Part shown: positions 1-60,720 of the stretch, in pieces
Numbering within the stretch: position 1 is the first letter of the stretch
Layout of the letters: each line of letters begins with the position of its first letter
Origin: Pseudoflavonifractor phocaeensis
GTDB lineage: Bacteria > Bacillota > Clostridia > Oscillospirales > Oscillospiraceae
DNA: 60,720 bases
Assembly (NCBI RefSeq): GCF_016901955.1
Contig: NZ_JACJLC010000012.1
Location: 1-60,720 of the forward strand
Reading direction: 5' to 3'
The notes under the pieces: model-generated
The model's database searches: none
What the model was told of the DNA's origin: nothing
What the model saw: the letters and a program-made list of their open reading frames with translations, nothing else
Program-made: the position numbers and the translations under genes

Positions 1-290
1 CCCCCCTCCACGGTGAAAAAGCCGTGGCGCAGCTTTTCCAGGGCGGTGTGGGCCGAGGCTTTGGTGGCGATCTCCAGCACCAGGCCCAGCTCCTCCGGCT
101 CCACCGGTTCCCCCCCCGACAGGGGGGCCTCCCCCGATGGCAGCACCGCCGTCATGGGCCGCCCCGCCCGCAGCCGCAGCTCCTCCGCCCGGGCCTGCTC
201 CGCCGGGGGCAGGCCCTCCGCCCACCGCCGCAGCCGGGGGGGCAGCAGAGAGGCTGCCTGCAAATACCGCTTGTCCCCATGCCGATCCAT
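1..290 (-). CDS. spoIIIAA: Stage III sporulation protein AA, N-terminal part (cut by window start)
   Basis: The minus strand is open from an ATG at 290 to the window edge (about 96 codons). The start is preceded by an AAGGA-type site. The product has the N-terminal SpoIIIAA pattern: an EELRLRAGRP segment near residues 39-48 and FFTVEGG at the truncated end, which leads into the family's conserved glycine-rich stretch. SpoIIIAA is the RecA/secretion-like ATPase of the SpoIIIA-SpoIIQ channel that links mother cell and forespore; its ATPase core lies outside the window. Recognition rests on this N-terminal motif and on the sporulation genes elsewhere in the window. The plus-strand ORFs here are shadows. 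Confidence 0.85.
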   Translation of the reverse strand, partial: MDRHGDKRYLQAASLLPPRLRRWAEGLPPAEQARAEELRLRAGRPMTAVLPSGEAPLSGGEPVEPEELGLVLEIATKASAHTALEKLRHGFFTVEG

Positions 291-351
291 GTGGTCACAT
301 CCTTCGCTTCCGTTTGCTCTAAGCCTATGAGGGCCCGTCCCCCTTTATGAC

Positions 352-390
352 CGCAAAAAAAGAGCCCGCCGCGTTTGCGGCAGGCTCCCC
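352..390 (-). terminator. Intrinsic terminator after the GNAT gene
   Basis: A 10-bp stem with one mismatch (arms 363-372 and 377-386, loop GTTT) is followed on the minus strand by seven T. It lies directly after the stop of the GNAT gene. Its inner stem has the TGCCGC core seen in several other hairpins of this window. Confidence 0.85.
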
Positions 391-392
391 TG

Positions 393-944
393 TCAGATCA
401 GGAATTTTATCATTTTGCTCTCGTCGGCATAGCTGCCGTCGTCGTACTTCAAGGCCCGGAGGTTTTTTCCGGTCTCCCGGAATCCAAACCGTTCATACAG
501 CCTTCTTGCCCGGTGATTCCCGTCCACAACCTCCAGCTCCACCTGCTCATAGCCCAGCCTTCCGGCAAGAAAGAGCGCGTACTCCAGCAGGGCCGAGCCG
601 ACGCCAAGACCCCACCATTCCTTCCGCAGGGCCACGGAAAAATCGCACCTGTGAGCGACGCGGCGCATACCACCCTTGGGCATGAGGGCGCAATTGCCCG
701 CCAGGACCCCGTCCACCTCCGCCAGCATCATAAACGCCTGGGGGCGGTCCTTCATTTCCTCCAAAAGCTGTTCTTCCTCCTGGAGCGTAAAGGTGATCTC
801 ATCCTCATACCGGAGCAGGAAGGGCGTCTCGGCGCTGACCGCCCGGAAACAGGCCAGCATGGCCGCCCCGTCCTTCCCGTGGGCGGAGCGCAAAATGCAG
901 GCCCGGCCATCCTTCAGTACCAGGGTCTTTTCTTCAAACGTCAT
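393..944 (-). CDS. GNAT family N-acetyltransferase
   Basis: This 183-residue protein covers one GNAT domain. The acetyl-CoA motif A appears as WWGLGVGSALLE (about residues 110-121), followed by VDGNHRARRLYERFGF, the usual motif B with the tyrosine before the C-terminal strands. The family transfers acetyl groups from acetyl-CoA to amines; the substrate cannot be told from sequence. It lies 21 bases after lgt, probably as the last gene of the transcript rodA/M16/lgt, and ends at a clear terminator. A GAGGA site precedes the ATG. Confidence 0.85.
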   Translation of the reverse strand: MTFEEKTLVLKDGRACILRSAHGKDGAAMLACFRAVSAETPFLLRYEDEITFTLQEEEQLLEEMKDRPQAFMMLAEVDGVLAGNCALMPKGGMRRVAHRCDFSVALRKEWWGLGVGSALLEYALFLAGRLGYEQVELEVVDGNHRARRLYERFGFRETGKNLRALKYDDGSYADESKMIKFLI

Positions 945-965
945 TTTTCTGTCCTCTGCTGTGAG

Positions 966-2036
966 TTATTTTTTCTTCTCCTCCAGCACCAGCACCTCTT
1001 TCAGGTCGGACCGGCTCTTCAGCATGTCGATCATCTCCGCTTTCTCCTCCGGGTCGGCTCCCTGAGGGAGAGCGTACTCCTCGGTGCGGGCGAAATCCCG
1101 GGCCAGGCGTTTTTTCTGCTTCTCCAGCCAGACGCCCCCCTGCCCCTCAGGGTAGACCAGGGCCACCGTCCGGCGGTTGCGGCGCATCTGATTCACCCAC
1201 AGCCGTTCCGGGTCGTGCTTGCGGAAGGCCAGCAGATAGATCAGCAGGCAGATAGCGATGAGGGCGGTGACAAAACCGAATACCTGAGATACCCGGATGG
1301 GGGTATTGAAAAAGTACAGGCTATCGGAGCGCAGGCCCTCGATAAAGCCACGGCCCATCCCGTACCAGGCAAAGTAGCTCAAAAAGATCTGTCCGTCAAA
1401 TTTCCGCCATTTCCTGGCCACCAGGATCAGCAGGCACAGGCCCAGCAGGTTCCACAGGGATTCGTACAGGAAGGTGGGATGGACCTCCGCATACTGCCGC
1501 ACTCCGTCCACATACTGGTAGACCCCCATCCGCCAGGGCAGATCGGTGGGGCCTCCATAGGCCTCAATGTTGACGAAGTTGCCCCACCGACCCACCATCT
1601 GGCCGATAAGCATCCCGAAGGAGCCCAGGTCGGCAAAGGCCAAAAACTTGATCTTGCGCACCTTGCAGAACACCAGCAGGGTGAGCACCGCGGCGATGAC
1701 CCCGCCGTAGATGGCCAGACCGCCGTCCCAGATGCGCACCATGGCCCCAAAATCCAGGGAGCCGTCGGCCCGCCGGTAGAGGTCCAGGTAGAAGATAATG
1801 TAGTAGAGCCGGGCCCCGATGATGGACAGGGGCACGGCGAAGAAGAGCATGTCGATGATCTCGTCCTGGCGGATGCCGAACTGGGGGGCCTTGCGGGAGC
1901 AGTACACCACCGCCAGCAGGAAGCCGGCGGCGATGATGACTCCGTACCAATATACCGGCCAGCTGCCCAGCCGGAAGGCCACCCGGTTCAGCTCCAGCTC
2001 CAGGCCGAGGCCGGGAAAGGTGACGGTCCCCGTCAT
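966..2036 (-). CDS. lgt: Prolipoprotein diacylglyceryl transferase with a long charged C-terminal tail
   Basis: Lgt moves diacylglycerol from phosphatidylglycerol to the lipobox cysteine of prolipoproteins at the cytoplasmic membrane. The protein has several membrane segments, the Lgt signature GRWGNFVNIEAYGG, and HPTFLYESLWN. The start chosen is the ATG at 2036, which overlaps the stop of the upstream peptidase gene as ATGA and has a GGGAGGG site; a longer frame to 2093 would run into that gene. At 356 residues it is longer than a usual Lgt (about 260-290). The extra part is a hydrophilic tail of roughly 90 residues rich in K, R and E, with no domain I recognise. Confidence 0.93.
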   Translation of the reverse strand: MTGTVTFPGLGLELELNRVAFRLGSWPVYWYGVIIAAGFLLAVVYCSRKAPQFGIRQDEIIDMLFFAVPLSIIGARLYYIIFYLDLYRRADGSLDFGAMVRIWDGGLAIYGGVIAAVLTLLVFCKVRKIKFLAFADLGSFGMLIGQMVGRWGNFVNIEAYGGPTDLPWRMGVYQYVDGVRQYAEVHPTFLYESLWNLLGLCLLILVARKWRKFDGQIFLSYFAWYGMGRGFIEGLRSDSLYFFNTPIRVSQVFGFVTALIAICLLIYLLAFRKHDPERLWVNQMRRNRRTVALVYPEGQGGVWLEKQKKRLARDFARTEEYALPQGADPEEKAEMIDMLKSRSDLKEVLVLEEKKK

Positions 2037-3313
2037 ACGGATCCCTCCCCCGGCCGCACCACGGCCAGGCCGCACCGTTCCGGCGTCACCCACCGGCGGA
2101 GCAGGTCTTCCACGCGGGCCTGGGTGATGCTGTCGAACACCTCAGGGAAGCGGAGGAATTCCGCCCCGGCGAAGTGGCTCTGGGCCATGTTGATGCACAG
2201 ATACTCAAAGGAGTTGAGCCCCCGGACCTTTGCCCCGTACATGCCCTTTTTCAGCCGGGAGAAGAGGGCGGGGTCAATGCCCTCCCGGGCCAGCCGGGCC
2301 CCCTCCTCCAGCACCGCGTCCCGCACGGCGGCGGGGTCCCTGCTCTCCCCGCCCGCCGCCATCAGAGCGCAGCCGGGATAGACCTCAAAGCCGTAGCCAA
2401 AATTCTTGTTGATGAGCCCCTGACTGTACAGCCTGGCGTACAGGGGACTGGAGCTGCCCAGCAGGGCCTCGCAGGCCAGCTCCCCTGCCAGCTCCTGGGC
2501 CATCCAGGCCTCCCCCCGCTGGGCGGGGTCGCACTTGAAGCCCAGCTGGAAAATTGGGGTGGACACCGCCATGGTCAGCTCCTTCTCCCCCTTGGCGGCC
2601 CGTGGCTCCTCCTCCCCGCCGTAGTCCCGGTCGATGTGGCCCAGGGACTGGACGGGCAGGATCTCCTTGGCCACGGCGCACACCCGCTCCGGGTCCACGT
2701 CCCCCGCCACGGTGAGCACCATGTTGGAGGGGTTGTAAAAAGCCTTGTGACAGGAGTAGAGGGTGCCGGCGGTGATGTGGGAGATGGACTCCTGGGTGCC
2801 GGCGATGGGCACCCGGATGGGATGGTGGTCGTACAGGCACTCCATCAGGGCATAGAACACCTGATTCTCCGGGTCGTCCTCCACCATGCGGATCTCCTGA
2901 CCAATGATGCCCTGCTCCTTGTCCACGCTCTCTTGGGTGAACCAGGGCACCGACACGAAGGAGAGAAGGATGCGCAGGTTGTCAAAGAACTTCTCGGTGC
3001 TCTCAAAGTAATAGCCGGTGATGGCGGAGCTGGTGAAGGCGTTGGGAGAAGCCCCGTTGGCAGCCAGGTCCTGGAGGGCGTTGCCCTCCTTGGTGTCGAA
3101 CATCTTGTGCTCCAGGAAGTGGGCCACCCCGGCCGGGGTATTCTTCCACCGGCCCTCCTGGAAAAAGCGCATGTCCATGCCCCCGTAGTTGGTGGCGAAA
3201 AAGGCGTAGCTCTTCTGAAAATCCCGGCGGCGGTCCACATAGATATGCAGGCCGTTTTCCAGGATCTCGTGGAACACGGTCTCCCCCAGCCGGGGATACT
3301 GCTTGCTTACCAT
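2033..3313 (-). CDS. M16 family zinc peptidase (YmfH-like), active-type subunit
   Basis: This 426-residue M16 metallopeptidase has the inverted zinc motif HFLEH (in GVAHFLEHKMF) in its N-terminal half, with the downstream glutamate expected in the following helix. The C-terminal half has the usual inactive repeat. It starts 4 bases after the stop of a second M16-family gene, and its stop overlaps lgt. In Firmicutes such YmfF/YmfH pairs form a two-chain peptidase with one zinc site. The natural substrate is unknown; some relatives act on secreted or leader peptides. Confidence 0.88.
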   Translation of the reverse strand: MVSKQYPRLGETVFHEILENGLHIYVDRRRDFQKSYAFFATNYGGMDMRFFQEGRWKNTPAGVAHFLEHKMFDTKEGNALQDLAANGASPNAFTSSAITGYYFESTEKFFDNLRILLSFVSVPWFTQESVDKEQGIIGQEIRMVEDDPENQVFYALMECLYDHHPIRVPIAGTQESISHITAGTLYSCHKAFYNPSNMVLTVAGDVDPERVCAVAKEILPVQSLGHIDRDYGGEEEPRAAKGEKELTMAVSTPIFQLGFKCDPAQRGEAWMAQELAGELACEALLGSSSPLYARLYSQGLINKNFGYGFEVYPGCALMAAGGESRDPAAVRDAVLEEGARLAREGIDPALFSRLKKGMYGAKVRGLNSFEYLCINMAQSHFAGAEFLRFPEVFDSITQARVEDLLRRWVTPERCGLAVVRPGEGSV

Positions 3314-3317
3314 AGGC

Positions 3318-4592
3318 TCAATCCCTGCCTTTCAGGAAATACACGGTGTCCAGCGTCAGGTCCTGGGCGGCCTGGATCACCTGCTGCCGGGTGACGGCCT
3401 CCACCCGCTCCACCATCTGGTCGGGACCGGCGGACAGACCGGCGGCGCTCTGACCAAGCCAGTAGTCCTCCAGGTGGCCCTGGGAATCCAGGGTAGTGCG
3501 CAGGGTGCTCACCACCGAGCGGCGGGCCCACTCCAGCTCGTCGTCGGAGAATTCCCCGGTCTGACAGCGGTAGAGCTGGGAGAGGATCTCGGCTTCCGCC
3601 TGGCCTACCTTGTCGAATTCCACACCGGAGGCTACCAGCATCACGTCCTTATATTTCATCAGCCCGGAGCTGGCGTAGTAGCACAGGCTCAGCTTCTCCC
3701 GCACGTTCATGAACAGCTTGGAGGTGGTGGTTCCGCCGTAGATGGCGTTGGCCAGCATGAGAGCGGGATAACCCTCGTCCCAGGCGTCGCAATGGGTGCG
3801 GAAGCCCATGGACAGCTTGCCCTGGGTCACGTCCAGGGCCTCCTCCACCCGGCGTGGAGGCTTGGGGGCGGTTCCCTTGGCCGGCCGGGCCAGGTCCATC
3901 CGGGTTCCGTCCCGGGGCAGACCGGCCAGCAACGGGGCAAAGGCGGCCTCCACCCGCTCCGGCTCCGCCGAGCCGCAGTAGTACAGCTCCACTCGGGCCA
4001 GCGTGAGCAGGCTCTGATAGGCTGTCCACAAGCTCTGAGGGGTGATGGCCTCCACGGCGGTCAGGCTGCCCAGCTTATCCACCCCGAAGGGCTCCCCTGC
4101 GCACATCTCCTCCACCACCCGCAGTTGGGCATACTGCCGCTTGTCGTTGACCTGGGCCTTGATGCGGTCGGTCAGGTTGGCCTTCTCCTGGCGGGTGTAG
4201 TCGGGGCAGAAGGCCCCGTCCTGAGTGTACGGCTGGAGCACCAGCTCGGCCATCAGGGCGGCGGCGGGCTCCAGCACCTTCTCCCCCTCCAGGGCATAGG
4301 CGTCGTCCAAAAAGCTGCCCATGAAGCCCACGCACTGAGTCTCCCCCTTTTTACGGATCATAGGCTCCAGGGAGCCGCCGTACAGCTCGTCCAGAGCGGC
4401 GGAGATGGACTCCAGATCGGGGTGCCGCAGGGAACCCCGGCGAAGCACCATGGGCGTCAGGGCGTGGAGGGCGGCCCGTTCATCCTTCAGGGGTGTGAGG
4501 AATTGTACGCCCAGCGTACAGGATTTGAATTTTTTCGTCTGCACCGCGGTGAGCCAGACGCCAGACTGCAACTGCGTCCTTGTGACCTTCAT
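3318..4592 (-). CDS. M16 peptidase-like partner protein lacking the zinc motif (YmfF-like)
   Basis: This 424-residue protein has the M16 fold pattern, but at the position of HxxEH it reads HALTPMVLRRG, so the glutamate and second histidine are missing. Later motifs such as GGTTTSKLF and NVREKLSLCYYA match the C-terminal repeat of M16B proteins. The likely role is a non-catalytic subunit that pairs with the active M16 protein encoded 4 bases downstream. The start at 4592 has an AAAGGA site about 13 bases upstream, which is a long spacing, so the start is slightly uncertain. Confidence 0.85.
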   Translation of the reverse strand: MKVTRTQLQSGVWLTAVQTKKFKSCTLGVQFLTPLKDERAALHALTPMVLRRGSLRHPDLESISAALDELYGGSLEPMIRKKGETQCVGFMGSFLDDAYALEGEKVLEPAAALMAELVLQPYTQDGAFCPDYTRQEKANLTDRIKAQVNDKRQYAQLRVVEEMCAGEPFGVDKLGSLTAVEAITPQSLWTAYQSLLTLARVELYYCGSAEPERVEAAFAPLLAGLPRDGTRMDLARPAKGTAPKPPRRVEEALDVTQGKLSMGFRTHCDAWDEGYPALMLANAIYGGTTTSKLFMNVREKLSLCYYASSGLMKYKDVMLVASGVEFDKVGQAEAEILSQLYRCQTGEFSDDELEWARRSVVSTLRTTLDSQGHLEDYWLGQSAAGLSAGPDQMVERVEAVTRQQVIQAAQDLTLDTVYFLKGRD

Positions 4593-4664
4593 AGGCAGCG
4601 ATCCGTCCTTTCTTGGTTACAACATAGCCTGCCACAATGGGCAAAGGGTATTCATCAAATTTGA

Positions 4665-5855
4665 CTAGAGCTGACTGCGGTCCCGTAGCCAGCTGGGCAG
4701 GGAGCGCATCTTGATACTGGACACCAGGCCCATGGCGGCGTACATGGTGATAATAGAGGAGCCGCCGTAGCTGACGAAGGGGAGGGTGAGACCCACCACC
4801 GGGAAGATATACAGGCACATGCCCACATTGACACCCACCTGGGCGATGAGCATTCCGGCATATCCCATGGCGATGAAGGCGCTCTGGGGGGAGCAGGCCC
4901 GGCGGGACACCCAGATACACCGCAGGATGATGGCGGTGAGGATAGCCAGCAGCAGCACACAGCCCACCAGGCCGAACTCCTCCCCGCACACGGCGAAGAT
5001 CTCGTCAGTCTCCCGGGCGGGCAGGCTGGACTCGCTGGTGCTCTGGGTCTGGATGCCCTGGAGGTAGCCCATGCCGGTAAGGCCGCCGCTGCCGATGGCC
5101 AGGATGCTGCGGGTCTGCTGCCACCCCCGGCCCAGAGTCTGCTCGGTGATCGTGTCCTGATTGCCGGTGAGATGGTCAATGACCACGGTGAACCGCTTCA
5201 TATAGTACATATCCTTCACATGGGGCCAGATCAGCACCAGTCCAACGGCGCACACTACGATGGCCAGCAGGAACCACCGCTTTTTCACGCCCCCGGCCCA
5301 GGCCATGATGACGAAAATGAGCAGATAGGTCAGGCCCATGCCGAAGTCGCCCGAGGTCACCGCCACCACCCCGAACATGAACAGAGTATGCCCGGCGATC
5401 TGGAACACAGAAGTGGGCCGGCTGATCCCGCGCTCCTGCAAGCGGCTGATCTGTAGGGCCAGCAGCAGCACGAAGGTGAGCTTTGCCAGCTCGGCGGGCT
5501 GCAAATTGACGGGAAAGCCGGGAATGTGGAGCCAGCTGCGGTTTCCGTTGACCTCCACCCCCAGGGGGGTGCGCACCAGGGCGTTGATGACCAGGTTGAA
5601 CACCAGCAGCCACTTCCAGAATTTATCCACGAACAGCTCGATGTCCACCGAGGACATGAGCATATAGATCACAACGCCCATGAGGATGGCTACCGTCTGC
5701 ACGATCATGCAGCGGGCGGCATCCCCCGCGCCCAGATAGCGGGTGGCGCTGAAAATGAGCACCAGGCCGAAGCCGCTGGCCATCAGGCAGAGGGTCAGCA
5801 GCAGCCGGTCTCCCTGTTCAAAAAAGGCCCGCATGGAGTCTTTGATCCAGGACAA
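4665..5855 (-). CDS. rodA: SEDS-family peptidoglycan glycosyltransferase, RodA type
   Basis: SEDS proteins polymerise lipid II into glycan strands with a class B PBP. This 396-residue protein has about ten membrane segments and the SEDS landmarks GNRSWLHIPGFPVNLQPAE, TSGDFGMGLTYLLIF and YGGSSIITMYAAMGL. No PBP or FtsZ-cluster gene is adjacent. RodA is preferred over FtsW or SpoVE from overall pattern and from the lack of division genes nearby, but a sporulation paralogue is possible. Translation starts at TTG (5855) behind a strong AAGGAGGTG site. Confidence 0.88.
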   Translation of the reverse strand: MSWIKDSMRAFFEQGDRLLLTLCLMASGFGLVLIFSATRYLGAGDAARCMIVQTVAILMGVVIYMLMSSVDIELFVDKFWKWLLVFNLVINALVRTPLGVEVNGNRSWLHIPGFPVNLQPAELAKLTFVLLLALQISRLQERGISRPTSVFQIAGHTLFMFGVVAVTSGDFGMGLTYLLIFVIMAWAGGVKKRWFLLAIVVCAVGLVLIWPHVKDMYYMKRFTVVIDHLTGNQDTITEQTLGRGWQQTRSILAIGSGGLTGMGYLQGIQTQSTSESSLPARETDEIFAVCGEEFGLVGCVLLLAILTAIILRCIWVSRRACSPQSAFIAMGYAGMLIAQVGVNVGMCLYIFPVVGLTLPFVSYGGSSIITMYAAMGLVSSIKMRSLPSWLRDRSQL

Positions 5856-5906
5856 CCGCCCACCTCCTTTTCATTTCTGCCCGGAGATCCGGACATGTGT
5901 CAAATT

Positions 5907-5936
5907 AGTTTACCATCTTTTTTGCGTTTGGTAAAC
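5907..5936 (-). promoter_or_regulatory. Candidate rodA promoter overlapped by an inverted repeat
   Basis: On the minus strand TTTACC (-35) and TAAACT (-10) are 17 bases apart. The two arms of a perfect 7-base inverted repeat, GTTTACC (5908-5914) and GGTAAAC (5930-5936), coincide with the two promoter hexamers. A protein dimer or a hairpin could use them; this is inferred only from the layout. Confidence 0.5.
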
Positions 5937-5947
5937 AGGTGTGTTAT

Positions 5948-5994
5948 AATCAGCTTGCCGAAAAAGTTTTTTGGGCAAGCTGATTGGTTTTTTT
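5948..5994 (+). terminator. Long hairpin with U-tract in the rodA-tsaE gap
   Basis: Perfect 12-base arms (5948-5959 and 5974-5985) enclose an A-run/T-run loop and are followed by GG and seven T, the form of an intrinsic terminator read on the plus strand. No plus-strand gene lies just upstream, so it may be a leader element or the remnant of a small element. The rest of the 290-base gap (5856-6147) is AT-richer than the surroundings and shows only the rodA promoter candidate and weak hairpins. Confidence 0.5.
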
Positions 5995-6147
5995 AAACTA
6001 CAAAAAAGTTTTAAAAAACCTCTGACTGGCCGCGAAAGACAACCCTGACGGTTTTCTTTTACACTATCTTTCCCTCCAACCCCTGTGAGGGCCGGTTTTT
6101 TCGGCAACAAAATCTTCACGAAAACTTCACACTTCAAGAGGTGCTAT

Positions 6148-6576
6148 ATGGAAATTATAACCAATTCCTCGGCCGAGACCGAGGCTGTCGGGGCGGCGCT
6201 GGCGGAAGGGCTGGAGCCTGGGGCGGTGATCGCCTTTACCGGCGACCTGGGAGCGGGCAAGACCGCCTTTACCCGGGGGCTGGCCCGGGGCTTGGGGGTG
6301 GAGGAGCGGATCACCAGCCCCACCTTTACCATTGTCAATGAGTACGATGGGGGGCGGCTGCCCCTGTTCCACTTTGATATGTACCGCCTGGCCTCGGCGG
6401 AGGAGCTCTTCGACATCGGCTGGGAGGACTACCTGGCCCGGGGGGGCGTGTGTGCTGTGGAGTGGAGCGAAAATATCCAAGAGGCCCTGGAGGAAGGAAC
6501 CATCCGGGTAGATATCCGCCGGGGGGACCACGACGACCAGAGGATCATCACCATTACGGGAGGGGTACAGCCATGA
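6148..6576 (+). CDS. tsaE: tRNA threonylcarbamoyladenosine synthesis ATPase TsaE
   Basis: TsaE is the P-loop ATPase that works with TsaB and TsaD to install t6A at position 37 of ANN-decoding tRNAs. The Walker A motif GDLGAGKT is at residues 32-39, followed by [11 protein letters not shown] and FDMYRL, both typical of the family. The 142-residue start at 6148 is chosen because an AGAGGTG site stands before it; an upstream in-frame ATG at 6085 would add a tail lacking family similarity. Its stop overlaps tsaB as ATGA. Confidence 0.94.
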
Positions 6577-7283
6577 AGATACTTGCCCTGGAGTCCTCGG
6601 CGGTAGCCTGTTCGGCGGCCCTGTGCGAGGACGAGAAGCTTATCGCCCAGTCCTATCAGAACAACGGCCTCACCCACTCGGTGACCCTCATGCCCATGGC
6701 CACCTCCCTGCTGGCCAACTGTGGGGTGGGCCTGGAGGAGGTGGACGTCATCGCCGTGGCGGCGGGACCGGGCTCCTTCACCGGCCTGCGTATCGGGGTG
6801 GCCGCCGCCAAGGGCCTGGCCTGGACGGGGAATAAGCCTTGCGCCCCCTGCTCCACTCTGGAATCCATGGCCTGGAGCCTGGCCCACACCGGATTGGAGA
6901 TCTGTGCCGTTATGGACGCCCGCCGCCAGCAGGTGTATAACGCCCGCTTTTCCAGCGACGGGAATACCATTGCCCGCCTCACCCCAGACCGGGCCATCTC
7001 CCTGGCCCAGCTGGGGGAGGAATTAAAAATCTGCGGAAAACCGCAATTGCTGGTTGGAGACGGCGGGGTTTTATGCTATACTACCCTCAAAGAGCTGGGG
7101 CTGGACGTCCGCCTGGCGCCCCCCCACCTGCAGTTTCAGAGCGCCTGGGGCGTTGCCCGGTGCGGTCTGGAGCTGGCTCGGCAGGGCCTGCTGACCGACG
7201 GGGCGGGCCTGGCACCCAACTACCATCGCCTCTCCCAGGCTGAACGGGAGCGGCTGGCAAAAGAACAAAGCAAAGGGGAATAG
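6573..7283 (+). CDS. tsaB: tRNA threonylcarbamoyladenosine synthesis protein TsaB
   Basis: This 236-residue protein of the ASKHA (actin-like) fold acts as a non-catalytic partner of TsaD. The start ILALESS and the conserved [15 protein letters not shown] segment (about residues 66-80) identify it. It overlaps tsaE by four bases. In many Firmicutes rimI and tsaD follow tsaB; here upp follows after 4 bases and neither rimI nor tsaD is in the window. A promoter-like TATACT exists inside the gene but there is no reason to give it weight. Confidence 0.93.
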
Positions 7284-7287
7284 CGCC

Positions 7288-7923
7288 ATGGAAATGGAAA
7301 AAGTACACATTCTGGACCACCCGCTCCTGCAGCACAAGCTGTCCATCCTCCGGGATGAGAACACCGGCGTCAAGGACTTCCGTCAGGTGGTCTCCGAGAT
7401 CGCCACCCTCATGTGCTATGAGGCTACCCGGGACCTGCCCATGGAGGAAGTGGAAATCAAAACCCCCATCTGCACCGGAAAGTTCAAGACCATTGCCGGC
7501 AAGAAGCTGGCCATCGTACCCGTGCTGCGGGCCGGTCTGGGCATGGTGGACGGCATCCTGACCCTGATCCCCTCCGCCAAGGTGGGCCACATCGGCCTGT
7601 ACCGGGACCCCGACACCCTGGAACCGGTGGAGTACTACTGCAAGATGCCCACCGATATCGCCGAGCGTGAGGTCATCATCCTGGATCCCATGCTGGCCAC
7701 CGGCGGCTCCGCCTCCGCCGCCATCCAGTTCATCAAGAACTATGAGGTCAAGCACATCAAGCTGATGAACATCATCGCCGCTCCCGAGGGCATTGAGCGG
7801 GTCCATCATGACCACCCTGACGTGGACATCTACTGCGCCGCCCTGGACGAGAAGCTCAACGACCACGGCTATATCGTCCCCGGTCTGGGGGACGCCGGCG
7901 ACCGGATCTTCGGCACCAAGTAA
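7288..7923 (+). CDS. upp: Uracil phosphoribosyltransferase
   Basis: Upp salvages uracil: uracil + PRPP gives UMP + PPi. The 211-residue protein has [11 protein letters not shown] (substrate region), the PRPP loop [11 protein letters not shown] and the C-terminal [13 protein letters not shown] that binds uracil. The start ATG at 7288 follows an AAAGGGGA site overlapping the end of tsaB; an ATG two codons later is also possible. It is the last gene of the tsaE-tsaB-upp transcript and is followed by a strong terminator. Confidence 0.96.
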
Positions 7924-7931
7924 AAACGGCT

Positions 7932-7974
7932 GTAAAAAAATCCTCTTCCCCCCACGGGAAGAGGATTTTTTTAC
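7932..7974. terminator. Bidirectional intrinsic terminator between upp and recD2
   Basis: A 10-bp GC stem (7941-7950 with 7956-7965) is flanked by seven A on the left and seven T on the right, so the hairpin has a U-tract in either direction. It can end upp transcription on the plus strand and recD2 transcription on the minus strand after the REP cluster. Confidence 0.92.
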
Positions 7975-7981
7975 GGCTTGC

Positions 7982-8096
7982 GTAGGAGCGGCCTGTGGCC
8001 GCCCGGCGGAACGGGTCCCGCCCGCACGGATAAGACCGTATCGTCTGTGTAGGGGCGGGTCCCAGACCCGCCCGGCGTATCGTTTCCCGCCCCTAC
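7982..8096. repeat. Cluster of REP-like palindromes behind recD2
   Basis: The stretch holds a diverged unit starting GTAGGAGCGGCC (7982-8005), a unit with a perfect GGCGGGTC/GACCCGCC stem (8049-8074), and an inverted end CCCGCCCCTAC at 8086-8096. All share the form GTAGGGGC, variable stem, GCCCG. This is the same family as the 24-base element found twice inside the RAYT gene at 14913-15413. The inverted end contains the recD2 stop codon. Confidence 0.75.
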
Positions 8097-10300
8097 TCCT
8101 TCATCTGGGCCAGCCGCCAGCGCAGGCCGGAATACCGCCGCTGCTGGCGGTCGTTGGCGGTCATGCGGGCCACTACCTCATCGTCTCCCACCAGGATGAG
8201 CAGCTCCCGGGCCCGGGTGATGGCGGTATACAGCACTCCCCGGGTGAGCAGCATGGGTACTCCGTCGCTCACCGAAAGGATCACTGCCCGGTACTCGCTG
8301 CCCTGGGCCTTGTGGACGGTGATGGCATAGGCGGGCTCCAGTTCTACCAGCATCTCCGGGGTGTACTCCACCACCCGGCCCTCAAAATCCACGGTGACGG
8401 TCTGTTCCCGATTGTCCACCGAGATGATCTGGCCGATGTCCCCGTTGAACATGCCCAAGCCGCTGTCAGCCCCGTCCCGCCAAAGCACGTCGTAGTTGTT
8501 GCGCACCTGCATGACCCGGTCTCCCTGGCGAAACACGTACTCTCCGAACCGCCGCTCCGGCTTGTCCGGTCCCGGCGGGTTCACCGCCTCCTGGATGGCA
8601 CGGTTCAGACTGGCAGTGCCCGCCACCCGCTTGCGGGTGGGAGAGAGCACCTGGATCTGGTCGGCGGGAATGCCCATATTGTCGGGCAGCCGGGTCTGGA
8701 TCAGCTCGATGATGGTCTCCGCCGCCCTGGCCGGGTCCTTCCGCCGGAGGAAAAAGAAGTCCTTCTTGTTCGCCCGCAGGTCGGGCAGGATGCCCTGGTT
8801 CACCTGGTGGGCGTTGCGGACGATGGCGCTCTCCGCCGCCTGGCGGAAGATCTCCGTCAGACGCACCATAGGGATGGCCCCGGAGCGGATCAGGTCGGAA
8901 AACAGGTTGCCCGGTCCCACGCTGGGCAGCTGGTCCGGGTCCCCCACCAGGATGAGCCGGCAGCTGTCCCGCAGGGCGGACAACAGCCCCTGCATAAGCA
9001 CGATGTCCACCATGGAGGTCTCGTCCACGATGACGGCGTCCGCCTTCAGGGGGTCGTCCTCCCCGTGGGAGAACACCAGCTTACCGGACCGAGGGTCATA
9101 TTTCGTCTCCAGCAGCCGGTGGATGGTGTACCCCTCCGCCCCGCACAGCTCCCCCAGCCGCTTGGCCGCCCGGCCGGTGGGGGCCGCCAGAGCGGTTTCC
9201 AGTCCCAGCTGGTCAAAGAGGGCCAGCACCCCCCGGAGGGATGTGGTCTTGCCGGTACCCGGGCCGCCGGTGAGGAGCATCACCTGGCTGGTGGCCGCCA
9301 GGGCCACCGCCTCCCGCTGCTGGGGTGCGTATACGATGCCCTGCTCGGCCTGGATGCGGTCGATAAGCGCATCCAGTTGGTGGGGAGCCACCAGCTCCCC
9401 CCTGGCCATCTCGGTAAGCCGCCAGGCCACATACTGCTCGGCCTCGTACAGGTCGTGGAGGTAGATCCCCTCCTCCCCCGCCACCTGTTCCTGGATCACC
9501 TCGCCCCGCTCCAGCAGGGCCTCCAGGGCGTCCTCCAGCTCGTCGGTCTCCAGACCGATGAGCTGGGCGGTGGCGGGGAGCAGCTTCCGCCGGGGCAGGA
9601 AGGCATGACCGTTATCCAGATTGTAGGACAGCTCGTGGAGGAGAGCGGCCACCATCCGCTGGGGGTCGTCCCCCTCCATGCCCATGGACAGGGCCAGGGC
9701 GTCGGCGGTGGAGAACTCCACCCCCAGCTCTCCGTCCACCAGCAGGTAGGGATTGCCCCGGATGGTCTCCAGGGCCCGGTCCCCGAACCGGCGGTAGAGG
9801 GGCATGGCCAGCTGGAGAGGCACCTCATGCTCTCCCAGAAAGGCCAGCAGCCGCCGCATCCCCATCTGGGTGCGGAAATTCTCTCCGATAGTCAGGGCCT
9901 TTTTCCGGGTGATGCCCTTGATGCGGGTAAGCTGCTCCGGGTGCTCCTCCAGAATGGTGAGGGCCTCCTCCCCGAACTCCTCCACCATCCGCCGGGCGGT
10001 GGCCGCCCCGATGCCCCGGACGGCCCCGGAGGAGAGGTAGTCGAAAATGGCCTTGGCGCCGGCGGGCAGCCGCCGCTCCACCGCTTCGGCCTTGAACTGC
10101 TCTCCGTAGGAGGCGTGACGGCCCCAGGTCCCCTGGACGGAGATGCCCTCTCCGGGGGCCACCCCGGGCATGCAGCCCACCACCGTCACCAAAGCCCCGT
10201 CTCCCACGTCAAGACGGAGCACCGTGTAGCCGTTCTCCTCGTTCTGGTAGATCACGGCTGACACGGTGCCCTGGATGTAAGTCTGTTCCGTTTCCTGCAT
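8093..10300 (-). CDS. recD2: RecD2-type ATP-dependent 5'-3' DNA helicase
   Basis: RecD2 is a superfamily 1B helicase of bacteria without RecBC. The 735-residue protein has an N-terminal OB/HhH region (RGIGAATARRMVEEFG and IKGITRKKAL, about residues 95-135), Walker A GGPGTGKT at 345-352, the DET of Walker B at 426-428, GDPDQLPSVGPGN and the C-terminal AYAITVHKAQGSEY motif VI. The ATG at 10300 has a GAAGGAGGGG site. The stop codon TAG lies inside a REP end (8093-8095). It is the last gene of a minus-strand group with the two small genes upstream. Confidence 0.94.
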   Translation of the reverse strand: MQETEQTYIQGTVSAVIYQNEENGYTVLRLDVGDGALVTVVGCMPGVAPGEGISVQGTWGRHASYGEQFKAEAVERRLPAGAKAIFDYLSSGAVRGIGAATARRMVEEFGEEALTILEEHPEQLTRIKGITRKKALTIGENFRTQMGMRRLLAFLGEHEVPLQLAMPLYRRFGDRALETIRGNPYLLVDGELGVEFSTADALALSMGMEGDDPQRMVAALLHELSYNLDNGHAFLPRRKLLPATAQLIGLETDELEDALEALLERGEVIQEQVAGEEGIYLHDLYEAEQYVAWRLTEMARGELVAPHQLDALIDRIQAEQGIVYAPQQREAVALAATSQVMLLTGGPGTGKTTSLRGVLALFDQLGLETALAAPTGRAAKRLGELCGAEGYTIHRLLETKYDPRSGKLVFSHGEDDPLKADAVIVDETSMVDIVLMQGLLSALRDSCRLILVGDPDQLPSVGPGNLFSDLIRSGAIPMVRLTEIFRQAAESAIVRNAHQVNQGILPDLRANKKDFFFLRRKDPARAAETIIELIQTRLPDNMGIPADQIQVLSPTRKRVAGTASLNRAIQEAVNPPGPDKPERRFGEYVFRQGDRVMQVRNNYDVLWRDGADSGLGMFNGDIGQIISVDNREQTVTVDFEGRVVEYTPEMLVELEPAYAITVHKAQGSEYRAVILSVSDGVPMLLTRGVLYTAITRARELLILVGDDEVVARMTANDRQQRRYSGLRWRLAQMKE

Positions 10301-10363
10301 GGCCGCCCCTCCTTCGATTCAGGGATATCATACCATCTGGAACCGGTTTTGTCGAATGGTTTT

Positions 10364-10711
10364 CTAATGTGCCTGGGTCAGATAGGCCCCCAGCTGCCCT
10401 GCTGGGCAGAGCACCACGTCGGTGGCGTCGGCCAGCAGGGCGGCGGCCACCGCCTTCCCCGCCGGGTCCAGTCCTCCGTCGGCGATGACGATGGTACCCT
10501 GGAGCAGGCCGTTTTTCCGCAGCCAAAGCAGACCCTTCACCGTGTGCTCCAGCCCATCCCCTGTTCCCGACGCGGGGGTGACCGTATACACCGGACCGTC
10601 CCCCAGGCCGGGGGTCAGCAGCCTGCCCAGCAGCAGCCACCCCAGGCCCAGCAGACCCAGGGCGGACAGAAGGGCCAGGATCCCCTGTAACAGCTCATTC
10701 AAGCCCCTCAC
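10364..10711 (-). CDS. Small membrane-anchored protein of unknown function
   Basis: The 115-residue product has one N-terminal hydrophobic segment (about residues 5-30) followed by a soluble domain of about 80 residues with VYTVTPASGTGDGLEHTVKG and IVIADGGLDPAGKAV. The alternating strands and helices look like a small Rossmann-like fold, and the phrase IVIADGGLD recalls nucleotide- or sugar-handling folds, but I do not recognise the family. Translation probably starts at GTG 10711 behind GGATGGAG. It lies between a putative exporter gene (37 bases upstream) and recD2 (63 bases downstream). Confidence 0.7.
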   Translation of the reverse strand: MRGLNELLQGILALLSALGLLGLGWLLLGRLLTPGLGDGPVYTVTPASGTGDGLEHTVKGLLWLRKNGLLQGTIVIADGGLDPAGKAVAAALLADATDVVLCPAGQLGAYLTQAH

Positions 10712-10748
10712 CTCCGCTCCATCCTATGCGGCGGAGGGAAAAAGGGAC

Positions 10749-11249
10749 TCAGCCCCCCACGGTGGACACCACGACGCCGGTGGCAAAGGTCATGATAAGC
10801 CCGGCGGTGATCACCCCAAGGAAAATGGAGGGCAGGGCCTTCCGCAGGGGCATGTTCAGGAAGGAGGCCACCAGAGCCCCGGTCCAGGCCCCGGTGCCCG
10901 GCAGGGGGATGGCTACGAAGAGCCACAGTCCAATATACTTATACCGGGTCACCTTCTGGCCCTTCAGGTGGGCCTTCCGCTCCAGCTTGTCCACCACCTC
11001 GTTGAGCCTGGGGGACTTGCGGCGCATCCATAAAAAGATCCGCCGGATGTATACGATGATAAAGGGGATGGGCAGCATATTGCCAATGATGGCGGCCAGC
11101 AGAGCCTCCCCCAGCGGCAGGCCCAGGGCCGTGCCGAAGGGCACCCCGCCCCGCAGCTCGATGACGGGTACCATGGAAACCAGCATGGTAAACAGGACCT
11201 CTCCAAAATTGGTGGAGGTCAGCCACTGCAGCAGATCCAAATCAAACAC
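10749..11249 (-). CDS. COG2426 family small multidrug-export-like membrane protein
   Basis: This 166-residue protein has about four membrane segments and matches the pattern of the Sm_multidrug_ex family: a start with PVIELRGGVPFG, then GNMLPIPFIIVYIRR, and a late GLWLFVAIPLPGTGAWTGAL. The family name comes from weak links to drug export; its true substrate is not known. Start is GTG at 11249 with only a weak upstream site, so an internal TTG is possible. First gene of the group ending in recD2. Confidence 0.85.
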   Translation of the reverse strand: MFDLDLLQWLTSTNFGEVLFTMLVSMVPVIELRGGVPFGTALGLPLGEALLAAIIGNMLPIPFIIVYIRRIFLWMRRKSPRLNEVVDKLERKAHLKGQKVTRYKYIGLWLFVAIPLPGTGAWTGALVASFLNMPLRKALPSIFLGVITAGLIMTFATGVVVSTVGG

Positions 11250-11300
11250 CTCACAGTCTGATTTTTTATTATATCACAAGACCTGAGAAAAAACAGGCTT

Positions 11301-11350
11301 AAATTCATTTTTGTTAGACGGTACAAAATTCATTTTTGTTAGACGGTACA
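11301..11350. repeat. Perfect tandem duplication of a 25-base unit upstream of pyrE
   Basis: Two identical 25-base units stand head to tail at 11301-11325 and 11326-11350. Each holds ATTCATTTTTGTTAGACGG and is AT-rich compared with its surroundings. The second copy ends six bases before the -35 hexamer of the pyrE promoter. The layout would suit an activator or repressor binding twice, or a recent duplication. No known PyrR or purine box is present. Confidence 0.9.
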
Positions 11351-11355
11351 AGCCC

Positions 11356-11384
11356 TTGTCCCGTTCCCCTATCAGTGGTATAAT
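11356..11384 (+). promoter_or_regulatory. pyrE promoter
   Basis: TTGTCC (11356-11361) and TATAAT (11379-11384) are separated by 17 bases. Transcription would start near 11391, leaving a leader of about 27 bases, too short for an attenuator. Control would therefore have to act on initiation, perhaps through the tandem repeat just upstream. Confidence 0.8.
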
Positions 11385-11417
11385 ATTTTGACTATTTTGG
11401 GAAGCGAGGTTTTTGAC

Positions 11418-12089
11418 ATGACCTACAAGGAAGAATTCATCACCTTCATGGTGCGCTCCGGCGTGCTTACCTTTGGAGATTTCACCACCAAATCCGGCCG
11501 CAAGACCCCCTACTTCATCAACACCGGCAACTACAAGACGGGCGCTCAGGCCGCCAAGCTGGGAGACTATTACGCCGCCTGCATCCAGGAGAACCTGCCC
11601 GAGGGCGTGACCTGCCTGTTTGGGCCCGCCTACAAGGGCATCCCCCTGGCGGTCACCGCCGCCGCCTCCCTCTACCGCAACTATGACCGTGACCTGCCCT
11701 ACTGCTTCAACCGCAAGGAGGCCAAGGATCACGGCGAGGGCGGCTCCATGGTGGGCTACAAGCCCCAGGACGGGGACGATGTGGTCATCGTGGAGGATGT
11801 GGTCACCGCCGGCACTGCTGTCCGGGAGACCATTGAGCTCTTCAAGCATGTAGCCGACGTCCATATGAAGGCGCTTATCGTCTCCGTGGACCGGATGGAG
11901 CGGGGCACCAAGGATTGCTCTACCCTGGATGAGCTGCGGGAGGACTACGGCATTTCCGTCTACCCCATCGTCACCGTCAAGGAGATCATCGCCTTCCTCC
12001 ACAACCGGGAGATCGACGGCAAGGTGTATATCGACGACGAGATGAAGGGCAAAATGGAGGCCTATCTGAAGGAGTACGGCGCCCGGTAA
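11418..12089 (+). CDS. pyrE: Orotate phosphoribosyltransferase
   Basis: PyrE converts orotate and PRPP to orotidine 5'-phosphate. The 223-residue protein has the FTTKSGRKTPYFINTG segment near residue 20 and the PRPP loop VVIVEDVVTAGTAVRE (about residues 125-140), plus the mobile loop FNRKEAKDHGEGG. ATG 11418 is chosen over an upstream ATG at 11388 because of the GCGAGGT site and because 11388 would lie at or before the predicted transcript start. It stands alone, apart from the pyrC-F-K-D operon about 37 kb away. Confidence 0.95.
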   Translation: MTYKEEFITFMVRSGVLTFGDFTTKSGRKTPYFINTGNYKTGAQAAKLGDYYAACIQENLPEGVTCLFGPAYKGIPLAVTAAASLYRNYDRDLPYCFNRKEAKDHGEGGSMVGYKPQDGDDVVIVEDVVTAGTAVRETIELFKHVADVHMKALIVSVDRMERGTKDCSTLDELREDYGISVYPIVTVKEIIAFLHNREIDGKVYIDDEMKGKMEAYLKEYGAR

Positions 12090-12093
12090 CAGG

Positions 12094-12160
12094 CGGGATG
12101 ATGTGGGCATCTCCCCTATGGTCGTTTTACTTGTACGGGGCGGATGCCCTCATCTTCCCG
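12094..12160. repeat. Degenerate inverted REP pair after pyrE
   Basis: Two weak units face each other: one ending TCTCCCCTA (12094-12118) and one beginning GTACGGGGCGGATG (12133-12160). Each has a short GATG/CATC stem. They resemble the GTAGGGGC...GCCCG family but carry several changes, so the assignment is tentative. Nothing else is seen in the 100-base gap apart from the radC ribosome binding site. Confidence 0.4.
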
Positions 12161-12191
12161 TCCCCATTTGGTTGAAAAAGGAGGCTCGGCC

Positions 12192-12866
12192 ATGGGCGCT
12201 CACGACGGCCACCGCCAGCGGCTGAAAACTGAATTTCTGGTCCGGCCGGACTCCTTTCCCGACCACAAGCTGCTGGAGCTTCTGCTGTTCTACGCCAACC
12301 CCCGCAGCGACACCAATCCCCTGGCCCATGAGCTGATAGAACGGTTCGGCTCCCTGGCGGGGATTCTGGACGCCACCCCGGAGGAGCTGCAAAAGGTCAA
12401 GGGGGTGGGGGAGCACGCCGCCGTCCTCTTCAAGGCGGCCAAGGAGCTGGCGGGCCGCTACCTGGCCGCCCGCACCAGTATGGACGAGATCGCCCGGAAC
12501 AGCAAGGACTACTACCAGATCCTCCGTCCCCACTTCTTCGGGGCCCGAAACGAGCAGGTCTGCCTGCTTTGCCTGGATGGCAAGCGCAAGGTACTGGGGG
12601 TACGCAAGCTGGGCGAGGGCAACGTCAACGCTGTCCATGTCACCACCCGCCTCATCGCCGAGGCCGCCCTTTCCCTTAACGCCTCCGCCGTGGTGCTGGC
12701 CCACAACCATGTGTCTGGCATCGCCCTCCCCTCGGACGACGACGTGGCCACCACCCGGAGCCTGGCCCCCTTTCTGGCCCGGATGGGGGTGGAGCTTTTG
12801 GACCACGTGATTTTCGTGGACGACGATATGGTATCCCTTCGGGACAGCGGATTTTATCAGCCCTAG
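12192..12866 (+). CDS. radC: RadC family JAMM-domain protein
   Basis: The 224-residue protein has an N-terminal helix-hairpin-helix part (KGVGEHAAVLFKAAKEL, about residues 74-90) and a C-terminal JAMM/MPN domain with the metal motif HNHVSGIALPSDDD near residues 176-189. Despite the name, RadC proteins have no proven repair role. Start ATG 12192 has an AAGGAGG site seven bases upstream; in-frame codons further upstream lack one. A terminator follows the stop directly, so it seems to be transcribed alone or with pyrE. Confidence 0.93.
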   Translation: MGAHDGHRQRLKTEFLVRPDSFPDHKLLELLLFYANPRSDTNPLAHELIERFGSLAGILDATPEELQKVKGVGEHAAVLFKAAKELAGRYLAARTSMDEIARNSKDYYQILRPHFFGARNEQVCLLCLDGKRKVLGVRKLGEGNVNAVHVTTRLIAEAALSLNASAVVLAHNHVSGIALPSDDDVATTRSLAPFLARMGVELLDHVIFVDDDMVSLRDSGFYQP

Positions 12867-12892
12867 GGCGGGGAAATTCCCCGCCCTTTTTT
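12866..12892 (+). terminator. Intrinsic terminator of radC
   Basis: A 10-bp stem GGGCGGGGAA/TTCCCCGCCC begins at the last base of the radC stop codon and is followed by six T. It separates radC from the SOS-controlled uvrB promoter. Confidence 0.93.
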
Positions 12893-12903
12893 CTCCCCGG
12901 CAG

Positions 12904-12932
12904 TTGCATTAGAACATTTGTTTTGATACAAT
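12904..12932 (+). promoter_or_regulatory. uvrB promoter with LexA (SOS) box in the spacer
   Basis: TTGCAT (12904-12909) and TACAAT (12927-12932) are 17 bases apart. In the spacer GAACATTTGTTT (12912-12923) matches the Firmicute SOS box GAAC-N4-GTTC at all but one half-site base. LexA bound there would block polymerase. uvrB is a classic SOS gene in this phylum, which supports the reading. Confidence 0.85.
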
Positions 12933-12951
12933 ACCCTTACGAGGTGATGGT

Positions 12952-14913
12952 ATGCCCAAGTTTGAAGTGGTCAGCGAATACAAGCCCGCCGGTGACCAGC
13001 CCCAGGCCATCGCCGCCCTGGCGGCGGGCATTGAAAACGGTTTGGACGAACAGACCCTGCTGGGGGTCACCGGCTCGGGCAAGACCTTCACCATGGCCAA
13101 GGTCATCGAGGCGGTGCAGCGGCCCACCCTGGTACTGGCCCACAACAAGACCCTGGCCGCCCAGCTGTGCGCCGAGTTCAAGGAGTTTTTCCCCCACAAC
13201 GCGGTGGAATACTTCGTGTCCTACTACGACTACTACCAGCCCGAGGCCTACATCCCTCACACCGACACCTTTATCGAAAAGGACTCTGCCATCAACGAGG
13301 AGATTGACCGGCTGCGGCTGGCGGCCACCGCCTCCCTGATGGAACGGCGGGACGTGATCGTGGTGTCCTCGGTGTCCTGCATCTACGGGCTGGGCGAGCC
13401 GGAGGACTTTGCCAAGATGATGGTCTCTCTCCGGGTGGGGGCCACCCTGGAGCGGGACGAGCTGCTGCGCCGGCTGGTTGATATCCGCTACGAACGCAAC
13501 GACATCGCCTTTGAGCGCAATATGTTTCGAGTCCGGGGGGATACGGTGGAGATCTTCCCAGCCTACTGGAAGGATTCCGCTATCCGGGTAGAGTTCTTTG
13601 GGGACGAGATCGACCGGATCTCCGAGATCAACGTGGTCACCGGCGCCCCCATCCGGCGGCTCACCACCATCCCCATCTGGCCCGCTACCCACTATGTCAC
13701 CCCCAAGGAAAAGATGGATGCCGCCGTCCAGGAGATCTACAAGGAGCTGGAGGAGCGGGTGGCCTTCTTCGAGAAGGAGGGCAAGCTCATCGAGGCCCAG
13801 CGCATCAAGCAGCGCACCATGTACGACGTGGAGATGATGCAGGAGCTGGGCTACTGCACCGGCATCGAGAACTACTCCCGGGTCATCGAGGGCCGCCCCG
13901 CCGGGGCGCCCCCCCACACCCTGCTGGACTACTTCCCCAAGGATTTCGTCCTCTTTATTGACGAGAGCCACGTCACCCTCCCCCAGGTGCGGGCCATGTA
14001 CAACGGCGACCGGGCCCGCAAGACCTCCCTGGTGGACTACGGCTTCCGCCTCCCCTGTGCCTTCGACAACCGGCCCCTGAAATTTGAGGAGTTCCAGACC
14101 CGGCTCAACCAGGTGGTGTACGTCTCCGCCACCCCCGGGGAGTACGAGCGGGAGCGCTCCGGACAGATCGTGGAGCAGGTGATCCGCCCCACCGGCCTGC
14201 TGGACCCCCGCATCGAGGTGCGGCCGGTGGAGGGCCAGATCGACGACCTCATCGGGGAGATCAACGACCGCACCACCCGCAAGGAGCGGATCCTGGTCAC
14301 CACCCTCACCAAGAAGATGGCGGAGGACTTGACCGCCTATCTCACCAACGCGGGCATCAAGGTGCGCTATATGCACCACGATATCGACACCATCGAGCGC
14401 ATGGAGATCATCCGGGACCTGCGGCTGGGCACCTTCGACGTGCTGGTGGGCATCAACCTGCTGCGAGAGGGCCTGGACCTGCCGGAGGTCTCCCTGGTGG
14501 CCATCCTGGACGCCGACAAGGAGGGCTTCCTCCGCTCCGAGACCTCTCTCATCCAGACCATCGGCCGGGCCGCCAGAAACGCCCAGGGCCTGGTGGTCAT
14601 GTACGCCGATACCATCACCCCCTCCATGCGCCGGGCCATCGACGAGACCGAGCGCCGCCGGGCCAAACAGGACGCCTTCAACCAGGAGCATGGCATCGTG
14701 CCCAAGACGGTCATCAAGTCGGTCCGGGATGTCATTGACCTGTCGGAGGACAAGGGCGAGCTGCCCCACTCCAAAAAGGCCCTGTCCAAAAAGGAAAAAG
14801 AGGCCGCCATTGCCAAGCTGGAGAAAGAAATGCGGGAGGCCAGCAAGCGGTTGGAATTCGAGTACGCTGCTGTACTGCGGGATCGCATCATCGAGCTGCG
14901 GGGCCAGGGGTGA
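12952..14913 (+). CDS. uvrB: UvrABC excinuclease subunit B
   Basis: UvrB is the damage-verifying helicase-like subunit of nucleotide excision repair. The 653-residue protein has Walker A GVTGSGKT (residues 38-45), the damage-clamping hairpin [12 protein letters not shown] (about 95-106), helicase motifs DESHVTLPQ and QTIGRAARN, and a C-terminal UVR motif ([17 protein letters not shown]) that contacts UvrC. The start has a GAGGTGATGG site. The stop TGA shares its A with the ATG of the RAYT gene (TGATG). uvrA follows 1.8 kb downstream on the same strand; uvrC is not in the window. Confidence 0.97.
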
Positions 14914-15413
14914 TGGAGGGGCCCGCCCGCAGGCCCAACCGCCTGCCCAAATTCGATTACAGCCAGGCGGGGTATTATTTTGTGACCATATGTATCAGAG
15001 AGCAACGTCACACGTTTTGGACGTCCGTAGGGGCGACCTGTGGTCGCCCGCCCCTCTCTCCCATCGGTCAGATTGTTGAGAGGGAGCTGGTCGCTCTGGG
15101 TCATGCCTATCCCACGGTATATTTGGACAAATACGTCATTATGCCAAACCATTTGCATCTGATCATCCGTCTCGAGGCCCCGAAGGACGGGCGACCACAG
15201 GTCGCCCCTACACTCTCCCGGGTGGTCCAACAATTCAAGGGTGCTGTCACAAAGGCGGCTGGCTTTCCCATCTGGCAAAAATCCTTCCACGACCACATCA
15301 TCCGCAATGAGCCCGACTATCTGCGCATCTGGCAATATATTGACACCAATCCCCTGAAATGGGAGCAGGACAGGTACTACACGCCCTCTGTTGACCATGC
15401 CCTGCAAGTCTGA
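14913..15413 (+). CDS. REP-associated tyrosine transposase (RAYT, Y1/HUH family)
   Basis: The 166-residue product matches RAYT/IS200-like Y1 transposases: YYFVTICIREQRHTF near the start, the HUH motif in MPNHLHLII (about residues 70-78), and the catalytic-tyrosine helix WQYIDTNPLKW near the C-terminus. RAYTs are usually single-copy host genes that recognise REP palindromes. Its ATG overlaps the uvrB stop, which suggests translational coupling. Two identical inverted REP palindromes lie inside the frame and encode loops SVGATCGRPP and DGRPQVAPT. All core motifs are intact, so the gene may be functional. There are no terminal repeats of an IS around it. Confidence 0.9.
   Translation: MEGPARRPNRLPKFDYSQAGYYFVTICIREQRHTFWTSVGATCGRPPLSPIGQIVERELVALGHAYPTVYLDKYVIMPNHLHLIIRLEAPKDGRPQVAPTLSRVVQQFKGAVTKAAGFPIWQKSFHDHIIRNEPDYLRIWQYIDTNPLKWEQDRYYTPSVDHALQV
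15027..15050 (+). repeat. REP palindrome, forward copy inside the RAYT gene
   Basis: The 24-base unit starts GTAGGGGCGACC, has loop TGT and ends GGTCGCCCG, giving a strong stem. It reads in frame as VGATCGRP. The reverse complement of the unit at 15188-15211 is identical at all 24 positions. Confidence 0.95.
15188..15211 (-). repeat. REP palindrome, inverted copy inside the RAYT gene
   Basis: This is an exact inverted copy of the unit at 15027-15050, reading CGGGCGACC...GCCCCTAC on the plus strand. It encodes GRPQVAPT in a loop just after the HUH motif. The two copies enclose the HUH-coding region. Confidence 0.95.
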
Positions 15414-15430
15414 AATGTGAGGTTTTTATC

Positions 15431-16444
15431 ATGAAGTACGTCACTTTGGGCAAAACTGGTCTCAAGGCCGCCGTGGTATCCTTCGGCGGCATTCCCATCC
15501 AGCGCTCCGATGCCGCCAACACCAAGGCGGTCGTGGACAAGCTGGAGCAGTACGGCATGAACTACATTGACACCGCCCGGGGCTACACCGTGTCCGAGGA
15601 ATACCTGGGGGCCGCCCTGGAGGGCCGCCGGGACAAGTTCATCCTGGCCACCAAGTCCATGGCCCGGGACAAGGAGTCCATGGCCCGGGACATCCAGACC
15701 AGCCTGAACAACCTGCGCACCGATCACATCGACGTCTACCAGATCCACAACCTGCCGGAAAAGCAGATCGACCAGGTCTTTGGCCCCGGCGGGGCATGGG
15801 AGGCCCTGGAGGAGGCCAAGGTCGCCGGGAAGGTGGGTCACCTGGGGGTCACCGCCCACAGCGCCGACGCTCTGGCCAAAATGGTGGAGCTCCACGGGGA
15901 CAAGATCGAGACCGTTATGTTCCCCTACAACATCGTGGAGAACCAGGGGGTGGAGACCCTGCAAAAGGCCAAGGCCCTGGGCATTGCCACCATCGCCATG
16001 AAGCCCCTGGCCGGCGGCAACCTGGAGGACTGGGAACTGGCCCTGAAGTACATCGCCGCCTCCGGGCTCATGGACATCTCCATCCCCGGCATGGGCTCCC
16101 CCGAGGAGGTGGACCGCAACGCCGCCGCGGCCGAACATTTCGGCCCCCTGACCCAGGAGGACCTGGACAAGTGCGAGGCCATCCGCAAGGAACTGGGCAC
16201 CCAGTTCTGCCGCCGGTGCGGCTACTGCGCCCCCTGCCCCAACGGCATCGACATCCCCCAGAACTTCCTCATGGCCAATTACGCCCGCCGGTACGGCCTG
16301 GCCGACTGGGCCAGGGCCCGGTACGACGCCATGCCCTACCACGCCGGCTCCTGCGTCCAGTGCGGGGCCTGCGAAAAGCGTTGCCCCTACCACCTGCCCA
16401 TCCGGGACATGCTGATGGATGTGGCCAAGGTGTTCGGCCGCTGA
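15431..16444 (+). CDS. Aldo/keto reductase with C-terminal [4Fe-4S] ferredoxin domain
   Basis: The 337-residue protein has an AKR barrel with the catalytic Asp and Tyr in NYIDTARGYTVSEEYLG, Lys in ILATKS and His in VYQIHN, then two cysteine clusters, CRRCGYCAPCPNGI and CVQCGACEKRCPY, near the C-terminus. Such Fe-S aldo/keto reductases are common in anaerobes; substrates are unknown, and the clusters suggest ferredoxin-linked rather than purely NADPH-linked chemistry. It starts 17 bases after the RAYT gene and is followed 1 base later by a small membrane-protein gene. Confidence 0.92.
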   Translation: MKYVTLGKTGLKAAVVSFGGIPIQRSDAANTKAVVDKLEQYGMNYIDTARGYTVSEEYLGAALEGRRDKFILATKSMARDKESMARDIQTSLNNLRTDHIDVYQIHNLPEKQIDQVFGPGGAWEALEEAKVAGKVGHLGVTAHSADALAKMVELHGDKIETVMFPYNIVENQGVETLQKAKALGIATIAMKPLAGGNLEDWELALKYIAASGLMDISIPGMGSPEEVDRNAAAAEHFGPLTQEDLDKCEAIRKELGTQFCRRCGYCAPCPNGIDIPQNFLMANYARRYGLADWARARYDAMPYHAGSCVQCGACEKRCPYHLPIRDMLMDVAKVFGR

Positions 16445-16445
16445 C

Positions 16446-16643
16446 ATGGGCCGGTGGGACTTGGACTGGGGCGTGCTGCTGACCATCTATGCCCCCTTCC
16501 TGCTGGGGCTGGCGGCCTTCGCCCTGATCTGCCTGGCCGCCTGGCCCAGGCCGCCCAAGTGGGTGCGCCTGCCCGCCGGGGCGCTGGGCGCCGCCCTTCT
16601 GCTGTGGGCCCTGTGGCACTTCATATTCCGCCCCCTGTTCTGA
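16446..16643 (+). CDS. Small two-helix membrane protein
   Basis: A 65-residue product with two hydrophobic segments (about residues 9-31 and 42-62) joined by a short basic loop [10 protein letters not shown] do not recognise the family. The ATG at 16446 is one base after the stop of the aldo/keto reductase, and 48 bases before uvrA, so it is probably co-transcribed and translated by coupling. Its position suggests a membrane partner of the reductase or merely a tolerated small ORF. Confidence 0.6.
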
Positions 16644-16691
16644 ACCCGGCCCGGCCGGGCCGATTGCCATTTCAAAGGAGAAACCGAACCT

Positions 16692-19529
16692 ATGTTCGAC
16701 CATATTTTTGTCAAAGGCGCCCGGGAGAACAACCTGAAGAACATCGACGTGGACATCCCCCGGGACAAGCTGGTGGTGCTCACCGGCCTGTCCGGCAGCG
16801 GCAAGTCCTCCCTGGCCTTTGATACCATTTACGCCGAGGGACAGCGCCGCTATGTGGAGTCCCTGTCCTCTTACGCCCGGATGTTTTTGGGGCAAATGGA
16901 GAAGCCCGACGTGGACTACATTGACGGCCTCTCCCCCGCCATCTCCATCGACCAGAAGACCACCTCCAAAAACCCCCGGTCCACCGTGGGCACCGTCACC
17001 GAGATCTACGACTACCTGCGGCTGCTGTGGGCCCGGGTGGGCACTCCCCACTGCCCCAAGTGCGGCAAGGAGATCCGACAGCAGACCATCGACCAGATCA
17101 TCGACCAGGTGATGGCCCTCCCCGAGGCCACCCGCATCCAGGTGATGGCGCCGGTGGTCCGGGGCAAGAAGGGCACCCACCAGAAGATCTTCGAGGACGC
17201 CTGCAAGTCGGGTTACGTCCGCTGCCGGGCTGACGGCTCCCTTTACGACCTGTCCGAGACTATCGAGCTGGACAAGAACAAAAAGCATAACGTGGAGATC
17301 GTGGTGGACCGGCTGGTGATCCGGGAGGACATCGTCCGCCGCCTCACCGACAGCGTGGAGGTGGCCTCCGGCCTGGCCGGCGGCCTGGTGGTCATCAACA
17401 TCGTGAACGAGGACCGGGATATCCTCTTTTCCCAAAACTATGCCTGCGAGGACTGCGGCATCTCCATTGAGGAGCTCTCTCCCCGGATGTTTTCCTTCAA
17501 CAATCCCTTTGGAGCCTGCCCCACCTGCACCGGCCTGGGGGCCCAGCTGAAGGTGGATCCCGACCTTATCATCCCCAACAAGGACCTGTCCATTCTGGAG
17601 GGCGCCATCACCGCCTCGGGCTGGAACAACATCAAGGGGGACTCCATCTCCCGGATGTACTTTGACGCTCTGGCCAAACAATATAAGTTTAAACTCACCA
17701 CTCCCGTCAAGGAGCTGCCGCCGGAGGTGGTAGATGTCATCCTCTATGGCACCAAAGGGGAAAAGCTCAAGCTGACCTACGACCGGGCCAACGGCCACGG
17801 CACCCTGATGCAGCCCTTCGAGGGCATCATCAACAACCTGGAGCGCCGCTATAAGGAGACTCAGTCCGATGCTATGCGCCGGGACCTGGAGGACTGCATG
17901 AGCCAGCGGCCCTGCCCCGACTGCGGCGGCAAGCGGCTGCGGAAGGAGGCCCTGGCGGTCACTGTGGGAGGGCTCAACATCGACGACTTCTGCCGGAAAT
18001 CGGTGACTGATGCCCTGGACTTCATTAGCCGCCTGGAGCTTTCCGAGCAGAAAATGCTGATCGCTGACCGGATTTTGAAGGAGATCCGTAACCGGCTGGG
18101 CTTCCTCCAGAGCGTGGGCCTGCAATACCTCACCCTGAGCCGGGCGGCGGCCACCCTGTCCGGCGGCGAGAGCCAGCGTATCCGGCTGGCCACCCAGATC
18201 GGCTCCTCCCTGATGGGAGTGCTCTATATCCTGGACGAGCCCTCCATCGGCCTCCATCAGCGGGACAACGACAAGCTGCTGGCCACCCTGAAGCACCTGA
18301 GGGATTTGGGCAACACCCTGCTGGTGGTGGAGCACGACGAGGACACTATGCGGCAGGCCGACTATATCGTGGACATTGGCCCCGGCGCCGGGGTCCACGG
18401 GGGCCAGGTGGTGGCCTGCGGCACCTGCCAGGAGATCATGGATACCCCCGGCTCGGTCACTGGAGATTACCTCTCCGGCCGGAAGAAGATCCCCGTTCCT
18501 ACGGAGCGACGGGTGGGCAACGGCCAATTTCTCACCATCCGGGGGGCGGCCGAGAATAACCTGCAAAATGTGGACGTGTCCATCCCTCTGGGCACCTTTA
18601 CCTGCGTCACCGGCGTGTCCGGCAGCGGAAAATCCTCCCTGGTCAACGAGATCCTGTACAAGCGGCTGGCCTGCGACCTGAACCGGGCCAAGACCCGGGC
18701 GGGCAGGCACCAGGCGGTGGAGGGGGAGGAATTTCTGGACAAGGTCATCGCCATCGACCAGTCCCCCATCGGCCGCACTCCCCGGTCCAACCCGGCCACC
18801 TACACCGGACTGTTCAACGACATCCGGGACCTGTTTGCCTCCACCCCTGATGCCAAGGCCAGGGGCTATGGCCCCGGCCGGTTCTCCTTCAACGTCCGGG
18901 GAGGGCGGTGTGAGGCCTGCCAGGGGGACGGCCTCCTTAAAATCGAAATGCACTTTCTGCCCGACATCTACGTGCCCTGCGAGGTGTGCAAGGGCAAGCG
19001 GTACAACCGGGAGACCCTGGAGGTGCGCTACAAGGGCAAGAACATCTACGAGGTGCTGGATATGACGGTGGAGGAGGCCCTCCCCTTCTTCGAACACCTG
19101 CCCAAGCTGTACAACAAGCTACAGACCCTGTACGAGGTGGGCCTGAGCTATGTAAAGCTGGGACAGCCCTCCACCGAGCTGTCCGGCGGCGAGGCCCAGC
19201 GGGTCAAGCTGGCTACCGAGTTGGCCAAGCGGTCCACCGGCAAGACCATCTATATCCTGGATGAGCCTACCACCGGCCTGCACACCGCCGACGTCCACAA
19301 GCTCATCGAGGTGCTCCAGAAGCTGGTGGAAGCGGGAAACACGGTGGTGGTCATCGAGCACAACCTGGACGTGATCAAGACCGCCGATCACATCATCGAC
19401 CTGGGCCCCGAGGGGGGCAGCGGCGGCGGGAGCATCGTGGCCACTGGCACCCCGGAGGAGGTGGCCTCCTGCCCGGCCAGCTACACCGGCCAGTACCTGA
19501 AACGGATGCTGGAGCGGGATCAGGGCTGA
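16692..19529 (+). CDS. uvrA: UvrABC excinuclease subunit A
   Basis: UvrA is the dimeric ABC-type ATPase that finds DNA lesions and loads UvrB. The 945-residue protein has both ATP sites: Walker A GLSGSGKS (residues 32-39) and GVSGSGKS in the second half, with signatures [12 protein letters not shown] and [12 protein letters not shown]. Zinc-binding pairs CEDC...CPTC and CEAC...CEVC are intact. Start ATG follows an AAAGGAGAAA site. No SOS box was seen directly upstream, so it may depend on read-through from uvrB. Confidence 0.97.
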
Positions 19530-19555
19530 GAGATATCTGATGAACAGCACTCAAA

Positions 19556-19586
19556 AAGGGGCTGCCGCGCATCGCGGCAGCCCCTT
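19556..19586. terminator. Terminator between uvrA and the oxidase-family gene
   Basis: A perfect 14-bp stem (19556-19569 with 19573-19586, loop CAT). On the minus strand it is followed by TTTTTGAG, and on the plus strand by a looser T-rich tract ending in six T near 19602. It serves the converging genes on both sides. The stem contains the shared CTGCCGC/GCGGCAG core. Confidence 0.88.
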
Positions 19587-19590
19587 CCCA

Positions 19591-20037
19591 TTACCCTTTT
19601 TTCCGTCCGCTGACGGTCTCCAGATCCACCCGCCACACCGAGGTGCGGGCCAGGTGGGTCTCGATGACCTCCTCCACCCGCTCCGGGGCATCTGGGGCAT
19701 ACCGGCGGCAGATGGCCCGCAGGGCCTCCCGTTTTTCTTCCGGGTCGGTGACCTCTGCGGCGGTGCCCCGGGCCACGGCGCTGGTGAACAGGGTCTCATA
19801 TGCCTCCTGCACCACCCGCTGGTCTCCCACGGCGGTCAGGCAGACCTGGGGCTGACAGCGCAGACAGTCCAGCTTTTCTCCGGCCAGACGGCTGTGGAAA
19901 TAGATTATGTTCCCTACCAGCACGCCGTTGATGGGCACGCAATAGGGCAGGCCCGCCCCATCGGTCATAGCCAGCACCTGATAGGGGCTGGCCTCCAGGG
20001 CCTTCACTCCCAGGTCTCTGTTTTCATCCCGTTTCAT
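19591..20037 (-). CDS. Pyridoxamine 5'-phosphate oxidase-family (NimA-like) flavin protein
   Basis: The 148-residue product has the split-barrel pattern of the PNPOx-like family: VLAMTDGAGLPYCVPINGVLVGNIIYFHS in the first half is the usual FMN-binding set of strands, followed by VCLTAVGD. Members near NimA bind FMN or heme and include nitroimidazole-resistance proteins, but most are uncharacterised. The second in-frame ATG (20037) is chosen because the AGGAGG site ends at the first ATG and lies six bases before the second. Single gene with its own terminator. Confidence 0.82.
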   Translation of the reverse strand: MKRDENRDLGVKALEASPYQVLAMTDGAGLPYCVPINGVLVGNIIYFHSRLAGEKLDCLRCQPQVCLTAVGDQRVVQEAYETLFTSAVARGTAAEVTDPEEKREALRAICRRYAPDAPERVEEVIETHLARTSVWRVDLETVSGRKKG

Positions 20038-20057
20038 ATCCATCCTCCTGACAAAAT

Positions 20058-20080
20058 GGGGCCCGCCGGCGGCGGGCCCC
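20058..20080 (-). terminator. Terminator after the S-layer-homology gene
   Basis: A 10-bp GGGGCCCGCC/GGCGGGCCCC stem lies five bases beyond the stop codon of the minus-strand gene and is followed by ATTTTG. The T-run is short, so termination may be partial, reading into the downstream oxidase-family gene. Confidence 0.65.
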
Positions 20081-20084
20081 AGAT

Positions 20085-21230
20085 TTATTTGATGCGCAGC
20101 ACGGTGGCCTTGGCCAGGGAGATTTCCATCTGGCTCCAGTCGCCGCCGCTGTTGTTGGCGGTGTAGGTCAACTGGCTGACCCCGTCCTTCCGGTGGGCCG
20201 CCAGCCCGCAGCAGGACAGATAGACCATACGACTCCGGAGGAAATTCCCGTCCTCCATGGCGGTCCGCTCCTTTTCCCGGAGTACCCCGTAGGTCACACC
20301 GTCGGCCATGACGGTCTGCCAGGTGAAGTCGGGATCCTCCCCGTGGTCGGAGTAGCCCAGGGCCCGCAGCAGGAAGGTCATGTACTCCCCGGCCGAGATG
20401 GTGGCGTTGGGCGAAAAGTACATGGTGCCGTCTGCGGCAGTGCCGGTGCCAGTGGTGTACCCCTTTTCATAGGCGTAGGCCACGTACCGGTCCGCCCAGG
20501 AGGGGACGTCCGCGAAGGGATTGGGAGCCACGCTCTGGAGGGCGGCCCGCTCCTCCCCCAGCAGACGGATAAACATAACCAGCCCTTCGATGCGCATGGA
20601 GGTGCGCTCCAGCTCGTAGCCCGAGCCATAGGACACTCCGGTGCCCTGGAGCAGGCCCATCTCCGCCAGGGCATCCGCCATGGCGTTGTAGTCTACCCCG
20701 CTGCCTCCGGTGACGGTGTACTCCCCCTCCAGGGCAAGCACCGCCGTGTCGGAGTTGACGGTAAGCCGCAGGGAGGTATTCTCCCCCGCCAGCACTCGGT
20801 GGTTGGCGGGGAGTAAGGTTCCGGCGGTCAGGGTCTGGCCCGCTGTGGTATCGATCACCGCATTACCCGTAAAGGCGATCTGCACATCCCCCGCCAGCAG
20901 CATGGCCCCCGAGCCGGAGGTGAGCAGCACCGTGTCTCCCTTTTTGTACCGGTCTTCCAGCAGTCCGACGGAGCCGCCGCTCTCCTGGCTGCCCGCCTGG
21001 GCCAGATAGGTCTGGTGCTTCTGGTTTAGCTTCTGGTTTAGGCTGGATAGAGCGGAATCATAGGCAGGCTGGGTCAGGGTATCGATCCGGTCCTCCGCTT
21101 GGTCCAGAGCCTGCTGGGTAAAGGTGCCGGTGAGATAGCTTTTGGAGACAAGGGACTGGTCGGCGGCCACCACCGCCCCCATTCCCGCCAGGATAGCTCC
21201 CGCCAAAACGAAAACTGCCGCTTTCTTCAT
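20085..21230 (-). CDS. Secreted protein with S-layer-homology-like C-terminal region
   Basis: The 381-residue product has an N-terminal signal peptide (MKKAAVFVLAGAILAG..., likely cleaved near AVVAAD at residue 22). A coiled-coil-like part with LDQAEDRIDTL and LNQKLNQKH follows, then a beta-rich middle. Residues about 195-300 resemble SLH repeats: NPFADVPSWADRYVAYAYEKG, YFSPNATISAGEYMTFLLRALGY. SLH modules bind secondary wall polymers, so the protein is probably held at the cell surface. It overlaps rex by four bases (ATGA), an unexpected partner for a redox regulator. Function beyond anchoring is unknown. Confidence 0.8.
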   Translation of the reverse strand: MKKAAVFVLAGAILAGMGAVVAADQSLVSKSYLTGTFTQQALDQAEDRIDTLTQPAYDSALSSLNQKLNQKHQTYLAQAGSQESGGSVGLLEDRYKKGDTVLLTSGSGAMLLAGDVQIAFTGNAVIDTTAGQTLTAGTLLPANHRVLAGENTSLRLTVNSDTAVLALEGEYTVTGGSGVDYNAMADALAEMGLLQGTGVSYGSGYELERTSMRIEGLVMFIRLLGEERAALQSVAPNPFADVPSWADRYVAYAYEKGYTTGTGTAADGTMYFSPNATISAGEYMTFLLRALGYSDHGEDPDFTWQTVMADGVTYGVLREKERTAMEDGNFLRSRMVYLSCCGLAAHRKDGVSQLTYTANNSGGDWSQMEISLAKATVLRIK

Positions 21231-21859
21231 GCGTCCTCCGAGATCATATAGCTCAGCGCCAACAGGCTGTCGGCAAAATGTACGTTTTCAATGATTACCC
21301 CGGGCTCCTTCAGGTTGAGCTCGGTGTTGGTAAAGTTCCAGATCCCCTTAACACCAGCCCGCACCAGCCGGGCGGCGATGGGATTGGCCACCCCCCTGGG
21401 CACCGTCAGCACCCCGATGCTGGCGGGGTGGGCGGCCAGGTACTCCTCCAGCTTGTCTACATGATACACCGGTACTCCGCCTCGTTCCTGGCCCACCACG
21501 TCAGGGGACACGTCGAAGGCGGCCGCCAGAGCCACTCCGGAGCGGTCAAAGTGGAAGTTCTCCATCAGGGCCCGGCCCAGATTACCCGCTCCCAGAATGA
21601 TGGCGGTGTGGCCCTTGTTCATGCCCAGAATGTCAGCGATCTCCCCCCGCAGGTTGTCCACGTTATATCCGTAGCCCTGCTGGCCGAATTCCCCGAAGCA
21701 GGACAGATCCTGACGGATCTGGGAGGCGGTGAGTCCCATGGATTTGCCCAGGGCGCTGGAGGAAATGCGCTCCACGCCGGTGAGGTGGAGATCTGTCAGG
21801 TGCCGGAAATACCGGGGCAGCCGCCGGATCACCGCGCTGGATACCTTTTGCTTTTTCAT
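21227..21859 (-). CDS. rex: Redox-sensing transcriptional repressor Rex
   Basis: Rex represses fermentation genes when NADH is low. The 210-residue protein has a winged helix with GLTASQIRQDLSCFGEFGQQG and the Rossmann motif GAGNLGRAL (about residues 87-95), with the YGYNV signature between them. ATG 21859 is chosen because GAGGG stands eight bases before it; a GTG at 21868 would overlap that site. The gene has its own promoter and is followed by the SLH gene in the same transcript. Confidence 0.95.
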   Translation of the reverse strand: MKKQKVSSAVIRRLPRYFRHLTDLHLTGVERISSSALGKSMGLTASQIRQDLSCFGEFGQQGYGYNVDNLRGEIADILGMNKGHTAIILGAGNLGRALMENFHFDRSGVALAAAFDVSPDVVGQERGGVPVYHVDKLEEYLAAHPASIGVLTVPRGVANPIAARLVRAGVKGIWNFTNTELNLKEPGVIIENVHFADSLLALSYMISEDA

Positions 21860-21882
21860 ATCTATCACCCTCGTTTCAGAGG

Positions 21883-21936
21883 TAGTAGTTTTAAAACGCT
21901 ACTTAGTAGTTTACTCTAAACCCGGGAATATGTCAA
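21883..21936 (-). promoter_or_regulatory. rex promoter with repeated TAGTAGTTT motif
   Basis: On the minus strand TTGACA (21936-21931) and TAAACT (21913-21908) are 17 bases apart. A palindrome CTACT-T-AGTAG (21899-21909) touches the -10, and the 9-mer TAGTAGTTT occurs at 21883-21891 and 21904-21912, 21 bases apart, equal to two helical turns. This could be an operator, possibly for autoregulation, although it does not match the usual TTGTGA or TTGTTAA Rex site. Confidence 0.7.
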
Positions 21937-22008
21937 CGCCCGGCGGGCATTTCCGCCGCACCTTTCCCCCGCCTCGGGCATAGGCTGGATGGAAAGGAGG
22001 AATGCGTT

Positions 22009-22398
22009 TTGGCCTCGTATGGAACCATTTTGACCCGTGTCTATACCTCCCGGGCCCAGATCCCGGTAGCGGGGGCCACGGTGGCATTTACGCAGCGGAG
22101 ACAGGACGGCCGTCACAGCCTGCTGGCGGTACGGACCACCGATCAGAACGGCCGCACCGCTCAGGTTCAGGTGCCCACCCCCGATCCTGCGGCCAGTGAG
22201 TTCCCCGGTACCTTGGCTCCCTTCGCGGTGTGCGATATCTGGGTGGAAGCTCCCGGCTACGCCCTGCTGCTGGTGGAGGACGTGCAGATCTTCCCCGACA
22301 CCCAGACCCTCCAGCTCCTCCCCCTGGTGCCCCTTCAGGAACAGGAGGACAACACCCTGCCGGAAACGCCGGTTGTCATCCCGCCCCAGAATCTGTAA
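22009..22398 (+). CDS. SleC N-terminal prodomain-like protein, encoded separately
   Basis: The 129-residue product is a beta-sandwich of the carboxypeptidase-regulatory-like type: IPVAGATVAFTQ, DQNGRTAQV, FAVCDIWVEAPGYALLLVEDVQIFPDTQTL. From memory this resembles the N-terminal propeptide region of clostridial SleC cortex-lytic enzymes, where GY...VQIFP segments occur. Translation starts at TTG 22009, fixed by an AAAGGAGG site eight bases upstream. The SleC-like core gene starts 12 bases downstream with its own site, so pro-part and core are separate chains here. No signal peptide is present. Confidence 0.65.
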   Translation: MASYGTILTRVYTSRAQIPVAGATVAFTQRRQDGRHSLLAVRTTDQNGRTAQVQVPTPDPAASEFPGTLAPFAVCDIWVEAPGYALLLVEDVQIFPDTQTLQLLPLVPLQEQEDNTLPETPVVIPPQNL

Positions 22399-22410
22399 AG
22401 GAGGCGCCCC

Positions 22411-23613
22411 ATGCCGGAAACTCTTCCCATCACGCCGTATGTCCCCCAGTATATTACCGTCCACCTGGGTTCCCCTGGCTCCAACGCCGAAAACGTGACG
22501 GTATCCTTCCCGGACTACGTAAAAAACGTGGCTTCCAGCGAGATCTACCCCACCTGGAAGCCCGCCGCCCTCCGGGCCAACATCCTGGCCATCATTTCCT
22601 TTGCCCTCAACCGGGTGTACACTGAGTTCTATCCCAGCCGGGGCTACCCCTTCAATATTACCTCGTCCACCGCCTACGACCAGAAATTCATCAAAGGGCG
22701 TAACATCTTTGAAAACATCAGCCAGCTTGTGGATGAGCTCTTCAACACCTACATACGGCGGATCGGGTTTGTGGAGCCTCTGGCCGCCAAGTTCTGCAAC
22801 GGCACCACTGTTACCTGTGACGGTCTGTCCCAGTGGGGCAGCCAGGCTTTGGCGGAGGACGGGGCCGACTATCTCACCATCCTGCGGACCTACTACGGCG
22901 ACAATATCGAGCTGGTGACCAACGCGCCGGTAATGGGCATCCGCTACTCCTATCCCGGCTATCCCATCCGCCGGGGCGCCACCGGGGAGGCGGTGCAGCG
23001 GATCCAGGTGATGCTCAATCGGATCAGTCAGGACTACCCCGCCATTCCCAAAATCTACCCCGTGGATGGGATCTTCGGTTCAGCCACCGAAAACGCAGTA
23101 AAAAAATTCCAGCAGATCTTTGATCTGACCGCCGACGGCATCGTGGGCAACGGAACTTGGTATAAGATGGTATTCCTCTATGTGGGAGTATTGGACCTGG
23201 CGGAGCTCATCAGCCAGGGCCAGACCTACTACCCAGGCAGCGGAGGCCAGCCCTTCCCCAATGTGCTGGCGGAGGGGGCCAGGGGGGACAGTGTGCGGAC
23301 GGTGCAATATGTGCTCAACGTAGTGGCTGAGTTCTACCCCAACATCCCTTCGGTAGCCATCGACGGGATTTACGGTCCCGCCACCAAAAACGCGGTGGTC
23401 GCCCTCCAGAGGATGAGCGGACTGCCCCAGGACGGGATCATGGGCCCCAACACCTGGAAGGCCCTCTATCTGCTCTACGCCGGCATCGTGGACACGGTGG
23501 AGACCTATACCAACGTGATCCCCCCCGCCTTCCGCCCGGATTTGCCCGACAGCCAGGCCACCGGCCTGACCCAGTTCCCCGGCCGGGCCCTTACTCTGGG
23601 CTCTGCCGACTGA
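22411..23613 (+). CDS. SleC-like spore cortex-lytic protein: SpoIID/LytB-like domain plus two peptidoglycan-binding domains
   Basis: The 400-residue protein begins with a region typical of SleC (PQYITVHLG...NAENVTVSF...VASSEIYPTW), then a SpoIID/LytB-like segment (ALRANILAIISFALNRVYTE, FCNGTTVTCDGLSQWGSQALA, LRTYYGD). Two PG_binding_1 repeats follow at about 185-265 and 285-365 (GVDGIFG/IDGIYG-type motifs with TENAVKKFQ and TKNAVVALQ). SleC is a lytic transglycosylase made in the mother cell and activated at germination. No secretion signal is present, in keeping with mother-cell synthesis. Strong AAAGGAGG site. Confidence 0.78.
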   Translation: MPETLPITPYVPQYITVHLGSPGSNAENVTVSFPDYVKNVASSEIYPTWKPAALRANILAIISFALNRVYTEFYPSRGYPFNITSSTAYDQKFIKGRNIFENISQLVDELFNTYIRRIGFVEPLAAKFCNGTTVTCDGLSQWGSQALAEDGADYLTILRTYYGDNIELVTNAPVMGIRYSYPGYPIRRGATGEAVQRIQVMLNRISQDYPAIPKIYPVDGIFGSATENAVKKFQQIFDLTADGIVGNGTWYKMVFLYVGVLDLAELISQGQTYYPGSGGQPFPNVLAEGARGDSVRTVQYVLNVVAEFYPNIPSVAIDGIYGPATKNAVVALQRMSGLPQDGIMGPNTWKALYLLYAGIVDTVETYTNVIPPAFRPDLPDSQATGLTQFPGRALTLGSAD

Positions 23614-23625
23614 CAGGAGGTCATT

Positions 23626-24153
23626 ATGTTTTCCACCCAACAGCTCCGGCTCATTGGGCAGCCCGTCCGCAGTCTACAGACCATGCTGCGGGCCCTGTCC
23701 TTCCAATATCCCTTTCTTCCCCGCCTCACGCCCGACGGAGTCTTCGGGGAACCCACTCTGGAGGCGGTGATGCTCTTCCAGCGGGAATTCTTTCCCCCAG
23801 TTACCGGACGGGTGAACCAGGCCACCTGGGACGCCATCGCCGCCCTATACCTCCAGACCCTGGCCCGGCAGGCCCTCCCCCTCCGGTCCTACCCCGGCGG
23901 GGAGTACTCCGTGCCGCCGGAGGGGGACAGCGTCCACCTTTATCTGGCCCAGTCCATGTTCCTGGCGCTGTCCCGGCTGCTGGACGGGGTGGAACCGGGC
24001 CAGGTCACCGGAATCAACGATGCCGCTACCCAGCACAACCTCCGCTGGCTCCAGGGGTTGGAGGGACAGCCCCAGACCGGTGTCCTGGACCAGGACAGCT
24101 GGAACACCCTCAGCCGGCTGTATACCCTGTTTGTCACCTACGGGCAGAAATAG
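23626..24153 (+). CDS. Peptidoglycan-binding domain protein
   Basis: The 175-residue product has two PG_binding_1-like repeats: LRLIGQPVRSLQTMLRALS with PDGVFGEPTLEAVMLFQREF (about residues 8-60), and a shorter C-terminal one with TGVLDQDSWNTLSRLY. It lacks a catalytic domain and a signal peptide. It follows the SleC-like gene by 12 bases with its own AGGAGG site. A role as cortex-binding accessory of the SleC-like protein is an inference from context. Confidence 0.78.
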   Translation: MFSTQQLRLIGQPVRSLQTMLRALSFQYPFLPRLTPDGVFGEPTLEAVMLFQREFFPPVTGRVNQATWDAIAALYLQTLARQALPLRSYPGGEYSVPPEGDSVHLYLAQSMFLALSRLLDGVEPGQVTGINDAATQHNLRWLQGLEGQPQTGVLDQDSWNTLSRLYTLFVTYGQK

Positions 24154-24158
24154 AGGTG

Positions 24159-24182
24159 CGGGCGCACAGTGTGCGCCCCTAC
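24159..24182 (-). repeat. REP-like palindrome, inverted orientation
   Basis: The unit reads CGGGCGCACAGTGTGCGCCCCTAC, written here by position with conserved ends CGGGCG and CGCCCCTAC and an own stem GGCGCAC/GTGCGCC. It begins five bases after the stop of the peptidoglycan-binding gene. Same family as the elements inside the RAYT gene. Confidence 0.85.
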
Positions 24183-24192
24183 GACATATCCT

Positions 24193-24444
24193 TTACCCAA
24201 AATCGTGTCTTGTCCCGCACCCACTGCCCAAATCCTCAAATACGCGCACGATCTCTTCGATTTTTTGAAAACATTCCGCATCATCCAGGCGATCATTTTT
24301 CAGGATCGCCTGAATTTTTTGCATCGCCTGGTAACATCTTTGCTCCACGAGAGAACTGATATCCCATGACAACTCCGGAAAAGAGATATTTACGGTCGTA
24401 TTCTGCAAAATGTGAGCCAGTATTTCCTGATATAGTTCCATCAT
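24193..24444 (-). CDS. Small protein of unknown function, divergent from an XRE regulator
   Basis: The 83-residue product is mostly helical, with YQAMQKIQAILKNDRLDDAECFQKIEEIVRVFE and an ending GCGTRHDFG. I recall similar short proteins with this KIEEIV...RHDFG pattern in gut clostridia, without known function. Base composition is lower in G+C than the neighbours. The start has GAAGGGC just upstream; the first or second ATG could be used. It shares a 100-base control region with the XRE gene, which suggests joint regulation. Confidence 0.75.
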   Translation of the reverse strand: MMELYQEILAHILQNTTVNISFPELSWDISSLVEQRCYQAMQKIQAILKNDRLDDAECFQKIEEIVRVFEDLGSGCGTRHDFG

Positions 24445-24449
24445 GCCCT

Positions 24450-24479
24450 TCTATATAGTACTTACAAGTACTGTATCAA
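24450..24479 (-). promoter_or_regulatory. Promoter of the 83-residue gene with palindromic operator in the spacer
   Basis: TTGATA (24479-24474) and TATAGA (24455-24450) are 18 bases apart on the minus strand. The spacer is filled by an inverted repeat AGTACTT-AC-AAGTACT (24457-24472). A bound dimer would shut the promoter. The divergent XRE protein is the obvious candidate binder. Confidence 0.75.
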
Positions 24480-24511
24480 ACATTCTAATGAGAACCTGTT
24501 GTATTGTCAAT

Positions 24512-24527
24512 AGTATTCATAAGTACT
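24512..24527 (+). promoter_or_regulatory. Second operator-like palindrome before the XRE gene
   Basis: AGTATTCATAAGTACT matches the operator at 24457-24472 in 12 of 16 positions and is centred 55 bases away. It lies where the core promoter of the XRE gene should be (TTGTCA at 24504-24509, weak -10 after it), so it fits autoregulation. Confidence 0.7.
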
Positions 24528-24547
24528 ATTGCAAGGGGGGCAAAGCG

Positions 24548-24778
24548 ATGCATTTTCAGCGGCTGCGGGATCTCAGAGAGGACAGGGATCTGTATCAGAA
24601 GGATATCGCCCAGGTGCTGGGCATCAGTCAGACGGTGTATTCCCGTTATGAGCGGGGCTTTCAGACCATTCCCGTGATCCATCTGCTGGCTCTGGCGGAC
24701 TTTTATCAAACCTCCACTGACTATATCCTGGGACGAACCAATGTGAGCAAGCCCTATCCCCAAACGCCCGGGCGGTAG
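24548..24778 (+). CDS. XRE-family HTH transcriptional regulator
   Basis: The 76-residue protein is nearly all helix-turn-helix: LRDLREDRDLYQKDIAQVLGISQTVYSRYERGFQTIP with the recognition helix SQTVYSRYERG, then LLALADFYQTSTDYILGRT, the usual end of short Cro/CI-type regulators. ATG 24548 follows an AAGGGGGG site. Upstream in-frame codons run through the operator and are unlikely to be used. It probably binds the two AGTA...TACT palindromes and controls itself and the divergent small gene. Confidence 0.9.
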   Translation: MHFQRLRDLREDRDLYQKDIAQVLGISQTVYSRYERGFQTIPVIHLLALADFYQTSTDYILGRTNVSKPYPQTPGR

Positions 24779-24798
24779 CGGACCTGTTCCAAAAAATC

Positions 24799-24838
24799 AG
24801 CGGGGCGTCACCCATGGTGGTGACGCCCCGCTATTTTG
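24799..24838. terminator. Bidirectional terminator between the XRE gene and the his operon
   Basis: A perfect 14-bp stem (24799-24812 with 24819-24832, loop CATGGT) is flanked by AAAAAATC on the left and TATTTTGG on the right, with an outer TTCCAAAA/TTTTGGAA pairing. On the minus strand the stem is followed by GATTTTTT, a good end for the his operon. Confidence 0.92.
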
Positions 24839-24847
24839 GAACCTTTT

Positions 24848-25036
24848 TTATGTACCTTTGAGGTACCGCCGCAGGTTGACCAGGAAGGCCCCGATCCACA
24901 CCCCGGCGCATACCACCAACAGGACCGCCGAGACGCCCTCCACGCCGGCGCTCAGAGCGGCCACAGCGCCGATGGTCCACATCGCCGCCGCCAGCCCGCA
25001 GCTCACCGCAGCGGCAAGCTGTCCTCTCCGTTTCAC
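24848..25036 (-). CDS. Small two-helix membrane protein at the end of the his operon
   Basis: The 62-residue product has two hydrophobic segments (about residues 7-30 and 35-54), a basic N-terminus and the end NLRRYLKGT. Family not recognised. It begins with GTG at 25036 behind GAGAGGGGGA, 16 bases after hisE, and ends just before the terminator, so it is the last gene of the operon. A role in histidine synthesis is not implied by sequence. Confidence 0.65.
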   Translation of the reverse strand: MKRRGQLAAAVSCGLAAAMWTIGAVAALSAGVEGVSAVLLVVCAGVWIGAFLVNLRRYLKGT

Positions 25037-25052
25037 CGGGGCAGTCCCCCTC

Positions 25053-25382
25053 TCAGGTCTCGTGATCCACGGTTTTCATCTGCTTCAGATTGCCGATCTT
25101 GTGGCTGCGCCGCTCCAGCTCGGCCATCACCGCGTCCAGGGGGATGTTCTGGTGCGCCATCATCACCATCAGGTGGTAGATCAGATCGGAGATCTCCCCC
25201 ACCGTCTCCTCCTGCTTGCCGTTTTTGGCGGCAATGATGGTCTCGGAGCACTCCTCCCCCACCTTCTTCAGGATCTTGTCCAGGCCTTTGTCAAACAGGT
25301 AGCAGGTGTAGGACCCCTCCTGGGGATCGCTCTTACGGCCCAGCACCACCTGGTACAGGTCGTGCAGAATGGTATCGCTCAT
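25053..25382 (-). CDS. hisE: Phosphoribosyl-ATP pyrophosphatase
   Basis: HisE carries out the second step of histidine synthesis, splitting PRATP to PRAMP and PPi. The 109-residue protein has the MazG-like fold with SYTCYLFDKGLDKILKKVGEE and EISDLIYHLMVMM, whose acidic residues bind metal. The ATG overlaps the hisI stop as ATGA, so the longer upstream frame is not used. In many bacteria HisE and HisI are fused; here they are separate. Confidence 0.95.
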   Translation of the reverse strand: MSDTILHDLYQVVLGRKSDPQEGSYTCYLFDKGLDKILKKVGEECSETIIAAKNGKQEETVGEISDLIYHLMVMMAHQNIPLDAVMAELERRSHKIGNLKQMKTVDHET

Positions 25383-25708
25383 GGTGTTTCCTCCCAAATG
25401 TTGTTGAAAAAGCAGCTCTTTGCCCCAGTGTGGCAGGTAGGCCCCACCGGGTCGCAGAGGTAGAGCAGAGTGTCGGTGTCGCAGTCGGTGACCATCTTCT
25501 TCACATGGAGGAAGTGGCCCGAGCTCTCCCCCTTGTTCCACAGCTTCTGCCGGCTGCGGGACCAAAACCAGGCGGTCTTGGTTTTAAGGGTCAGCTCCAC
25601 CGCCTCTTTGTTGGTAAAGCCCAGCATCAAAACCTCCAGGGTATGTACATCCTGGATGATGATGGGGATCAAATCGGACTTCTGGAACAGCTGATCCAGA
25701 TCAAACAT
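25379..25708 (-). CDS. hisI: Phosphoribosyl-AMP cyclohydrolase
   Basis: HisI opens the adenine ring of PRAMP in step three. The 109-residue protein has LMLGFTNKEAVELTLKT, FWSRSRQKLWNKGESSGHF and the zinc ligands in DCDTDTLLYLCDPVGPTCHTG. ATG 25708 has GAGGT eight bases upstream; a GTG nine bases earlier would sit on that site. It overlaps hisE and follows a 79-residue unknown ORF by 10 bases. Confidence 0.95.
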   Translation of the reverse strand: MFDLDQLFQKSDLIPIIIQDVHTLEVLMLGFTNKEAVELTLKTKTAWFWSRSRQKLWNKGESSGHFLHVKKMVTDCDTDTLLYLCDPVGPTCHTGAKSCFFNNIWEETP

Positions 25709-25718
25709 GACATTCACC

Positions 25719-25958
25719 TCAAAATTCCCAGGGGGGCTTCTCCTCCACCCAGTCCCAGGGGTCCTCTCCCCGGCGGTCCCGCCGGGCGGTGAGCTTGGTA
25801 CCGGGCTGGGTGGCTTTGGGCAGGGGGCGGTCGTTCACCTTCCGCTTTTGCTGCTTTTTGTTCCCCCGCCAGGGCGTGGTGGTGCCGGCGCCCGCCAGCC
25901 GGTTGGGCACGGCGCCCTCCAGCTCCTGACGGATCTGCCTGAAAATATCGTCCAACAT
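25719..25958 (-). CDS. Unknown basic protein inside the his operon
   Basis: The 79-residue product starts with a helix MLDDIFRQIRQELEGAV, has a basic middle rich in K, R and Q (NKKQQKRKVNDRPLPKA), and ends in an aromatic acidic tail (DPWDWVEEKPPWEF). It looks partly unstructured. A GGGGGGAG site lies seven bases before the ATG, so it is likely to be translated. It stands between hisF and hisI, where no known enzyme is missing. No function can be named. Confidence 0.65.
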   Translation of the reverse strand: MLDDIFRQIRQELEGAVPNRLAGAGTTTPWRGNKKQQKRKVNDRPLPKATQPGTKLTARRDRRGEDPWDWVEEKPPWEF

Positions 25959-25979
25959 GGTGGCTCCCCCCTTCTGTCT

Positions 25980-26735
25980 CTATCGGACCGGGATTCCCTC
26001 TTCTCCAAGATACTCCTTCACCTGGGGTACTGTCAATTCCCCAAAGTGGAACAGGGAGGCCGCCAGGGCGGCGTCGCAGTTGGTCTCCCGGAACACTTCC
26101 GCGAAATGGGCCAGGGAGCCGCAGCCGCCGGAGGCGATGACGGGGATGGACACTGCATCGGTGACTGCCTTTGTCATGGCCAGGTCAAAGCCCGCCTTGG
26201 TGCCGTCAGCGTCCATGGAGGTGAGCAGGATCTCTCCCGCCCCCAGGGCCTCGCCCTGCTTCACCCACTGAATGAGGTCGATGCCGGTGGGCTTCCGCCC
26301 GCCGGCCACCACCACCTCCCAGGTGCCGTCCCCTCGGGCCCGGGCATCCACCGCCAGCACCACGCACTGGGAGCCGAACCGCTCCGCCGCCTCAGAAATA
26401 AGCTCCGGCCGGGCCACGGCGGCGGAGTTCACCGAAATTTTGTCTGCCCCCGCCCGGAGCAACCGCTGAAAATCCTCCAGGGTGCGGATACCGCCCCCCA
26501 CCGTCAGGGGAACGAACACCTGGGCGGCGGTGCGCTCCACCACGTCGGCCACGGTATCCCGGGCGTCGCTGGTGGCGGTGATGTCCAGGAACACGATCTC
26601 GTCGGCCCCCTGGTCGGAGTAGTATTTGGCCAGTTCCACCGGGTCACCGGCGTCCCGGATATTGACGAAGTTGACCCCCTTCACCACCCGGCCGTCCCGC
26701 ACGTCCAGGCAGGGGATGATACGCTTGGCTAACAC
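25980..26735 (-). CDS. hisF: Imidazole glycerol phosphate synthase, cyclase subunit
   Basis: HisF is the barrel subunit that combines PRFAR and ammonia from HisH to give IGP and AICAR. The 251-residue protein shows the start [21 protein letters not shown] (catalytic Asp near residue 11), [16 protein letters not shown] and [10 protein letters not shown]. Start GTG 26735 overlaps the hisA stop by seven bases. All his genes here keep the Clostridia order H-A-F. Confidence 0.97.
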
Positions 26736-27451
26736 TGCGCTCCCGCCTCCTTTACCGCCTGGGCCAGGTCCACTGTACCGGCGTAATAGGCCTTGCCGAT
26801 GATGGCCCCATACAAGTCCATCCCATCCAGTCTGGACAGATCTTCATTGGAGGACACCCCGCCGGAGGCCACGATCTGGCAGTCCACCGCCTTTTGCAGG
26901 GCCGCCAGTCGGTCAAAGGAGGGGCCGGACAGCATGCCGTCGGTGGCGATATCCGTAAAGATAATTGTCTTTACACCCATTGCCTCCATGGACTTGGCAA
27001 AGTCCAGGTAATCGAGGCCGGAGGACTGCTCCCATCCGGAGGTCTTGACGATACCGTCCATGGCGTCGATGCCCACCGCGATGCGCTCGCCATATCGGGC
27101 CACCGCCTCCGCCACAAATTCCGGATGGCTCACGGCGGCGGAGCCGATGACACACCGCCACACCCCCAGGGCAAAGACCGCCTCCAGATCGGCCATGGAG
27201 CGGATGCCGCCCCCCAGCTCCACCTTCAGGCCGGAGCTCCGGGCCACCGCCTCTACGATAGCGCCGTTCTGCCGGGCTCCACTGCGGGCCCCATCCAGGT
27301 CCACCATGTGGATGTGCCGGGCGCCGGCCTCATAAAAGGCCCTGGCAGTAACCAGCGGGTCGTCCGCCACCTGGTGGGCCGTTGCGAAATCTCCTTTGTA
27401 AAGGCGAACCGCCTTACCGTCTTTCAAGTCAATGGCGGGAAACAAAATCAT
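26729..27451 (-). CDS. hisA: ProFAR isomerase
   Basis: HisA isomerises ProFAR to PRFAR, the fourth step. The 240-residue half-barrel has [18 protein letters not shown] (catalytic Asp near residue 8), [20 protein letters not shown] (second Asp) and IVASGGVSS. The ATG overlaps the hisH stop (ATGA) with GGAGGG upstream. Confidence 0.97.
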
Positions 27452-28056
27452 CTGTTCAGCCCTCCGAAGTTTTTCAGAATTTGCAGGCCCACCTCGCCGC
27501 TCTTCTCCGGGTGGAACTGGCAGCCGTACACGTTGCCCTTCTGTACCGCCGCCGTCACCGGCCCACCGTAGTCGGTGGCGGCGATGACGGTGGCCGAATC
27601 GGTGGCCACACCGCAGAAGGAGTGGACAAAGTAGACATAGCTGCCCTCCTCCACCCCGGCAAACAGGGGGGACGCATTGGGAAAGCTCAGGCTGTTCCAG
27701 CCAATGTGGGGCAGCTTCAGATCGGTTTCGATCTTACGGACACAGCCGCCCACAAGGGAAAGGCCTTTACACTCCCGCACCTCTTCGCCCCGGTCAAAGA
27801 GCAGCTGCATTCCCAGGCAGATGCCCAAAATAGGCTTGCGTCGGGCCTGGGCAATGAGCACCTCATCCAGACCAGGCCCCCGCAGTTTGTCCGCCGCATC
27901 CGGGAAGGCCCCCACTCCGGGCAGGATGATGGCGTCAGCCAGCTCCAGCTCCTTGGGGTCGCTGGTGATACAAGTTTTCAAACCCAGATAGTGCATGGCG
28001 TTGGTGACGCTTTTCAGGTTGCCCACGCCGTAATCCACAACTGCGGTATAGCCCAT
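27448..28056 (-). CDS. hisH: Imidazole glycerol phosphate synthase, glutaminase subunit
   Basis: HisH hydrolyses glutamine and feeds ammonia to HisF. The 202-residue class I amidotransferase has VVDYGVGNLKSV at the start, the nucleophile in LGICLGMQLLF (Cys about 80), and the HPE triad end GCQFHPEKSG. ATG 28056 shares its A with the hisB stop (TGATG); the longer frame upstream would lie within hisB. Confidence 0.96.
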   Translation of the reverse strand: MGYTAVVDYGVGNLKSVTNAMHYLGLKTCITSDPKELELADAIILPGVGAFPDAADKLRGPGLDEVLIAQARRKPILGICLGMQLLFDRGEEVRECKGLSLVGGCVRKIETDLKLPHIGWNSLSFPNASPLFAGVEEGSYVYFVHSFCGVATDSATVIAATDYGGPVTAAVQKGNVYGCQFHPEKSGEVGLQILKNFGGLNR

Positions 28057-28631
28057 CACAGCACCCCCTTGGTAGAGGTAACGCCGGTGCCGGTGACCGC
28101 CACCGCCTCCTTCACCGCCACACCAAGGGACTTGAACAGGGCCTCGGTGATGTGGTGGGCATTCTTTCCATAGTGGCACTTCATATGTAAAGTCAAACCA
28201 CTGTTCACTGCAAAGGCCCGCATGAACTCCTCGGTGAGACAGGAGTCGTAGGCCCCGATCATGGGCTGGGGCATCTGGGCGTCAAACACCAGGAAGGGCC
28301 GGTTGGAGAAGTCCAGGGCGGTAAAGCACAGGGCCTCGTCCATGGGAATGAAAGCGGAAGCGTACCGCCGGATGCCCTTCCGGTCTCCCAGTGCCTCTTT
28401 CACGGCCTGACCCAGGACGATTCCCACATCCTCCACGGTGTGGTGACCATCCACCTCCAGGTCTCCCTTTACGGATAGCTCCAACCCCAGCCCGCCATAA
28501 AAGGCAAAGGCGGTGAGCATATGGTCAAAAAAGCCGATGCCGGTAGAGATCTCCACCGCTCCCCCCTCCAGATTAAGGGTGAGGCTGATCTGGGTCTCCT
28601 TGGTGGCCCGGCTCAGTTGGGCTGTTCTCAT
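28056..28631 (-). CDS. hisB: Imidazoleglycerol-phosphate dehydratase
   Basis: HisB dehydrates IGP to imidazole-acetol phosphate. The 191-residue single-domain protein (no phosphatase fusion as in enterics) has GIGFFDHMLTAFAFYGG, DGHHTVEDVGI and HYGKNAHHITEALFKSL, with the metal-binding histidines. ATG 28631 has GGAG eight bases upstream; the extra codons to 28667 would come from REP sequence. The histidinol-phosphatase activity must come from another gene, not seen here. Confidence 0.96.
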   Translation of the reverse strand: MRTAQLSRATKETQISLTLNLEGGAVEISTGIGFFDHMLTAFAFYGGLGLELSVKGDLEVDGHHTVEDVGIVLGQAVKEALGDRKGIRRYASAFIPMDEALCFTALDFSNRPFLVFDAQMPQPMIGAYDSCLTEEFMRAFAVNSGLTLHMKCHYGKNAHHITEALFKSLGVAVKEAVAVTGTGVTSTKGVL

Positions 28632-28650
28632 GGTTTCTGCTCCTTTCGGG

Positions 28651-28677
28651 CGGGCCGATGGGGACATCGGCCCCTAC
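28651..28677 (-). repeat. REP-like palindrome in the hisD-hisB gap
   Basis: The unit has stem GGGCCGATG/CATCGGCCC with loop GGGA and the conserved end CCCCTAC. Read on the minus strand it starts GTAGGGGCC, and that TAG is the hisD stop codon (28676-28674). It would form a hairpin in the his transcript between hisD and hisB, which could alter mRNA stability. Confidence 0.8.
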
Positions 28678-29951
28678 GCTTCAAACCGCACCTGGATGGA
28701 ATTGGCGTGGGCGGTGAGTTTTTCGCTCCGGGCCAGGGTGATGATCTGGTCCTTGATGGGGGCCAGGCTGGCCTGGTCATACTGGATGACGCTCATGGTC
28801 TTGAGGAAGCTATCCACGCTGAGGGGAGAGAAGAACCGGGCGGTGCCGCTGGTAGGCAGCACGTGGTCGGGCCCGGCCAGGTAGTCCCCCAGGGGCTCCG
28901 GAGACCAGGCTCCCAGGAATACAGCCCCGGCGTTCTTGATCTCAGGCAGAAGGGCCCGGGGGTCCTCCGTCATGATCTCCAGGTGCTCCGGGGCGATCTC
29001 GTTGGCCAGGGCGGCGCAATCGGCCAAGGTCTCACACACGATGGCGCAGCCGAAGTCCCGCAGGGAGCACTCCATGATCTCGGAGCGGCTGAGATAGCCG
29101 GTCTGGCGGACGATCTCAGCGTCCACCGCCTGGGCCAGCGCCATAGAATCGGTGAGCAGCACGGCGGAGGCCAGCTTGTCGTGCTCCGCCTGGCTCAGCA
29201 GGTCGGCGGCCACGAATTTGGGGTCGGCCTTGCCATCGGCAATGACCAGCACCTCCGAGGGGCCGGCCACCATGTCGATGTCCAGCTTGCCATAGGCCAT
29301 CCGCTTGGCGGCGGCCACGTAGGCATTGCCGGGGCCCACCAGCTTGTCCACCCGGGGGATGAAGCCAGCCCCGTAGGTGAGGGCGGCCACCGCCTGGGCC
29401 CCACCCACGGCGATGACCCGGTCCACCCCGGCGATTTTGGCGGCGGCCAGCACCGCGTCGTTGAGGTTTTCGGTGGGCGGGGTCACCATGATGATCTCCT
29501 CCACCCCCGCCACCTTGGCGGGCACCGCGTTCATCAGCACGCTGCTGGGGTAGGCGGCGGTACCGCCGGGCACGTAAATGCCCACCCGGGTCAGGCCCCG
29601 GACGATCCGGCCCACCACCCCTCCGTCGGGAGAGGTCCACTCCAGGGTACGGGTGAGCAGCTTTTCATTGTAGTCCCGGATGTTGGCCGCCGCCCGCTCC
29701 AGGGCGGCGATGAGCTCCTTCGGACAGCGGGTATAGGCCTGGTCCAGCTCCTCCCGGGTCAGCTCCCGGGGAGCAGCCTTGTCAAAGCGAAGAGAATACT
29801 CTTCCACTGCGGCAAAGCCTTTTTCCTTTACAGTATTTAAAATCTCTGCCACAGCGGCGTCAATGGCCTGGTTGGCCTGGGCTGCCCGGGCCTTCATGGC
29901 GGCCATGACCACTTTCTCGGCCGCGCCGTCGGCTTTTACGATCTGTATCAT
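28674..29951 (-). CDS. hisD: Histidinol dehydrogenase
   Basis: HisD performs the last two steps, oxidising histidinol to histidine with two NAD. The 425-residue protein has [46 protein letters not shown] and [11 protein letters not shown] with the zinc-binding Glu/His residues, then [18 protein letters not shown] 29951 overlaps the hisG stop and has GGAGAGACGG upstream. Its stop codon falls in a REP element. Confidence 0.96.
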
Positions 29952-30589
29952 TTCCGTCTCTCCAATTCTCCCTCGCACCGGGCGATCAGGTCCGCGATCT
30001 CGTCCTTGTACAGCTTCATGCTGGCGGTGTTCACAATGAGCCGGGCGGACACCTGGGCCACGTCCTCGATGGGCACCAGGCCGTTGGCCTTCAGGGTGGC
30101 CCCGGTCTCCACGATGTCCACGATGGCGTCGGCCAGATCCAGGATGGGGGCCAGCTCCACACTACCCTCGATCTTGATGATGTCCACGTCCATGCCCTTC
30201 TTCTCGAAGAAGGCCCGGGTCACCTCCGGGTACTTGGAGGCAATGCGCCGGGTCTTGTAGGTACCGTAGAAGTCGCTCCCCTCTTTCACCGCCAGGGCGA
30301 ACCGGCACTTGCCGAAGCCCAGGTCCAGCACCTCGTAGAAGGAGCCCCCCTTTTCCAGGATGGTATCCTTGCCCACGATACCCAGGTCGCACACTCCGTG
30401 CTCCACGTAGGTGATCACGTCGGGGGCTTTGGCCAGCACTGCGTCCAGGGGGTAGTTGGGCACGCAGTGGACCAACCGCCGACCCGGGTCCTTGATGGGG
30501 GAACAGTCCAGCCCAACGGCCTCAAAGAGCTCCACGCTCTTGTCCAGCAGGCGGCCCTTGGTGATGGCGATTCTCAAACGCTCACTCAT
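29948..30589 (-). CDS. hisG: ATP phosphoribosyltransferase, short form catalytic subunit
   Basis: HisG commits ATP and PRPP to histidine synthesis. The 213-residue short form lacks the C-terminal regulatory domain and needs HisZ, encoded just upstream. Motifs: RIAITKGRLLDKSVELF, DVITYVEHGVCDLGIVGKD, and the PRPP loop AIVDIVETGATLKANGL. It overlaps hisZ and hisD by four bases each, in line with fixed stoichiometry. Confidence 0.96.
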   Translation of the reverse strand: MSERLRIAITKGRLLDKSVELFEAVGLDCSPIKDPGRRLVHCVPNYPLDAVLAKAPDVITYVEHGVCDLGIVGKDTILEKGGSFYEVLDLGFGKCRFALAVKEGSDFYGTYKTRRIASKYPEVTRAFFEKKGMDVDIIKIEGSVELAPILDLADAIVDIVETGATLKANGLVPIEDVAQVSARLIVNTASMKLYKDEIADLIARCEGELERRK

Positions 30590-31755
30590 ACCCGCACCGT
30601 CCTTTCTCCGTCCTTGTCAAAGACCAGCACGGTCTCCGCTCCCTTGTCCCGGGCCAGGTTCAGACTGGACTCCAGGGTGCGGCAGGGGGAGAGCTCGCTG
30701 GTGCCGGCGGGGCGGGTGTCCACCGCCTCCAGGGCCTGGGCCAGGTAGCCCGGCTCGTAGTGGACCACGGTGCGCAGCACCGGCGGGGAGAGCTCCGGCA
30801 GGGTGCGGGCCACCGCGTCCACATCCACAGCGAAGCCGGTAGCCTGGGCTTCCCGGCCGAACACCCCCACCAGGTTGTCGTACCGGCCGCCGGAGAGGAC
30901 GGCGTCCCCCGCCCCCTCCACGTAGCCCCGGAACACTACTCCGGTGTAGTAGTCGATCTGATGGACCATGCCCAGGTCAAAGCGGATGTACTGGCCGTAG
31001 CCCGCGGCGGACAGCTCGTCGTACAGGTCGGAGAGATAGTCCACCGCCGGGGTCTTGCCCGCCAGCTTCTCCGCCTGTCCCAGCACCTCCGCCCCGCCGA
31101 AGAGCCGGCTCAGCCGGGCCAGGGCGGCGCTGGCCGGGTTGCCGGCGTAGGGAGCCAGGAAATCGGTGAGGGCGGCGAAGTTCTTCCCCTCGATGAGGGC
31201 GCGCATCTCCTCCACCTTCTCCTCCTCCAGCTCCAGCCGGCCGGCCAGCTCCCGAAAATATCCAGCGTGGCCCAGCTCCACATGGAACTTTGGGGCCCCG
31301 CAGGAGCGCAGGGCGTCAATGGCGGTGACGATAATCTCCAGGTCCGCCTTCTTCCCCTTGGCCCCGATGAGCTCCACCCCGCACTGGGGAATCTCCCGGC
31401 TGCCCCCGTTGTGAGCGGGGTTGGCCCGGTATACCGTCTGGTCGTAGTACAGCCGCTGAGGCAGGGCCACCGCCTTCAGCTTGGTGGCCGCCACCCGGGC
31501 GATGGGGGTGGTGGAGTCGGGACGCATGACGCAAAACTTGCCGCTGGGGTCGCTCACCTTGATCATGCGCTCCTGGGAGATGGCGCTGCCCGATAGGGCG
31601 AACAGATCATAGAATTCGGTGTCCGGGGTGGACACCTCCAGAAAGCCCCGCTGGCGGAACAGCCGGGTGAGCCGGGCCTGGACCTGCCGGCGCTCCTGGC
31701 ACTCGGCGAACAGTCGGTCCCGGGTGCCCTCGGGGGTATTGATAATGATACTCAT
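30586..31755 (-). CDS. hisZ: ATP phosphoribosyltransferase regulatory subunit
   Basis: HisZ is a histidyl-tRNA-synthetase-like protein that gives histidine feedback to short HisG. The 389-residue protein has TPEGTRDRLF, a motif-2-like region VMRPDSTTPIARVAATK, and FDLGMVHQIDYYTGVVFRGYVEG with SGGRYDNLV, but no anticodon-binding domain. First gene of the operon, with a promoter 36 bases upstream and GGGAG before the ATG. A true HisS is unlikely given the length and the hisG neighbour. Confidence 0.95.
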   Translation of the reverse strand: MSIIINTPEGTRDRLFAECQERRQVQARLTRLFRQRGFLEVSTPDTEFYDLFALSGSAISQERMIKVSDPSGKFCVMRPDSTTPIARVAATKLKAVALPQRLYYDQTVYRANPAHNGGSREIPQCGVELIGAKGKKADLEIIVTAIDALRSCGAPKFHVELGHAGYFRELAGRLELEEEKVEEMRALIEGKNFAALTDFLAPYAGNPASAALARLSRLFGGAEVLGQAEKLAGKTPAVDYLSDLYDELSAAGYGQYIRFDLGMVHQIDYYTGVVFRGYVEGAGDAVLSGGRYDNLVGVFGREAQATGFAVDVDAVARTLPELSPPVLRTVVHYEPGYLAQALEAVDTRPAGTSELSPCRTLESSLNLARDKGAETVLVFDKDGERTVRV

Positions 31756-31790
31756 GGGAACACTCCCTTACTTTTACGCTTTACCACGCT

Positions 31791-31819
31791 ACTATACTAT
31801 ATAGCTTCTCCTTTGTCAA
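31791..31819 (-). promoter_or_regulatory. his operon promoter
   Basis: On the minus strand TTGACA (31819-31814) and TATAGT (31796-31791) are 17 bases apart. The leader to hisZ is only about 30 bases, so there is no room for a histidine T-box or attenuator. The -35 almost touches the terminator of polC. Confidence 0.9.
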
Positions 31820-31824
31820 GAGAA

Positions 31825-31848
31825 AAGGGGCTGCCGCGGCAGCCCCTT
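31825..31848 (-). terminator. Terminator of the pyrH-polC operon
   Basis: AAGGGGCTGCCG pairs with CGGCAGCCCCTT as a 24-base perfect palindrome, followed on the minus strand by TTCTCTTG. The perfect palindrome has no unpaired loop as drawn; a few central pairs would open. It contains the shared CTGCCGC core. Confidence 0.8.
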
Positions 31849-31874
31849 CTTTATATAATATAGAAAGGCGGGAC

Positions 31875-34800
31875 TCAGAACAGACCGTCAAACAGCGTGA
31901 TCTGGCTCGTATCCGGCATGCCGTCCAGGGCCCCCACGGCCTTGAGCTGCTCGATATGGGTCTTGGACACCTTGGGGCAGGCGGCGGAAAACTCTTCGAT
32001 GGAGATGAACTCCTTGCCCTTGCGCTGCTCCATGATGGACAGAGCCGCCGTCTCCCCCAGGCCTGGGATGGAGGTAAAGGGAGGCAGCAGGGTGCCCTTC
32101 TCCACATCCGGGAGAAAATTCACCGCGTGAGAGCGGTAGAGATCCATCCGTTCAAAGGTAAAGCCCCGGAGATAGAACTCGTACACCACCTCCAGGGTAA
32201 CCAGAGTGTCCTCTTCCACCGGGGTGGGCTTTTCCTTGCTCTCGATCTCCTTCATCTTGGCCTTGCACACGTCCATACCCATACACATACAGGTGGCGTC
32301 AAAAGCCTTGGCTCGGATAGAAAAGAAGGCGGCATAGAAGGCCAGGGGATGGTGGACCTTGAACCAGGCGATACGGAAGGCCATCATCACGTAGGCCACG
32401 GCATGGGCCTTGGGGAAGAGGTACTTGATCTTCTTGCAGGAGCCAATGTACCAGTCGGGCACCCCAGCGGCCTTCATCTCCTCCTCCGCCCCCTCAGGAA
32501 GCCCTCTCCCCTTTCGTACCGCCTCCATGATCTTGAAGGAACGCTTTTCCGGCATACCGCAGGAGATGAGGAAAATCATGATATCGTCCCGGCAGCCGAT
32601 AGCCTGGCCTACCGGGATGCCTTGGTCCACCACCAGGTCCCGGGCGTTACCCAGCCACACGTCGGTGCCGTGGGAGAATCCGGACAGGCGGAGCAGAATG
32701 TCAAACTCATGGGGCTGGGTGTCCACCAGCATGCCTCGGGTGAACTTGGTGTTGAACTCGGGGATGGCCACGGCACCGGTGGGGCCCAGGATGGGGTCGT
32801 CCTCAAAGCCCAGCACCTTGGAGGAGGTAAAGATACTCATGGTGTCCTTGTCGTCCAGAGGGATCTTTTGGGGGTCCACCCCGGTGAGATCCTGGAGCAT
32901 GCGGATCATGGTGGGATCATCGTGACCAAGCATGTCCAGCTTGAGCAGGTTGGACTCCATGGAATGGTATTCAAAATGAGTGGTGATAATGTCGCTGTTG
33001 GGGTCGTCGGCGGGGTGCTGCACCGGACAGAAGTCGTAAATCTCCCGGTTCTGGGGGATGACCACCATGCCGCCGGGGTGCTGGCCGGTGGTGCGCTTTA
33101 CCCCGCTGCACCCCAGGGACAGCCGGTTCTCCTCCGCCCGGGTGCCGGTCATCCCGTGATCGTCCAGGTAGTGCTTTACATAGCCAAAGGCGATCTTGTC
33201 CTTTACGGTACCGATGGTACCCGCCCGGAACACGTGGGTCTGCCCAAACAATTCAAAGGTATAGCGATGGGCGTTGGCCTGGTACTCGCCCGAAAAGTTC
33301 AGGTCGATATCGGGCACCTTGTCGCCGCCAAAGCCCAGGAAGGTCTCAAAGGGGATATTGAAGCCGTCCTTTTCGTATGGGGCGCCACACACCGGGCAGA
33401 CGGCGTCGGGCATATCCGCCCCGCAGCCGATCCCCAGCTCCTTGGCGGCGTCAAAGTCGGCGTGCTTGCACTTTGGGCAGCGATAGTGCGGGGGCAGGGA
33501 GTTTACTTCCGTGATCCCTGACATGAAGGCCACGAGAGAGGAGCCCACCGAGCCTCGGGAGCCCACCAGATAGCCGTGGTCCAGGGAATCCTGCACCAGC
33601 TTCTGAGCGGACATGTAAATCACGTCGTACTTGCACTTGATGATATCCCCCAGCTCGGCATTGATGCGGTCCACCACGATCTGAGGGGGGTCCTCCCCGT
33701 AGAGGGAGTGGGCTTTATCCCACACCAGACGGGTGAGCTCTTCCGCGGAGTTTTCGATCTTGGGGGCGAAGAGGCCCTGGGGCAGAGGTACCACATCTTC
33801 GCACCAGTCGGCCACCAGATTGGTGTTGCGCACTACCACCTCGTAAGCCTTCTCCTTCCCCAGATAGGAGAACTCATCCAGCATCTCCTGAGTCGTCTTG
33901 AAGTAAAGGGGCAGGGGCGAGTCGGCGTCGTCAAAGCCCTTGGAGGCCAGCAGGATGTGGCGGTAGATCTCGTCCTCCGGGTCCAGGAAATGGACGTCCC
34001 CGGTGGCGCACACCGGCTTGTCCAGGGCATCTCCCAGGGCCACCACCGTCCGGTTGAAGTCACGCAGATCCTCCTGACTCTTCACCATGCCCTTACGCAG
34101 CATAAAGGCGTTGTTGCACAGGGGCTGGATCTCCAGGAAATCGTACCAGGAGGCGATGCGCTTCAGCTCCCCCCAGTCCTTTCGCTTGACAATGGCCTGG
34201 AAGAGCTCCCCCGCCTCACAGGCCGAACCGATGATGAGGCCCTCCCGGTTCTGGTCGATGAGGCTCTTGGGCATGATGGGATAACGCTTGAAGTGGTCCA
34301 GGTAGGAGGCGGAAATCAGTTTATAGAGGTTGCGCAGGCCCAGCTGATTCTTGGCCAGCACAATGAGGTGCTTTGGTTGCCGCTTGGCCTTGCCTCCGGA
34401 ACGGAGCTTGACCATGGCAGGGTTGATCTGCTGAAGAGAGTGGACTCCCTGGTCCCGCAGCATTTGGAAGAAAGGCACCAGCATATAGCCCACCGTGGCG
34501 GCGTCGTCATAGGCCCGGTGATGGTTGAAGGCGGGCAGGTTCAGATGGGCGGCTACCACGTCCAGCTTGTACTTGGACAGCTGGGGCAACAGGTTCTGAG
34601 CTAAAATCAGGCTGTCGATGGAGGTATTTTCAAAGGACCGGCCCATCCGGCGACAGGCCTCAGCAATAAAGCCCATGTCGAACTCGGCGTTGTGGGCGGC
34701 CAGGGGCCGGTCTCCCACAAAGTCCAGAAAGGCGTTCACCGCCTCAGCCTGGGAGGGGGCTCCCTCCAGCATCTGGTCGGTAATACCAGTGAGCTCGGTG

Positions 34801-36044
34801 ATCTCCCGGGTGAGGGGCCGCTCCGGGTCGGCAAAGGTGGAGAACTGCTCCACCACTTCCCCGTCCCGCAGCACCACCGCCCCGATTTCGGTGATCTTGT
34901 CGGTACGCTTGTCCAGGCCGGTGGTCTCGATGTCAAAGCACACTACGTCCTGGGAAAAATCCTGATCCAGCTCTCCGTGAACCACTACCCGGTCGTCCAC
35001 GTCGTTGATGTAGTAGGCCTCCACCCCGTAGAGGATCTTGATCTTCTTGGCGGAGTGCCAGGCGTTGGGGAAGGAATGGGCCACTCCGTGGTCGGTAATG
35101 GCAATAGCCCGGTGGCCCCACCGCTCCGCCCGCTTCACCACGTTCTTGTCCACCCCGATGGGGGAGTCCATTTTGGAGCCCACGGCGGTAAGGGCGTCCA
35201 TGGCCGACATGTTGGTGTGCAGGTGGAGCTCCACCCGCTTCTCCGGGGCGTCGTCTACCCGCTCCGTCCGGCTGGACTCCATAATGGCGTAGGGCTCCAA
35301 TACCATGTCCCCGGTGAACCGGTCAATGTTCAGCTTGCCCTGGATGAGCAGCCGCTGTCCCTTCTTCACTCCGTCCACGATGCCCTTCCCCTCGTCTCCG
35401 GGGAAGAATTTGTTCACCCGCACCGCGCCGGTGTAATCGGTCACGTCAAAGGACACCACCCAGGCCTCCCGCTTTTTCAGCTCCCGGTGGTCGATGGCGA
35501 ACACGTCCCCCTCCACGATGACCGCCCCCATGTCCAGCTCCAGCTGGGACATGGGGGTGGGGAGCTTTTTGATCTCATGGCGGCCGTAGATCAGCTTGCC
35601 TTTGGGAGCTCCCTTTCCCTCCTTTTTGGGGGCGGGTTTGGCGGTTTTCAGCTTGGCCAGGGCCTGACGGCGGATCTCCTCGGTACGGCGGAAAGCGGCA
35701 GAAGCCTCGTCCTGGAGGGCCGGGGCGGGCTCCGGCTGAGCCGGAGGCACGGATTGCTCCGGCTGGACGGACTGAGTCGGGGCCGTCTGGGCTGCTGGCT
35801 GGGCCCCTACCACCTCCAGGGCCACCTGCTCCACCCGATAGGCCAGGGCGATGCTGCGCTCAATGGTACGGCGCAGCTCCTCCCCCGGCGGGGCGGCACA
35901 CTCCACCGTGGCCCGGATAGACCGAACGTGCTTGTCAATGACCGCCTGGGTCACCAGGTAGCCCTCCACCAGTCCGGCCAGCTCAGGGCCGGGCCGCCAG
36001 GCGGAAAACAGCTTGAGAAATGGGATCTTTTGTGCTTGCGGCAT
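31875..36044 (-). CDS. polC: DNA polymerase III alpha subunit, Gram-positive PolC type
   Basis: PolC is the main replicative polymerase of Firmicutes, with built-in proofreading. The 1389-residue protein has an N-terminal domain with a Pro/Gln-rich linker (about 80-110), an OB fold, PHP motif HLHT (274-277), the DEDD exonuclease inserted in PHP (DIET at 371-374), a zinc-binding CPKC...CPVC part, and polymerase motifs such as PDIDLNFSGEYQ with catalytic aspartates. The ATG at 36044 lies 15 bases after the ispG stop. Last gene of the pyrH-polC operon. Confidence 0.97.
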   Translation of the reverse strand: MPQAQKIPFLKLFSAWRPGPELAGLVEGYLVTQAVIDKHVRSIRATVECAAPPGEELRRTIERSIALAYRVEQVALEVVGAQPAAQTAPTQSVQPEQSVPPAQPEPAPALQDEASAAFRRTEEIRRQALAKLKTAKPAPKKEGKGAPKGKLIYGRHEIKKLPTPMSQLELDMGAVIVEGDVFAIDHRELKKREAWVVSFDVTDYTGAVRVNKFFPGDEGKGIVDGVKKGQRLLIQGKLNIDRFTGDMVLEPYAIMESSRTERVDDAPEKRVELHLHTNMSAMDALTAVGSKMDSPIGVDKNVVKRAERWGHRAIAITDHGVAHSFPNAWHSAKKIKILYGVEAYYINDVDDRVVVHGELDQDFSQDVVCFDIETTGLDKRTDKITEIGAVVLRDGEVVEQFSTFADPERPLTREITELTGITDQMLEGAPSQAEAVNAFLDFVGDRPLAAHNAEFDMGFIAEACRRMGRSFENTSIDSLILAQNLLPQLSKYKLDVVAAHLNLPAFNHHRAYDDAATVGYMLVPFFQMLRDQGVHSLQQINPAMVKLRSGGKAKRQPKHLIVLAKNQLGLRNLYKLISASYLDHFKRYPIMPKSLIDQNREGLIIGSACEAGELFQAIVKRKDWGELKRIASWYDFLEIQPLCNNAFMLRKGMVKSQEDLRDFNRTVVALGDALDKPVCATGDVHFLDPEDEIYRHILLASKGFDDADSPLPLYFKTTQEMLDEFSYLGKEKAYEVVVRNTNLVADWCEDVVPLPQGLFAPKIENSAEELTRLVWDKAHSLYGEDPPQIVVDRINAELGDIIKCKYDVIYMSAQKLVQDSLDHGYLVGSRGSVGSSLVAFMSGITEVNSLPPHYRCPKCKHADFDAAKELGIGCGADMPDAVCPVCGAPYEKDGFNIPFETFLGFGGDKVPDIDLNFSGEYQANAHRYTFELFGQTHVFRAGTIGTVKDKIAFGYVKHYLDDHGMTGTRAEENRLSLGCSGVKRTTGQHPGGMVVIPQNREIYDFCPVQHPADDPNSDIITTHFEYHSMESNLLKLDMLGHDDPTMIRMLQDLTGVDPQKIPLDDKDTMSIFTSSKVLGFEDDPILGPTGAVAIPEFNTKFTRGMLVDTQPHEFDILLRLSGFSHGTDVWLGNARDLVVDQGIPVGQAIGCRDDIMIFLISCGMPEKRSFKIMEAVRKGRGLPEGAEEEMKAAGVPDWYIGSCKKIKYLFPKAHAVAYVMMAFRIAWFKVHHPLAFYAAFFSIRAKAFDATCMCMGMDVCKAKMKEIESKEKPTPVEEDTLVTLEVVYEFYLRGFTFERMDLYRSHAVNFLPDVEKGTLLPPFTSIPGLGETAALSIMEQRKGKEFISIEEFSAACPKVSKTHIEQLKAVGALDGMPDTSQITLFDGLF

Positions 36045-36059
36045 AAAAAACGCTCCTGC

Positions 36060-37097
36060 TTACAGTTGGTCGATGAGGGCAAACAGCTGGTCCACCAGCT
36101 GGTCCTGGGGCACCTTTTTTACGATCTCTCCCTTGCGGAAGAGCAGGCCCTCCCCGTCGCCCCCGGCGATGCCCACGTCGGCGGCGGCGGCCTCTCCGGG
36201 ACCGTTGACCACGCAGCCCATCACCGCCACGGTAATGGGCTTGTGGACTCCCTTCAGCCGCGCCTCCACCTGATGGGCCAGGCCGATCAGGTCGATGCGG
36301 GTGCGGCCGCAGGTGGGACAGGAAATCAGATTGGGCTCGTTGTCCGCCATACCCAGGGCCTTCAAAATGTCCCGGGCGGCATACACCTCCTCCACCGGGT
36401 CGGCGGAGAGGGAGACCCGCAGGGTGTCCCCGATGCCCAGGGCCAACAGGCCACCGATGCCAATGGCCGACTTGATGGTGCCCATGCGGATGGTACCTGT
36501 CTCGGTGACCCCCAGATGTAAAGGATAATCACTTTTCTCACTCATCAGCTTGTAGGCTGCCATGGTGGTGGCTACCGACGAGGACTTTAAAGATACGCAG
36601 ATATCGTGGAAATCATACTTCTCCAGCAGGGCGATGTGGCCGAAGGCTGACTCCACCAGGGCCTCAGGGGTGACCCCGCCGTATTTGGCCAGCAGAGGCT
36701 TCTCCAGAGAGCCTCCGTTGACCCCAATGCGGATGGGAAGGCCTTTGGCTTTACATGCCTTGGCCACCGCTTCCACCCGGTCCTCCCCGCCGATATTGCC
36801 CGGGTTGATGCGCACGGCGTCGCACCCCGACTCCACACAGGCCAGGGCCAGCCGGTAGTCGAAGTGGATGTCCACCACCAGGGGGATGTGAATCTGGCGG
36901 CGGATCTCCCCCACCGCGTTGGCGGCCGCCCGGTCGGGCACCGCCACCCGGATGATCTGGCAGCCGGCCTCCTCCAGCCGGTGAATCTGGGCCACAGTGG
37001 CCGCCACATCGTCGGTGCGGGTGTTGCACATGGACTGAATGGTCACGGGAGCACCGCCCCCTACCGGCACGCCCCCCACAAGGATCTGTCTGGTCAT
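36060..37097 (-). CDS. ispG: 4-hydroxy-3-methylbut-2-enyl diphosphate synthase
   Basis: IspG (GcpE) is the [4Fe-4S] enzyme turning MEcPP into HMBPP in the MEP pathway. The 345-residue protein has the family start [19 protein letters not shown], barrel motifs [12 protein letters not shown] and RINPGNIG, and the cluster cysteines in SCPTCGRT and [14 protein letters not shown] 37097 follows GGGAGGAA; the longer frame to 37130 lacks a site. Reducing power comes from ferredoxin or flavodoxin in anaerobes. Confidence 0.96.
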
Positions 37098-37152
37098 AGG
37101 TTCCTCCCTTAGCATTGGTATGGGGGGCACAGGTTCTCCCGTGCCCCCTCCT

Positions 37153-38226
37153 TCAGAACAGCTTTACCACGTCGCTGACAGCCACTATCGCCATCAGGGC
37201 CAGCAGGCAGCACAGGCCCACGGCGTTCACATAGCCCAGGTACTTCTCGTTGATCTTCCGCCGGGTGATGAGGCGGTATACCCACCCCACGAACACAAAG
37301 AGGATCTGTCCTCCGTCCAGAGCGGGGATGGGCAGCAGGTTCATCACCGCCAGGTTGATGGCGATGAGAGCGGTGAAGTCCAAAATGTTGATAACCGCTC
37401 CAAAGAGCCCGGCCACCGCCGCCCCGGCCTCTCCCACGTCCCCGGCCATGGCCACGATGCCGATGGGCCCGGACAGCTCCCGCAGGCCCATGGCCCCGGT
37501 GATCAGATCGCCCAGACCCATCCATACCAGGCGGACGTAGTCTACCGCCTGATACCAGGTGTTTTGCAGGATGGTGAACAGATTGTTCTCCCGGAACTGG
37601 CCGATATAGATCCCACGCTTTTCCACCTGCTGGCCGGTCTCGTCGGTGAGCTGACGGTAAGGCAGGTGAATGGTGCCAAGGTCCACCTTCTCCCCGTTCC
37701 GGAGGACCACCACGTCCACGTCCTCCCCCCCCCGCTCCAGAAAGAGGAAGGCGTCGGTCTGGAAGTAGATCCGGTGGCCGTCGATGGTGTAGAGCTGGTC
37801 TCCAGGCTGGAGGCCGGTGTCCAGTACCGCCTCCGCCCCCTCCATCACCCCGGTGAACACCGGCATGGCGGGGCTGCCTGCCGCTACCATGATGATCAGG
37901 ATAATGACCAACCCGGCCACAAAGTTCATAAAGGCTCCGGCAGCCAGGATGATGAGCTTCTTCCAGCCCGGCTTGTTGCCAAAGGCCCGGGGATCGTCAG
38001 AGGATTCCCCCTCCCCCTCCATGGCGCAGAAGCCGCCGATGGGCAGGGCCCGCCAGGTGTAAAGGGTCTCTCCTTTCTGAGCGGAGAGCAGCTTGGGCCC
38101 CATACCGATGGCGAACTCGTTGACCTTCACCCCCAGGGCTTTGGCGGCCACAAAGTGGCCAAATTCATGGATGGCGATGAGCAGGCCAAAGAAAATAATG
38201 ATGAGAACGATGGAAAATACGGTCAT
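37153..38226 (-). CDS. rseP: Site-2 intramembrane metalloprotease, RseP/RasP type
   Basis: The 357-residue M50 protease has HEFGH in its first membrane segment ([16 protein letters not shown]), a PDZ domain in the middle ([17 protein letters not shown]), and the second metal motif [10 protein letters not shown] in a later membrane segment. RasP cleaves anti-sigma factors and signal-peptide remnants in Firmicutes. ATG 38226 with GAGGTG is preferred over a GTG six bases earlier. Its place between dxr and ispG is the usual one. Confidence 0.95.
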
Positions 38227-38238
38227 AGACACCTCATA

Positions 38239-39378
38239 TCAGAACATTGCAGCGGCTCTGGCGGCCCGGTCCGCCTCCAGTACGGCCTCCAGGTCGTGGG
38301 CAGGGACCACCGGCACGGCGGCCAGGGCGTGCTCCACCCGCCTGGCGATCTCCCCGAAGGGGATCTTCCCCGCCAGGAACAGGCCTACCGCCGCCTCATT
38401 GGCACCGTTGAGGATGGCGGTGGCGGTGCCGCCGGTGCGGGCGGCCCCCAGAGCCAGCCCCAGGCAGGGAAATGCGTCGTAGTCGGGCTCACAGAAGGTC
38501 AGGGGCGGGCAGCGCAGCAGGTCCAGAGGGGTAGCCACCCCTGCAGTCCGGGCAGGCCAGGTGAGGGCGTACTGGATGGGCAGGCGCATGTCGGGCACAC
38601 CCAACTGGGCCAGGATGGCATTATCACAGTATTCCACCAGGGAGTGGATGATGCTCTCCCGGTGGACTACGATAGAGATCTTCTCCGGGGGCATCCGGTA
38701 GAGCCGCATGGCCTCGATGAATTCCAGTCCCTTGTTCATCAGGGTGGCCGAGTCCACAGTGATCTTGGCCCCCATGGACCAGTTTGGGTGCTTCAGGGCC
38801 TGTTCCACCGTGGCGGCGGCGATATCCTCCTTCTTCCAGCCAAAGAAGGGGCCGCCAGAGGCGGTGAGGATGAGGCGTTTCACCTCTCCTCTGTCCTTGC
38901 AGCCCTGGAGGCATTGGAAGATGGCCGAGTGCTCCGAGTCCACCGGCACGATCTCCGCCCCATGGATCTGGGCTTCCTCCATCACCAGTTCCCCGGCGCA
39001 CACCAGGGTCTCCTTGTTGGCCAGGGCGATCCGTTTCCCTTCCCGCACGGCGGCCAGGGTGGGGCGCAGGCCCACCATACCCACCACGGCGGTGAGAACG
39101 GTGTCCGCCTCCTCCAGGGATGCGGCCTCCACCAGGCCCTCCATGCCCTGGGCCACCTGGATGGGGGTGTCAGCCAGCCGGAGCCGCAGGTCGGCAGCGG
39201 CGGCGGGGTCCATCATCACCGCCAGGGCCGGACGGAACTGCCGGCACTGTTCCTCCAGCCGGGCCACGTCCCGGTTGGCGGTGAGCGCGGCTACCTTCAT
39301 GCCAGAGGCGGCAATCACCTCCAGTGATTGCCGCCCGATGGAGCCAGTGGAGCCCAGCAGAGAGATACATTTGTTCAT
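38239..39378 (-). CDS. dxr: 1-deoxy-D-xylulose 5-phosphate reductoisomerase
   Basis: Dxr makes MEP from DXP with NADPH. The 379-residue protein has the dinucleotide loop LLGSTGSIGRQSLEVI at the start, ANKETLVCAGE, the metal-binding VDSEHSAIFQCLQG, ILTASGGPFFG and HPNWSMGAKITVDSATLMNKG. It follows cdsA by two bases and precedes rseP, so isoprenoid and membrane-lipid steps share one transcript. Confidence 0.97.
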   Translation of the reverse strand: MNKCISLLGSTGSIGRQSLEVIAASGMKVAALTANRDVARLEEQCRQFRPALAVMMDPAAAADLRLRLADTPIQVAQGMEGLVEAASLEEADTVLTAVVGMVGLRPTLAAVREGKRIALANKETLVCAGELVMEEAQIHGAEIVPVDSEHSAIFQCLQGCKDRGEVKRLILTASGGPFFGWKKEDIAAATVEQALKHPNWSMGAKITVDSATLMNKGLEFIEAMRLYRMPPEKISIVVHRESIIHSLVEYCDNAILAQLGVPDMRLPIQYALTWPARTAGVATPLDLLRCPPLTFCEPDYDAFPCLGLALGAARTGGTATAILNGANEAAVGLFLAGKIPFGEIARRVEHALAAVPVVPAHDLEAVLEADRAARAAAMF

Positions 39379-39380
39379 AG

Positions 39381-40205
39381 TCAGCCTCCGATCGCGGGCA
39401 GGAGGCAGAGCAGCAGCTCCACCAGGGGGGCACAGAAGATCACGCTGTCAAAGCGGTCCAGCACGCCGCCGTGCCCGGGGAAGATGTTGCCGAAGTCCTT
39501 GATGCCGTACTCCCGCTTGATATAGGAAAAGGACAGGTCCCCGATCTGGGAGACCACGCTGCCCAGAGCGCCGTAGAGAGCCAAGTAAAAGTAGTTGACC
39601 TCCATGGAGAAGCCCAGCTGGAGCACAACGCCGAAAATCACCGTGCACACCACCGCCCCGGCAAACCCGCCGATGGCGCCCTCCACCGTCTTTTTGGGGG
39701 AGAGCTGGGGGGCCAGCTTGTGCTTGCCAAAGGCCATACCCGCAAAGAGGGCAAAGGCGTCACTGAGGAAGGCGATCTCAAAGGGAAGCACGATGAGGGC
39801 CTGCCAGTACCCCATCATGCGGATGCGCAGGATGGAGGACAAGAAATAGGGGATCACCAAGGTGAGGAACACCGCTCCGCCCAGCTTTTCCAGGGTGATG
39901 CGCTTCTGGCTGCCGATGGCCTCGCAGAAGAGGATGAACACGTAGAGGAACATCCCCGCCATGGCGGGGAGCTGCTTGCCGTCATAGTACACCCAAAAGG
40001 GGATCAGGCCGGCCATGATGATGGAATAGCAGGAGATCCGGGCGTGTTTGAGAAAGCCGGTGGACCAGAGAGCTTCATGCACGGCGATCATGGACAGGCC
40101 GGCCACCAGCACAGGCATAATGACCGGATAGCTGGGAGAAACCCAGTAGACCGCAAGGCCAAGCAGAGGGATGCATACCACCGCAACCATGATTCGCTTA
40201 ACCAC
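39381..40205 (-). CDS. cdsA: Phosphatidate cytidylyltransferase
   Basis: CdsA makes CDP-diacylglycerol from phosphatidate and CTP. The 274-residue integral membrane protein has about seven hydrophobic segments and the C-terminal family signature SQIGDLSFSYIKREYGIKD then PGHGGVLDRFDS. It starts at GTG 40205 directly after the uppS stop, with GGAGGTG inside the end of uppS. Confidence 0.95.
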   Translation of the reverse strand: MVKRIMVAVVCIPLLGLAVYWVSPSYPVIMPVLVAGLSMIAVHEALWSTGFLKHARISCYSIIMAGLIPFWVYYDGKQLPAMAGMFLYVFILFCEAIGSQKRITLEKLGGAVFLTLVIPYFLSSILRIRMMGYWQALIVLPFEIAFLSDAFALFAGMAFGKHKLAPQLSPKKTVEGAIGGFAGAVVCTVIFGVVLQLGFSMEVNYFYLALYGALGSVVSQIGDLSFSYIKREYGIKDFGNIFPGHGGVLDRFDSVIFCAPLVELLLCLLPAIGG

Positions 40206-40949
40206 TCAGACACCTCCAAAACGGCGGGAGCGCCCCTGATAGGCCGCAATGGCCTTGTGCAGCTCTTCCTTGGAAAAGTCGGGCCACAGCACGTCGGTAT
40301 AGTAGAACTCGGCGTAGGCCGACTGCCACAGCAGGAAGTTGGAGATCCGGATCTCTCCGCTGGGCCGGATCACCAGGTCAGGGTCGGGCACTCCGGCGGA
40401 ATAGAGATAGCCGGAAAAATCCTCCTCCGTAAGCGCCTCCGGCCGCCGCTTCCCCGCCGCGCAGTCGGCGGCAAAGGCCCGGGCCGCCCGGACAATCTCA
40501 TCCCGACCGCCGTAGTTGAAGCATACGTTGACCTGCATACCCTCATACCGGGTGGAGATGTCGTCGGTACGGACGGTGAGCTCCCGCAGCTCCGGGGGCA
40601 GGGCGTCCAGGTCACCGAAAAAGTGCAGCCGGATCTTGTCCTTCTCCATCTTTTCGATGGACTCCAGCAGATACTTTTTCAGCAGCCCGATGATGGCCGA
40701 GACCTCCTCCAGGGGTCGCTTCCAGTTTTCGGTGGAAAAGGCGTACACTGTCAGATACTCCAGCCCAATCTTCTGGCAGTAGGTGGCAATGGTACGGAAG
40801 GTCTCCGCCCCGGCGGCGTGGCCCGCGGTGCGGGGCAATCCCCGGCGCTTGGCCCAGCGGCCGTTGCCGTCCATGATGATCGCGATGTGCCGGGGCAGAT
40901 GATCAAAATCCACCTGGACCGGCGCTTCCTTTGGTTTAAATATAGCCAT
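40206..40949 (-). CDS. uppS: Isoprenyl transferase, undecaprenyl-diphosphate synthase type
   Basis: UppS extends FPP to the C55 carrier used for peptidoglycan. The 247-residue cis-prenyltransferase has IIMDGNGRWAKRRGLPRTAGH (catalytic Asp), TVYAFSTENWKRP and the end RPSGEIRISNFLLWQSAYAEFYY. The upstream ribosome site is weak (GGCGGG), unlike the rest of the operon, and a stable hairpin lies just upstream. Confidence 0.95.
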   Translation of the reverse strand: MAIFKPKEAPVQVDFDHLPRHIAIIMDGNGRWAKRRGLPRTAGHAAGAETFRTIATYCQKIGLEYLTVYAFSTENWKRPLEEVSAIIGLLKKYLLESIEKMEKDKIRLHFFGDLDALPPELRELTVRTDDISTRYEGMQVNVCFNYGGRDEIVRAARAFAADCAAGKRRPEALTEEDFSGYLYSAGVPDPDLVIRPSGEIRISNFLLWQSAYAEFYYTDVLWPDFSKEELHKAIAAYQGRSRRFGGV

Positions 40950-40974
40950 GCTGAAACCCGCCTATACAACACCA

Positions 40975-41001
40975 GTGCGGGACACCTGAGGCATCCCGCA
41001 C
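40975..41001 (-). other. Stable hairpin between frr and uppS
   Basis: GTGCGGGA and TCCCGCAC (8 perfect pairs) enclose an 11-base loop. There is no T-run after it in either direction, so it is not a plain terminator. It may be a processing or stability element that sets a boundary in the operon. Confidence 0.55.
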
Positions 41002-41027
41002 CGGGCTTATTTCATTTCCCCCGAGGG

Positions 41028-41582
41028 TCAGACCGCCATCAGCTCCGCTTCCTTCTTGGCGGTGAGCGCGTCGATCTCCTTGCACCGCTTGTCGGTGAGG
41101 TCCTGGAGCTCCTTCTCATAATCCTTCCGGTCGTCCTCGGTGATCTCGGATTTCTTCTCCATAGCCTTGAACTTCTCCATGGCGTCCCGGCGGATGTTGC
41201 GGATTGCCACCTTGCCGTTCTCCCCATACTTCTTCACCTGCTTGGACAGCTCCTTGCGGCGCTCCTCGGTGAGCTGGGGGAAGGCCAGGCGGATGACCCG
41301 GCCGTCATTTTGGGGATTGATGCCCAGGTCGGAGGTCTGGATGGCCTTCTCAATGGCCTTGAGCAGGGTGGAGTCCCAGGGCTGGATCATCAGGGACCGG
41401 GGATCGGGAGAGGAGATGGCTGCCACCTGGTTCAGGGGGGTGGGGGCGCCGTAGTAGTCCACGGTGATCTTATCCAGCACGGCGGCGTTGGCCCGACCGG
41501 CCCGGACGCTGGCGAAATCGCTGATGATCACGTCAATGGTTTTGCGCATTTTGGCGTCGTATTCCTTGTTGACCTCTTTCAT
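41028..41582 (-). CDS. frr: Ribosome recycling factor
   Basis: RRF splits post-termination ribosomes with EF-G. The 184-residue protein has the usual two-domain pattern: SDFASVRAGRANAAVLDKI, then YYGAPTPLNQVAAISSPDPRS, and the C-terminal helices LTEERRKELSKQVKKYGE. ATG 41582 is one base after the pyrH stop; the longer frame would lie in pyrH. Normal length. Confidence 0.97.
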   Translation of the reverse strand: MKEVNKEYDAKMRKTIDVIISDFASVRAGRANAAVLDKITVDYYGAPTPLNQVAAISSPDPRSLMIQPWDSTLLKAIEKAIQTSDLGINPQNDGRVIRLAFPQLTEERRKELSKQVKKYGENGKVAIRNIRRDAMEKFKAMEKKSEITEDDRKDYEKELQDLTDKRCKEIDALTAKKEAELMAV

Positions 41583-41583
41583 T

Positions 41584-42306
41584 TCACGGTTCCTCCTTGA
41601 CGATGGTGCCGATTTTCTCCCCCATGACCACCCGCAGGATATTCTCGGGGTCCTTGAGGGCAAACAGGATCACCGGGATCTTGTTGTCCATGGACAGGGA
41701 TGTGGCGGTGGTGTCCATCACCTGCAGGTGCTGGGCCAGAACGTCGTCATAGGTGATGGAGTCGTACTTCACCGCATTGGGATCCTTACGGGGATCAGCG
41801 GAGTAAACGCCGTCGATGTTCTTAGCCAGCAGGATGGCGTCCGCGTCGATTTCAGCGGCCCGGAGCACGGCAGCAGTGTCGGTGGAGAAGAAAGGATTGC
41901 CGGTGCCGCAGCCGAAGATGACCACTCTCCCCTTCTCCATGTGGCGGATGGCCTTGGAGCGGATGTAGGGCTCGGCGATGGCCCGCATCTCAATGGCGGT
42001 CTGCACCCGCACGTCCACGCCCTTCTGCTCCAGCATATCGGCCACGGCAAGGGCGTTGATGGTGGTGGCCAGCATGCCCATGTGGTCGGCCCGAGTGCGC
42101 TCCATCCGGTCACCGCCGTCCTTCAGGCCCCGCCAGAAGTTGCCGCCGCCTACCACGATGCCAACCTGGACCCCGGCGGCCACACACTTCTTGATCACGT
42201 CGCACACGCTGCCAATGACGTCAAAATCCAGGCCGCGGCTGGCCTCGCCGGCCAGCGCCTCGCCGCTTACTTTCAGAAGGATCCGCTTGAACTGCGGTTC
42301 ACTCAT
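41584..42306 (-). CDS. pyrH: UMP kinase
   Basis: PyrH phosphorylates UMP to UDP, linking the pyr genes to nucleotide pools. The 240-residue protein of the amino-acid-kinase fold starts [15 protein letters not shown], with [28 protein letters not shown] and [12 protein letters not shown]. An AAAAAGGAG site precedes the ATG. In many Firmicutes rpsB-tsf stand upstream; here the gap upstream (113 bases) leads to an unrelated gene pair. A weak promoter could lie in that gap (TTGAAA, TATGCA, 17 bases), not annotated separately. Confidence 0.96.
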
Positions 42307-42419
42307 ACTTCCAACTCCTTTTTCGGAATTTCATACCCCACCTATTTTAATATAGTTTTCCAGGTTTGCATAGTGGTTAAGCCAAAATTTTTCAAGTTGT
42401 TCAAAAGCGGAGGCCCCCC

Positions 42420-44450
42420 TTAGAGCGGGCGCTGACCGGCACATTCTCTACGGCCGGCGACAAAACGGGACAAATAGCTTCTGTTATTCTCCCATGTTTC
42501 ACCCTTGCACAGCTCCATCAGGGTGCCCTTACCCCACCCGTCTTTGTCCACCAGCCTGCAGGTGGGTGGATCGGAGGTCAGCGCCTTCGTGATGCCGTCC
42601 CTGACCCGATTGAGCCGGTATAACAACGCGCGTATGTATTTTGGGTCTTTGATCATTTCCAGCTCGCCCTCGATGGTATCCTCACTGATAGTCATCAGAT
42701 GTTCATAAAAATCCCGGTCTACCACTGGAAAGATATAGTTTCCGTCCTTATCCATACAGCTGCGCATATGAATTTGCGTTCCATGCGTTATGTATTTTGT
42801 GCCGAAGGCCATATCGTTGTCGATCCCCGTGATCCCACGGATCCGGACTTTTTTTCCTTCCTTGGCGTAATCAAAGAACACATTGTTCAAATGCCGGTCA
42901 AACTGCCCGCAAATATTGTCCAGCAGTTGCAGGTTCATCAGCTGCCGCTGGAATTCGCCGGTGTACTCATCATGGCCGGGCGGTGCCGCTTTGTGCAGAT
43001 GGGTATAATCCAGGCCCTTTGCCTTATTCATCACAAATCCGGAACGGCTGGCGCCGTCCTGAACCAGCTTGACCTGCTGGCTGTGCACCACCTGTTCCTT
43101 CATACCTAAAATGGATGCCATCCGGACAGTGGCCACATTGCGCTCGCTCAATCCCTGGCCTTCCTCAAGCCCGAGATTAGCGCCGATGCCTGCGGCCATC
43201 CTCCGGCGCAGCACAGCCTTCATGATCTTGGCCGCCGTCTCATTGGAGAGATAGGAGGCGTCCACCTTCGCCATAGCTCCGCTTTCATTCAGCAGCTTCA
43301 ACAGATCCGCATTATTCAGGTCAAGCTTTCCCTGCCCATCCCCCGCGTTGCGCAACAGCTCCAGTACTCGGTCCATCTGGCTGATCTGATCTCCATGGGC
43401 ATAACAGAAACGGTCCACGCTCTGGCGCTCCTCTTCGGTGGGGAGGCCGCCCTTTATCTCTTCCTTGGCGTCCCGTATGATCTCTTTTTCTCCCTGGATA
43501 AATTCGTCCTCCTTGAAAAACTGAGTATCCTCCCCCGTCCCGATGGTGGTCACCGCGCTCATGGCCTGACCCATACGTCCAGTCTTCTGACCGGTGATGT
43601 CGATTACCTGGTCCTGTCCCGCACGCTTGAGCAATGCTCCCCAGGTCACCTGTTCTCCATCATAAAAGGCTTGCCAGGCTACATCGGAGAAATTTTTTCT
43701 GGTAACGTTATCTATAAAGGCTGACCTTACCAAAAATATTTTCAGTCTCTCGGCTGTATCCTTAGGGATGGTGTCCGCCGCGCCCATCTTATCCAGTTCA
43801 CAATATGCGGCGTTGCTATTTTGATTTATGTTGCGGGTGCAATAGTTGAGCATGTGCAGAAGGATTTCAAAACTCGCCTGATCCCCGGGGATAGTCCGGG
43901 TAATATGGGCGGTCATGGTTTGAAGCATGGCATGGGTGAGCTGGAGATGATGGATCATCATCTTCTTTTTGTCCTGATCGATGGTCAGCTGGTTGATCTG
44001 CTCACAAATATCAGGGATGTTGGAGATGGCAGATAATCTCTCGGCCTGGTATTCCTCCGCTGAAACGTCCTTCTTCTGCCGCTCCTGGACCCGCTGCCGC
44101 TGGGCCAGGAGCCGCTGCCGGTTTTCCTCCCGCATCTCCTCCGCCCGCTTCTCCCGATGCTTTTTGTTGGAGATCTGGGCCAGCTCCATCTTCTGGGCCT
44201 CGGTCAGTTCCACCGGCGGGGCAGTCGGATCCACCGCCGGAGGAATCCCGCCGTTGAGCTGGGTGCGGGTCTGCACGGTGGCCTGGACAGGATCTGCCGC
44301 CACCTGCTGCTGGTCCTGCTGCACCCCGGCGGTCTGCTGCTGTTGGACGGCCAGCTGCTGCTGGATGGGATCGGCAAACTGCTGGGGGGCTAAGTCCGGC
44401 TGCACCGGAGCTTCGGCCTTCCGGTGCTTTCCTAACATGATGGGCGCCAT
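42420..44450 (-). CDS. Large protein with putative PI3/PI4K- or actin-fragmin-kinase-like catalytic region
   Basis: I do not know a named family for this 676-residue protein. Residues 20-60 are Q-rich and low-complexity, 85-130 a charged helix (coiled-coil-like), and the middle is helical. Residues about 455-560 carry an atypical kinase pattern: QVKLVQDG and FVMNKAKG (possible ATP-binding Lys at 476 or 478), then LLDNICGQFDRHLNN (D518, R519, H520, N523), then GITGIDNDMAFG (D544, D546). The DRHxxN plus D-N-D/G order is that of lipid-kinase-like and actin-fragmin-kinase folds. No signal peptide or membrane segment. By eye G+C is clearly lower than the flanks. A strong AAAGGAGG site precedes the ATG. 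Kinase activity is inference. Confidence 0.6.
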   Translation of the reverse strand: MAPIMLGKHRKAEAPVQPDLAPQQFADPIQQQLAVQQQQTAGVQQDQQQVAADPVQATVQTRTQLNGGIPPAVDPTAPPVELTEAQKMELAQISNKKHREKRAEEMREENRQRLLAQRQRVQERQKKDVSAEEYQAERLSAISNIPDICEQINQLTIDQDKKKMMIHHLQLTHAMLQTMTAHITRTIPGDQASFEILLHMLNYCTRNINQNSNAAYCELDKMGAADTIPKDTAERLKIFLVRSAFIDNVTRKNFSDVAWQAFYDGEQVTWGALLKRAGQDQVIDITGQKTGRMGQAMSAVTTIGTGEDTQFFKEDEFIQGEKEIIRDAKEEIKGGLPTEEERQSVDRFCYAHGDQISQMDRVLELLRNAGDGQGKLDLNNADLLKLLNESGAMAKVDASYLSNETAAKIMKAVLRRRMAAGIGANLGLEEGQGLSERNVATVRMASILGMKEQVVHSQQVKLVQDGASRSGFVMNKAKGLDYTHLHKAAPPGHDEYTGEFQRQLMNLQLLDNICGQFDRHLNNVFFDYAKEGKKVRIRGITGIDNDMAFGTKYITHGTQIHMRSCMDKDGNYIFPVVDRDFYEHLMTISEDTIEGELEMIKDPKYIRALLYRLNRVRDGITKALTSDPPTCRLVDKDGWGKGTLMELCKGETWENNRSYLSRFVAGRRECAGQRPL

Positions 44451-44487
44451 AAGCGGAGCCTCCTTTCCAATTCAATGGTAGTGGACT

Positions 44488-45306
44488 TCAACTGATGGGG
44501 AGCCGGTATCGGAATACGAAGGTTTTCTTTGCCTTGGGTAAAAAGGTGTCGCTGAGCCGGGAGGCAGATTCCGCGATGGTGCCGGTATAAAGCTCCGTAT
44601 CCGCCGGATACCGCTCCCTGGCCGCCCGCAGGCAGCAGACCAGCAGCCCGGGCAGGATGTAGCTCCACTCCTTTTCACACCACAGATAGGATACGCACAG
44701 ATGGGCCCCCGCCTCTATCAGCAGCATGGCCCGCAGGGCGCCGCCGTGGAAATAGAGTCGGCTCAGGTCCGAATCATAGCACTGGGCCACAGGCGCCGAA
44801 TAGGCGGGCATTCCCTGGGTCCGGAGCATCCGCAGCGCATCTTTTTTTTGCTGGGGATCTGCCTGGCCCAGGGGTGTCCCCACCGCCTGGCGCACATGTC
44901 TCTCCAGCCTGCTCAGCTCCACCTCCCCCAGGGTGGTGGTATAGAGACTGCCGATCCGCCGGAAGGGCGCGTTCAGGCTGATCATCAGGGAGGACATCTC
45001 CAGATTGCCGTCCATGGGGAAATCCGCCTCCAGCCAATTGGTGCCGGCGGCATGCCCGTTTGCCATCAAGGTGAGGAGCAGCATTCGCCCCAGCCCTTGC
45101 CGTCGGTAATCCGGGGCCACCCACAGCCACAGCAGGCGTGTGGCCAGTCCCCGAAGCTCCGCCGCCATCACCGCCTGAAGCACGCCGTTGTCGTCTTGCA
45201 GACCGAACACATCTGCCTGGCCGGTGCGGGCCTGCCAGTACACACTATTGGGAAACATCTCCCGAATGGGCTCCAGCTGGTTGGAGCGAACGGAACATAT
45301 GGTCAT
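44488..45306 (-). CDS. GNAT-type acetyltransferase, 272 residues, paired with the kinase-like gene
   Basis: The N-terminal half has a GNAT motif A, LWVAPDYRRQGLGRMLLLTLM (about residues 66-86), after the strand ATRLLWLW. The C-terminal half (residues about 120-272) resembles a second, degenerate GNAT-like part without a clear acetyl-CoA loop. ATG 45306 is fixed by AGGAG seven bases upstream; an ATG 15 bases earlier overlaps that site. The gene ends 37 bases before the kinase-like gene on the same strand, so the two are probably one transcript. Substrate unknown. Confidence 0.75.
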   Translation of the reverse strand: MTICSVRSNQLEPIREMFPNSVYWQARTGQADVFGLQDDNGVLQAVMAAELRGLATRLLWLWVAPDYRRQGLGRMLLLTLMANGHAAGTNWLEADFPMDGNLEMSSLMISLNAPFRRIGSLYTTTLGEVELSRLERHVRQAVGTPLGQADPQQKKDALRMLRTQGMPAYSAPVAQCYDSDLSRLYFHGGALRAMLLIEAGAHLCVSYLWCEKEWSYILPGLLVCCLRAARERYPADTELYTGTIAESASRLSDTFLPKAKKTFVFRYRLPIS

Positions 45307-45358
45307 ACCCATTCTCCTCATGTCGTAAACGCGAACGGGAGGTACAATAGAACGCTTC

Positions 45359-45374
45359 GGGCAGGAAACTGCCC
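45359..45374. other. Small hairpin with GAAA tetraloop upstream of the GNAT gene
   Basis: GGGCAG-GAAA-CTGCCC forms a perfect 6-bp stem. No T-run follows on the minus strand, so it is more likely a leader element of the GNAT transcript than a terminator. The rest of the 230-base gap (45307-45535) holds the ygiQ terminator and an AT-rich stretch near 45420-45440, with no promoter I would defend. Confidence 0.4.
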
Positions 45375-45465
45375 CTGCCCCTTAGTCATTCCGAACAGGA
45401 CTCAAGGGTTCTAAGTTCTATTATTTTATCACATTTTTCATCTGGTCACAACACAGGAACAAGAA

Positions 45466-45500
45466 ATTCCGGACCCGGAGTTAGCAACCGGGCCCGGAAT
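45466..45500 (-). terminator. Terminator downstream of ygiQ
   Basis: Arms 45466-45478 and 45488-45500 pair over 13 positions with one A/C mismatch and a 9-base loop. On the minus strand the stem is followed by TTTCTTGTT. It lies about 35 bases after the ygiQ stop and would end the pyrC-ygiQ transcript. Confidence 0.7.
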
Positions 45501-45535
45501 ATTCTTTCGAAATGGTATCTTGATTCTTGATTCTG

Positions 45536-47494
45536 TTATTTGCCCTTCTTTTTTCCTGGACGGGCGTTCTTTTTGGGCTTTGCCACCGCCCAGCCAGCCT
45601 TTTTCACCGGCTTTGTCTTGCGGACAGGCTCCGCTGTGGGTTTTCTCCCTTTCCCCGGTCCGGTCTTGCCGGCTGGAGCCTTTGAGGTCGGGACCTTGCG
45701 GTGCTCTGGCCGGAGCAGGCACTCCTTGCCGTAGCCGATCAGATCCTCCCGGTGGGCCCGGTATAGGGCCTCCCGTACCAGGGGCCGCTTTTCCGGCCGC
45801 TTCCACTGCATCAGGGCCCGCTGCATAGCCTTTTCATGGGGGTCTCTGGGCACGTACACCGGCTCCATGGTACGGGGGTCGATGCCGGTATAGTACATGC
45901 AGGTGGACAGGGTACCGGGAGTGGGATAGAAATCCTGGACCTGCTCGGGCTGGCGGCCCGACTTATTCAGCCACTCCGCCAGGCGAACTGCGTCGTTGAG
46001 AGTGCAGCCCGGGTGAGAGGACATGAGATAAGGTACCAGATATTGCTCCTTGCCGTATTTCTGATTGAGCCGCTCATATTTCTGGCGGAATTTCTCGTAC
46101 ACCTCGATGTGGGGCTTACCCATGCAGTCCAGCACCGTGTTGACACAGTGCTCCGGGGCCACCTTCAGCTGGCCGGACACATGGTGCTTCACCAGCTCGG
46201 CGAAGAACTCCCCATTACCGTCCTTCAGCAGGAAGTCGAACCGGATGCCCGACCGAATGAACACCTTCTTCACCCCGGGCACCGCCCGGATCTTCCGCAG
46301 CAGCATCAGGTAGTCTGTGTGGTCGGCGTCCAGGTTGGGGCAGGCGGCGGGGGCCAGACAGGCCTTCCCCCGGCACAGTCCCGCCTTCATCTGCTTTTTG
46401 CAGGCGGGCCGGCGGAAGTTGGCGGTGGGCCCTCCCACGTCGTGGATATATCCTTTGAAGCCTGGGTGGTGGGTCAGGGCCTCCACCTCCCGGAGCACGC
46501 TCTCATGGCTGCGGGAGGAGATGATCCGCCCCTGGTGGAAGGCCAGAGAGCAGAAGTTGCAGGCCCCAAAACACCCCCGGTTGTGGGCTACCGAGAAGCG
46601 GACCTCCTCAATGGCAGGCACACCTCCCATGTCGTCGTACATGGGGTGGGGCTCCCGGACATAGGGCAGCTCAGCCACGTAATCCAGCTCTGCCGTGGTG
46701 AGAGGCATGGCGGGGGGATTGACGATAAGCATCCTGTCCCCATGGCGCTGGAGGATGGCCTTTCCCCGGATAGGGTCGTGCTCCTCATACTGGATCTGGT
46801 TGGCCACGGCGTACTGCCGCTTGTCCTCCCGCACCTGCTCAAAGGAGGGACACTCCACCTTGGGATAGGCGCAGACCGAGGGATCTCTTGCAATAAAGGC
46901 AGTTCCCTTTACATCTGTGATCTCCCCCACCGGGGTGCCGGAGGCCAGCCGGGCGGCAATCTCCCGGGTAGCGGTCTCCCCCATGCCGTACACCAGCAGG
47001 TCGGCCTGGCTGTCAAAGAGGACCGAACGGCGCACCTTGTCCTCCCAGTAGTCGTAGTGGGCAAACCGGCGGAGGGAGGCCTCCAGCCCGCCAATCACCA
47101 GTGGGATGTCCCCAAAAACCTCCCGGATCTTGTTGGCGTATACGATGGAGGCCCGATCGGGCCGCAGACCGGCCCGGTTGCCGGGGGAATAGGCGTCGTC
47201 GTGGCGGCGCTTTTTGGCCACGGTGTAGTGGGCCACCATGGAGTCCAGGTTGCCAGCGGACAGCATGACCCCCAGTCGGGGACGGCCCATGGCTGTAAAG
47301 GCCTCCGGCTTGCGCCAGTCTGGCTGAGCCAGAATGGTCACTCGGTAGCCCTCCGCCTCCAGCAGCCGGGAGATGATAGCGGTGCCGAAGGAGGGGTGAT
47401 CCACGTAGGCGTCGCCGGTGAGGATCAGGAAGTCGTACCAGTCCCAGCCCCGGTCCGCCATGTCCGCCTTGGAGACGGGCAAAAATGTATTCAT
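45536..47494 (-). CDS. YgiQ family radical SAM protein
   Basis: The 652-residue protein has the UPF0313/YgiQ layout: an N-terminal YDFLILTGDAYVDHPSFG, LGVMLSAGNLDSMVAHYT, GGLEASLRRFAHYDYW, then the radical SAM cysteines C308, C312 and C315 in NRGCFGACNFCSLAF. The tail (about 590-652) is basic and Lys/Pro-rich. The reaction is unknown; the family binds a [4Fe-4S] cluster and SAM. The gene follows the phosphatase/GNAT fusion by 12 bases with GAGGAAA upstream. Confidence 0.92.
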   Translation of the reverse strand: MNTFLPVSKADMADRGWDWYDFLILTGDAYVDHPSFGTAIISRLLEAEGYRVTILAQPDWRKPEAFTAMGRPRLGVMLSAGNLDSMVAHYTVAKKRRHDDAYSPGNRAGLRPDRASIVYANKIREVFGDIPLVIGGLEASLRRFAHYDYWEDKVRRSVLFDSQADLLVYGMGETATREIAARLASGTPVGEITDVKGTAFIARDPSVCAYPKVECPSFEQVREDKRQYAVANQIQYEEHDPIRGKAILQRHGDRMLIVNPPAMPLTTAELDYVAELPYVREPHPMYDDMGGVPAIEEVRFSVAHNRGCFGACNFCSLAFHQGRIISSRSHESVLREVEALTHHPGFKGYIHDVGGPTANFRRPACKKQMKAGLCRGKACLAPAACPNLDADHTDYLMLLRKIRAVPGVKKVFIRSGIRFDFLLKDGNGEFFAELVKHHVSGQLKVAPEHCVNTVLDCMGKPHIEVYEKFRQKYERLNQKYGKEQYLVPYLMSSHPGCTLNDAVRLAEWLNKSGRQPEQVQDFYPTPGTLSTCMYYTGIDPRTMEPVYVPRDPHEKAMQRALMQWKRPEKRPLVREALYRAHREDLIGYGKECLLRPEHRKVPTSKAPAGKTGPGKGRKPTAEPVRKTKPVKKAGWAVAKPKKNARPGKKKGK

Positions 47495-47506
47495 AGGTTT
47501 CCTCTG

Positions 47507-48670
47507 TCAATCCTTGGGTTGGTAGCCAATGTATTTTTCCAGCAGGTCGAGGGGTACTCTGGCCCCCTGGGCCTCCCCCACTTTCACAAAGCCGTATTTC
47601 TTATAGAACCGCTGGGCGATCTCGTTGTCAGGGGCGCACCGGAGCAGTAGCCTGGTTCGGCCAAGGGGGCGGTAGATGGACACCGCCTGCCCCAGCAGCT
47701 GTACTCCCAAACCCTTTTTCCGGTGCTGGGGAGTCATGTACACAAAGGGGATATAGCCTACCCCCTGGTCCGCGTGGCGCTCCAGATCCAGCTGGAGCAG
47801 GCCGGCCACCTCGCCTCGCTGCATGGCAACTGACAAGGCCTTATCCTTGTCGGTCTTCCAGCAGGTCTTGGCATCCTCCAGGAATCCCTGACCGTCAAAG
47901 GGGATGCCGGAGCCATGGATATCCACCCAGGCCTCGTGCCGGGCATCCAGGTAGAGCTTTTCTTCCCGCTCCAGATCCAGGGGCCGGAACCACAGGTTGG
48001 CGTCCGCCATGCTCCCCTCACGGGCCTTCCACCACTTCTGGCGAGCCAGGGTGGAGATCTCCTCCGGCAGGTGGGAGTTGTCATTCTCATAGAGGATGCG
48101 GATCTCATCCCCTTCCACCTCCAGACAGGTAACGCCGGTATTGTCGCTGTGACCCAGGCTGTCCATTTCCCCGGGACCCATGCCCCGGATGATACCCTGA
48201 AGGCAGCGGATGGCCGAGCCGTGGGAAAACAGGGCCACCGTCTGGCTGGGATGGCGGGCGGCAATGTCCAGCACAGCCCCCTTCATCCGGGCCTGCACCT
48301 GGGCGAAGGTTTCCCCGCCCTCCACCTGGAAGTTGGGAGAGGCGTGGTTGAAAAGGATGAGCCGCATGGCGTCGTGGCGCTCTAAGGCGCCCCAGGGCAC
48401 GTCCTCCCATACCCCCACGCCGATCTCCCGCAGGGCGGGAGTTGTATGGAGCTCCAGTCCATGACTGGGATAGATGGCCTTGGCGGTGGTCATGGTACGG
48501 AAAAGATCGCTGGAGTATACCGCGTCAATGTGCTCCTTGGCAAACCGGCCCCGGAGAGCGGCGATCTGCCGGTAGCCGTTGTCGGTGATCAGGCTGTTGT
48601 ACCAGCCGTGGACCCGGCGGTACAGATTGCCCTCCGCCTCGGCGTGGCGGATGATAAATATTTTGGTCAT
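47507..48670 (-). CDS. Histidine phosphatase / GNAT acetyltransferase fusion
   Basis: The 387-residue protein joins two domains. Residues 1-200 are a phosphoglycerate-mutase-like histidine phosphatase with the catalytic RHAEAEGN (H9), YSSDLFRTMTTA and VALFSHGSAIRCL (second His). Residues about 225-385 are a GNAT domain with VYMTPQHRKKGLGVQLL and AQRFYKKYGFVKVG. The substrate is unknown; the fusion suggests that a phosphorylated metabolite and an amine are handled in sequence. Start ATG 48670 has a weak site; an ATG 21 bases upstream is an alternative. It lies 41 bases after pyrD. Confidence 0.85.
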   Translation of the reverse strand: MTKIFIIRHAEAEGNLYRRVHGWYNSLITDNGYRQIAALRGRFAKEHIDAVYSSDLFRTMTTAKAIYPSHGLELHTTPALREIGVGVWEDVPWGALERHDAMRLILFNHASPNFQVEGGETFAQVQARMKGAVLDIAARHPSQTVALFSHGSAIRCLQGIIRGMGPGEMDSLGHSDNTGVTCLEVEGDEIRILYENDNSHLPEEISTLARQKWWKAREGSMADANLWFRPLDLEREEKLYLDARHEAWVDIHGSGIPFDGQGFLEDAKTCWKTDKDKALSVAMQRGEVAGLLQLDLERHADQGVGYIPFVYMTPQHRKKGLGVQLLGQAVSIYRPLGRTRLLLRCAPDNEIAQRFYKKYGFVKVGEAQGARVPLDLLEKYIGYQPKD

Positions 48671-48711
48671 TGCTCGTATCTCACTTCTCATCTACTCGCA
48701 TAAAGTCGGCC

Positions 48712-49740
48712 TTACCAGGGGCGCACGCCACCTGTCAGGTCAGATACCTTGTCAAGTCCCTGCGCACAGGCGATCTGGGCCAGGCCGTCTCGCACCCTGA
48801 TGGGGGCATAGGGGTCGGCGAAGCAGGCTGTACCCACCGCCACGGCGGAGGCCCCCGCCAGCATGAGCTGGGCGGCGTCCTCCCCTTTGGCCACGCCCCC
48901 CATGCCGAGGATAGGCAGATCCACAGCGTTTGCCACTTCCCACACCATCCGCACCGCTACCGGCAGCACGGCGGGACCGGACAAGCCGCCGGTATTCATC
49001 TTCAAAATGGGCCGGCGGGTGTTCACGTCGATGCGCATCCCCCGGAGGGTGTTGATGAGGGAGAGCGCGTCCGCTCCGGCGTCAGCCACAGCCCGGGCGA
49101 TCTCGGTAACGTCGGTGACATTGGGGGACAGCTTCACCATCACGGGGACGGTAGCGTGCTCCTTAGCCACCCGGGTGACCTCGGCGGCCAGCTCCGGCTT
49201 GGTGCCGTAGGCCAGCCCTCCCGCCTTCACATTGGGGCAGGAGATGTTCACCTCGATCATGTCCACACCGGCCTCCGACAGCTTCTCGCACATGATGCCG
49301 TACTCCTCCGGGGTGTTGCCGGAGATGTTGGCGATGACCACCAGGTCGTGCTTCCGCAGCTCGGGCAGCTCGTGCTCGATGAAGGCGTCCACCCCGGGGT
49401 TCTGGAGGCCCACGGAGTTGAGGATGCCCATGGGGGTCTCGGCGATGCGGGGGGGCGGGTTGCCCTCCCGGCGGTGGAGGGTCAGTCCCTTGGCACAGAT
49501 GCCCCCCAGCTCGCTGAGGTCATAGAACTGGCCGTACTCCCGGCCGAAGCCGAAGGTGCCCGAGGCCACCACAATGGGGTTTTTCAGCCGTACGCCCGCC
49601 AGATCAACAGACTGATCCACCGGCAGGTCCCGCCGCTCCGGCCGCACCATCACGGAGCCCGGCGCCTTTTCCGGGGGCTGCCCCGGCCCGGCATTGTTCC
49701 TTGCCTCCGGGGTATAGAGAAACTTCTCCTGCTCAGACAT
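48712..49740 (-). CDS. pyrD: Dihydroorotate dehydrogenase 1B, catalytic subunit
   Basis: PyrD oxidises dihydroorotate to orotate with FMN; type 1B passes electrons to NAD via PyrK. The 342-residue protein has NPIVVASGTFGFG, VGLQNPGVDAF, EVNISCPNVKAGG (catalytic Cys) and GGLSGPAVLPVA, with the FMN loop ILGMGGVAKGEDA. The ATG 49740 overlaps pyrK by 8 bases and has AAGGAGG. The first 40 residues are an extension beyond the usual start; an internal ATG near residue 31 is the alternative. Confidence 0.95.
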   Translation of the reverse strand: MSEQEKFLYTPEARNNAGPGQPPEKAPGSVMVRPERRDLPVDQSVDLAGVRLKNPIVVASGTFGFGREYGQFYDLSELGGICAKGLTLHRREGNPPPRIAETPMGILNSVGLQNPGVDAFIEHELPELRKHDLVVIANISGNTPEEYGIMCEKLSEAGVDMIEVNISCPNVKAGGLAYGTKPELAAEVTRVAKEHATVPVMVKLSPNVTDVTEIARAVADAGADALSLINTLRGMRIDVNTRRPILKMNTGGLSGPAVLPVAVRMVWEVANAVDLPILGMGGVAKGEDAAQLMLAGASAVAVGTACFADPYAPIRVRDGLAQIACAQGLDKVSDLTGGVRPW

Positions 49741-50512
49741 TCCAGTCCACCTCCTTGGCGTCAAATACCGGACCATCCTTGCACACATGCTTCATGGTGC
49801 CGTCGGCCATCTGGATGGCACAGCCCAGGCAGGCCCCCACGCCACAGGCCATCCGCTCCTCCATGGACACCTGGCAGGGCACGCCGTATTCCGCCGCCGC
49901 TTTGGCCACGCTTTTCAGCATGGGCTTAGGACCGCAGGCCAAAACCGCCGTAAAGTCTTTATCCTTTTCAAGTATATCCTTCACCTGGGCGTCCACAAAT
50001 CCATGGCGTCCAAGGCTTCCGTCGTCTGTGCAAAGGTAGGTTGCCTTACAGGCATCCTGGAACCGCTCAGCCAAAATCACCCGGTCAGCGGAGCGGAAGC
50101 CCAGCACGGCCAAGGCGTTTTTGTGAAAACCCTCGGCGTAGCCCAGCAGCGGAGGCACGCCGATGCCGCCGCCCACCAGGAGATAGCGGCCGCCCTCTTC
50201 CACTGCAAAGCCGTTACCCAAGGGACCCAGTACGTCTACCTGATCGCCCACCTTCCGCTGGGCCAGCCAGCGGGTACCTTCTCCCTTCACCTCAAAGATG
50301 AGGGCGGCAGTGTTTTCCGGCTCTTCGGCCTGGACGCAGGCCACAGAAATGGGCCGGCGGAGCAGGTTACCCTCTCCGCAGGCCACGTGAAGGAACTGGC
50401 CAGCCCGGAGGCCCTGCTCCTCCACCATCTTCCCCACTTCCAGAGTCATCCAGTATGTGCTGTCGTTGAGTGGAGTCATTCCCACCACGGTGCACAGCTG
50501 TTCAATGGGCAT
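49733..50512 (-). CDS. pyrK: Dihydroorotate dehydrogenase electron transfer subunit
   Basis: PyrK links PyrD to NAD through FAD and a [2Fe-2S] cluster. The 259-residue protein has the FAD-binding RPISVA, an NAD-binding GGGIGVPPLLG, ACGPKPML, and the cluster cysteines in ERMACGVGACLGCAI with a last Cys in HVCKDGP. It lies between pyrF and pyrD, as in other Firmicutes. Confidence 0.96.
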   Translation of the reverse strand: MPIEQLCTVVGMTPLNDSTYWMTLEVGKMVEEQGLRAGQFLHVACGEGNLLRRPISVACVQAEEPENTAALIFEVKGEGTRWLAQRKVGDQVDVLGPLGNGFAVEEGGRYLLVGGGIGVPPLLGYAEGFHKNALAVLGFRSADRVILAERFQDACKATYLCTDDGSLGRHGFVDAQVKDILEKDKDFTAVLACGPKPMLKSVAKAAAEYGVPCQVSMEERMACGVGACLGCAIQMADGTMKHVCKDGPVFDAKEVDWNV

Positions 50513-50524
50513 GGTCTCTCCTCC

Positions 50525-51451
50525 TTACTCGATGGTGGTGAACCGGCAGATATCGTCCCGCATGGCGATGGCGGCGTTGCGGGCGGCCTCCTGGTAGTCC
50601 ATGCCGTCCTTACCGGTCTTCTGCCAGGCGCAGATGATGCCCCGGGAGGAGTTGACGATGGCGCCCCGGCCCTTGTCCTGGAAGGCGTACTGCACGTCCT
50701 CGGCGGTGCCCCCCTGGGCGCCGTAGCCGGGCACCAGCAGGAAGCTGTGAGGCATCCGGGCCCGGATCTGCTTGAGCTCGTCGGGGTGAGTGGCCCCAGC
50801 CACCGCCCCAGCCACGGTATAGCCGTACTTGCCCTGGGTGCCCGCCCCCCACTGCTCAATAAGGTCAGCCATCAGGCCGTACACCGTATCCCCATTTCCG
50901 GCGGCCACGTTCTGCAGCTCCCCGGAGCTGGGGTTGGAGGTTTTGACCAGGATGAAGGCACACTTGTCCAGGGCTTTGCAGGTCTTGAGGAAGGGATTCA
51001 CACTGTCGGAACCCATATAGCCGTTAAGGGTAACGCAATCGGCGTCAAAGGAGGAGAAGGTGCTTTCCCCCACCTTGGTGGTCCCCAGCCAGCCATCGGA
51101 GTAGGCTTCGGCGGTGGAGCCGATATCCCCCCGCTTGATGTCGGCAATGACAAAGAACCCCTTGTCCTTGGCGTAGCGGATGGTGCGCTCCAGCATCTCC
51201 ATGCCCCGCCAGCCCAGGCGCTCATAGTAGGCGGACTGGGGCTTCACAGCGGGGACGATGTCGCACAGAGCATCCATCAGGCCGCAGTTGAAGCGGTAGA
51301 TGGCCTCGGCGGCCCCCTCCAGGGTCTCGCCGTACTTCTCATAGCACTCCTTGCGGATGTGCATGGGCACATACTCCGGCTTGGGGTCCAGGCCGGCCAC
51401 AGTGGGGTTTTTCATGGCGATAATGGCTTCCTGCAAATGATCGAAGGACAT
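50525..51451 (-). CDS. pyrF: Orotidine 5'-phosphate decarboxylase, type 2
   Basis: PyrF decarboxylates OMP to UMP. The 308-residue length and the motifs FVIADIKRGDIGSTAEAY (catalytic Lys/Asp), VTLNGYMGSDSVNPF and LVPGYGAQGGT mark the longer type 2 form found in Clostridia and actinobacteria. Start ATG 51451 is 26 bases after the pyrC stop with an AGAAGTGAG site. Confidence 0.96.
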   Translation of the reverse strand: MSFDHLQEAIIAMKNPTVAGLDPKPEYVPMHIRKECYEKYGETLEGAAEAIYRFNCGLMDALCDIVPAVKPQSAYYERLGWRGMEMLERTIRYAKDKGFFVIADIKRGDIGSTAEAYSDGWLGTTKVGESTFSSFDADCVTLNGYMGSDSVNPFLKTCKALDKCAFILVKTSNPSSGELQNVAAGNGDTVYGLMADLIEQWGAGTQGKYGYTVAGAVAGATHPDELKQIRARMPHSFLLVPGYGAQGGTAEDVQYAFQDKGRGAIVNSSRGIICAWQKTGKDGMDYQEAARNAAIAMRDDICRFTTIE

Positions 51452-51477
51452 AACTCACTTCTCCTTTATCTATCTCT

Positions 51478-52761
<1,284 letters not shown>

Positions 52762-52922
52762 CAGATCACTCCTTTCATAGGTATGGCCTCACCCACAGGC
52801 GGGCAAGGCTGGCATGTACGGCATATCCATACACGAAAAATGTGGACGCTCCGCTGCGCATTTGCACAGCAAAAAGGGGTACAGGTCCAACCCCCGTCCC
52901 CCTCCTGTTGTTTTCTCTGTCT
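52762..52922 (-). promoter_or_regulatory. pyrC leader with terminator-like hairpin
   Basis: The leader is about 160 bases. On the minus strand GGGGT (52894-52890) pairs with ACCCC (52880-52876) and five T follow (52875-52871), some 30-50 bases after the transcript start. A second hairpin, with arms GCTGTGC/GCGCAGC, lies just after. This layout could be an attenuator, but the stem is short and I see no clear PyrR binding consensus. Confidence 0.4.
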
Positions 52923-52929
52923 GTTTTCC

Positions 52930-52958
52930 ATTATACCTTGATTCGCATTATTTAGCAA
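52930..52958 (-). promoter_or_regulatory. pyrC operon promoter
   Basis: TTGCTA (52958-52953) and TATAAT (52935-52930) are 17 bases apart on the minus strand. The expected transcript start is near 52923. It is divergent from the small gene at 53021. Confidence 0.87.
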
Positions 52959-53020
52959 CGGATTTTTCAGCCTTTGGGGCAATAATAAATAGGCACCGAA
53001 CAGTGAAGGGAGCTGATGAA

Positions 53021-53197
53021 ATGACCAAGCACGGATTTTTAGGCGGCATGGGCCTGGGTATCATCGCCGGTGCCACCATTGGCATGGCAGTCACCGCCAA
53101 GGGGATGCAGGATCCCCAGATGCGGCGGATGGCCCGCAAGGCCGTCCGGAAAATGGACCAGGTGAAGTGCAGCCTGGCCGACTCCATGGGACTGTAA
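53021..53197 (+). CDS. Small glycine-rich protein with one hydrophobic segment
   Basis: The 58-residue product starts MTKHGFLGGMGLGIIAGATIGM, a glycine-zipper-like hydrophobic stretch (residues 5-26), followed by a basic amphipathic part DPQMRRMARKAVRKMDQV. It resembles the YtxH-type membrane proteins in layout but is shorter, and I would not name it. Start ATG 53021 follows GAAGGGAG. It is alone, divergent from pyrC, and ends at a hairpin. Confidence 0.7.
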   Translation: MTKHGFLGGMGLGIIAGATIGMAVTAKGMQDPQMRRMARKAVRKMDQVKCSLADSMGL

Positions 53198-53205
53198 GGC
53201 AGGAG

Positions 53206-53238
53206 GAGGGCCTGCCGCGTTTACCGCGGCAGGCCCTC
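53206..53238. terminator. Hairpin between converging genes
   Basis: A perfect 13-bp stem (53206-53218 with 53226-53238, loop GTTTACC) lies between the small gene and the aldehyde dehydrogenase gene. T-runs are poor on both sides, so termination would depend on the stem alone. It carries the shared CCTGCCGC core. Confidence 0.65.
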
Positions 53239-53254
53239 TGATTACTCGGTTGGC

Positions 53255-54739
53255 TTACTTCTCAGGATAGAAGCCGGAGGGAGACTCGGACAGGTTGATC
53301 ATAATGTTCTTCATCTGGGTGTAGTGCTCCAGGATGACCTTGTGGGTCTCGCGGCCGATACCGGAGGCCTTGTAGCCGCCGAAGGGGGCGCCCTCGGGGA
53401 TGGAATTGTAGGTATTGACCCACATACGGCCGGTCTCAATACCTCTGGACACCCGGATGGCACGGTTGATGTCCCGAGTCCAAACAGCGCCGCCCAGGCC
53501 GTAGGCGCTGTCGTTGGCCATCTCGATGACCTCGTCCTCATCGTGGAACTTGATCACGCAGGCCACCGGCCCGAAGATCTCCTCCTGGGCCACCCGCATC
53601 TTGTTGTTCACATCCACCAGCAGGGTGGGCTTCATGAAGCAGCCCTTAGCCAGCTCACCTTCAGTGGCACGCTCGCCACCGCAGGCCACCTTGGCCCCTT
53701 CGTTCTTGCCGATCTCAATGTATTCCAGGATCTTTTTCACCTGGTTCTCGTTGATCTGGGATCCCATCTGGGTATCCTTCTCCCAGGGCACGCCCACCTT
53801 GACAGAGTTGAACCGCTTGACGGCCTCCTCCACGAACTTGTCATAAATGGTGTCCTGAACAAAGACACGGGAGCCAGCGCAGCACACCTGGCCCTGGTTG
53901 AACAGGATGCCCAGCTGGAGGCCATCCATGGCCATATCCCACTTGCAGTCGTCGAAGTAGATGTTGGCGCTCTTGCCGCCCAGCTCCAGAGTGGAGGGGA
54001 TGAGCCGCTCAGCGGCGGCGCAGGCCACGCAGCCGCCCACCTCGGTGGAGCCGGTGAAGGCCAGCTTGCGGAAGCCGGGATGGTCCAGGATGTACTGACC
54101 GGACTTGGAGCCGGAGCCGGTGATCACGTTGAACACGCCGGCGGGGATCACGTCCTGAGTCAGGCGGGCCAGCTCCAGCACGCTCAGCGGGGTGTCGCTG
54201 GAGGGCTTGAACACGGTGCAGCAGCCGGCGGCCAGCACGGGGGCCAGCTTCCAGGCGGCCATGAGGAAGGGGAAGTTCCAGGGCACGATCTGGCCTACCA
54301 CGCCGATGGGCTCCCGCAGGATCAGGGAGAGGGTGGTGCCGTCCAGAATGTTGGCGGAGCCCTCCTCCGCCATGATGCAACCGGCGAAATAGCGGAAATG
54401 GCGGACAGAATAGGGCACATCAATGGCCAGGGTCTCCCGGATGGGCTTGCCGTTGTCCATGGACTCCACCATGGCCAGGTGCTCGGCGTTCTCCTCAATA
54501 ATGTCGGCCACCTTGTTCAGAATGGCGGCGCGCTCATTGGTGGTAATGTTTTTCCAGGACTTGAATGCCTCCCAGGCGGCGTCTACCGCAGCATCTACGT
54601 CCTCTTTGGTGGCCTGGGCACAGGTGGCCAGCACCTCCCCGTTGGCGGGGCAGCGGGTGGTAAAGGTAGCACCATCACTGGCGGGCACCCACTTTCCATT
54701 GATATAAAGCCCGTATTGCTCCTGAGTCAGCCGTTCCAT
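53255..54739 (-). CDS. NAD(P)-dependent aldehyde dehydrogenase
   Basis: The 494-residue protein is a full ALDH: PWNFPFLMAAWKLAPVLAAGC (cofactor region), FTGSTEVGG, catalytic Glu in LELGGKSANI, nucleophile in NQGQVCCAGSR, and EEIFGPVACVIKF. Closest pattern is the betaine/retinal/phenylacetaldehyde type rather than acylating ALDH; the true substrate is unclear. It is a single gene with its own promoter and a palindromic operator, so it is probably induced by a specific signal. Confidence 0.93.
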   Translation of the reverse strand: MERLTQEQYGLYINGKWVPASDGATFTTRCPANGEVLATCAQATKEDVDAAVDAAWEAFKSWKNITTNERAAILNKVADIIEENAEHLAMVESMDNGKPIRETLAIDVPYSVRHFRYFAGCIMAEEGSANILDGTTLSLILREPIGVVGQIVPWNFPFLMAAWKLAPVLAAGCCTVFKPSSDTPLSVLELARLTQDVIPAGVFNVITGSGSKSGQYILDHPGFRKLAFTGSTEVGGCVACAAAERLIPSTLELGGKSANIYFDDCKWDMAMDGLQLGILFNQGQVCCAGSRVFVQDTIYDKFVEEAVKRFNSVKVGVPWEKDTQMGSQINENQVKKILEYIEIGKNEGAKVACGGERATEGELAKGCFMKPTLLVDVNNKMRVAQEEIFGPVACVIKFHDEDEVIEMANDSAYGLGGAVWTRDINRAIRVSRGIETGRMWVNTYNSIPEGAPFGGYKASGIGRETHKVILEHYTQMKNIMINLSESPSGFYPEK

Positions 54740-54783
54740 TGTGATACTTCCTTTCTGTATTAAACTTGCTTTGAAACACCGTT

Positions 54784-54835
54784 AATTGAACTATTTAGTT
54801 CAATTAGAGTATAGCACTTTTAGTTGAAAAGTCAA
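54784..54835 (-). promoter_or_regulatory. Aldehyde dehydrogenase promoter and operator
   Basis: On the minus strand TTGACT (54835-54830) and TATACT (54813-54808) are 16 bases apart. Just after the -10, over the start point, lies a palindrome with 10-base arms AATTGAACTA/TAGTTCAATT around TT (54784-54805). This form suits a MarR- or TetR-type repressor. The regulator gene is not in the window. The remaining gap up to 54925 is AT-rich without other clear signals. Confidence 0.85.
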
Positions 54836-54925
54836 TCATTTTTTCTAAAATTATTTGTTATTTTTGTGACATTATTGTTAAATATATCTCATTCTTCCAG
54901 AACGGAAAAGTGCCTGGCGGGGCGC

Positions 54926-55645
54926 TCACATCAGCCGCAGGATCTCCCGCTTCAGCCGGGCGATGATCCGCTTTTCCAGCCGGGAGATATAGGACTGTGA
55001 GATGCCCAAGCTATCGGCCACCTCCTTCTGGGTACGCTCCGGTCTGCCATCCAGACCGAATCGCTGGGTGATGATATGTCGCTCTCGGTCATCCAGCTTT
55101 TCCATGGCCTGGAAGAGCAGCTGCCGGTCCACATCCTCCTCAATGGGCTTCATCACCAGGTCGTTCTCCGTACCCAGAATGTCCGAGAGCAGCAGCTCGT
55201 TGCCATCCCAGTCAGTGTTCAGAGGTTCATCAAAGGATACCTCGCTTTTCAGATTGGTGGTCTTGCGCAGATGCATCAGGATCTCGTTCTCAATGCACCG
55301 GGAGGCGTAGGTGGCCAGCTTGATATTTTTGGCGGGCTGGTAGGTGTTGATGGCCTTGATGAGCCCGATGGTGCCGATGGAGATCAGGTCCTCGATACCC
55401 ACCCCGGTGTTCTCGAACCGGCGGGCGATGTATACCACCAGCCGCAGATTGCGCTCGATGAGCTGGGCACGTACCTCCTCCGCTCCCTGATCCAGCCGGG
55501 CGATGAGGCCGGCCTCCTCCTCCCGGCTGAGGGGCGGGGGCAAGGTATCGCTCCCACCGATGTACATGATCTTGCCCGGCAGCCTCAGCCCCGCTCGGGC
55601 CAGCAGCTTTTGCAGGCAGATATAAAACCGTGCCTTCCACCCCAT
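54926..55645 (-). CDS. sigE: Sporulation sigma factor SigE
   Basis: SigE directs early mother-cell transcription. The 239-residue protein has an N-terminal pro-region with hydrophobic [19 protein letters not shown], then region 2 ([26 protein letters not shown]), and region 4 HTH ([18 protein letters not shown]). ATG 55645 is chosen because AGGAGG lies eight bases upstream; an ATG at 55663 would place that site inside the gene. It follows the gene of its processing protease by 14 bases. sigG, often next, is replaced by an unrelated gene. Confidence 0.95.
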
Positions 55646-55659
55646 CTGTCCATCCTCCT

Positions 55660-56505
55660 TCATGCTCCGATCAACGCACAGTAGCCGCCCCCGTCGGTGA
55701 GCCGGGTCGGGGACAGGGCCACCAGCAGAGGGCCGTAGTCCTCCTCCCCCACCCGCACCCGGTCCAGCCGCAGGGCCAGCAGCAGGCCGCATTCTACTCC
55801 CACCGCCTGGTAGGGCAGCAGACGGCACCGCAGCCCGGCCTTCCTCAGCCGCTCCAGGGCAGAGGCAGGATCTCTCAGCTCCTCCGGGCCGGGGGCAGTC
55901 CCCTCTGGGAATAGTCCCACTGTCTTTTCCCCCTCTGCCACCAGCACCGGCCTGCCGGACACCGGATCGGTAAGGGTATTGCCAGTATCCATCAGGGCGG
56001 TGAGCACCACCTGCCGTTCTCCTAGGGTGAGCACCGCCGGCGCCAGCTCACGCCGTGGGCTGTGGCGGGCTGTCCGCTGAAAGACCAGGGTGATGAGTCC
56101 GTAGCATCCCGCCGCCGACAGCAGCACCACCTTCAGATCCAGGGGGGCGGATACCACCCCGTTGCCCAGGGTCAGACCAGGCCCCCCCAGCAGCTGAAGT
56201 GCCAGGATGCCCCCTCCAAAGGCGGCGGATACGGCAAAAAACACCAGGCTCAGCCGCAGCAGCCGCCGGCTGCCTCCGTAGCCCGCCAGCACCGTAAACA
56301 CTCCCGCCCCCACCTTGCACAGAGGATGGAGGAGGAACCCCAGTCCGGGCAGGCAGGCCGCCCCGGCATAGCCCGCACCGATGGCCGCCCCCAGGGCAAG
56401 CCGCCGCCGGCACAGTACCTCCCCCGCCAGCCGTCCGGAACACAGCAGCAGCAGATAATCCACCACGAAATTCAGCAAAAATACCTGGTCCAGATAGACC
56501 ACCAC
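55660..56505 (-). CDS. spoIIGA: Sigma-E processing peptidase
   Basis: SpoIIGA is the membrane aspartic protease that removes the pro-sequence of SigE after a signal from the forespore. The 281-residue protein has an N-terminal half with about five membrane segments (start [19 protein letters not shown]) and a C-terminal half with the DTG motif in [17 protein letters not shown]. Start GTG 56505 has an AAGGAGGG site. A TATAAT stands upstream on the minus strand near 56548, but no good -35 at normal spacing; in Bacillus this promoter is Spo0A-dependent with odd spacing. Confidence 0.93.
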
Positions 56506-56607
56506 CGCCCGTTCCCTCCTTCCGGTCCTGGCGTGCAGCCCTCATTATACCGGCCCGTCCCCACAAAAAAGGTCATATTGGGGCCGGAGGCTCAGGACAA
56601 AAAGAGG

Positions 56608-56632
56608 ACCTGCCGCAACAGCTGCGGCAGGT
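56608..56632 (-). terminator. Terminator of the DUF951-hisC-DsrE operon
   Basis: ACCTGCCGCA pairs with TGCGGCAGGT around a 5-base loop; on the minus strand CCTCTTTTTG follows. It carries the shared CCTGCCGC core. Confidence 0.85.
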
Positions 56633-56647
56633 CTGTATCGGAATGAT

Positions 56648-56989
56648 TCAAATGGTGAGCAGAGGGGCTTTTTCCTGGAGCAGTCGGGTGAGGGGCGGTC
56701 CCCAGGAGATGACTTCCATCCCCATGTCCCGCAGCTGGTCCTCCACCCCCAGCTCCCGGGCGCAGGTGACACAGACGGAGAAATGTACTCCCCGGTCCAT
56801 GGCCATGCGGATCTGCTCGTTCACCACAGGATTATTGGCAGCCAGAGCGGCGGTAGCTCCCCAGATAATGACGGTGACCTTCTCCCACCAGTCCCGGAGC
56901 AGGCTGTTCACAGCGTACATCAGGATCATTTTCTCGAACACGGTGGGGTCGGCGTTGGTCCACAAAATATGCAGATGCTTGTCCTCCAT
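56648..56989 (-). CDS. DsrE-family protein
   Basis: The 113-residue product matches small DsrE/DsrF-like proteins: HILWTNADPTVFEKMILMYAVNS at the start, VTVIIWGATAALAANNP, and VHFSVCVTCARELGV with two cysteines (C-V-T-C), a typical position of the sulfur-carrying Cys. Members take part in sulfur relay or are unknown. It is 3 bases after hisC and is the last gene of its operon. The reason for pairing with hisC is unclear. Confidence 0.8.
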   Translation of the reverse strand: MEDKHLHILWTNADPTVFEKMILMYAVNSLLRDWWEKVTVIIWGATAALAANNPVVNEQIRMAMDRGVHFSVCVTCARELGVEDQLRDMGMEVISWGPPLTRLLQEKAPLLTI

Positions 56990-56992
56990 GAC

Positions 56993-58060
56993 TTACCCCT
57001 CTTTTCCTAACAGCTCCGCCAGAGCGGCGCACAGGGCCTCCATCTCCTGGTCAGTACCAATAGTGATGCGCAGGTAGTTGCTGATCCGGGGCTTGTCAAA
57101 CCACCGCACCAGGATGCCTCGCTCCCGCAGGCCGTCCAGCAGGGTCTTGGCAGCCACGTCGGGGTGGGAGACAAAGAGGAAGTTGGCGGAGGAATCCACC
57201 ACCTGGAACCCCAGCGACTTCAACCTGCAGGCGGTATAACCTCTGGTGTGGATGATCTTCATGGTAGTGGCACGCAGGTAGCCCACGTCCCGCAGAGCCC
57301 CCTCCGCCCCCGCCAGGGCCAGCCGGTCCAGAGTGTAGGAGTTGAAGGAGTTTTTGACACTGTTGAGAGCGGTGATCAGGTTCTCATTGGCAAAGGCAAA
57401 GCCCACCCGTAGCCCCGCCAGGGAGCGGGATTTGGACATGGTCTGCACCACCACCAGGTTGGGGTGGCAGTCTACCAGCTCCACGGCGGAACGGGCGCCA
57501 AAGTCTACATAGGCCTCATCCACCACCACCACGGAATTTGGGTTGCCCTCCAGCACCGCTTTCACTCCGCTGAGGGAGATGGCCCGGCCGGTAGGAGCGT
57601 TTGGATTAGCAATAACGATACCGCCGTTTTCCTCCAGGAAGGGCTCCCGAGGTACCGCAAAATTCTCGTCCAAAGGGATCTGGCGGTAGGTCAGTCCGAA
57701 CAGGTCTGCGTACACTGTATAGAAGCTATAGGTGATATCAGGGAAAAGGATGGGCCGGTCCGGGTCAAAAAAGGCCTGGAAGCACATAGCGAGCACCTCA
57801 TCGGAGCCGTTACCCACAAAGACCTGGTTCGGCTTAAGGCCGTAGCTGGCGGCCAGCACCTCCCGCAGGTTGGTACACTCCGGGTCGGGATAGAGCCGCA
57901 GCGTGTCGCAGGCCGCCTCCCGGATAGCCGCCAGGGCCATGGGCGAGGGAGGATAGGGATTTTCGTTGGTGTTCAGCTTAATGAACTTCCGTTCCCGGGG
58001 CTGCTCCCCCGGTATGTAGGGGGTCAGCGCCCTGGCCCGCTTGCTCCACAATTCCTTCAT
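56993..58060 (-). CDS. hisC: Histidinol-phosphate aminotransferase
   Basis: HisC transfers an amino group from glutamate to imidazole-acetol phosphate. The 355-residue class I/II PLP enzyme has LNTNENPYPPSP, GNGSDEVLAMCF, IANPNAPTGRAIS, VVDEAYVDFG and the PLP lysine in TMSKSRSLAGLRVGF. It completes a pathway otherwise encoded in the operon 25 kb away. It overlaps the DUF951 gene by four bases. Aromatic aminotransferase activity is possible as a second role. Confidence 0.93.
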   Translation of the reverse strand: MKELWSKRARALTPYIPGEQPRERKFIKLNTNENPYPPSPMALAAIREAACDTLRLYPDPECTNLREVLAASYGLKPNQVFVGNGSDEVLAMCFQAFFDPDRPILFPDITYSFYTVYADLFGLTYRQIPLDENFAVPREPFLEENGGIVIANPNAPTGRAISLSGVKAVLEGNPNSVVVVDEAYVDFGARSAVELVDCHPNLVVVQTMSKSRSLAGLRVGFAFANENLITALNSVKNSFNSYTLDRLALAGAEGALRDVGYLRATTMKIIHTRGYTACRLKSLGFQVVDSSANFLFVSHPDVAAKTLLDGLRERGILVRWFDKPRISNYLRITIGTDQEMEALCAALAELLGKEG

Positions 58061-58251
58061 GCCTGTTCCTCCCCGGCCCGAATGATTTTTTTCACGCTTT
58101 TTTCCGCTTTGCTCCGTGGGATCATCAGTTCATGGCCACACCCCTGGCAACGCAGGCGAAAATCCATCCCTACCCGCAGCACCGCCCAGCGGCGGCTGCC
58201 GCAGGGATGTTCTTTTTTCAGCTCCAACACGTCGCCCACATGGATGTCCAT
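58057..58251 (-). CDS. DUF951 family small protein
   Basis: The 64-residue product has the DUF951 pattern: VGDVLELKKEHPCGSRRWAVLRVGMDFRLRCQGCGHELMIPR. The conserved Cys in HPCG and the CxxC pair suggest metal binding. Function unknown; the family is widespread in Firmicutes. ATG 58251 is chosen, as upstream codons would begin within the promoter. It has its own promoter and leads the operon with hisC and the DsrE gene. Confidence 0.88.
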   Translation of the reverse strand: MDIHVGDVLELKKEHPCGSRRWAVLRVGMDFRLRCQGCGHELMIPRSKAEKSVKKIIRAGEEQA

Positions 58252-58293
58252 GGCGGGTCCCCCTTCGTTGTGTACTTTATCAGTGTAAAGAAT

Positions 58294-58323
58294 ATTATAG
58301 CTTTCCCGCCCCTCCCCTGTCAA
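58294..58323 (-). promoter_or_regulatory. Promoter of the DUF951-hisC-DsrE operon
   Basis: TTGACA (58323-58318) and TATAAT (58299-58294) are both perfect, 18 bases apart on the minus strand. The leader is about 35 bases. Confidence 0.92.
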
Positions 58324-58395
58324 TTCAAGGTTGTCCTTTGCATATAGTGGTCAGGTAAGAAAAATCCCGCCGGGACGCAGAAAGGATTGGTTATA

Positions 58396-59331
58396 TTGAC
58401 GAAGCGTTTTCCGCCTGAGGGGCGGCTGCTGAATACGCCGGAAAACCGACAGGCCTGCGCAAATGTGGAGGGTCTGCGGCAGGCCATGGAGACCGGTCAG
58501 GTGTTGGAGGGGGTGGCGGCCTCCTGTTCCCCGGAGCACCACCTGAGCGTCAGCCTGGGGCCCTTTACCGGCTTTATTTCCCGGGAAGAGACCGCCCTGG
58601 GCATCGCTGAAGGGAGTACCCGGGAGATCGCCATCCTTTCCCGTGTAGGCAAGCCAGTCTGCTTTACAGTTATCGGTATTGAGGAGACGGAACAGGGGGT
58701 ACGCCCCATCCTCTCCCGGCGGGCCGCCCAGCGGCAGGCCCTGGACAATATGCTGGCCCAGCTGCGCCCCGGCCAGATTATCCCTGTTACCGTTACCCAC
58801 CTGGAGCCCTTCGGGGCATTTGTGGATGTGGGCTGCGGCGTGCCATCCCTCATTGGGGTGGAAAATATTTCGGTATCCCGCATCCCACACCCGGCCGCCC
58901 GGTTCCAGGTGGGTCAGGAGCTGCTGGCGGCGGTACTAGATTTAGACCCAGCCCAGGGCCGGATCTATCTGACCCATAAAGAGCTGTTGGGTACCTGGGC
59001 AGAAAACGCCGCCCGGTTCCAGCCGGGCATGACGGTACCTGGTATCGTCCGGGGAGTGAAAGACTACGGGGTGTTTGTGGAGCTGGCCCCCAACCTGTCC
59101 GGGCTGGCGGAGCGAGATCCCCGTCTGATTGACGGGGCAAGGGTATCAGTGTACATCAAGGCCATCCTCCCTCACCGGATGAAGATCAAGCTGTTGGTTA
59201 TCGATCAGCTGCCCCCCGACCCCAGGCCGCGGCCTCTGGAATACTTTGTCCGGGAGGGCCGGCTGGAGCACTGGAAATACGCCCCGGATGGGTGTGTCAA
59301 AGTGGGGATGGAAACCAGCTTTGGAGATTGA
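58396..59331 (+). CDS. S1 RNA-binding domain protein
   Basis: The 311-residue product has three S1-like OB folds: about residues 30-105 (GPFTGFISREE), 128-200 (VTHLEPFGAFVDVGCGVPSLIGVENIS, a full S1 motif) and 212-275 (GIVRGVKDYGVFVELAPNLSGLAE). Such proteins resemble short RpsA/IspH-associated S1 proteins of Clostridia and bind RNA; their role in translation is not settled. Start TTG 58396 has AAAGG ten bases upstream; TTG 58387 is too close to that site. Transcribed alone and followed by a terminator. Confidence 0.85.
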   Translation: MTKRFPPEGRLLNTPENRQACANVEGLRQAMETGQVLEGVAASCSPEHHLSVSLGPFTGFISREETALGIAEGSTREIAILSRVGKPVCFTVIGIEETEQGVRPILSRRAAQRQALDNMLAQLRPGQIIPVTVTHLEPFGAFVDVGCGVPSLIGVENISVSRIPHPAARFQVGQELLAAVLDLDPAQGRIYLTHKELLGTWAENAARFQPGMTVPGIVRGVKDYGVFVELAPNLSGLAERDPRLIDGARVSVYIKAILPHRMKIKLLVIDQLPPDPRPRPLEYFVREGRLEHWKYAPDGCVKVGMETSFGD

Positions 59332-59336
59332 ACCTG

Positions 59337-59363
59337 AAGGGCCTGCCGCTGCGGCAGGCCCTT
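59337..59363 (+). terminator. Intrinsic terminator of the S1-domain gene
   Basis: AAGGGCCTGCCGC pairs with GCGGCAGGCCCTT (13 pairs, nominal 1-base loop), followed by TTCTT. It starts five bases after the stop codon and has the shared CCTGCCGC core. Confidence 0.88.
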
Positions 59364-59366
59364 TTC

Positions 59367-59396
59367 TTGCGTAGAGCCTGTGCGCTGTGGTACAAT
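59367..59396 (+). promoter_or_regulatory. Candidate promoter of the two-component system
   Basis: TTGCGT (59367-59372) and TACAAT (59391-59396) are 18 bases apart, directly after the terminator. The leader to the response regulator is about 70 bases. No operator-like repeat was noted. Confidence 0.6.
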
Positions 59397-59473
59397 CGTA
59401 AGAAATGTGAAAGAGTTCCCCCACACTGTCTGAAAGAAAAGATTGCTATGCTATCCTCACGGAGGTGAAGCGG

Positions 59474-60172
59474 ATGAACGAGACCGTGTTGGTGGTGGAC
59501 GACGACGCCGAGATCGTCCGGGCCATCGCCATTCTGCTGGAAAAGGAGGGCTATCGGGTGCTGCGGGCCTACAACGGCCTCCAGGCCCTGGACCAGGCCC
59601 TGGACCCGTCCCTGCGGCTTATCCTGATGGACGTGATGATGCCCCAGATGGACGGGCTGTCGGCGGTGCTGAAGATCCGGGAGAAGCGGAACCTGCCCAT
59701 CCTGATTCTCAGTGCCAAGGGAGAGGACACCGATAAGATCCTGGGGCTGTCCATGGGGGCGGACGACTACATCGCCAAGCCCTTCAACCCCCAGGAGCTG
59801 GTGGCCCGGGTCCGCAGCCATCTGCGGCGGTACACCCAGTTGGGAGACGTGAACGCCACCAACGGCAAGGAGGCCCTGGTCACCGGACGGCTGACCTACC
59901 TGCCGGAGGAGCGCACCCTGCTGGCCGACGGGGAGCCGGTGCGGCTCACTGCCACCGAGCTGAAGATCGTGGACCTGCTCATGCGCAATCTGGGCCGTGT
60001 GTTCCCCGCCGAGGAGATCTACCGCCGGGTGTGGCAGGAGGAGCCCTATTCCGCAGACAATACGGTCATGGTACACATCCGCCGCATCCGGGAAAAAATC
60101 GAGCTCAATCCGAAAGAGCCGGAGTATTTGAAGGTGGTGTGGGGCATTGGATACAAAATCGAAAAACACTAA
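59474..60172 (+). CDS. OmpR/PhoB-type response regulator
   Basis: The 232-residue protein has a receiver domain (VLVVDDDAEIVRAI with acidic pair, phospho-Asp in ILMDVMMPQMDG near residue 52, Lys in DDYIAKPFNP) and a C-terminal winged helix (LTATELKIVDLLMRNLGRVFPAEEIYRRVW, NTVMVHIRRIREKIE). The pattern is close to VanR-like regulators. ATG 59474 has GGAGG eight bases upstream; a GTG at 59465 would overlap that site. The sensor kinase gene overlaps its 3' end by 26 bases. Confidence 0.94.
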   Translation: MNETVLVVDDDAEIVRAIAILLEKEGYRVLRAYNGLQALDQALDPSLRLILMDVMMPQMDGLSAVLKIREKRNLPILILSAKGEDTDKILGLSMGADDYIAKPFNPQELVARVRSHLRRYTQLGDVNATNGKEALVTGRLTYLPEERTLLADGEPVRLTATELKIVDLLMRNLGRVFPAEEIYRRVWQEEPYSADNTVMVHIRRIREKIELNPKEPEYLKVVWGIGYKIEKH

Positions 60173-60720
60173 GCCCGTCCTGGCCTTTCTGGCCTTTTTC
60201 CTGGGGATCAATCTGCTGCTGCTGGGGCTGGTGGCCCTGGGTTCGGCGGTGCGGGGCATAGGCTGGCAGCAGATGGCGGATGCCTTCCAGAGCGACTATC
60301 AGGACACCCTGCAATTCCGCCAGACCATGGAGGGCTGGTTCCAGCGGATCTGCGACGGGGACCTGGTGGAGGGCGACCGGCTGACCGACAACAACCTGCT
60401 CTACTATATCCAACGGACCGGAGAGGCGCCCGTCACCAACGAGCCGTCCCTGGTGACCGGCACCCTGCCGGAGGGGTACAACTTCCTGCTTACCTTTGAC
60501 GGCTACTCGGTCACCATCCAAAAGGACGGCCAGACGGTGGACGTCTACGGGGACGGTACCTATCGGGACGACAGCCAGTGGTTCCTGCCCGGCTACCAGA
60601 ACTACCCCGTCCCCAGCCGGTGGTACGGCCTGACCTTTACCCTGGCGGCGGCAAAAGACCCCGCCCCCTATATCCTGGAGGAGGACTTCTCCGCCACTCC
60701 CACGGCAAATACGCCCACCC
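60147..60720 (+). CDS. Sensor histidine kinase, N-terminal part (cut by window end)
   Basis: The frame is open from TTG 60147 to the window end (191 codons). The product starts with a membrane segment (AFLAFFLGINLLLLGLVALG, about residues 12-31) followed by an extracytoplasmic region rich in aromatic and acidic residues. No HAMP, HisKA or ATPase part is within the window. Position after a response regulator, overlapping it by 26 bases, identifies it as the partner kinase by context. The signal sensed is unknown; the TTG start is likely but has only an AAGGTGGTG-type site. Confidence 0.75.
   Translation, partial: MDTKSKNTKPVLAFLAFFLGINLLLLGLVALGSAVRGIGWQQMADAFQSDYQDTLQFRQTMEGWFQRICDGDLVEGDRLTDNNLLYYIQRTGEAPVTNEPSLVTGTLPEGYNFLLTFDGYSVTIQKDGQTVDVYGDGTYRDDSQWFLPGYQNYPVPSRWYGLTFTLAAAKDPAPYILEEDFSATPTANTPT

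What the first reader, a model, noticed from the sequence alone, without database searches (positions are those of the whole stretch)
42420..44450. Possible new family of bacterial lipid-kinase-like or actin-fragmin-kinase-like proteins
Seen: LLDNICGQFDRHLNN at residues 509-523 and GIDNDMAFG at 542-550, with FVMNKAKG about 40 residues earlier. Known: PI3/PI4 kinases, HipA-like and actin-fragmin kinases use an Asp-Arg-His-x-x-Asn catalytic loop followed by a short D-containing metal motif. Inferred: the C-terminal half is a divergent kinase domain joined to a large helical N-terminal part with a Q-rich leader. The gene sits in an otherwise housekeeping area and by eye has lower G+C, so it may be acquired. 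A bacterial enzyme of this type could act on lipids, proteins or host targets.
Basis: partly seen in the sequence, partly recalled or inferred. Interest (0 to 1): 0.82.

Follow-up and report, generated by a model that had tools for sequence, protein, structure and literature searches.

The report
Kinase-like cargo of an injection machine
A gut-type bacterium carries a gene that looks like a distant cousin of animal lipid and secretory-protein kinases, and its neighbours and relatives suggest it is one of several proteins loaded into a phage-tail-like syringe for injection into other cells.

Summary
In detail: an intact 676-aa gene (44450..42420, minus strand) with DRHxxN...IDND motifs. In 23 aligned relatives D518 and N523 are invariant and D544 is kept in 21; K476/K478 are not conserved, and K313 is the better lysine candidate. 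Family profiles hit solved FAM20, PI4K2, CtkA and DNA-PKcs kinases. Structure prediction gave no usable model (pLDDT 40-44).

The surroundings say more. Four relatives are fused to the eCIS_core domain of extracellular contractile injection systems, and the window genome has a PVC-like eCIS locus. The gene beside the kinase is a GNAT of a family with eight copies found in this genome, each beside an eCIS_core gene (1) or a protein with a glutamine-rich leader (7). Of four other such proteins scanned, one has an ADP-ribosyltransferase-exoenzyme and one a calpain-protease domain. In 400 family genomes GNAT and eCIS_core co-occur (20 of 26).

Best reading: an eCIS-delivered atypical kinase effector, paired with a GNAT that serves many cargoes. 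Activity, loading and target are untested, and five of 13 kinase-bearing genomes lack this sheath.

The parts
42420..44450 (-). Kinase-like cargo gene, 676 aa (the finding)
44256..44450 (-). Glutamine-rich leader, residues 1-65 (17 Q in the first 60)
43611..44213 (-). N-terminal part without known domain, residues 80-280
   Evidence: no Pfam hit there
43503..43520 (-). FFKEDE, residues 311-316: proposed N-lobe strand with nucleotide-binding lysine K313
   Evidence: K in 7, R in 3, T in 5, A in 1 (misaligned row), gap in 7 of 23; position
43014..43037 (-). FVMNKAKG, residues 472-479: proposed hinge strand (G479 invariant, K476/K478 not conserved)
   Evidence: position
42882..42899 (-). Catalytic loop DRHLNN, residues 518-523
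   Evidence: D518 23/23, R519 22/23, H520 22/23, N523 23/23
42801..42827 (-). Metal motif GIDNDMAFG, residues 542-550; D544 aligns with the LDN motif of FAM20
44488..45321 (-). GNAT-family partner gene, 277 aa, 37 bp upstream of the kinase
41584..42306 (-). pyrH, downstream housekeeping neighbour (name by eye)
45536..47494 (-). Radical-SAM (YgiQ-type) gene, upstream neighbour

Best explanation
The gene encodes a cargo (effector) of an extracellular contractile injection system (eCIS). Its C-terminal half is an atypical kinase domain of the PI3/PI4-kinase-like superfamily (the branch with FAM20, type II PI4K, HipA and CtkA), which would transfer phosphate from ATP to a protein or lipid in the target cell. 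K313 would hold ATP, D518/H520/N523 would form the catalytic loop and D544 would bind metal. The glutamine-rich, polar N-terminus would be the loading signal read by the eCIS AAA ATPase. The neighbouring GNAT gene belongs to a family that accompanies many different cargoes, so it more likely acts on something they share (leader, loading or latency) than as an antidote to this kinase. Shown: motif conservation, profile similarity, gene pairings, co-occurrence, and an eCIS locus in the same genome. Inferred: enzymatic activity, loading, injection, target, and the GNAT's role.
For: Kinase: 17 of 19 and 16 of 18 PDB profile hits in this kinase superfamily; named catalytic residues kept in 21-23 of 23; hhalign 98.5% to L076. 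Delivery: 4 of 23 kinase proteins carry N-terminal eCIS_core: L019:6863-9196 1e-20 and L027 6e-16, L024 = G178:C82 7e-18, L076 4e-7. Own-genome contig C238 carries eCIS_core, Pvc16_N, sheath, gp19 tube, gp25, Baseplate_J, Tail_P2_I and two AAA/WHD ATPases. The window's GNAT is linked, through an iterated profile, with GNATs next to eCIS_core genes. Of 8 GNAT copies found in this genome, 8 adjoin eCIS_core (1) or a Q-rich-leader gene (7). GNAT (26 of 400 genomes) and eCIS_core (37 of 400) share 20 genomes, p = 1e-18; kinase with GNAT 5 of 9, p = 8e-5; kinase with eCIS_core 5 of 9, p = 5e-4. GNAT-partner proteins carry PF03496, PF00648 or Ntox11 domains (3 of 10 proteins scanned). An eCIS-type sheath is in 8 of 13 kinase genomes.
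Against: Five of 13 kinase-bearing genomes (G156, G380, G323, G001, G409) gave no such sheath (four of these assemblies are 83-93% complete), and seven of 18 kinase loci have neither GNAT, eCIS_core nor another delivery link beside them (two of these lie on short contigs). The window kinase lacks eCIS_core and lies on another contig than the eCIS locus. Its leader is not exceptional in hydropathy alone: at least five of 51 window ORFs are more hydrophilic over 50 residues. No structure supports the fold. Five relatives have T where K313 stands. The co-occurrence p-values ignore shared ancestry, and the GNAT profile was partly built from eCIS-adjacent genes; six of 26 GNAT-positive genomes have no eCIS_core. 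No call tests loading or activity.
Confidence: 0.66

Rival explanations
1. An effector of the same general kind, but delivered by another route (a different secretion or contact-dependent system). The eCIS link would be co-carriage of cargo islands in the same lineages, not physical loading.
For: Kinase relatives in genomes where no eCIS sheath was found (G156, G380, G323, G001, G409); a relative on a Comamonas plasmid two genes from an annotated type III secretion chaperone; orphan position in the window.
Against: Direct eCIS_core fusions, the GNAT pairing shared with eCIS_core genes, and an eCIS-type sheath on the same contig as kinase genes in G210, G486 and G622.
Confidence: 0.17
2. An intracellular regulator or toxin-antitoxin-like pair (HipA-like kinase plus GNAT) that never leaves the cell.
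For: Two-gene layout with a 37-bp gap; HipA belongs to the same fold superfamily (recalled).
Against: No HipA or toxin-antitoxin family was listed for the window protein. The GNAT family also pairs with proteins carrying ADP-ribosyltransferase, protease and eCIS_core domains, so it is not a kinase-specific antidote.
Confidence: 0.1
3. A pseudokinase or structural accessory of the injection system with no phosphotransfer.
For: The best PDB profile hit is FAM20A, itself titled a pseudokinase; five relatives have T at the lysine position.
Against: The D518/H520/N523/D544 set is intact in the window protein and in 21-23 of 23 relatives.
Confidence: 0.07

Closest known systems
FAM20 secretory-pathway kinases (FAM20C/FAM20A; Pfam PF06702)
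   Same: Best PDB profile hits, aligned over catalytic loop, metal motif and following helices; PF06702 is listed for three of ten relatives in one scan (E 3e-5 to 1.5e-3, below cut-off) and for one of L077's kinases (0.0024).
   Different: The alignment covers only the C-terminal part of the domain; the bacterial proteins have polar leaders and no sign of being Golgi-type secretory proteins.
Type II phosphatidylinositol 4-kinases / PF00454 PI3_PI4_kinase
   Same: DRHxxN loop and D-containing metal motif; PF00454 is the only Pfam family listed for the window protein; PI4K2B 1e-3.
   Different: Below the PF00454 cut-off (17 vs 27.1 bits); no lipid specificity can be inferred.
CtkA of Helicobacter pylori (PDB 3akj)
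   Same: Bacterial kinase, weak profile hit (0.06). Its pro-inflammatory activity in gastric epithelial cells requires a type IV secretion system (PMC5536186, start of abstract in the search listing).
   Different: Shorter (325-residue chain) and tied to a different secretion system; its gene neighbours were not examined here.
eCIS-associated toxins with DUF4157/eCIS_core
   Same: Four relatives are eCIS_core fusions. Published effectors often have N-terminal DUF4157 and a C-terminal toxin domain (PMC8213781, passages).
   Different: The window protein lacks eCIS_core and has a Q-rich leader plus a GNAT neighbour. 'GNAT' and 'acetyltransferase' occur 0 times in the main texts of PMC8213781 and PMC11297309.
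Photorhabdus virulence cassette payloads with signal peptides, loaded by the AAA ATPase Pvc15
   Same: Disordered N-terminal signal used for loading (PMC11495950, passages); eCIS signals described as hydrophilic (PMC11297309, passages); AAA/WHD ATPases in the own genome's locus.
   Different: No glutamine-rich class or GNAT partner appears in the passages read.

Membership tests
PI3/PI4-kinase-like kinase superfamily | Catalytic loop DRHxxN or equivalent | tested here: met
   Residues 518-523; D518 and N523 23/23, R519 and H520 22/23
PI3/PI4-kinase-like kinase superfamily | Metal-binding Asp after the loop | tested here: met
   D544 in 21/23, D546 in 22/23; D544 aligned with FAM20 LDN
PI3/PI4-kinase-like kinase superfamily | N-lobe nucleotide-binding Lys | tested here: inconclusive
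   K313 proposed; of 23 rows 7 K, 3 R, 5 T, 1 A, 7 gaps
PI3/PI4-kinase-like kinase superfamily | Kinase fold | tested here: inconclusive
   Models at pLDDT 40 and 44; Foldseek of the second gave 0 matches at E<=0.001
PF00454 PI3_PI4_kinase (curated Pfam family) | Score over the gathering cut-off 27.1 bits | tested here: not met
   17 bits, E 0.0057; of the relatives scanned only the Comamonas one passes, 27.7 bits
Actin-fragmin kinase | Similarity to the AFK catalytic domain | tested here: inconclusive
   PDB 1cja E = 1.2 with A2, not listed at E<=1 with A9; no AFK Pfam family listed
HipA kinases | HipA Pfam domains | tested here: not met
   No HipA family listed for the window protein
eCIS effectors | eCIS_core/DUF4157 in the protein or a neighbouring gene | tested here: not met
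   Not listed for the window protein and no hit in the window by a local eCIS_core profile; present in four relatives
eCIS effectors | eCIS locus in the genome | tested here: met
   G000 C238
eCIS effectors | Hydrophilic polar N-terminal signal | tested here: inconclusive
   17 Q of 60, highest of 51 window ORFs; Kyte-Doolittle sum of first 50 residues -35.1, but at least five of 51 window ORFs are lower; the published score was not recomputed
eCIS effectors | Presence inside purified particles | not testable with these tools
   needs proteomics
GNAT acyltransferases (partner gene) | GNAT Pfam domain over cut-off | tested here: met
   PF13508 28.6 vs 27 bits, PF00583 24.0 vs 20.7 bits; 11 of 12 family members match each at E<=0.01

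The most novel reading that the evidence does not exclude
Gut-type Clostridia carry a dispersed arsenal of eCIS cargoes marked by a glutamine-rich leader, each encoded beside its own copy of a dedicated GNAT acyltransferase. The GNAT modifies or chaperones the leader so that the eCIS AAA ATPase can load unlinked cargo, and this arsenal includes a new kinase effector class of the FAM20/PI4K superfamily. This would be a new loading code for contractile injection systems.
Probability: 0.33. Interest if true: 0.88.

Novelty: new variant of a known kind. Interest (0 to 1): 0.72.

Why it matters
If right, commensal-type Clostridia inject kinases, ADP-ribosyltransferases and proteases through phage-tail-like particles, and their cargo can be found anywhere in the genome by one partner gene (the GNAT) and one leader type. 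That gives a search rule for hidden effectors, a testable question about how unlinked cargo is recognised, and a bacterial branch of FAM20/PI4K-like kinases with unknown substrates.

Tried and rejected
Structure route: two AlphaFold2 jobs on the window protein with the permitted relatives at hand (L018, L076) gave mean pLDDT 40.0 and 44.1; the fold search of the second gave nothing usable. I treat both as no information.

Phage origin: not supported. No match in phage records and no PHROG family for five proteins. Of six viral-contig scans the first gave L076, which carries eCIS_core toxin-like genes, the last gave the same contig again, and four gave nothing. Defence-system reading: no PADLOC model for the window kinase or GNAT; the relative L027 has a weak match in its kinase part to the candidate model PDC-M03A (E 1.9e-4), not followed.

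The lysozyme hits of the single-protein PDB search (E 0.011-0.27) are taken as chance; they do not touch the kinase motifs. Three weak family-search hits (G114, G261, G387; E 0.006-0.009) and five weak class-search hits (G459, G488, G506, G725, G760; E 1e-8 to 3e-6, ORFs 305-368 aa) were dropped before the conservation counts and not followed. The E 0.57 hit of the window kinase in its own genome is not a kinase copy; it matches only the N-terminal part, in the C241 Q-rich protein's region.

Acquisition: in five same-genus genomes no YgiQ-type gene, GNAT or kinase lies within the 4.4-4.8 kb read upstream of pyrH, and the upstream genes differ between some of them. The site is variable; no clean empty site was obtained. 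In L018 the same gene order exists, with YgiQ 94%, pyrH 99%, GNAT 81% and kinase 68% identical.

Paper searches that gave mostly unrelated listings.

Full report
WHAT IS THERE. The motifs are at the stated residues, and the combined pattern DRHxxN...[IVL]DND did not occur in 100,000 shuffles of the same protein. The leader holds 17 glutamines in 60 residues. G+C is 55.3% against 61.9% for the window, while the neighbouring GNAT gene is at the window mean, 62.2%.

KINASE EVIDENCE. The protein alone hits only PF00454 PI3_PI4_kinase, at E 0.0057, under the cut-off. Relatives were found in 12 of 400 genomes of the same family, nine of them with E <= 6e-8 including the window's own. One full-length relative, 70% identical in the best segment, lies in an uncultured Eubacteriales genome (L018). 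A class-wide profile search found 9 of 391 genomes, four of them (own, G622, G486, G409) with E < 1e-26. A 14-row profile searched against the PDB chains gave 19 distinct sequences at E <= 10; 17 are FAM20A/C and a worm FAM20-type protein, PI4K type 2, CtkA, DNA-PKcs (six constructs) or actin-fragmin kinase, the other two a poxvirus H7 protein and a DNA polymerase III subunit (the assignment of the worm chain 4kqa is recalled). A 23-row profile gave 18 at E <= 1: 15 such sequences, a glycosaminoglycan xylosylkinase (recalled as FAM20B) and two ATP synthase d subunits. In the 23 aligned proteins D511, D518, N523 and G479 are invariant, R519, H520, N545 and D546 are 22/23, and D544 is 21/23. K476 and K478 vary freely. 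At K313 (FFK) seven rows have K, three R, five T, one A and seven a gap; the A row is L022, whose own FFK lies elsewhere in its sequence. Structure prediction gave no usable model.

RELATIVES ARE TIED TO INJECTION SYSTEMS. Four of the 23 are fusions with N-terminal eCIS_core: L019:6863-9196 and L027, L024 and L076. L076 was found with the kinase profile alone, in a contig stored as viral. In G210 two kinase genes stand with a further eCIS_core gene, a gene with a weak PPPDE-peptidase match (below cut-off), two AAA ATPases and a GNAT, on the same contig as an eCIS sheath. A more distant relative on a Comamonas plasmid (32% identity over 24% of the query) is annotated phosphatidylinositol 4-kinase and has a type III secretion chaperone two genes on.

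THE OWN GENOME HAS AN eCIS. Contig C238 carries Pvc16_N, a 585-aa sheath, a gp19 tube, gp25, Baseplate_J, Tail_P2_I, an eCIS_core gene, a GNAT gene and two AAA ATPases with winged-helix domains. Among 13 genomes with a kinase relative (nine of the family sample, G400, G486, G622, G409), eight have such a sheath. In G156, G380, G323, G001 and G409 none was found; G323 and G001 have shorter sheath-like matches of about 360 aa. Four of these five assemblies are 83-93% complete.

THE GNAT PARTNER. The gene 37 bp upstream of the kinase is a GNAT. Pairwise it matches the C241 GNAT (1e-6) and weakly that of G182 (3e-4); the C241 GNAT in turn matches the C238 one (3e-13), and an iterated profile unites these with GNATs next to eCIS_core genes in G000 C238, G182, G290 and G178 and with one near the G210 cluster. 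GNATs of this family also adjoin kinase relatives in L018, L077, L078, L079 and L080. A profile of 12 such GNATs finds eight copies in the window genome at E <= 1e-8. All eight adjoin, on the same strand, either the eCIS_core gene (C238) or a gene whose product has 11-22 glutamines in its first 60 residues; three of those seven partner genes run off a contig end. Five of the eight (C237, C255, C221, C251, C12) were not among the profile's rows. In 140 gene-like ORFs from the regions read, seven have 11 or more Q there and the next has six; all seven are these GNAT neighbours. These regions were partly chosen for the GNAT, so this is no genome-wide count. Ten GNAT-associated or neighbouring proteins of four genomes were scanned with Pfam: one has an ADP-ribosyltransferase exoenzyme domain (C255, 5.6e-9), one a calpain-type protease domain (C221, 6.6e-14), one Ntox11 (G210, 4.9e-31), and seven have none.

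CO-OCCURRENCE. In the same sample of 400 genomes eCIS_core is in 37, the GNAT at E <= 1e-10 in 26, both in 20 (Fisher p = 1e-18); kinase with GNAT 5 of 9 (p = 8e-5); kinase with eCIS_core 5 of 9 (p = 5e-4). The searches score a limited number of candidates per genome, so counts are lower bounds. Of the 15 genomes with both that gave no profile row, 13 have a GNAT within 1.5 kb of an eCIS_core gene (read off the coordinates). Six GNAT-positive genomes have no eCIS_core: four with partial matches (G072, G148, G229, G340) and two with full-length ones (G064, G253). These tests ignore shared ancestry. A sheath-profile search found 27 of 360 family genomes positive. G486 has 16 GNAT matches at E <= 1e-8 and no eCIS_core match (the tool warned that alone does not prove absence, though the same model rang in six of ten genomes), yet an eCIS sheath and eCIS-type AAA genes, so GNAT and cargo can travel with eCIS without eCIS_core.

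HOW IT WOULD WORK. In Photorhabdus virulence cassettes an N-terminal signal peptide and the AAA ATPase Pvc15 load payloads (PMC11495950, passages). Published eCIS signals are described as hydrophilic, disordered and without a conserved sequence (PMC11297309, passages). The glutamine-rich leaders fit that description, although by hydropathy alone the window leader is not unusual for the window. Because one GNAT family pairs with cargoes of different activities, a role in loading, maturation or latency is likelier than a role as antidote. The kinase would act after injection, on a protein or lipid not identifiable here. This chain is inference.

KNOWN OR NEW. eCIS effectors with DUF4157 and toxin domains are known (PMC8213781, passages). 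In the passages shown 'kinase' there concerns regulators; in PMC11297309 it occurs only in the reference list. In PMC12210884, on CISs in metagenomes, 'kinase' and 'acetyltransferase' occur 0 times. A search of the held library for 'contractile injection system' with 'GNAT' gave one paper, unrelated by title, with 'glutamine-rich' none, and with 'phosphatidylinositol', 'kinase' and 'effector' seven, none of which by title or start of abstract describes such a kinase cargo. Most subscription papers and preprints are not held, so absence from print is not shown.

EVOLUTION. Between the window genome and L018 the flanking genes are 94% (YgiQ type) and 99% (pyrH) identical, but GNAT is 81% and kinase 68%. 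The pair has stayed in place while the kinase diverged fast, as expected of an effector. Upstream of pyrH, the five same-genus genomes read have other genes.

Noticed in passing
L119 (G000:C255) 3658-5718 and 5728-6804: Second effector candidate in the same genome: Q-rich leader protein with an ADP-ribosyltransferase exoenzyme domain, next to a GNAT.
   Followed up: partly
L120 (G000:C221) 3724-5988: Third candidate: Q-rich leader with a calpain-family protease domain, next to a GNAT.
   Followed up: partly
L084 (G000:C241) 12712-15198: 829-aa Q-rich leader protein (22 Q in 60) with no Pfam domain at E<=0.01, next to a GNAT.
   Followed up: no
L076 802-5874 and 6369-8429: A contig stored as viral carries at least two eCIS_core genes, one fused to the kinase domain and one with a weak OTU-protease match below cut-off; probably an eCIS cargo cluster rather than a virus.
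   Followed up: partly
L020, L021, L025: A subgroup of kinase relatives (five proteins) has Thr instead of Lys at the FFK position; no GNAT of this family was found near them and no eCIS sheath in their genomes. Mechanism unexplained.
   Followed up: no
L022 2828-4744 and 6200-8446: In a same-genus genome a kinase relative lies about 1.5 kb from a gene that by eye resembles ribosome-protection tetracycline-resistance GTPases, suggesting a mobile context (name recalled).
   Followed up: no
L123-L127 and L079, L080 (G486): Sixteen GNAT matches in one genome, many beside large proteins (800 to over 2000 aa) starting MD..., with eCIS-type AAA ATPases in L123.
   Followed up: partly
L027 635-679 aa of the protein at 7929-10436: The kinase part of an eCIS_core-kinase fusion weakly matches the candidate defence model PDC-M03A (E 1.9e-4) and the NCBIfam SCO1664 family model (3.5e-4, far below cut-off).
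   Followed up: no
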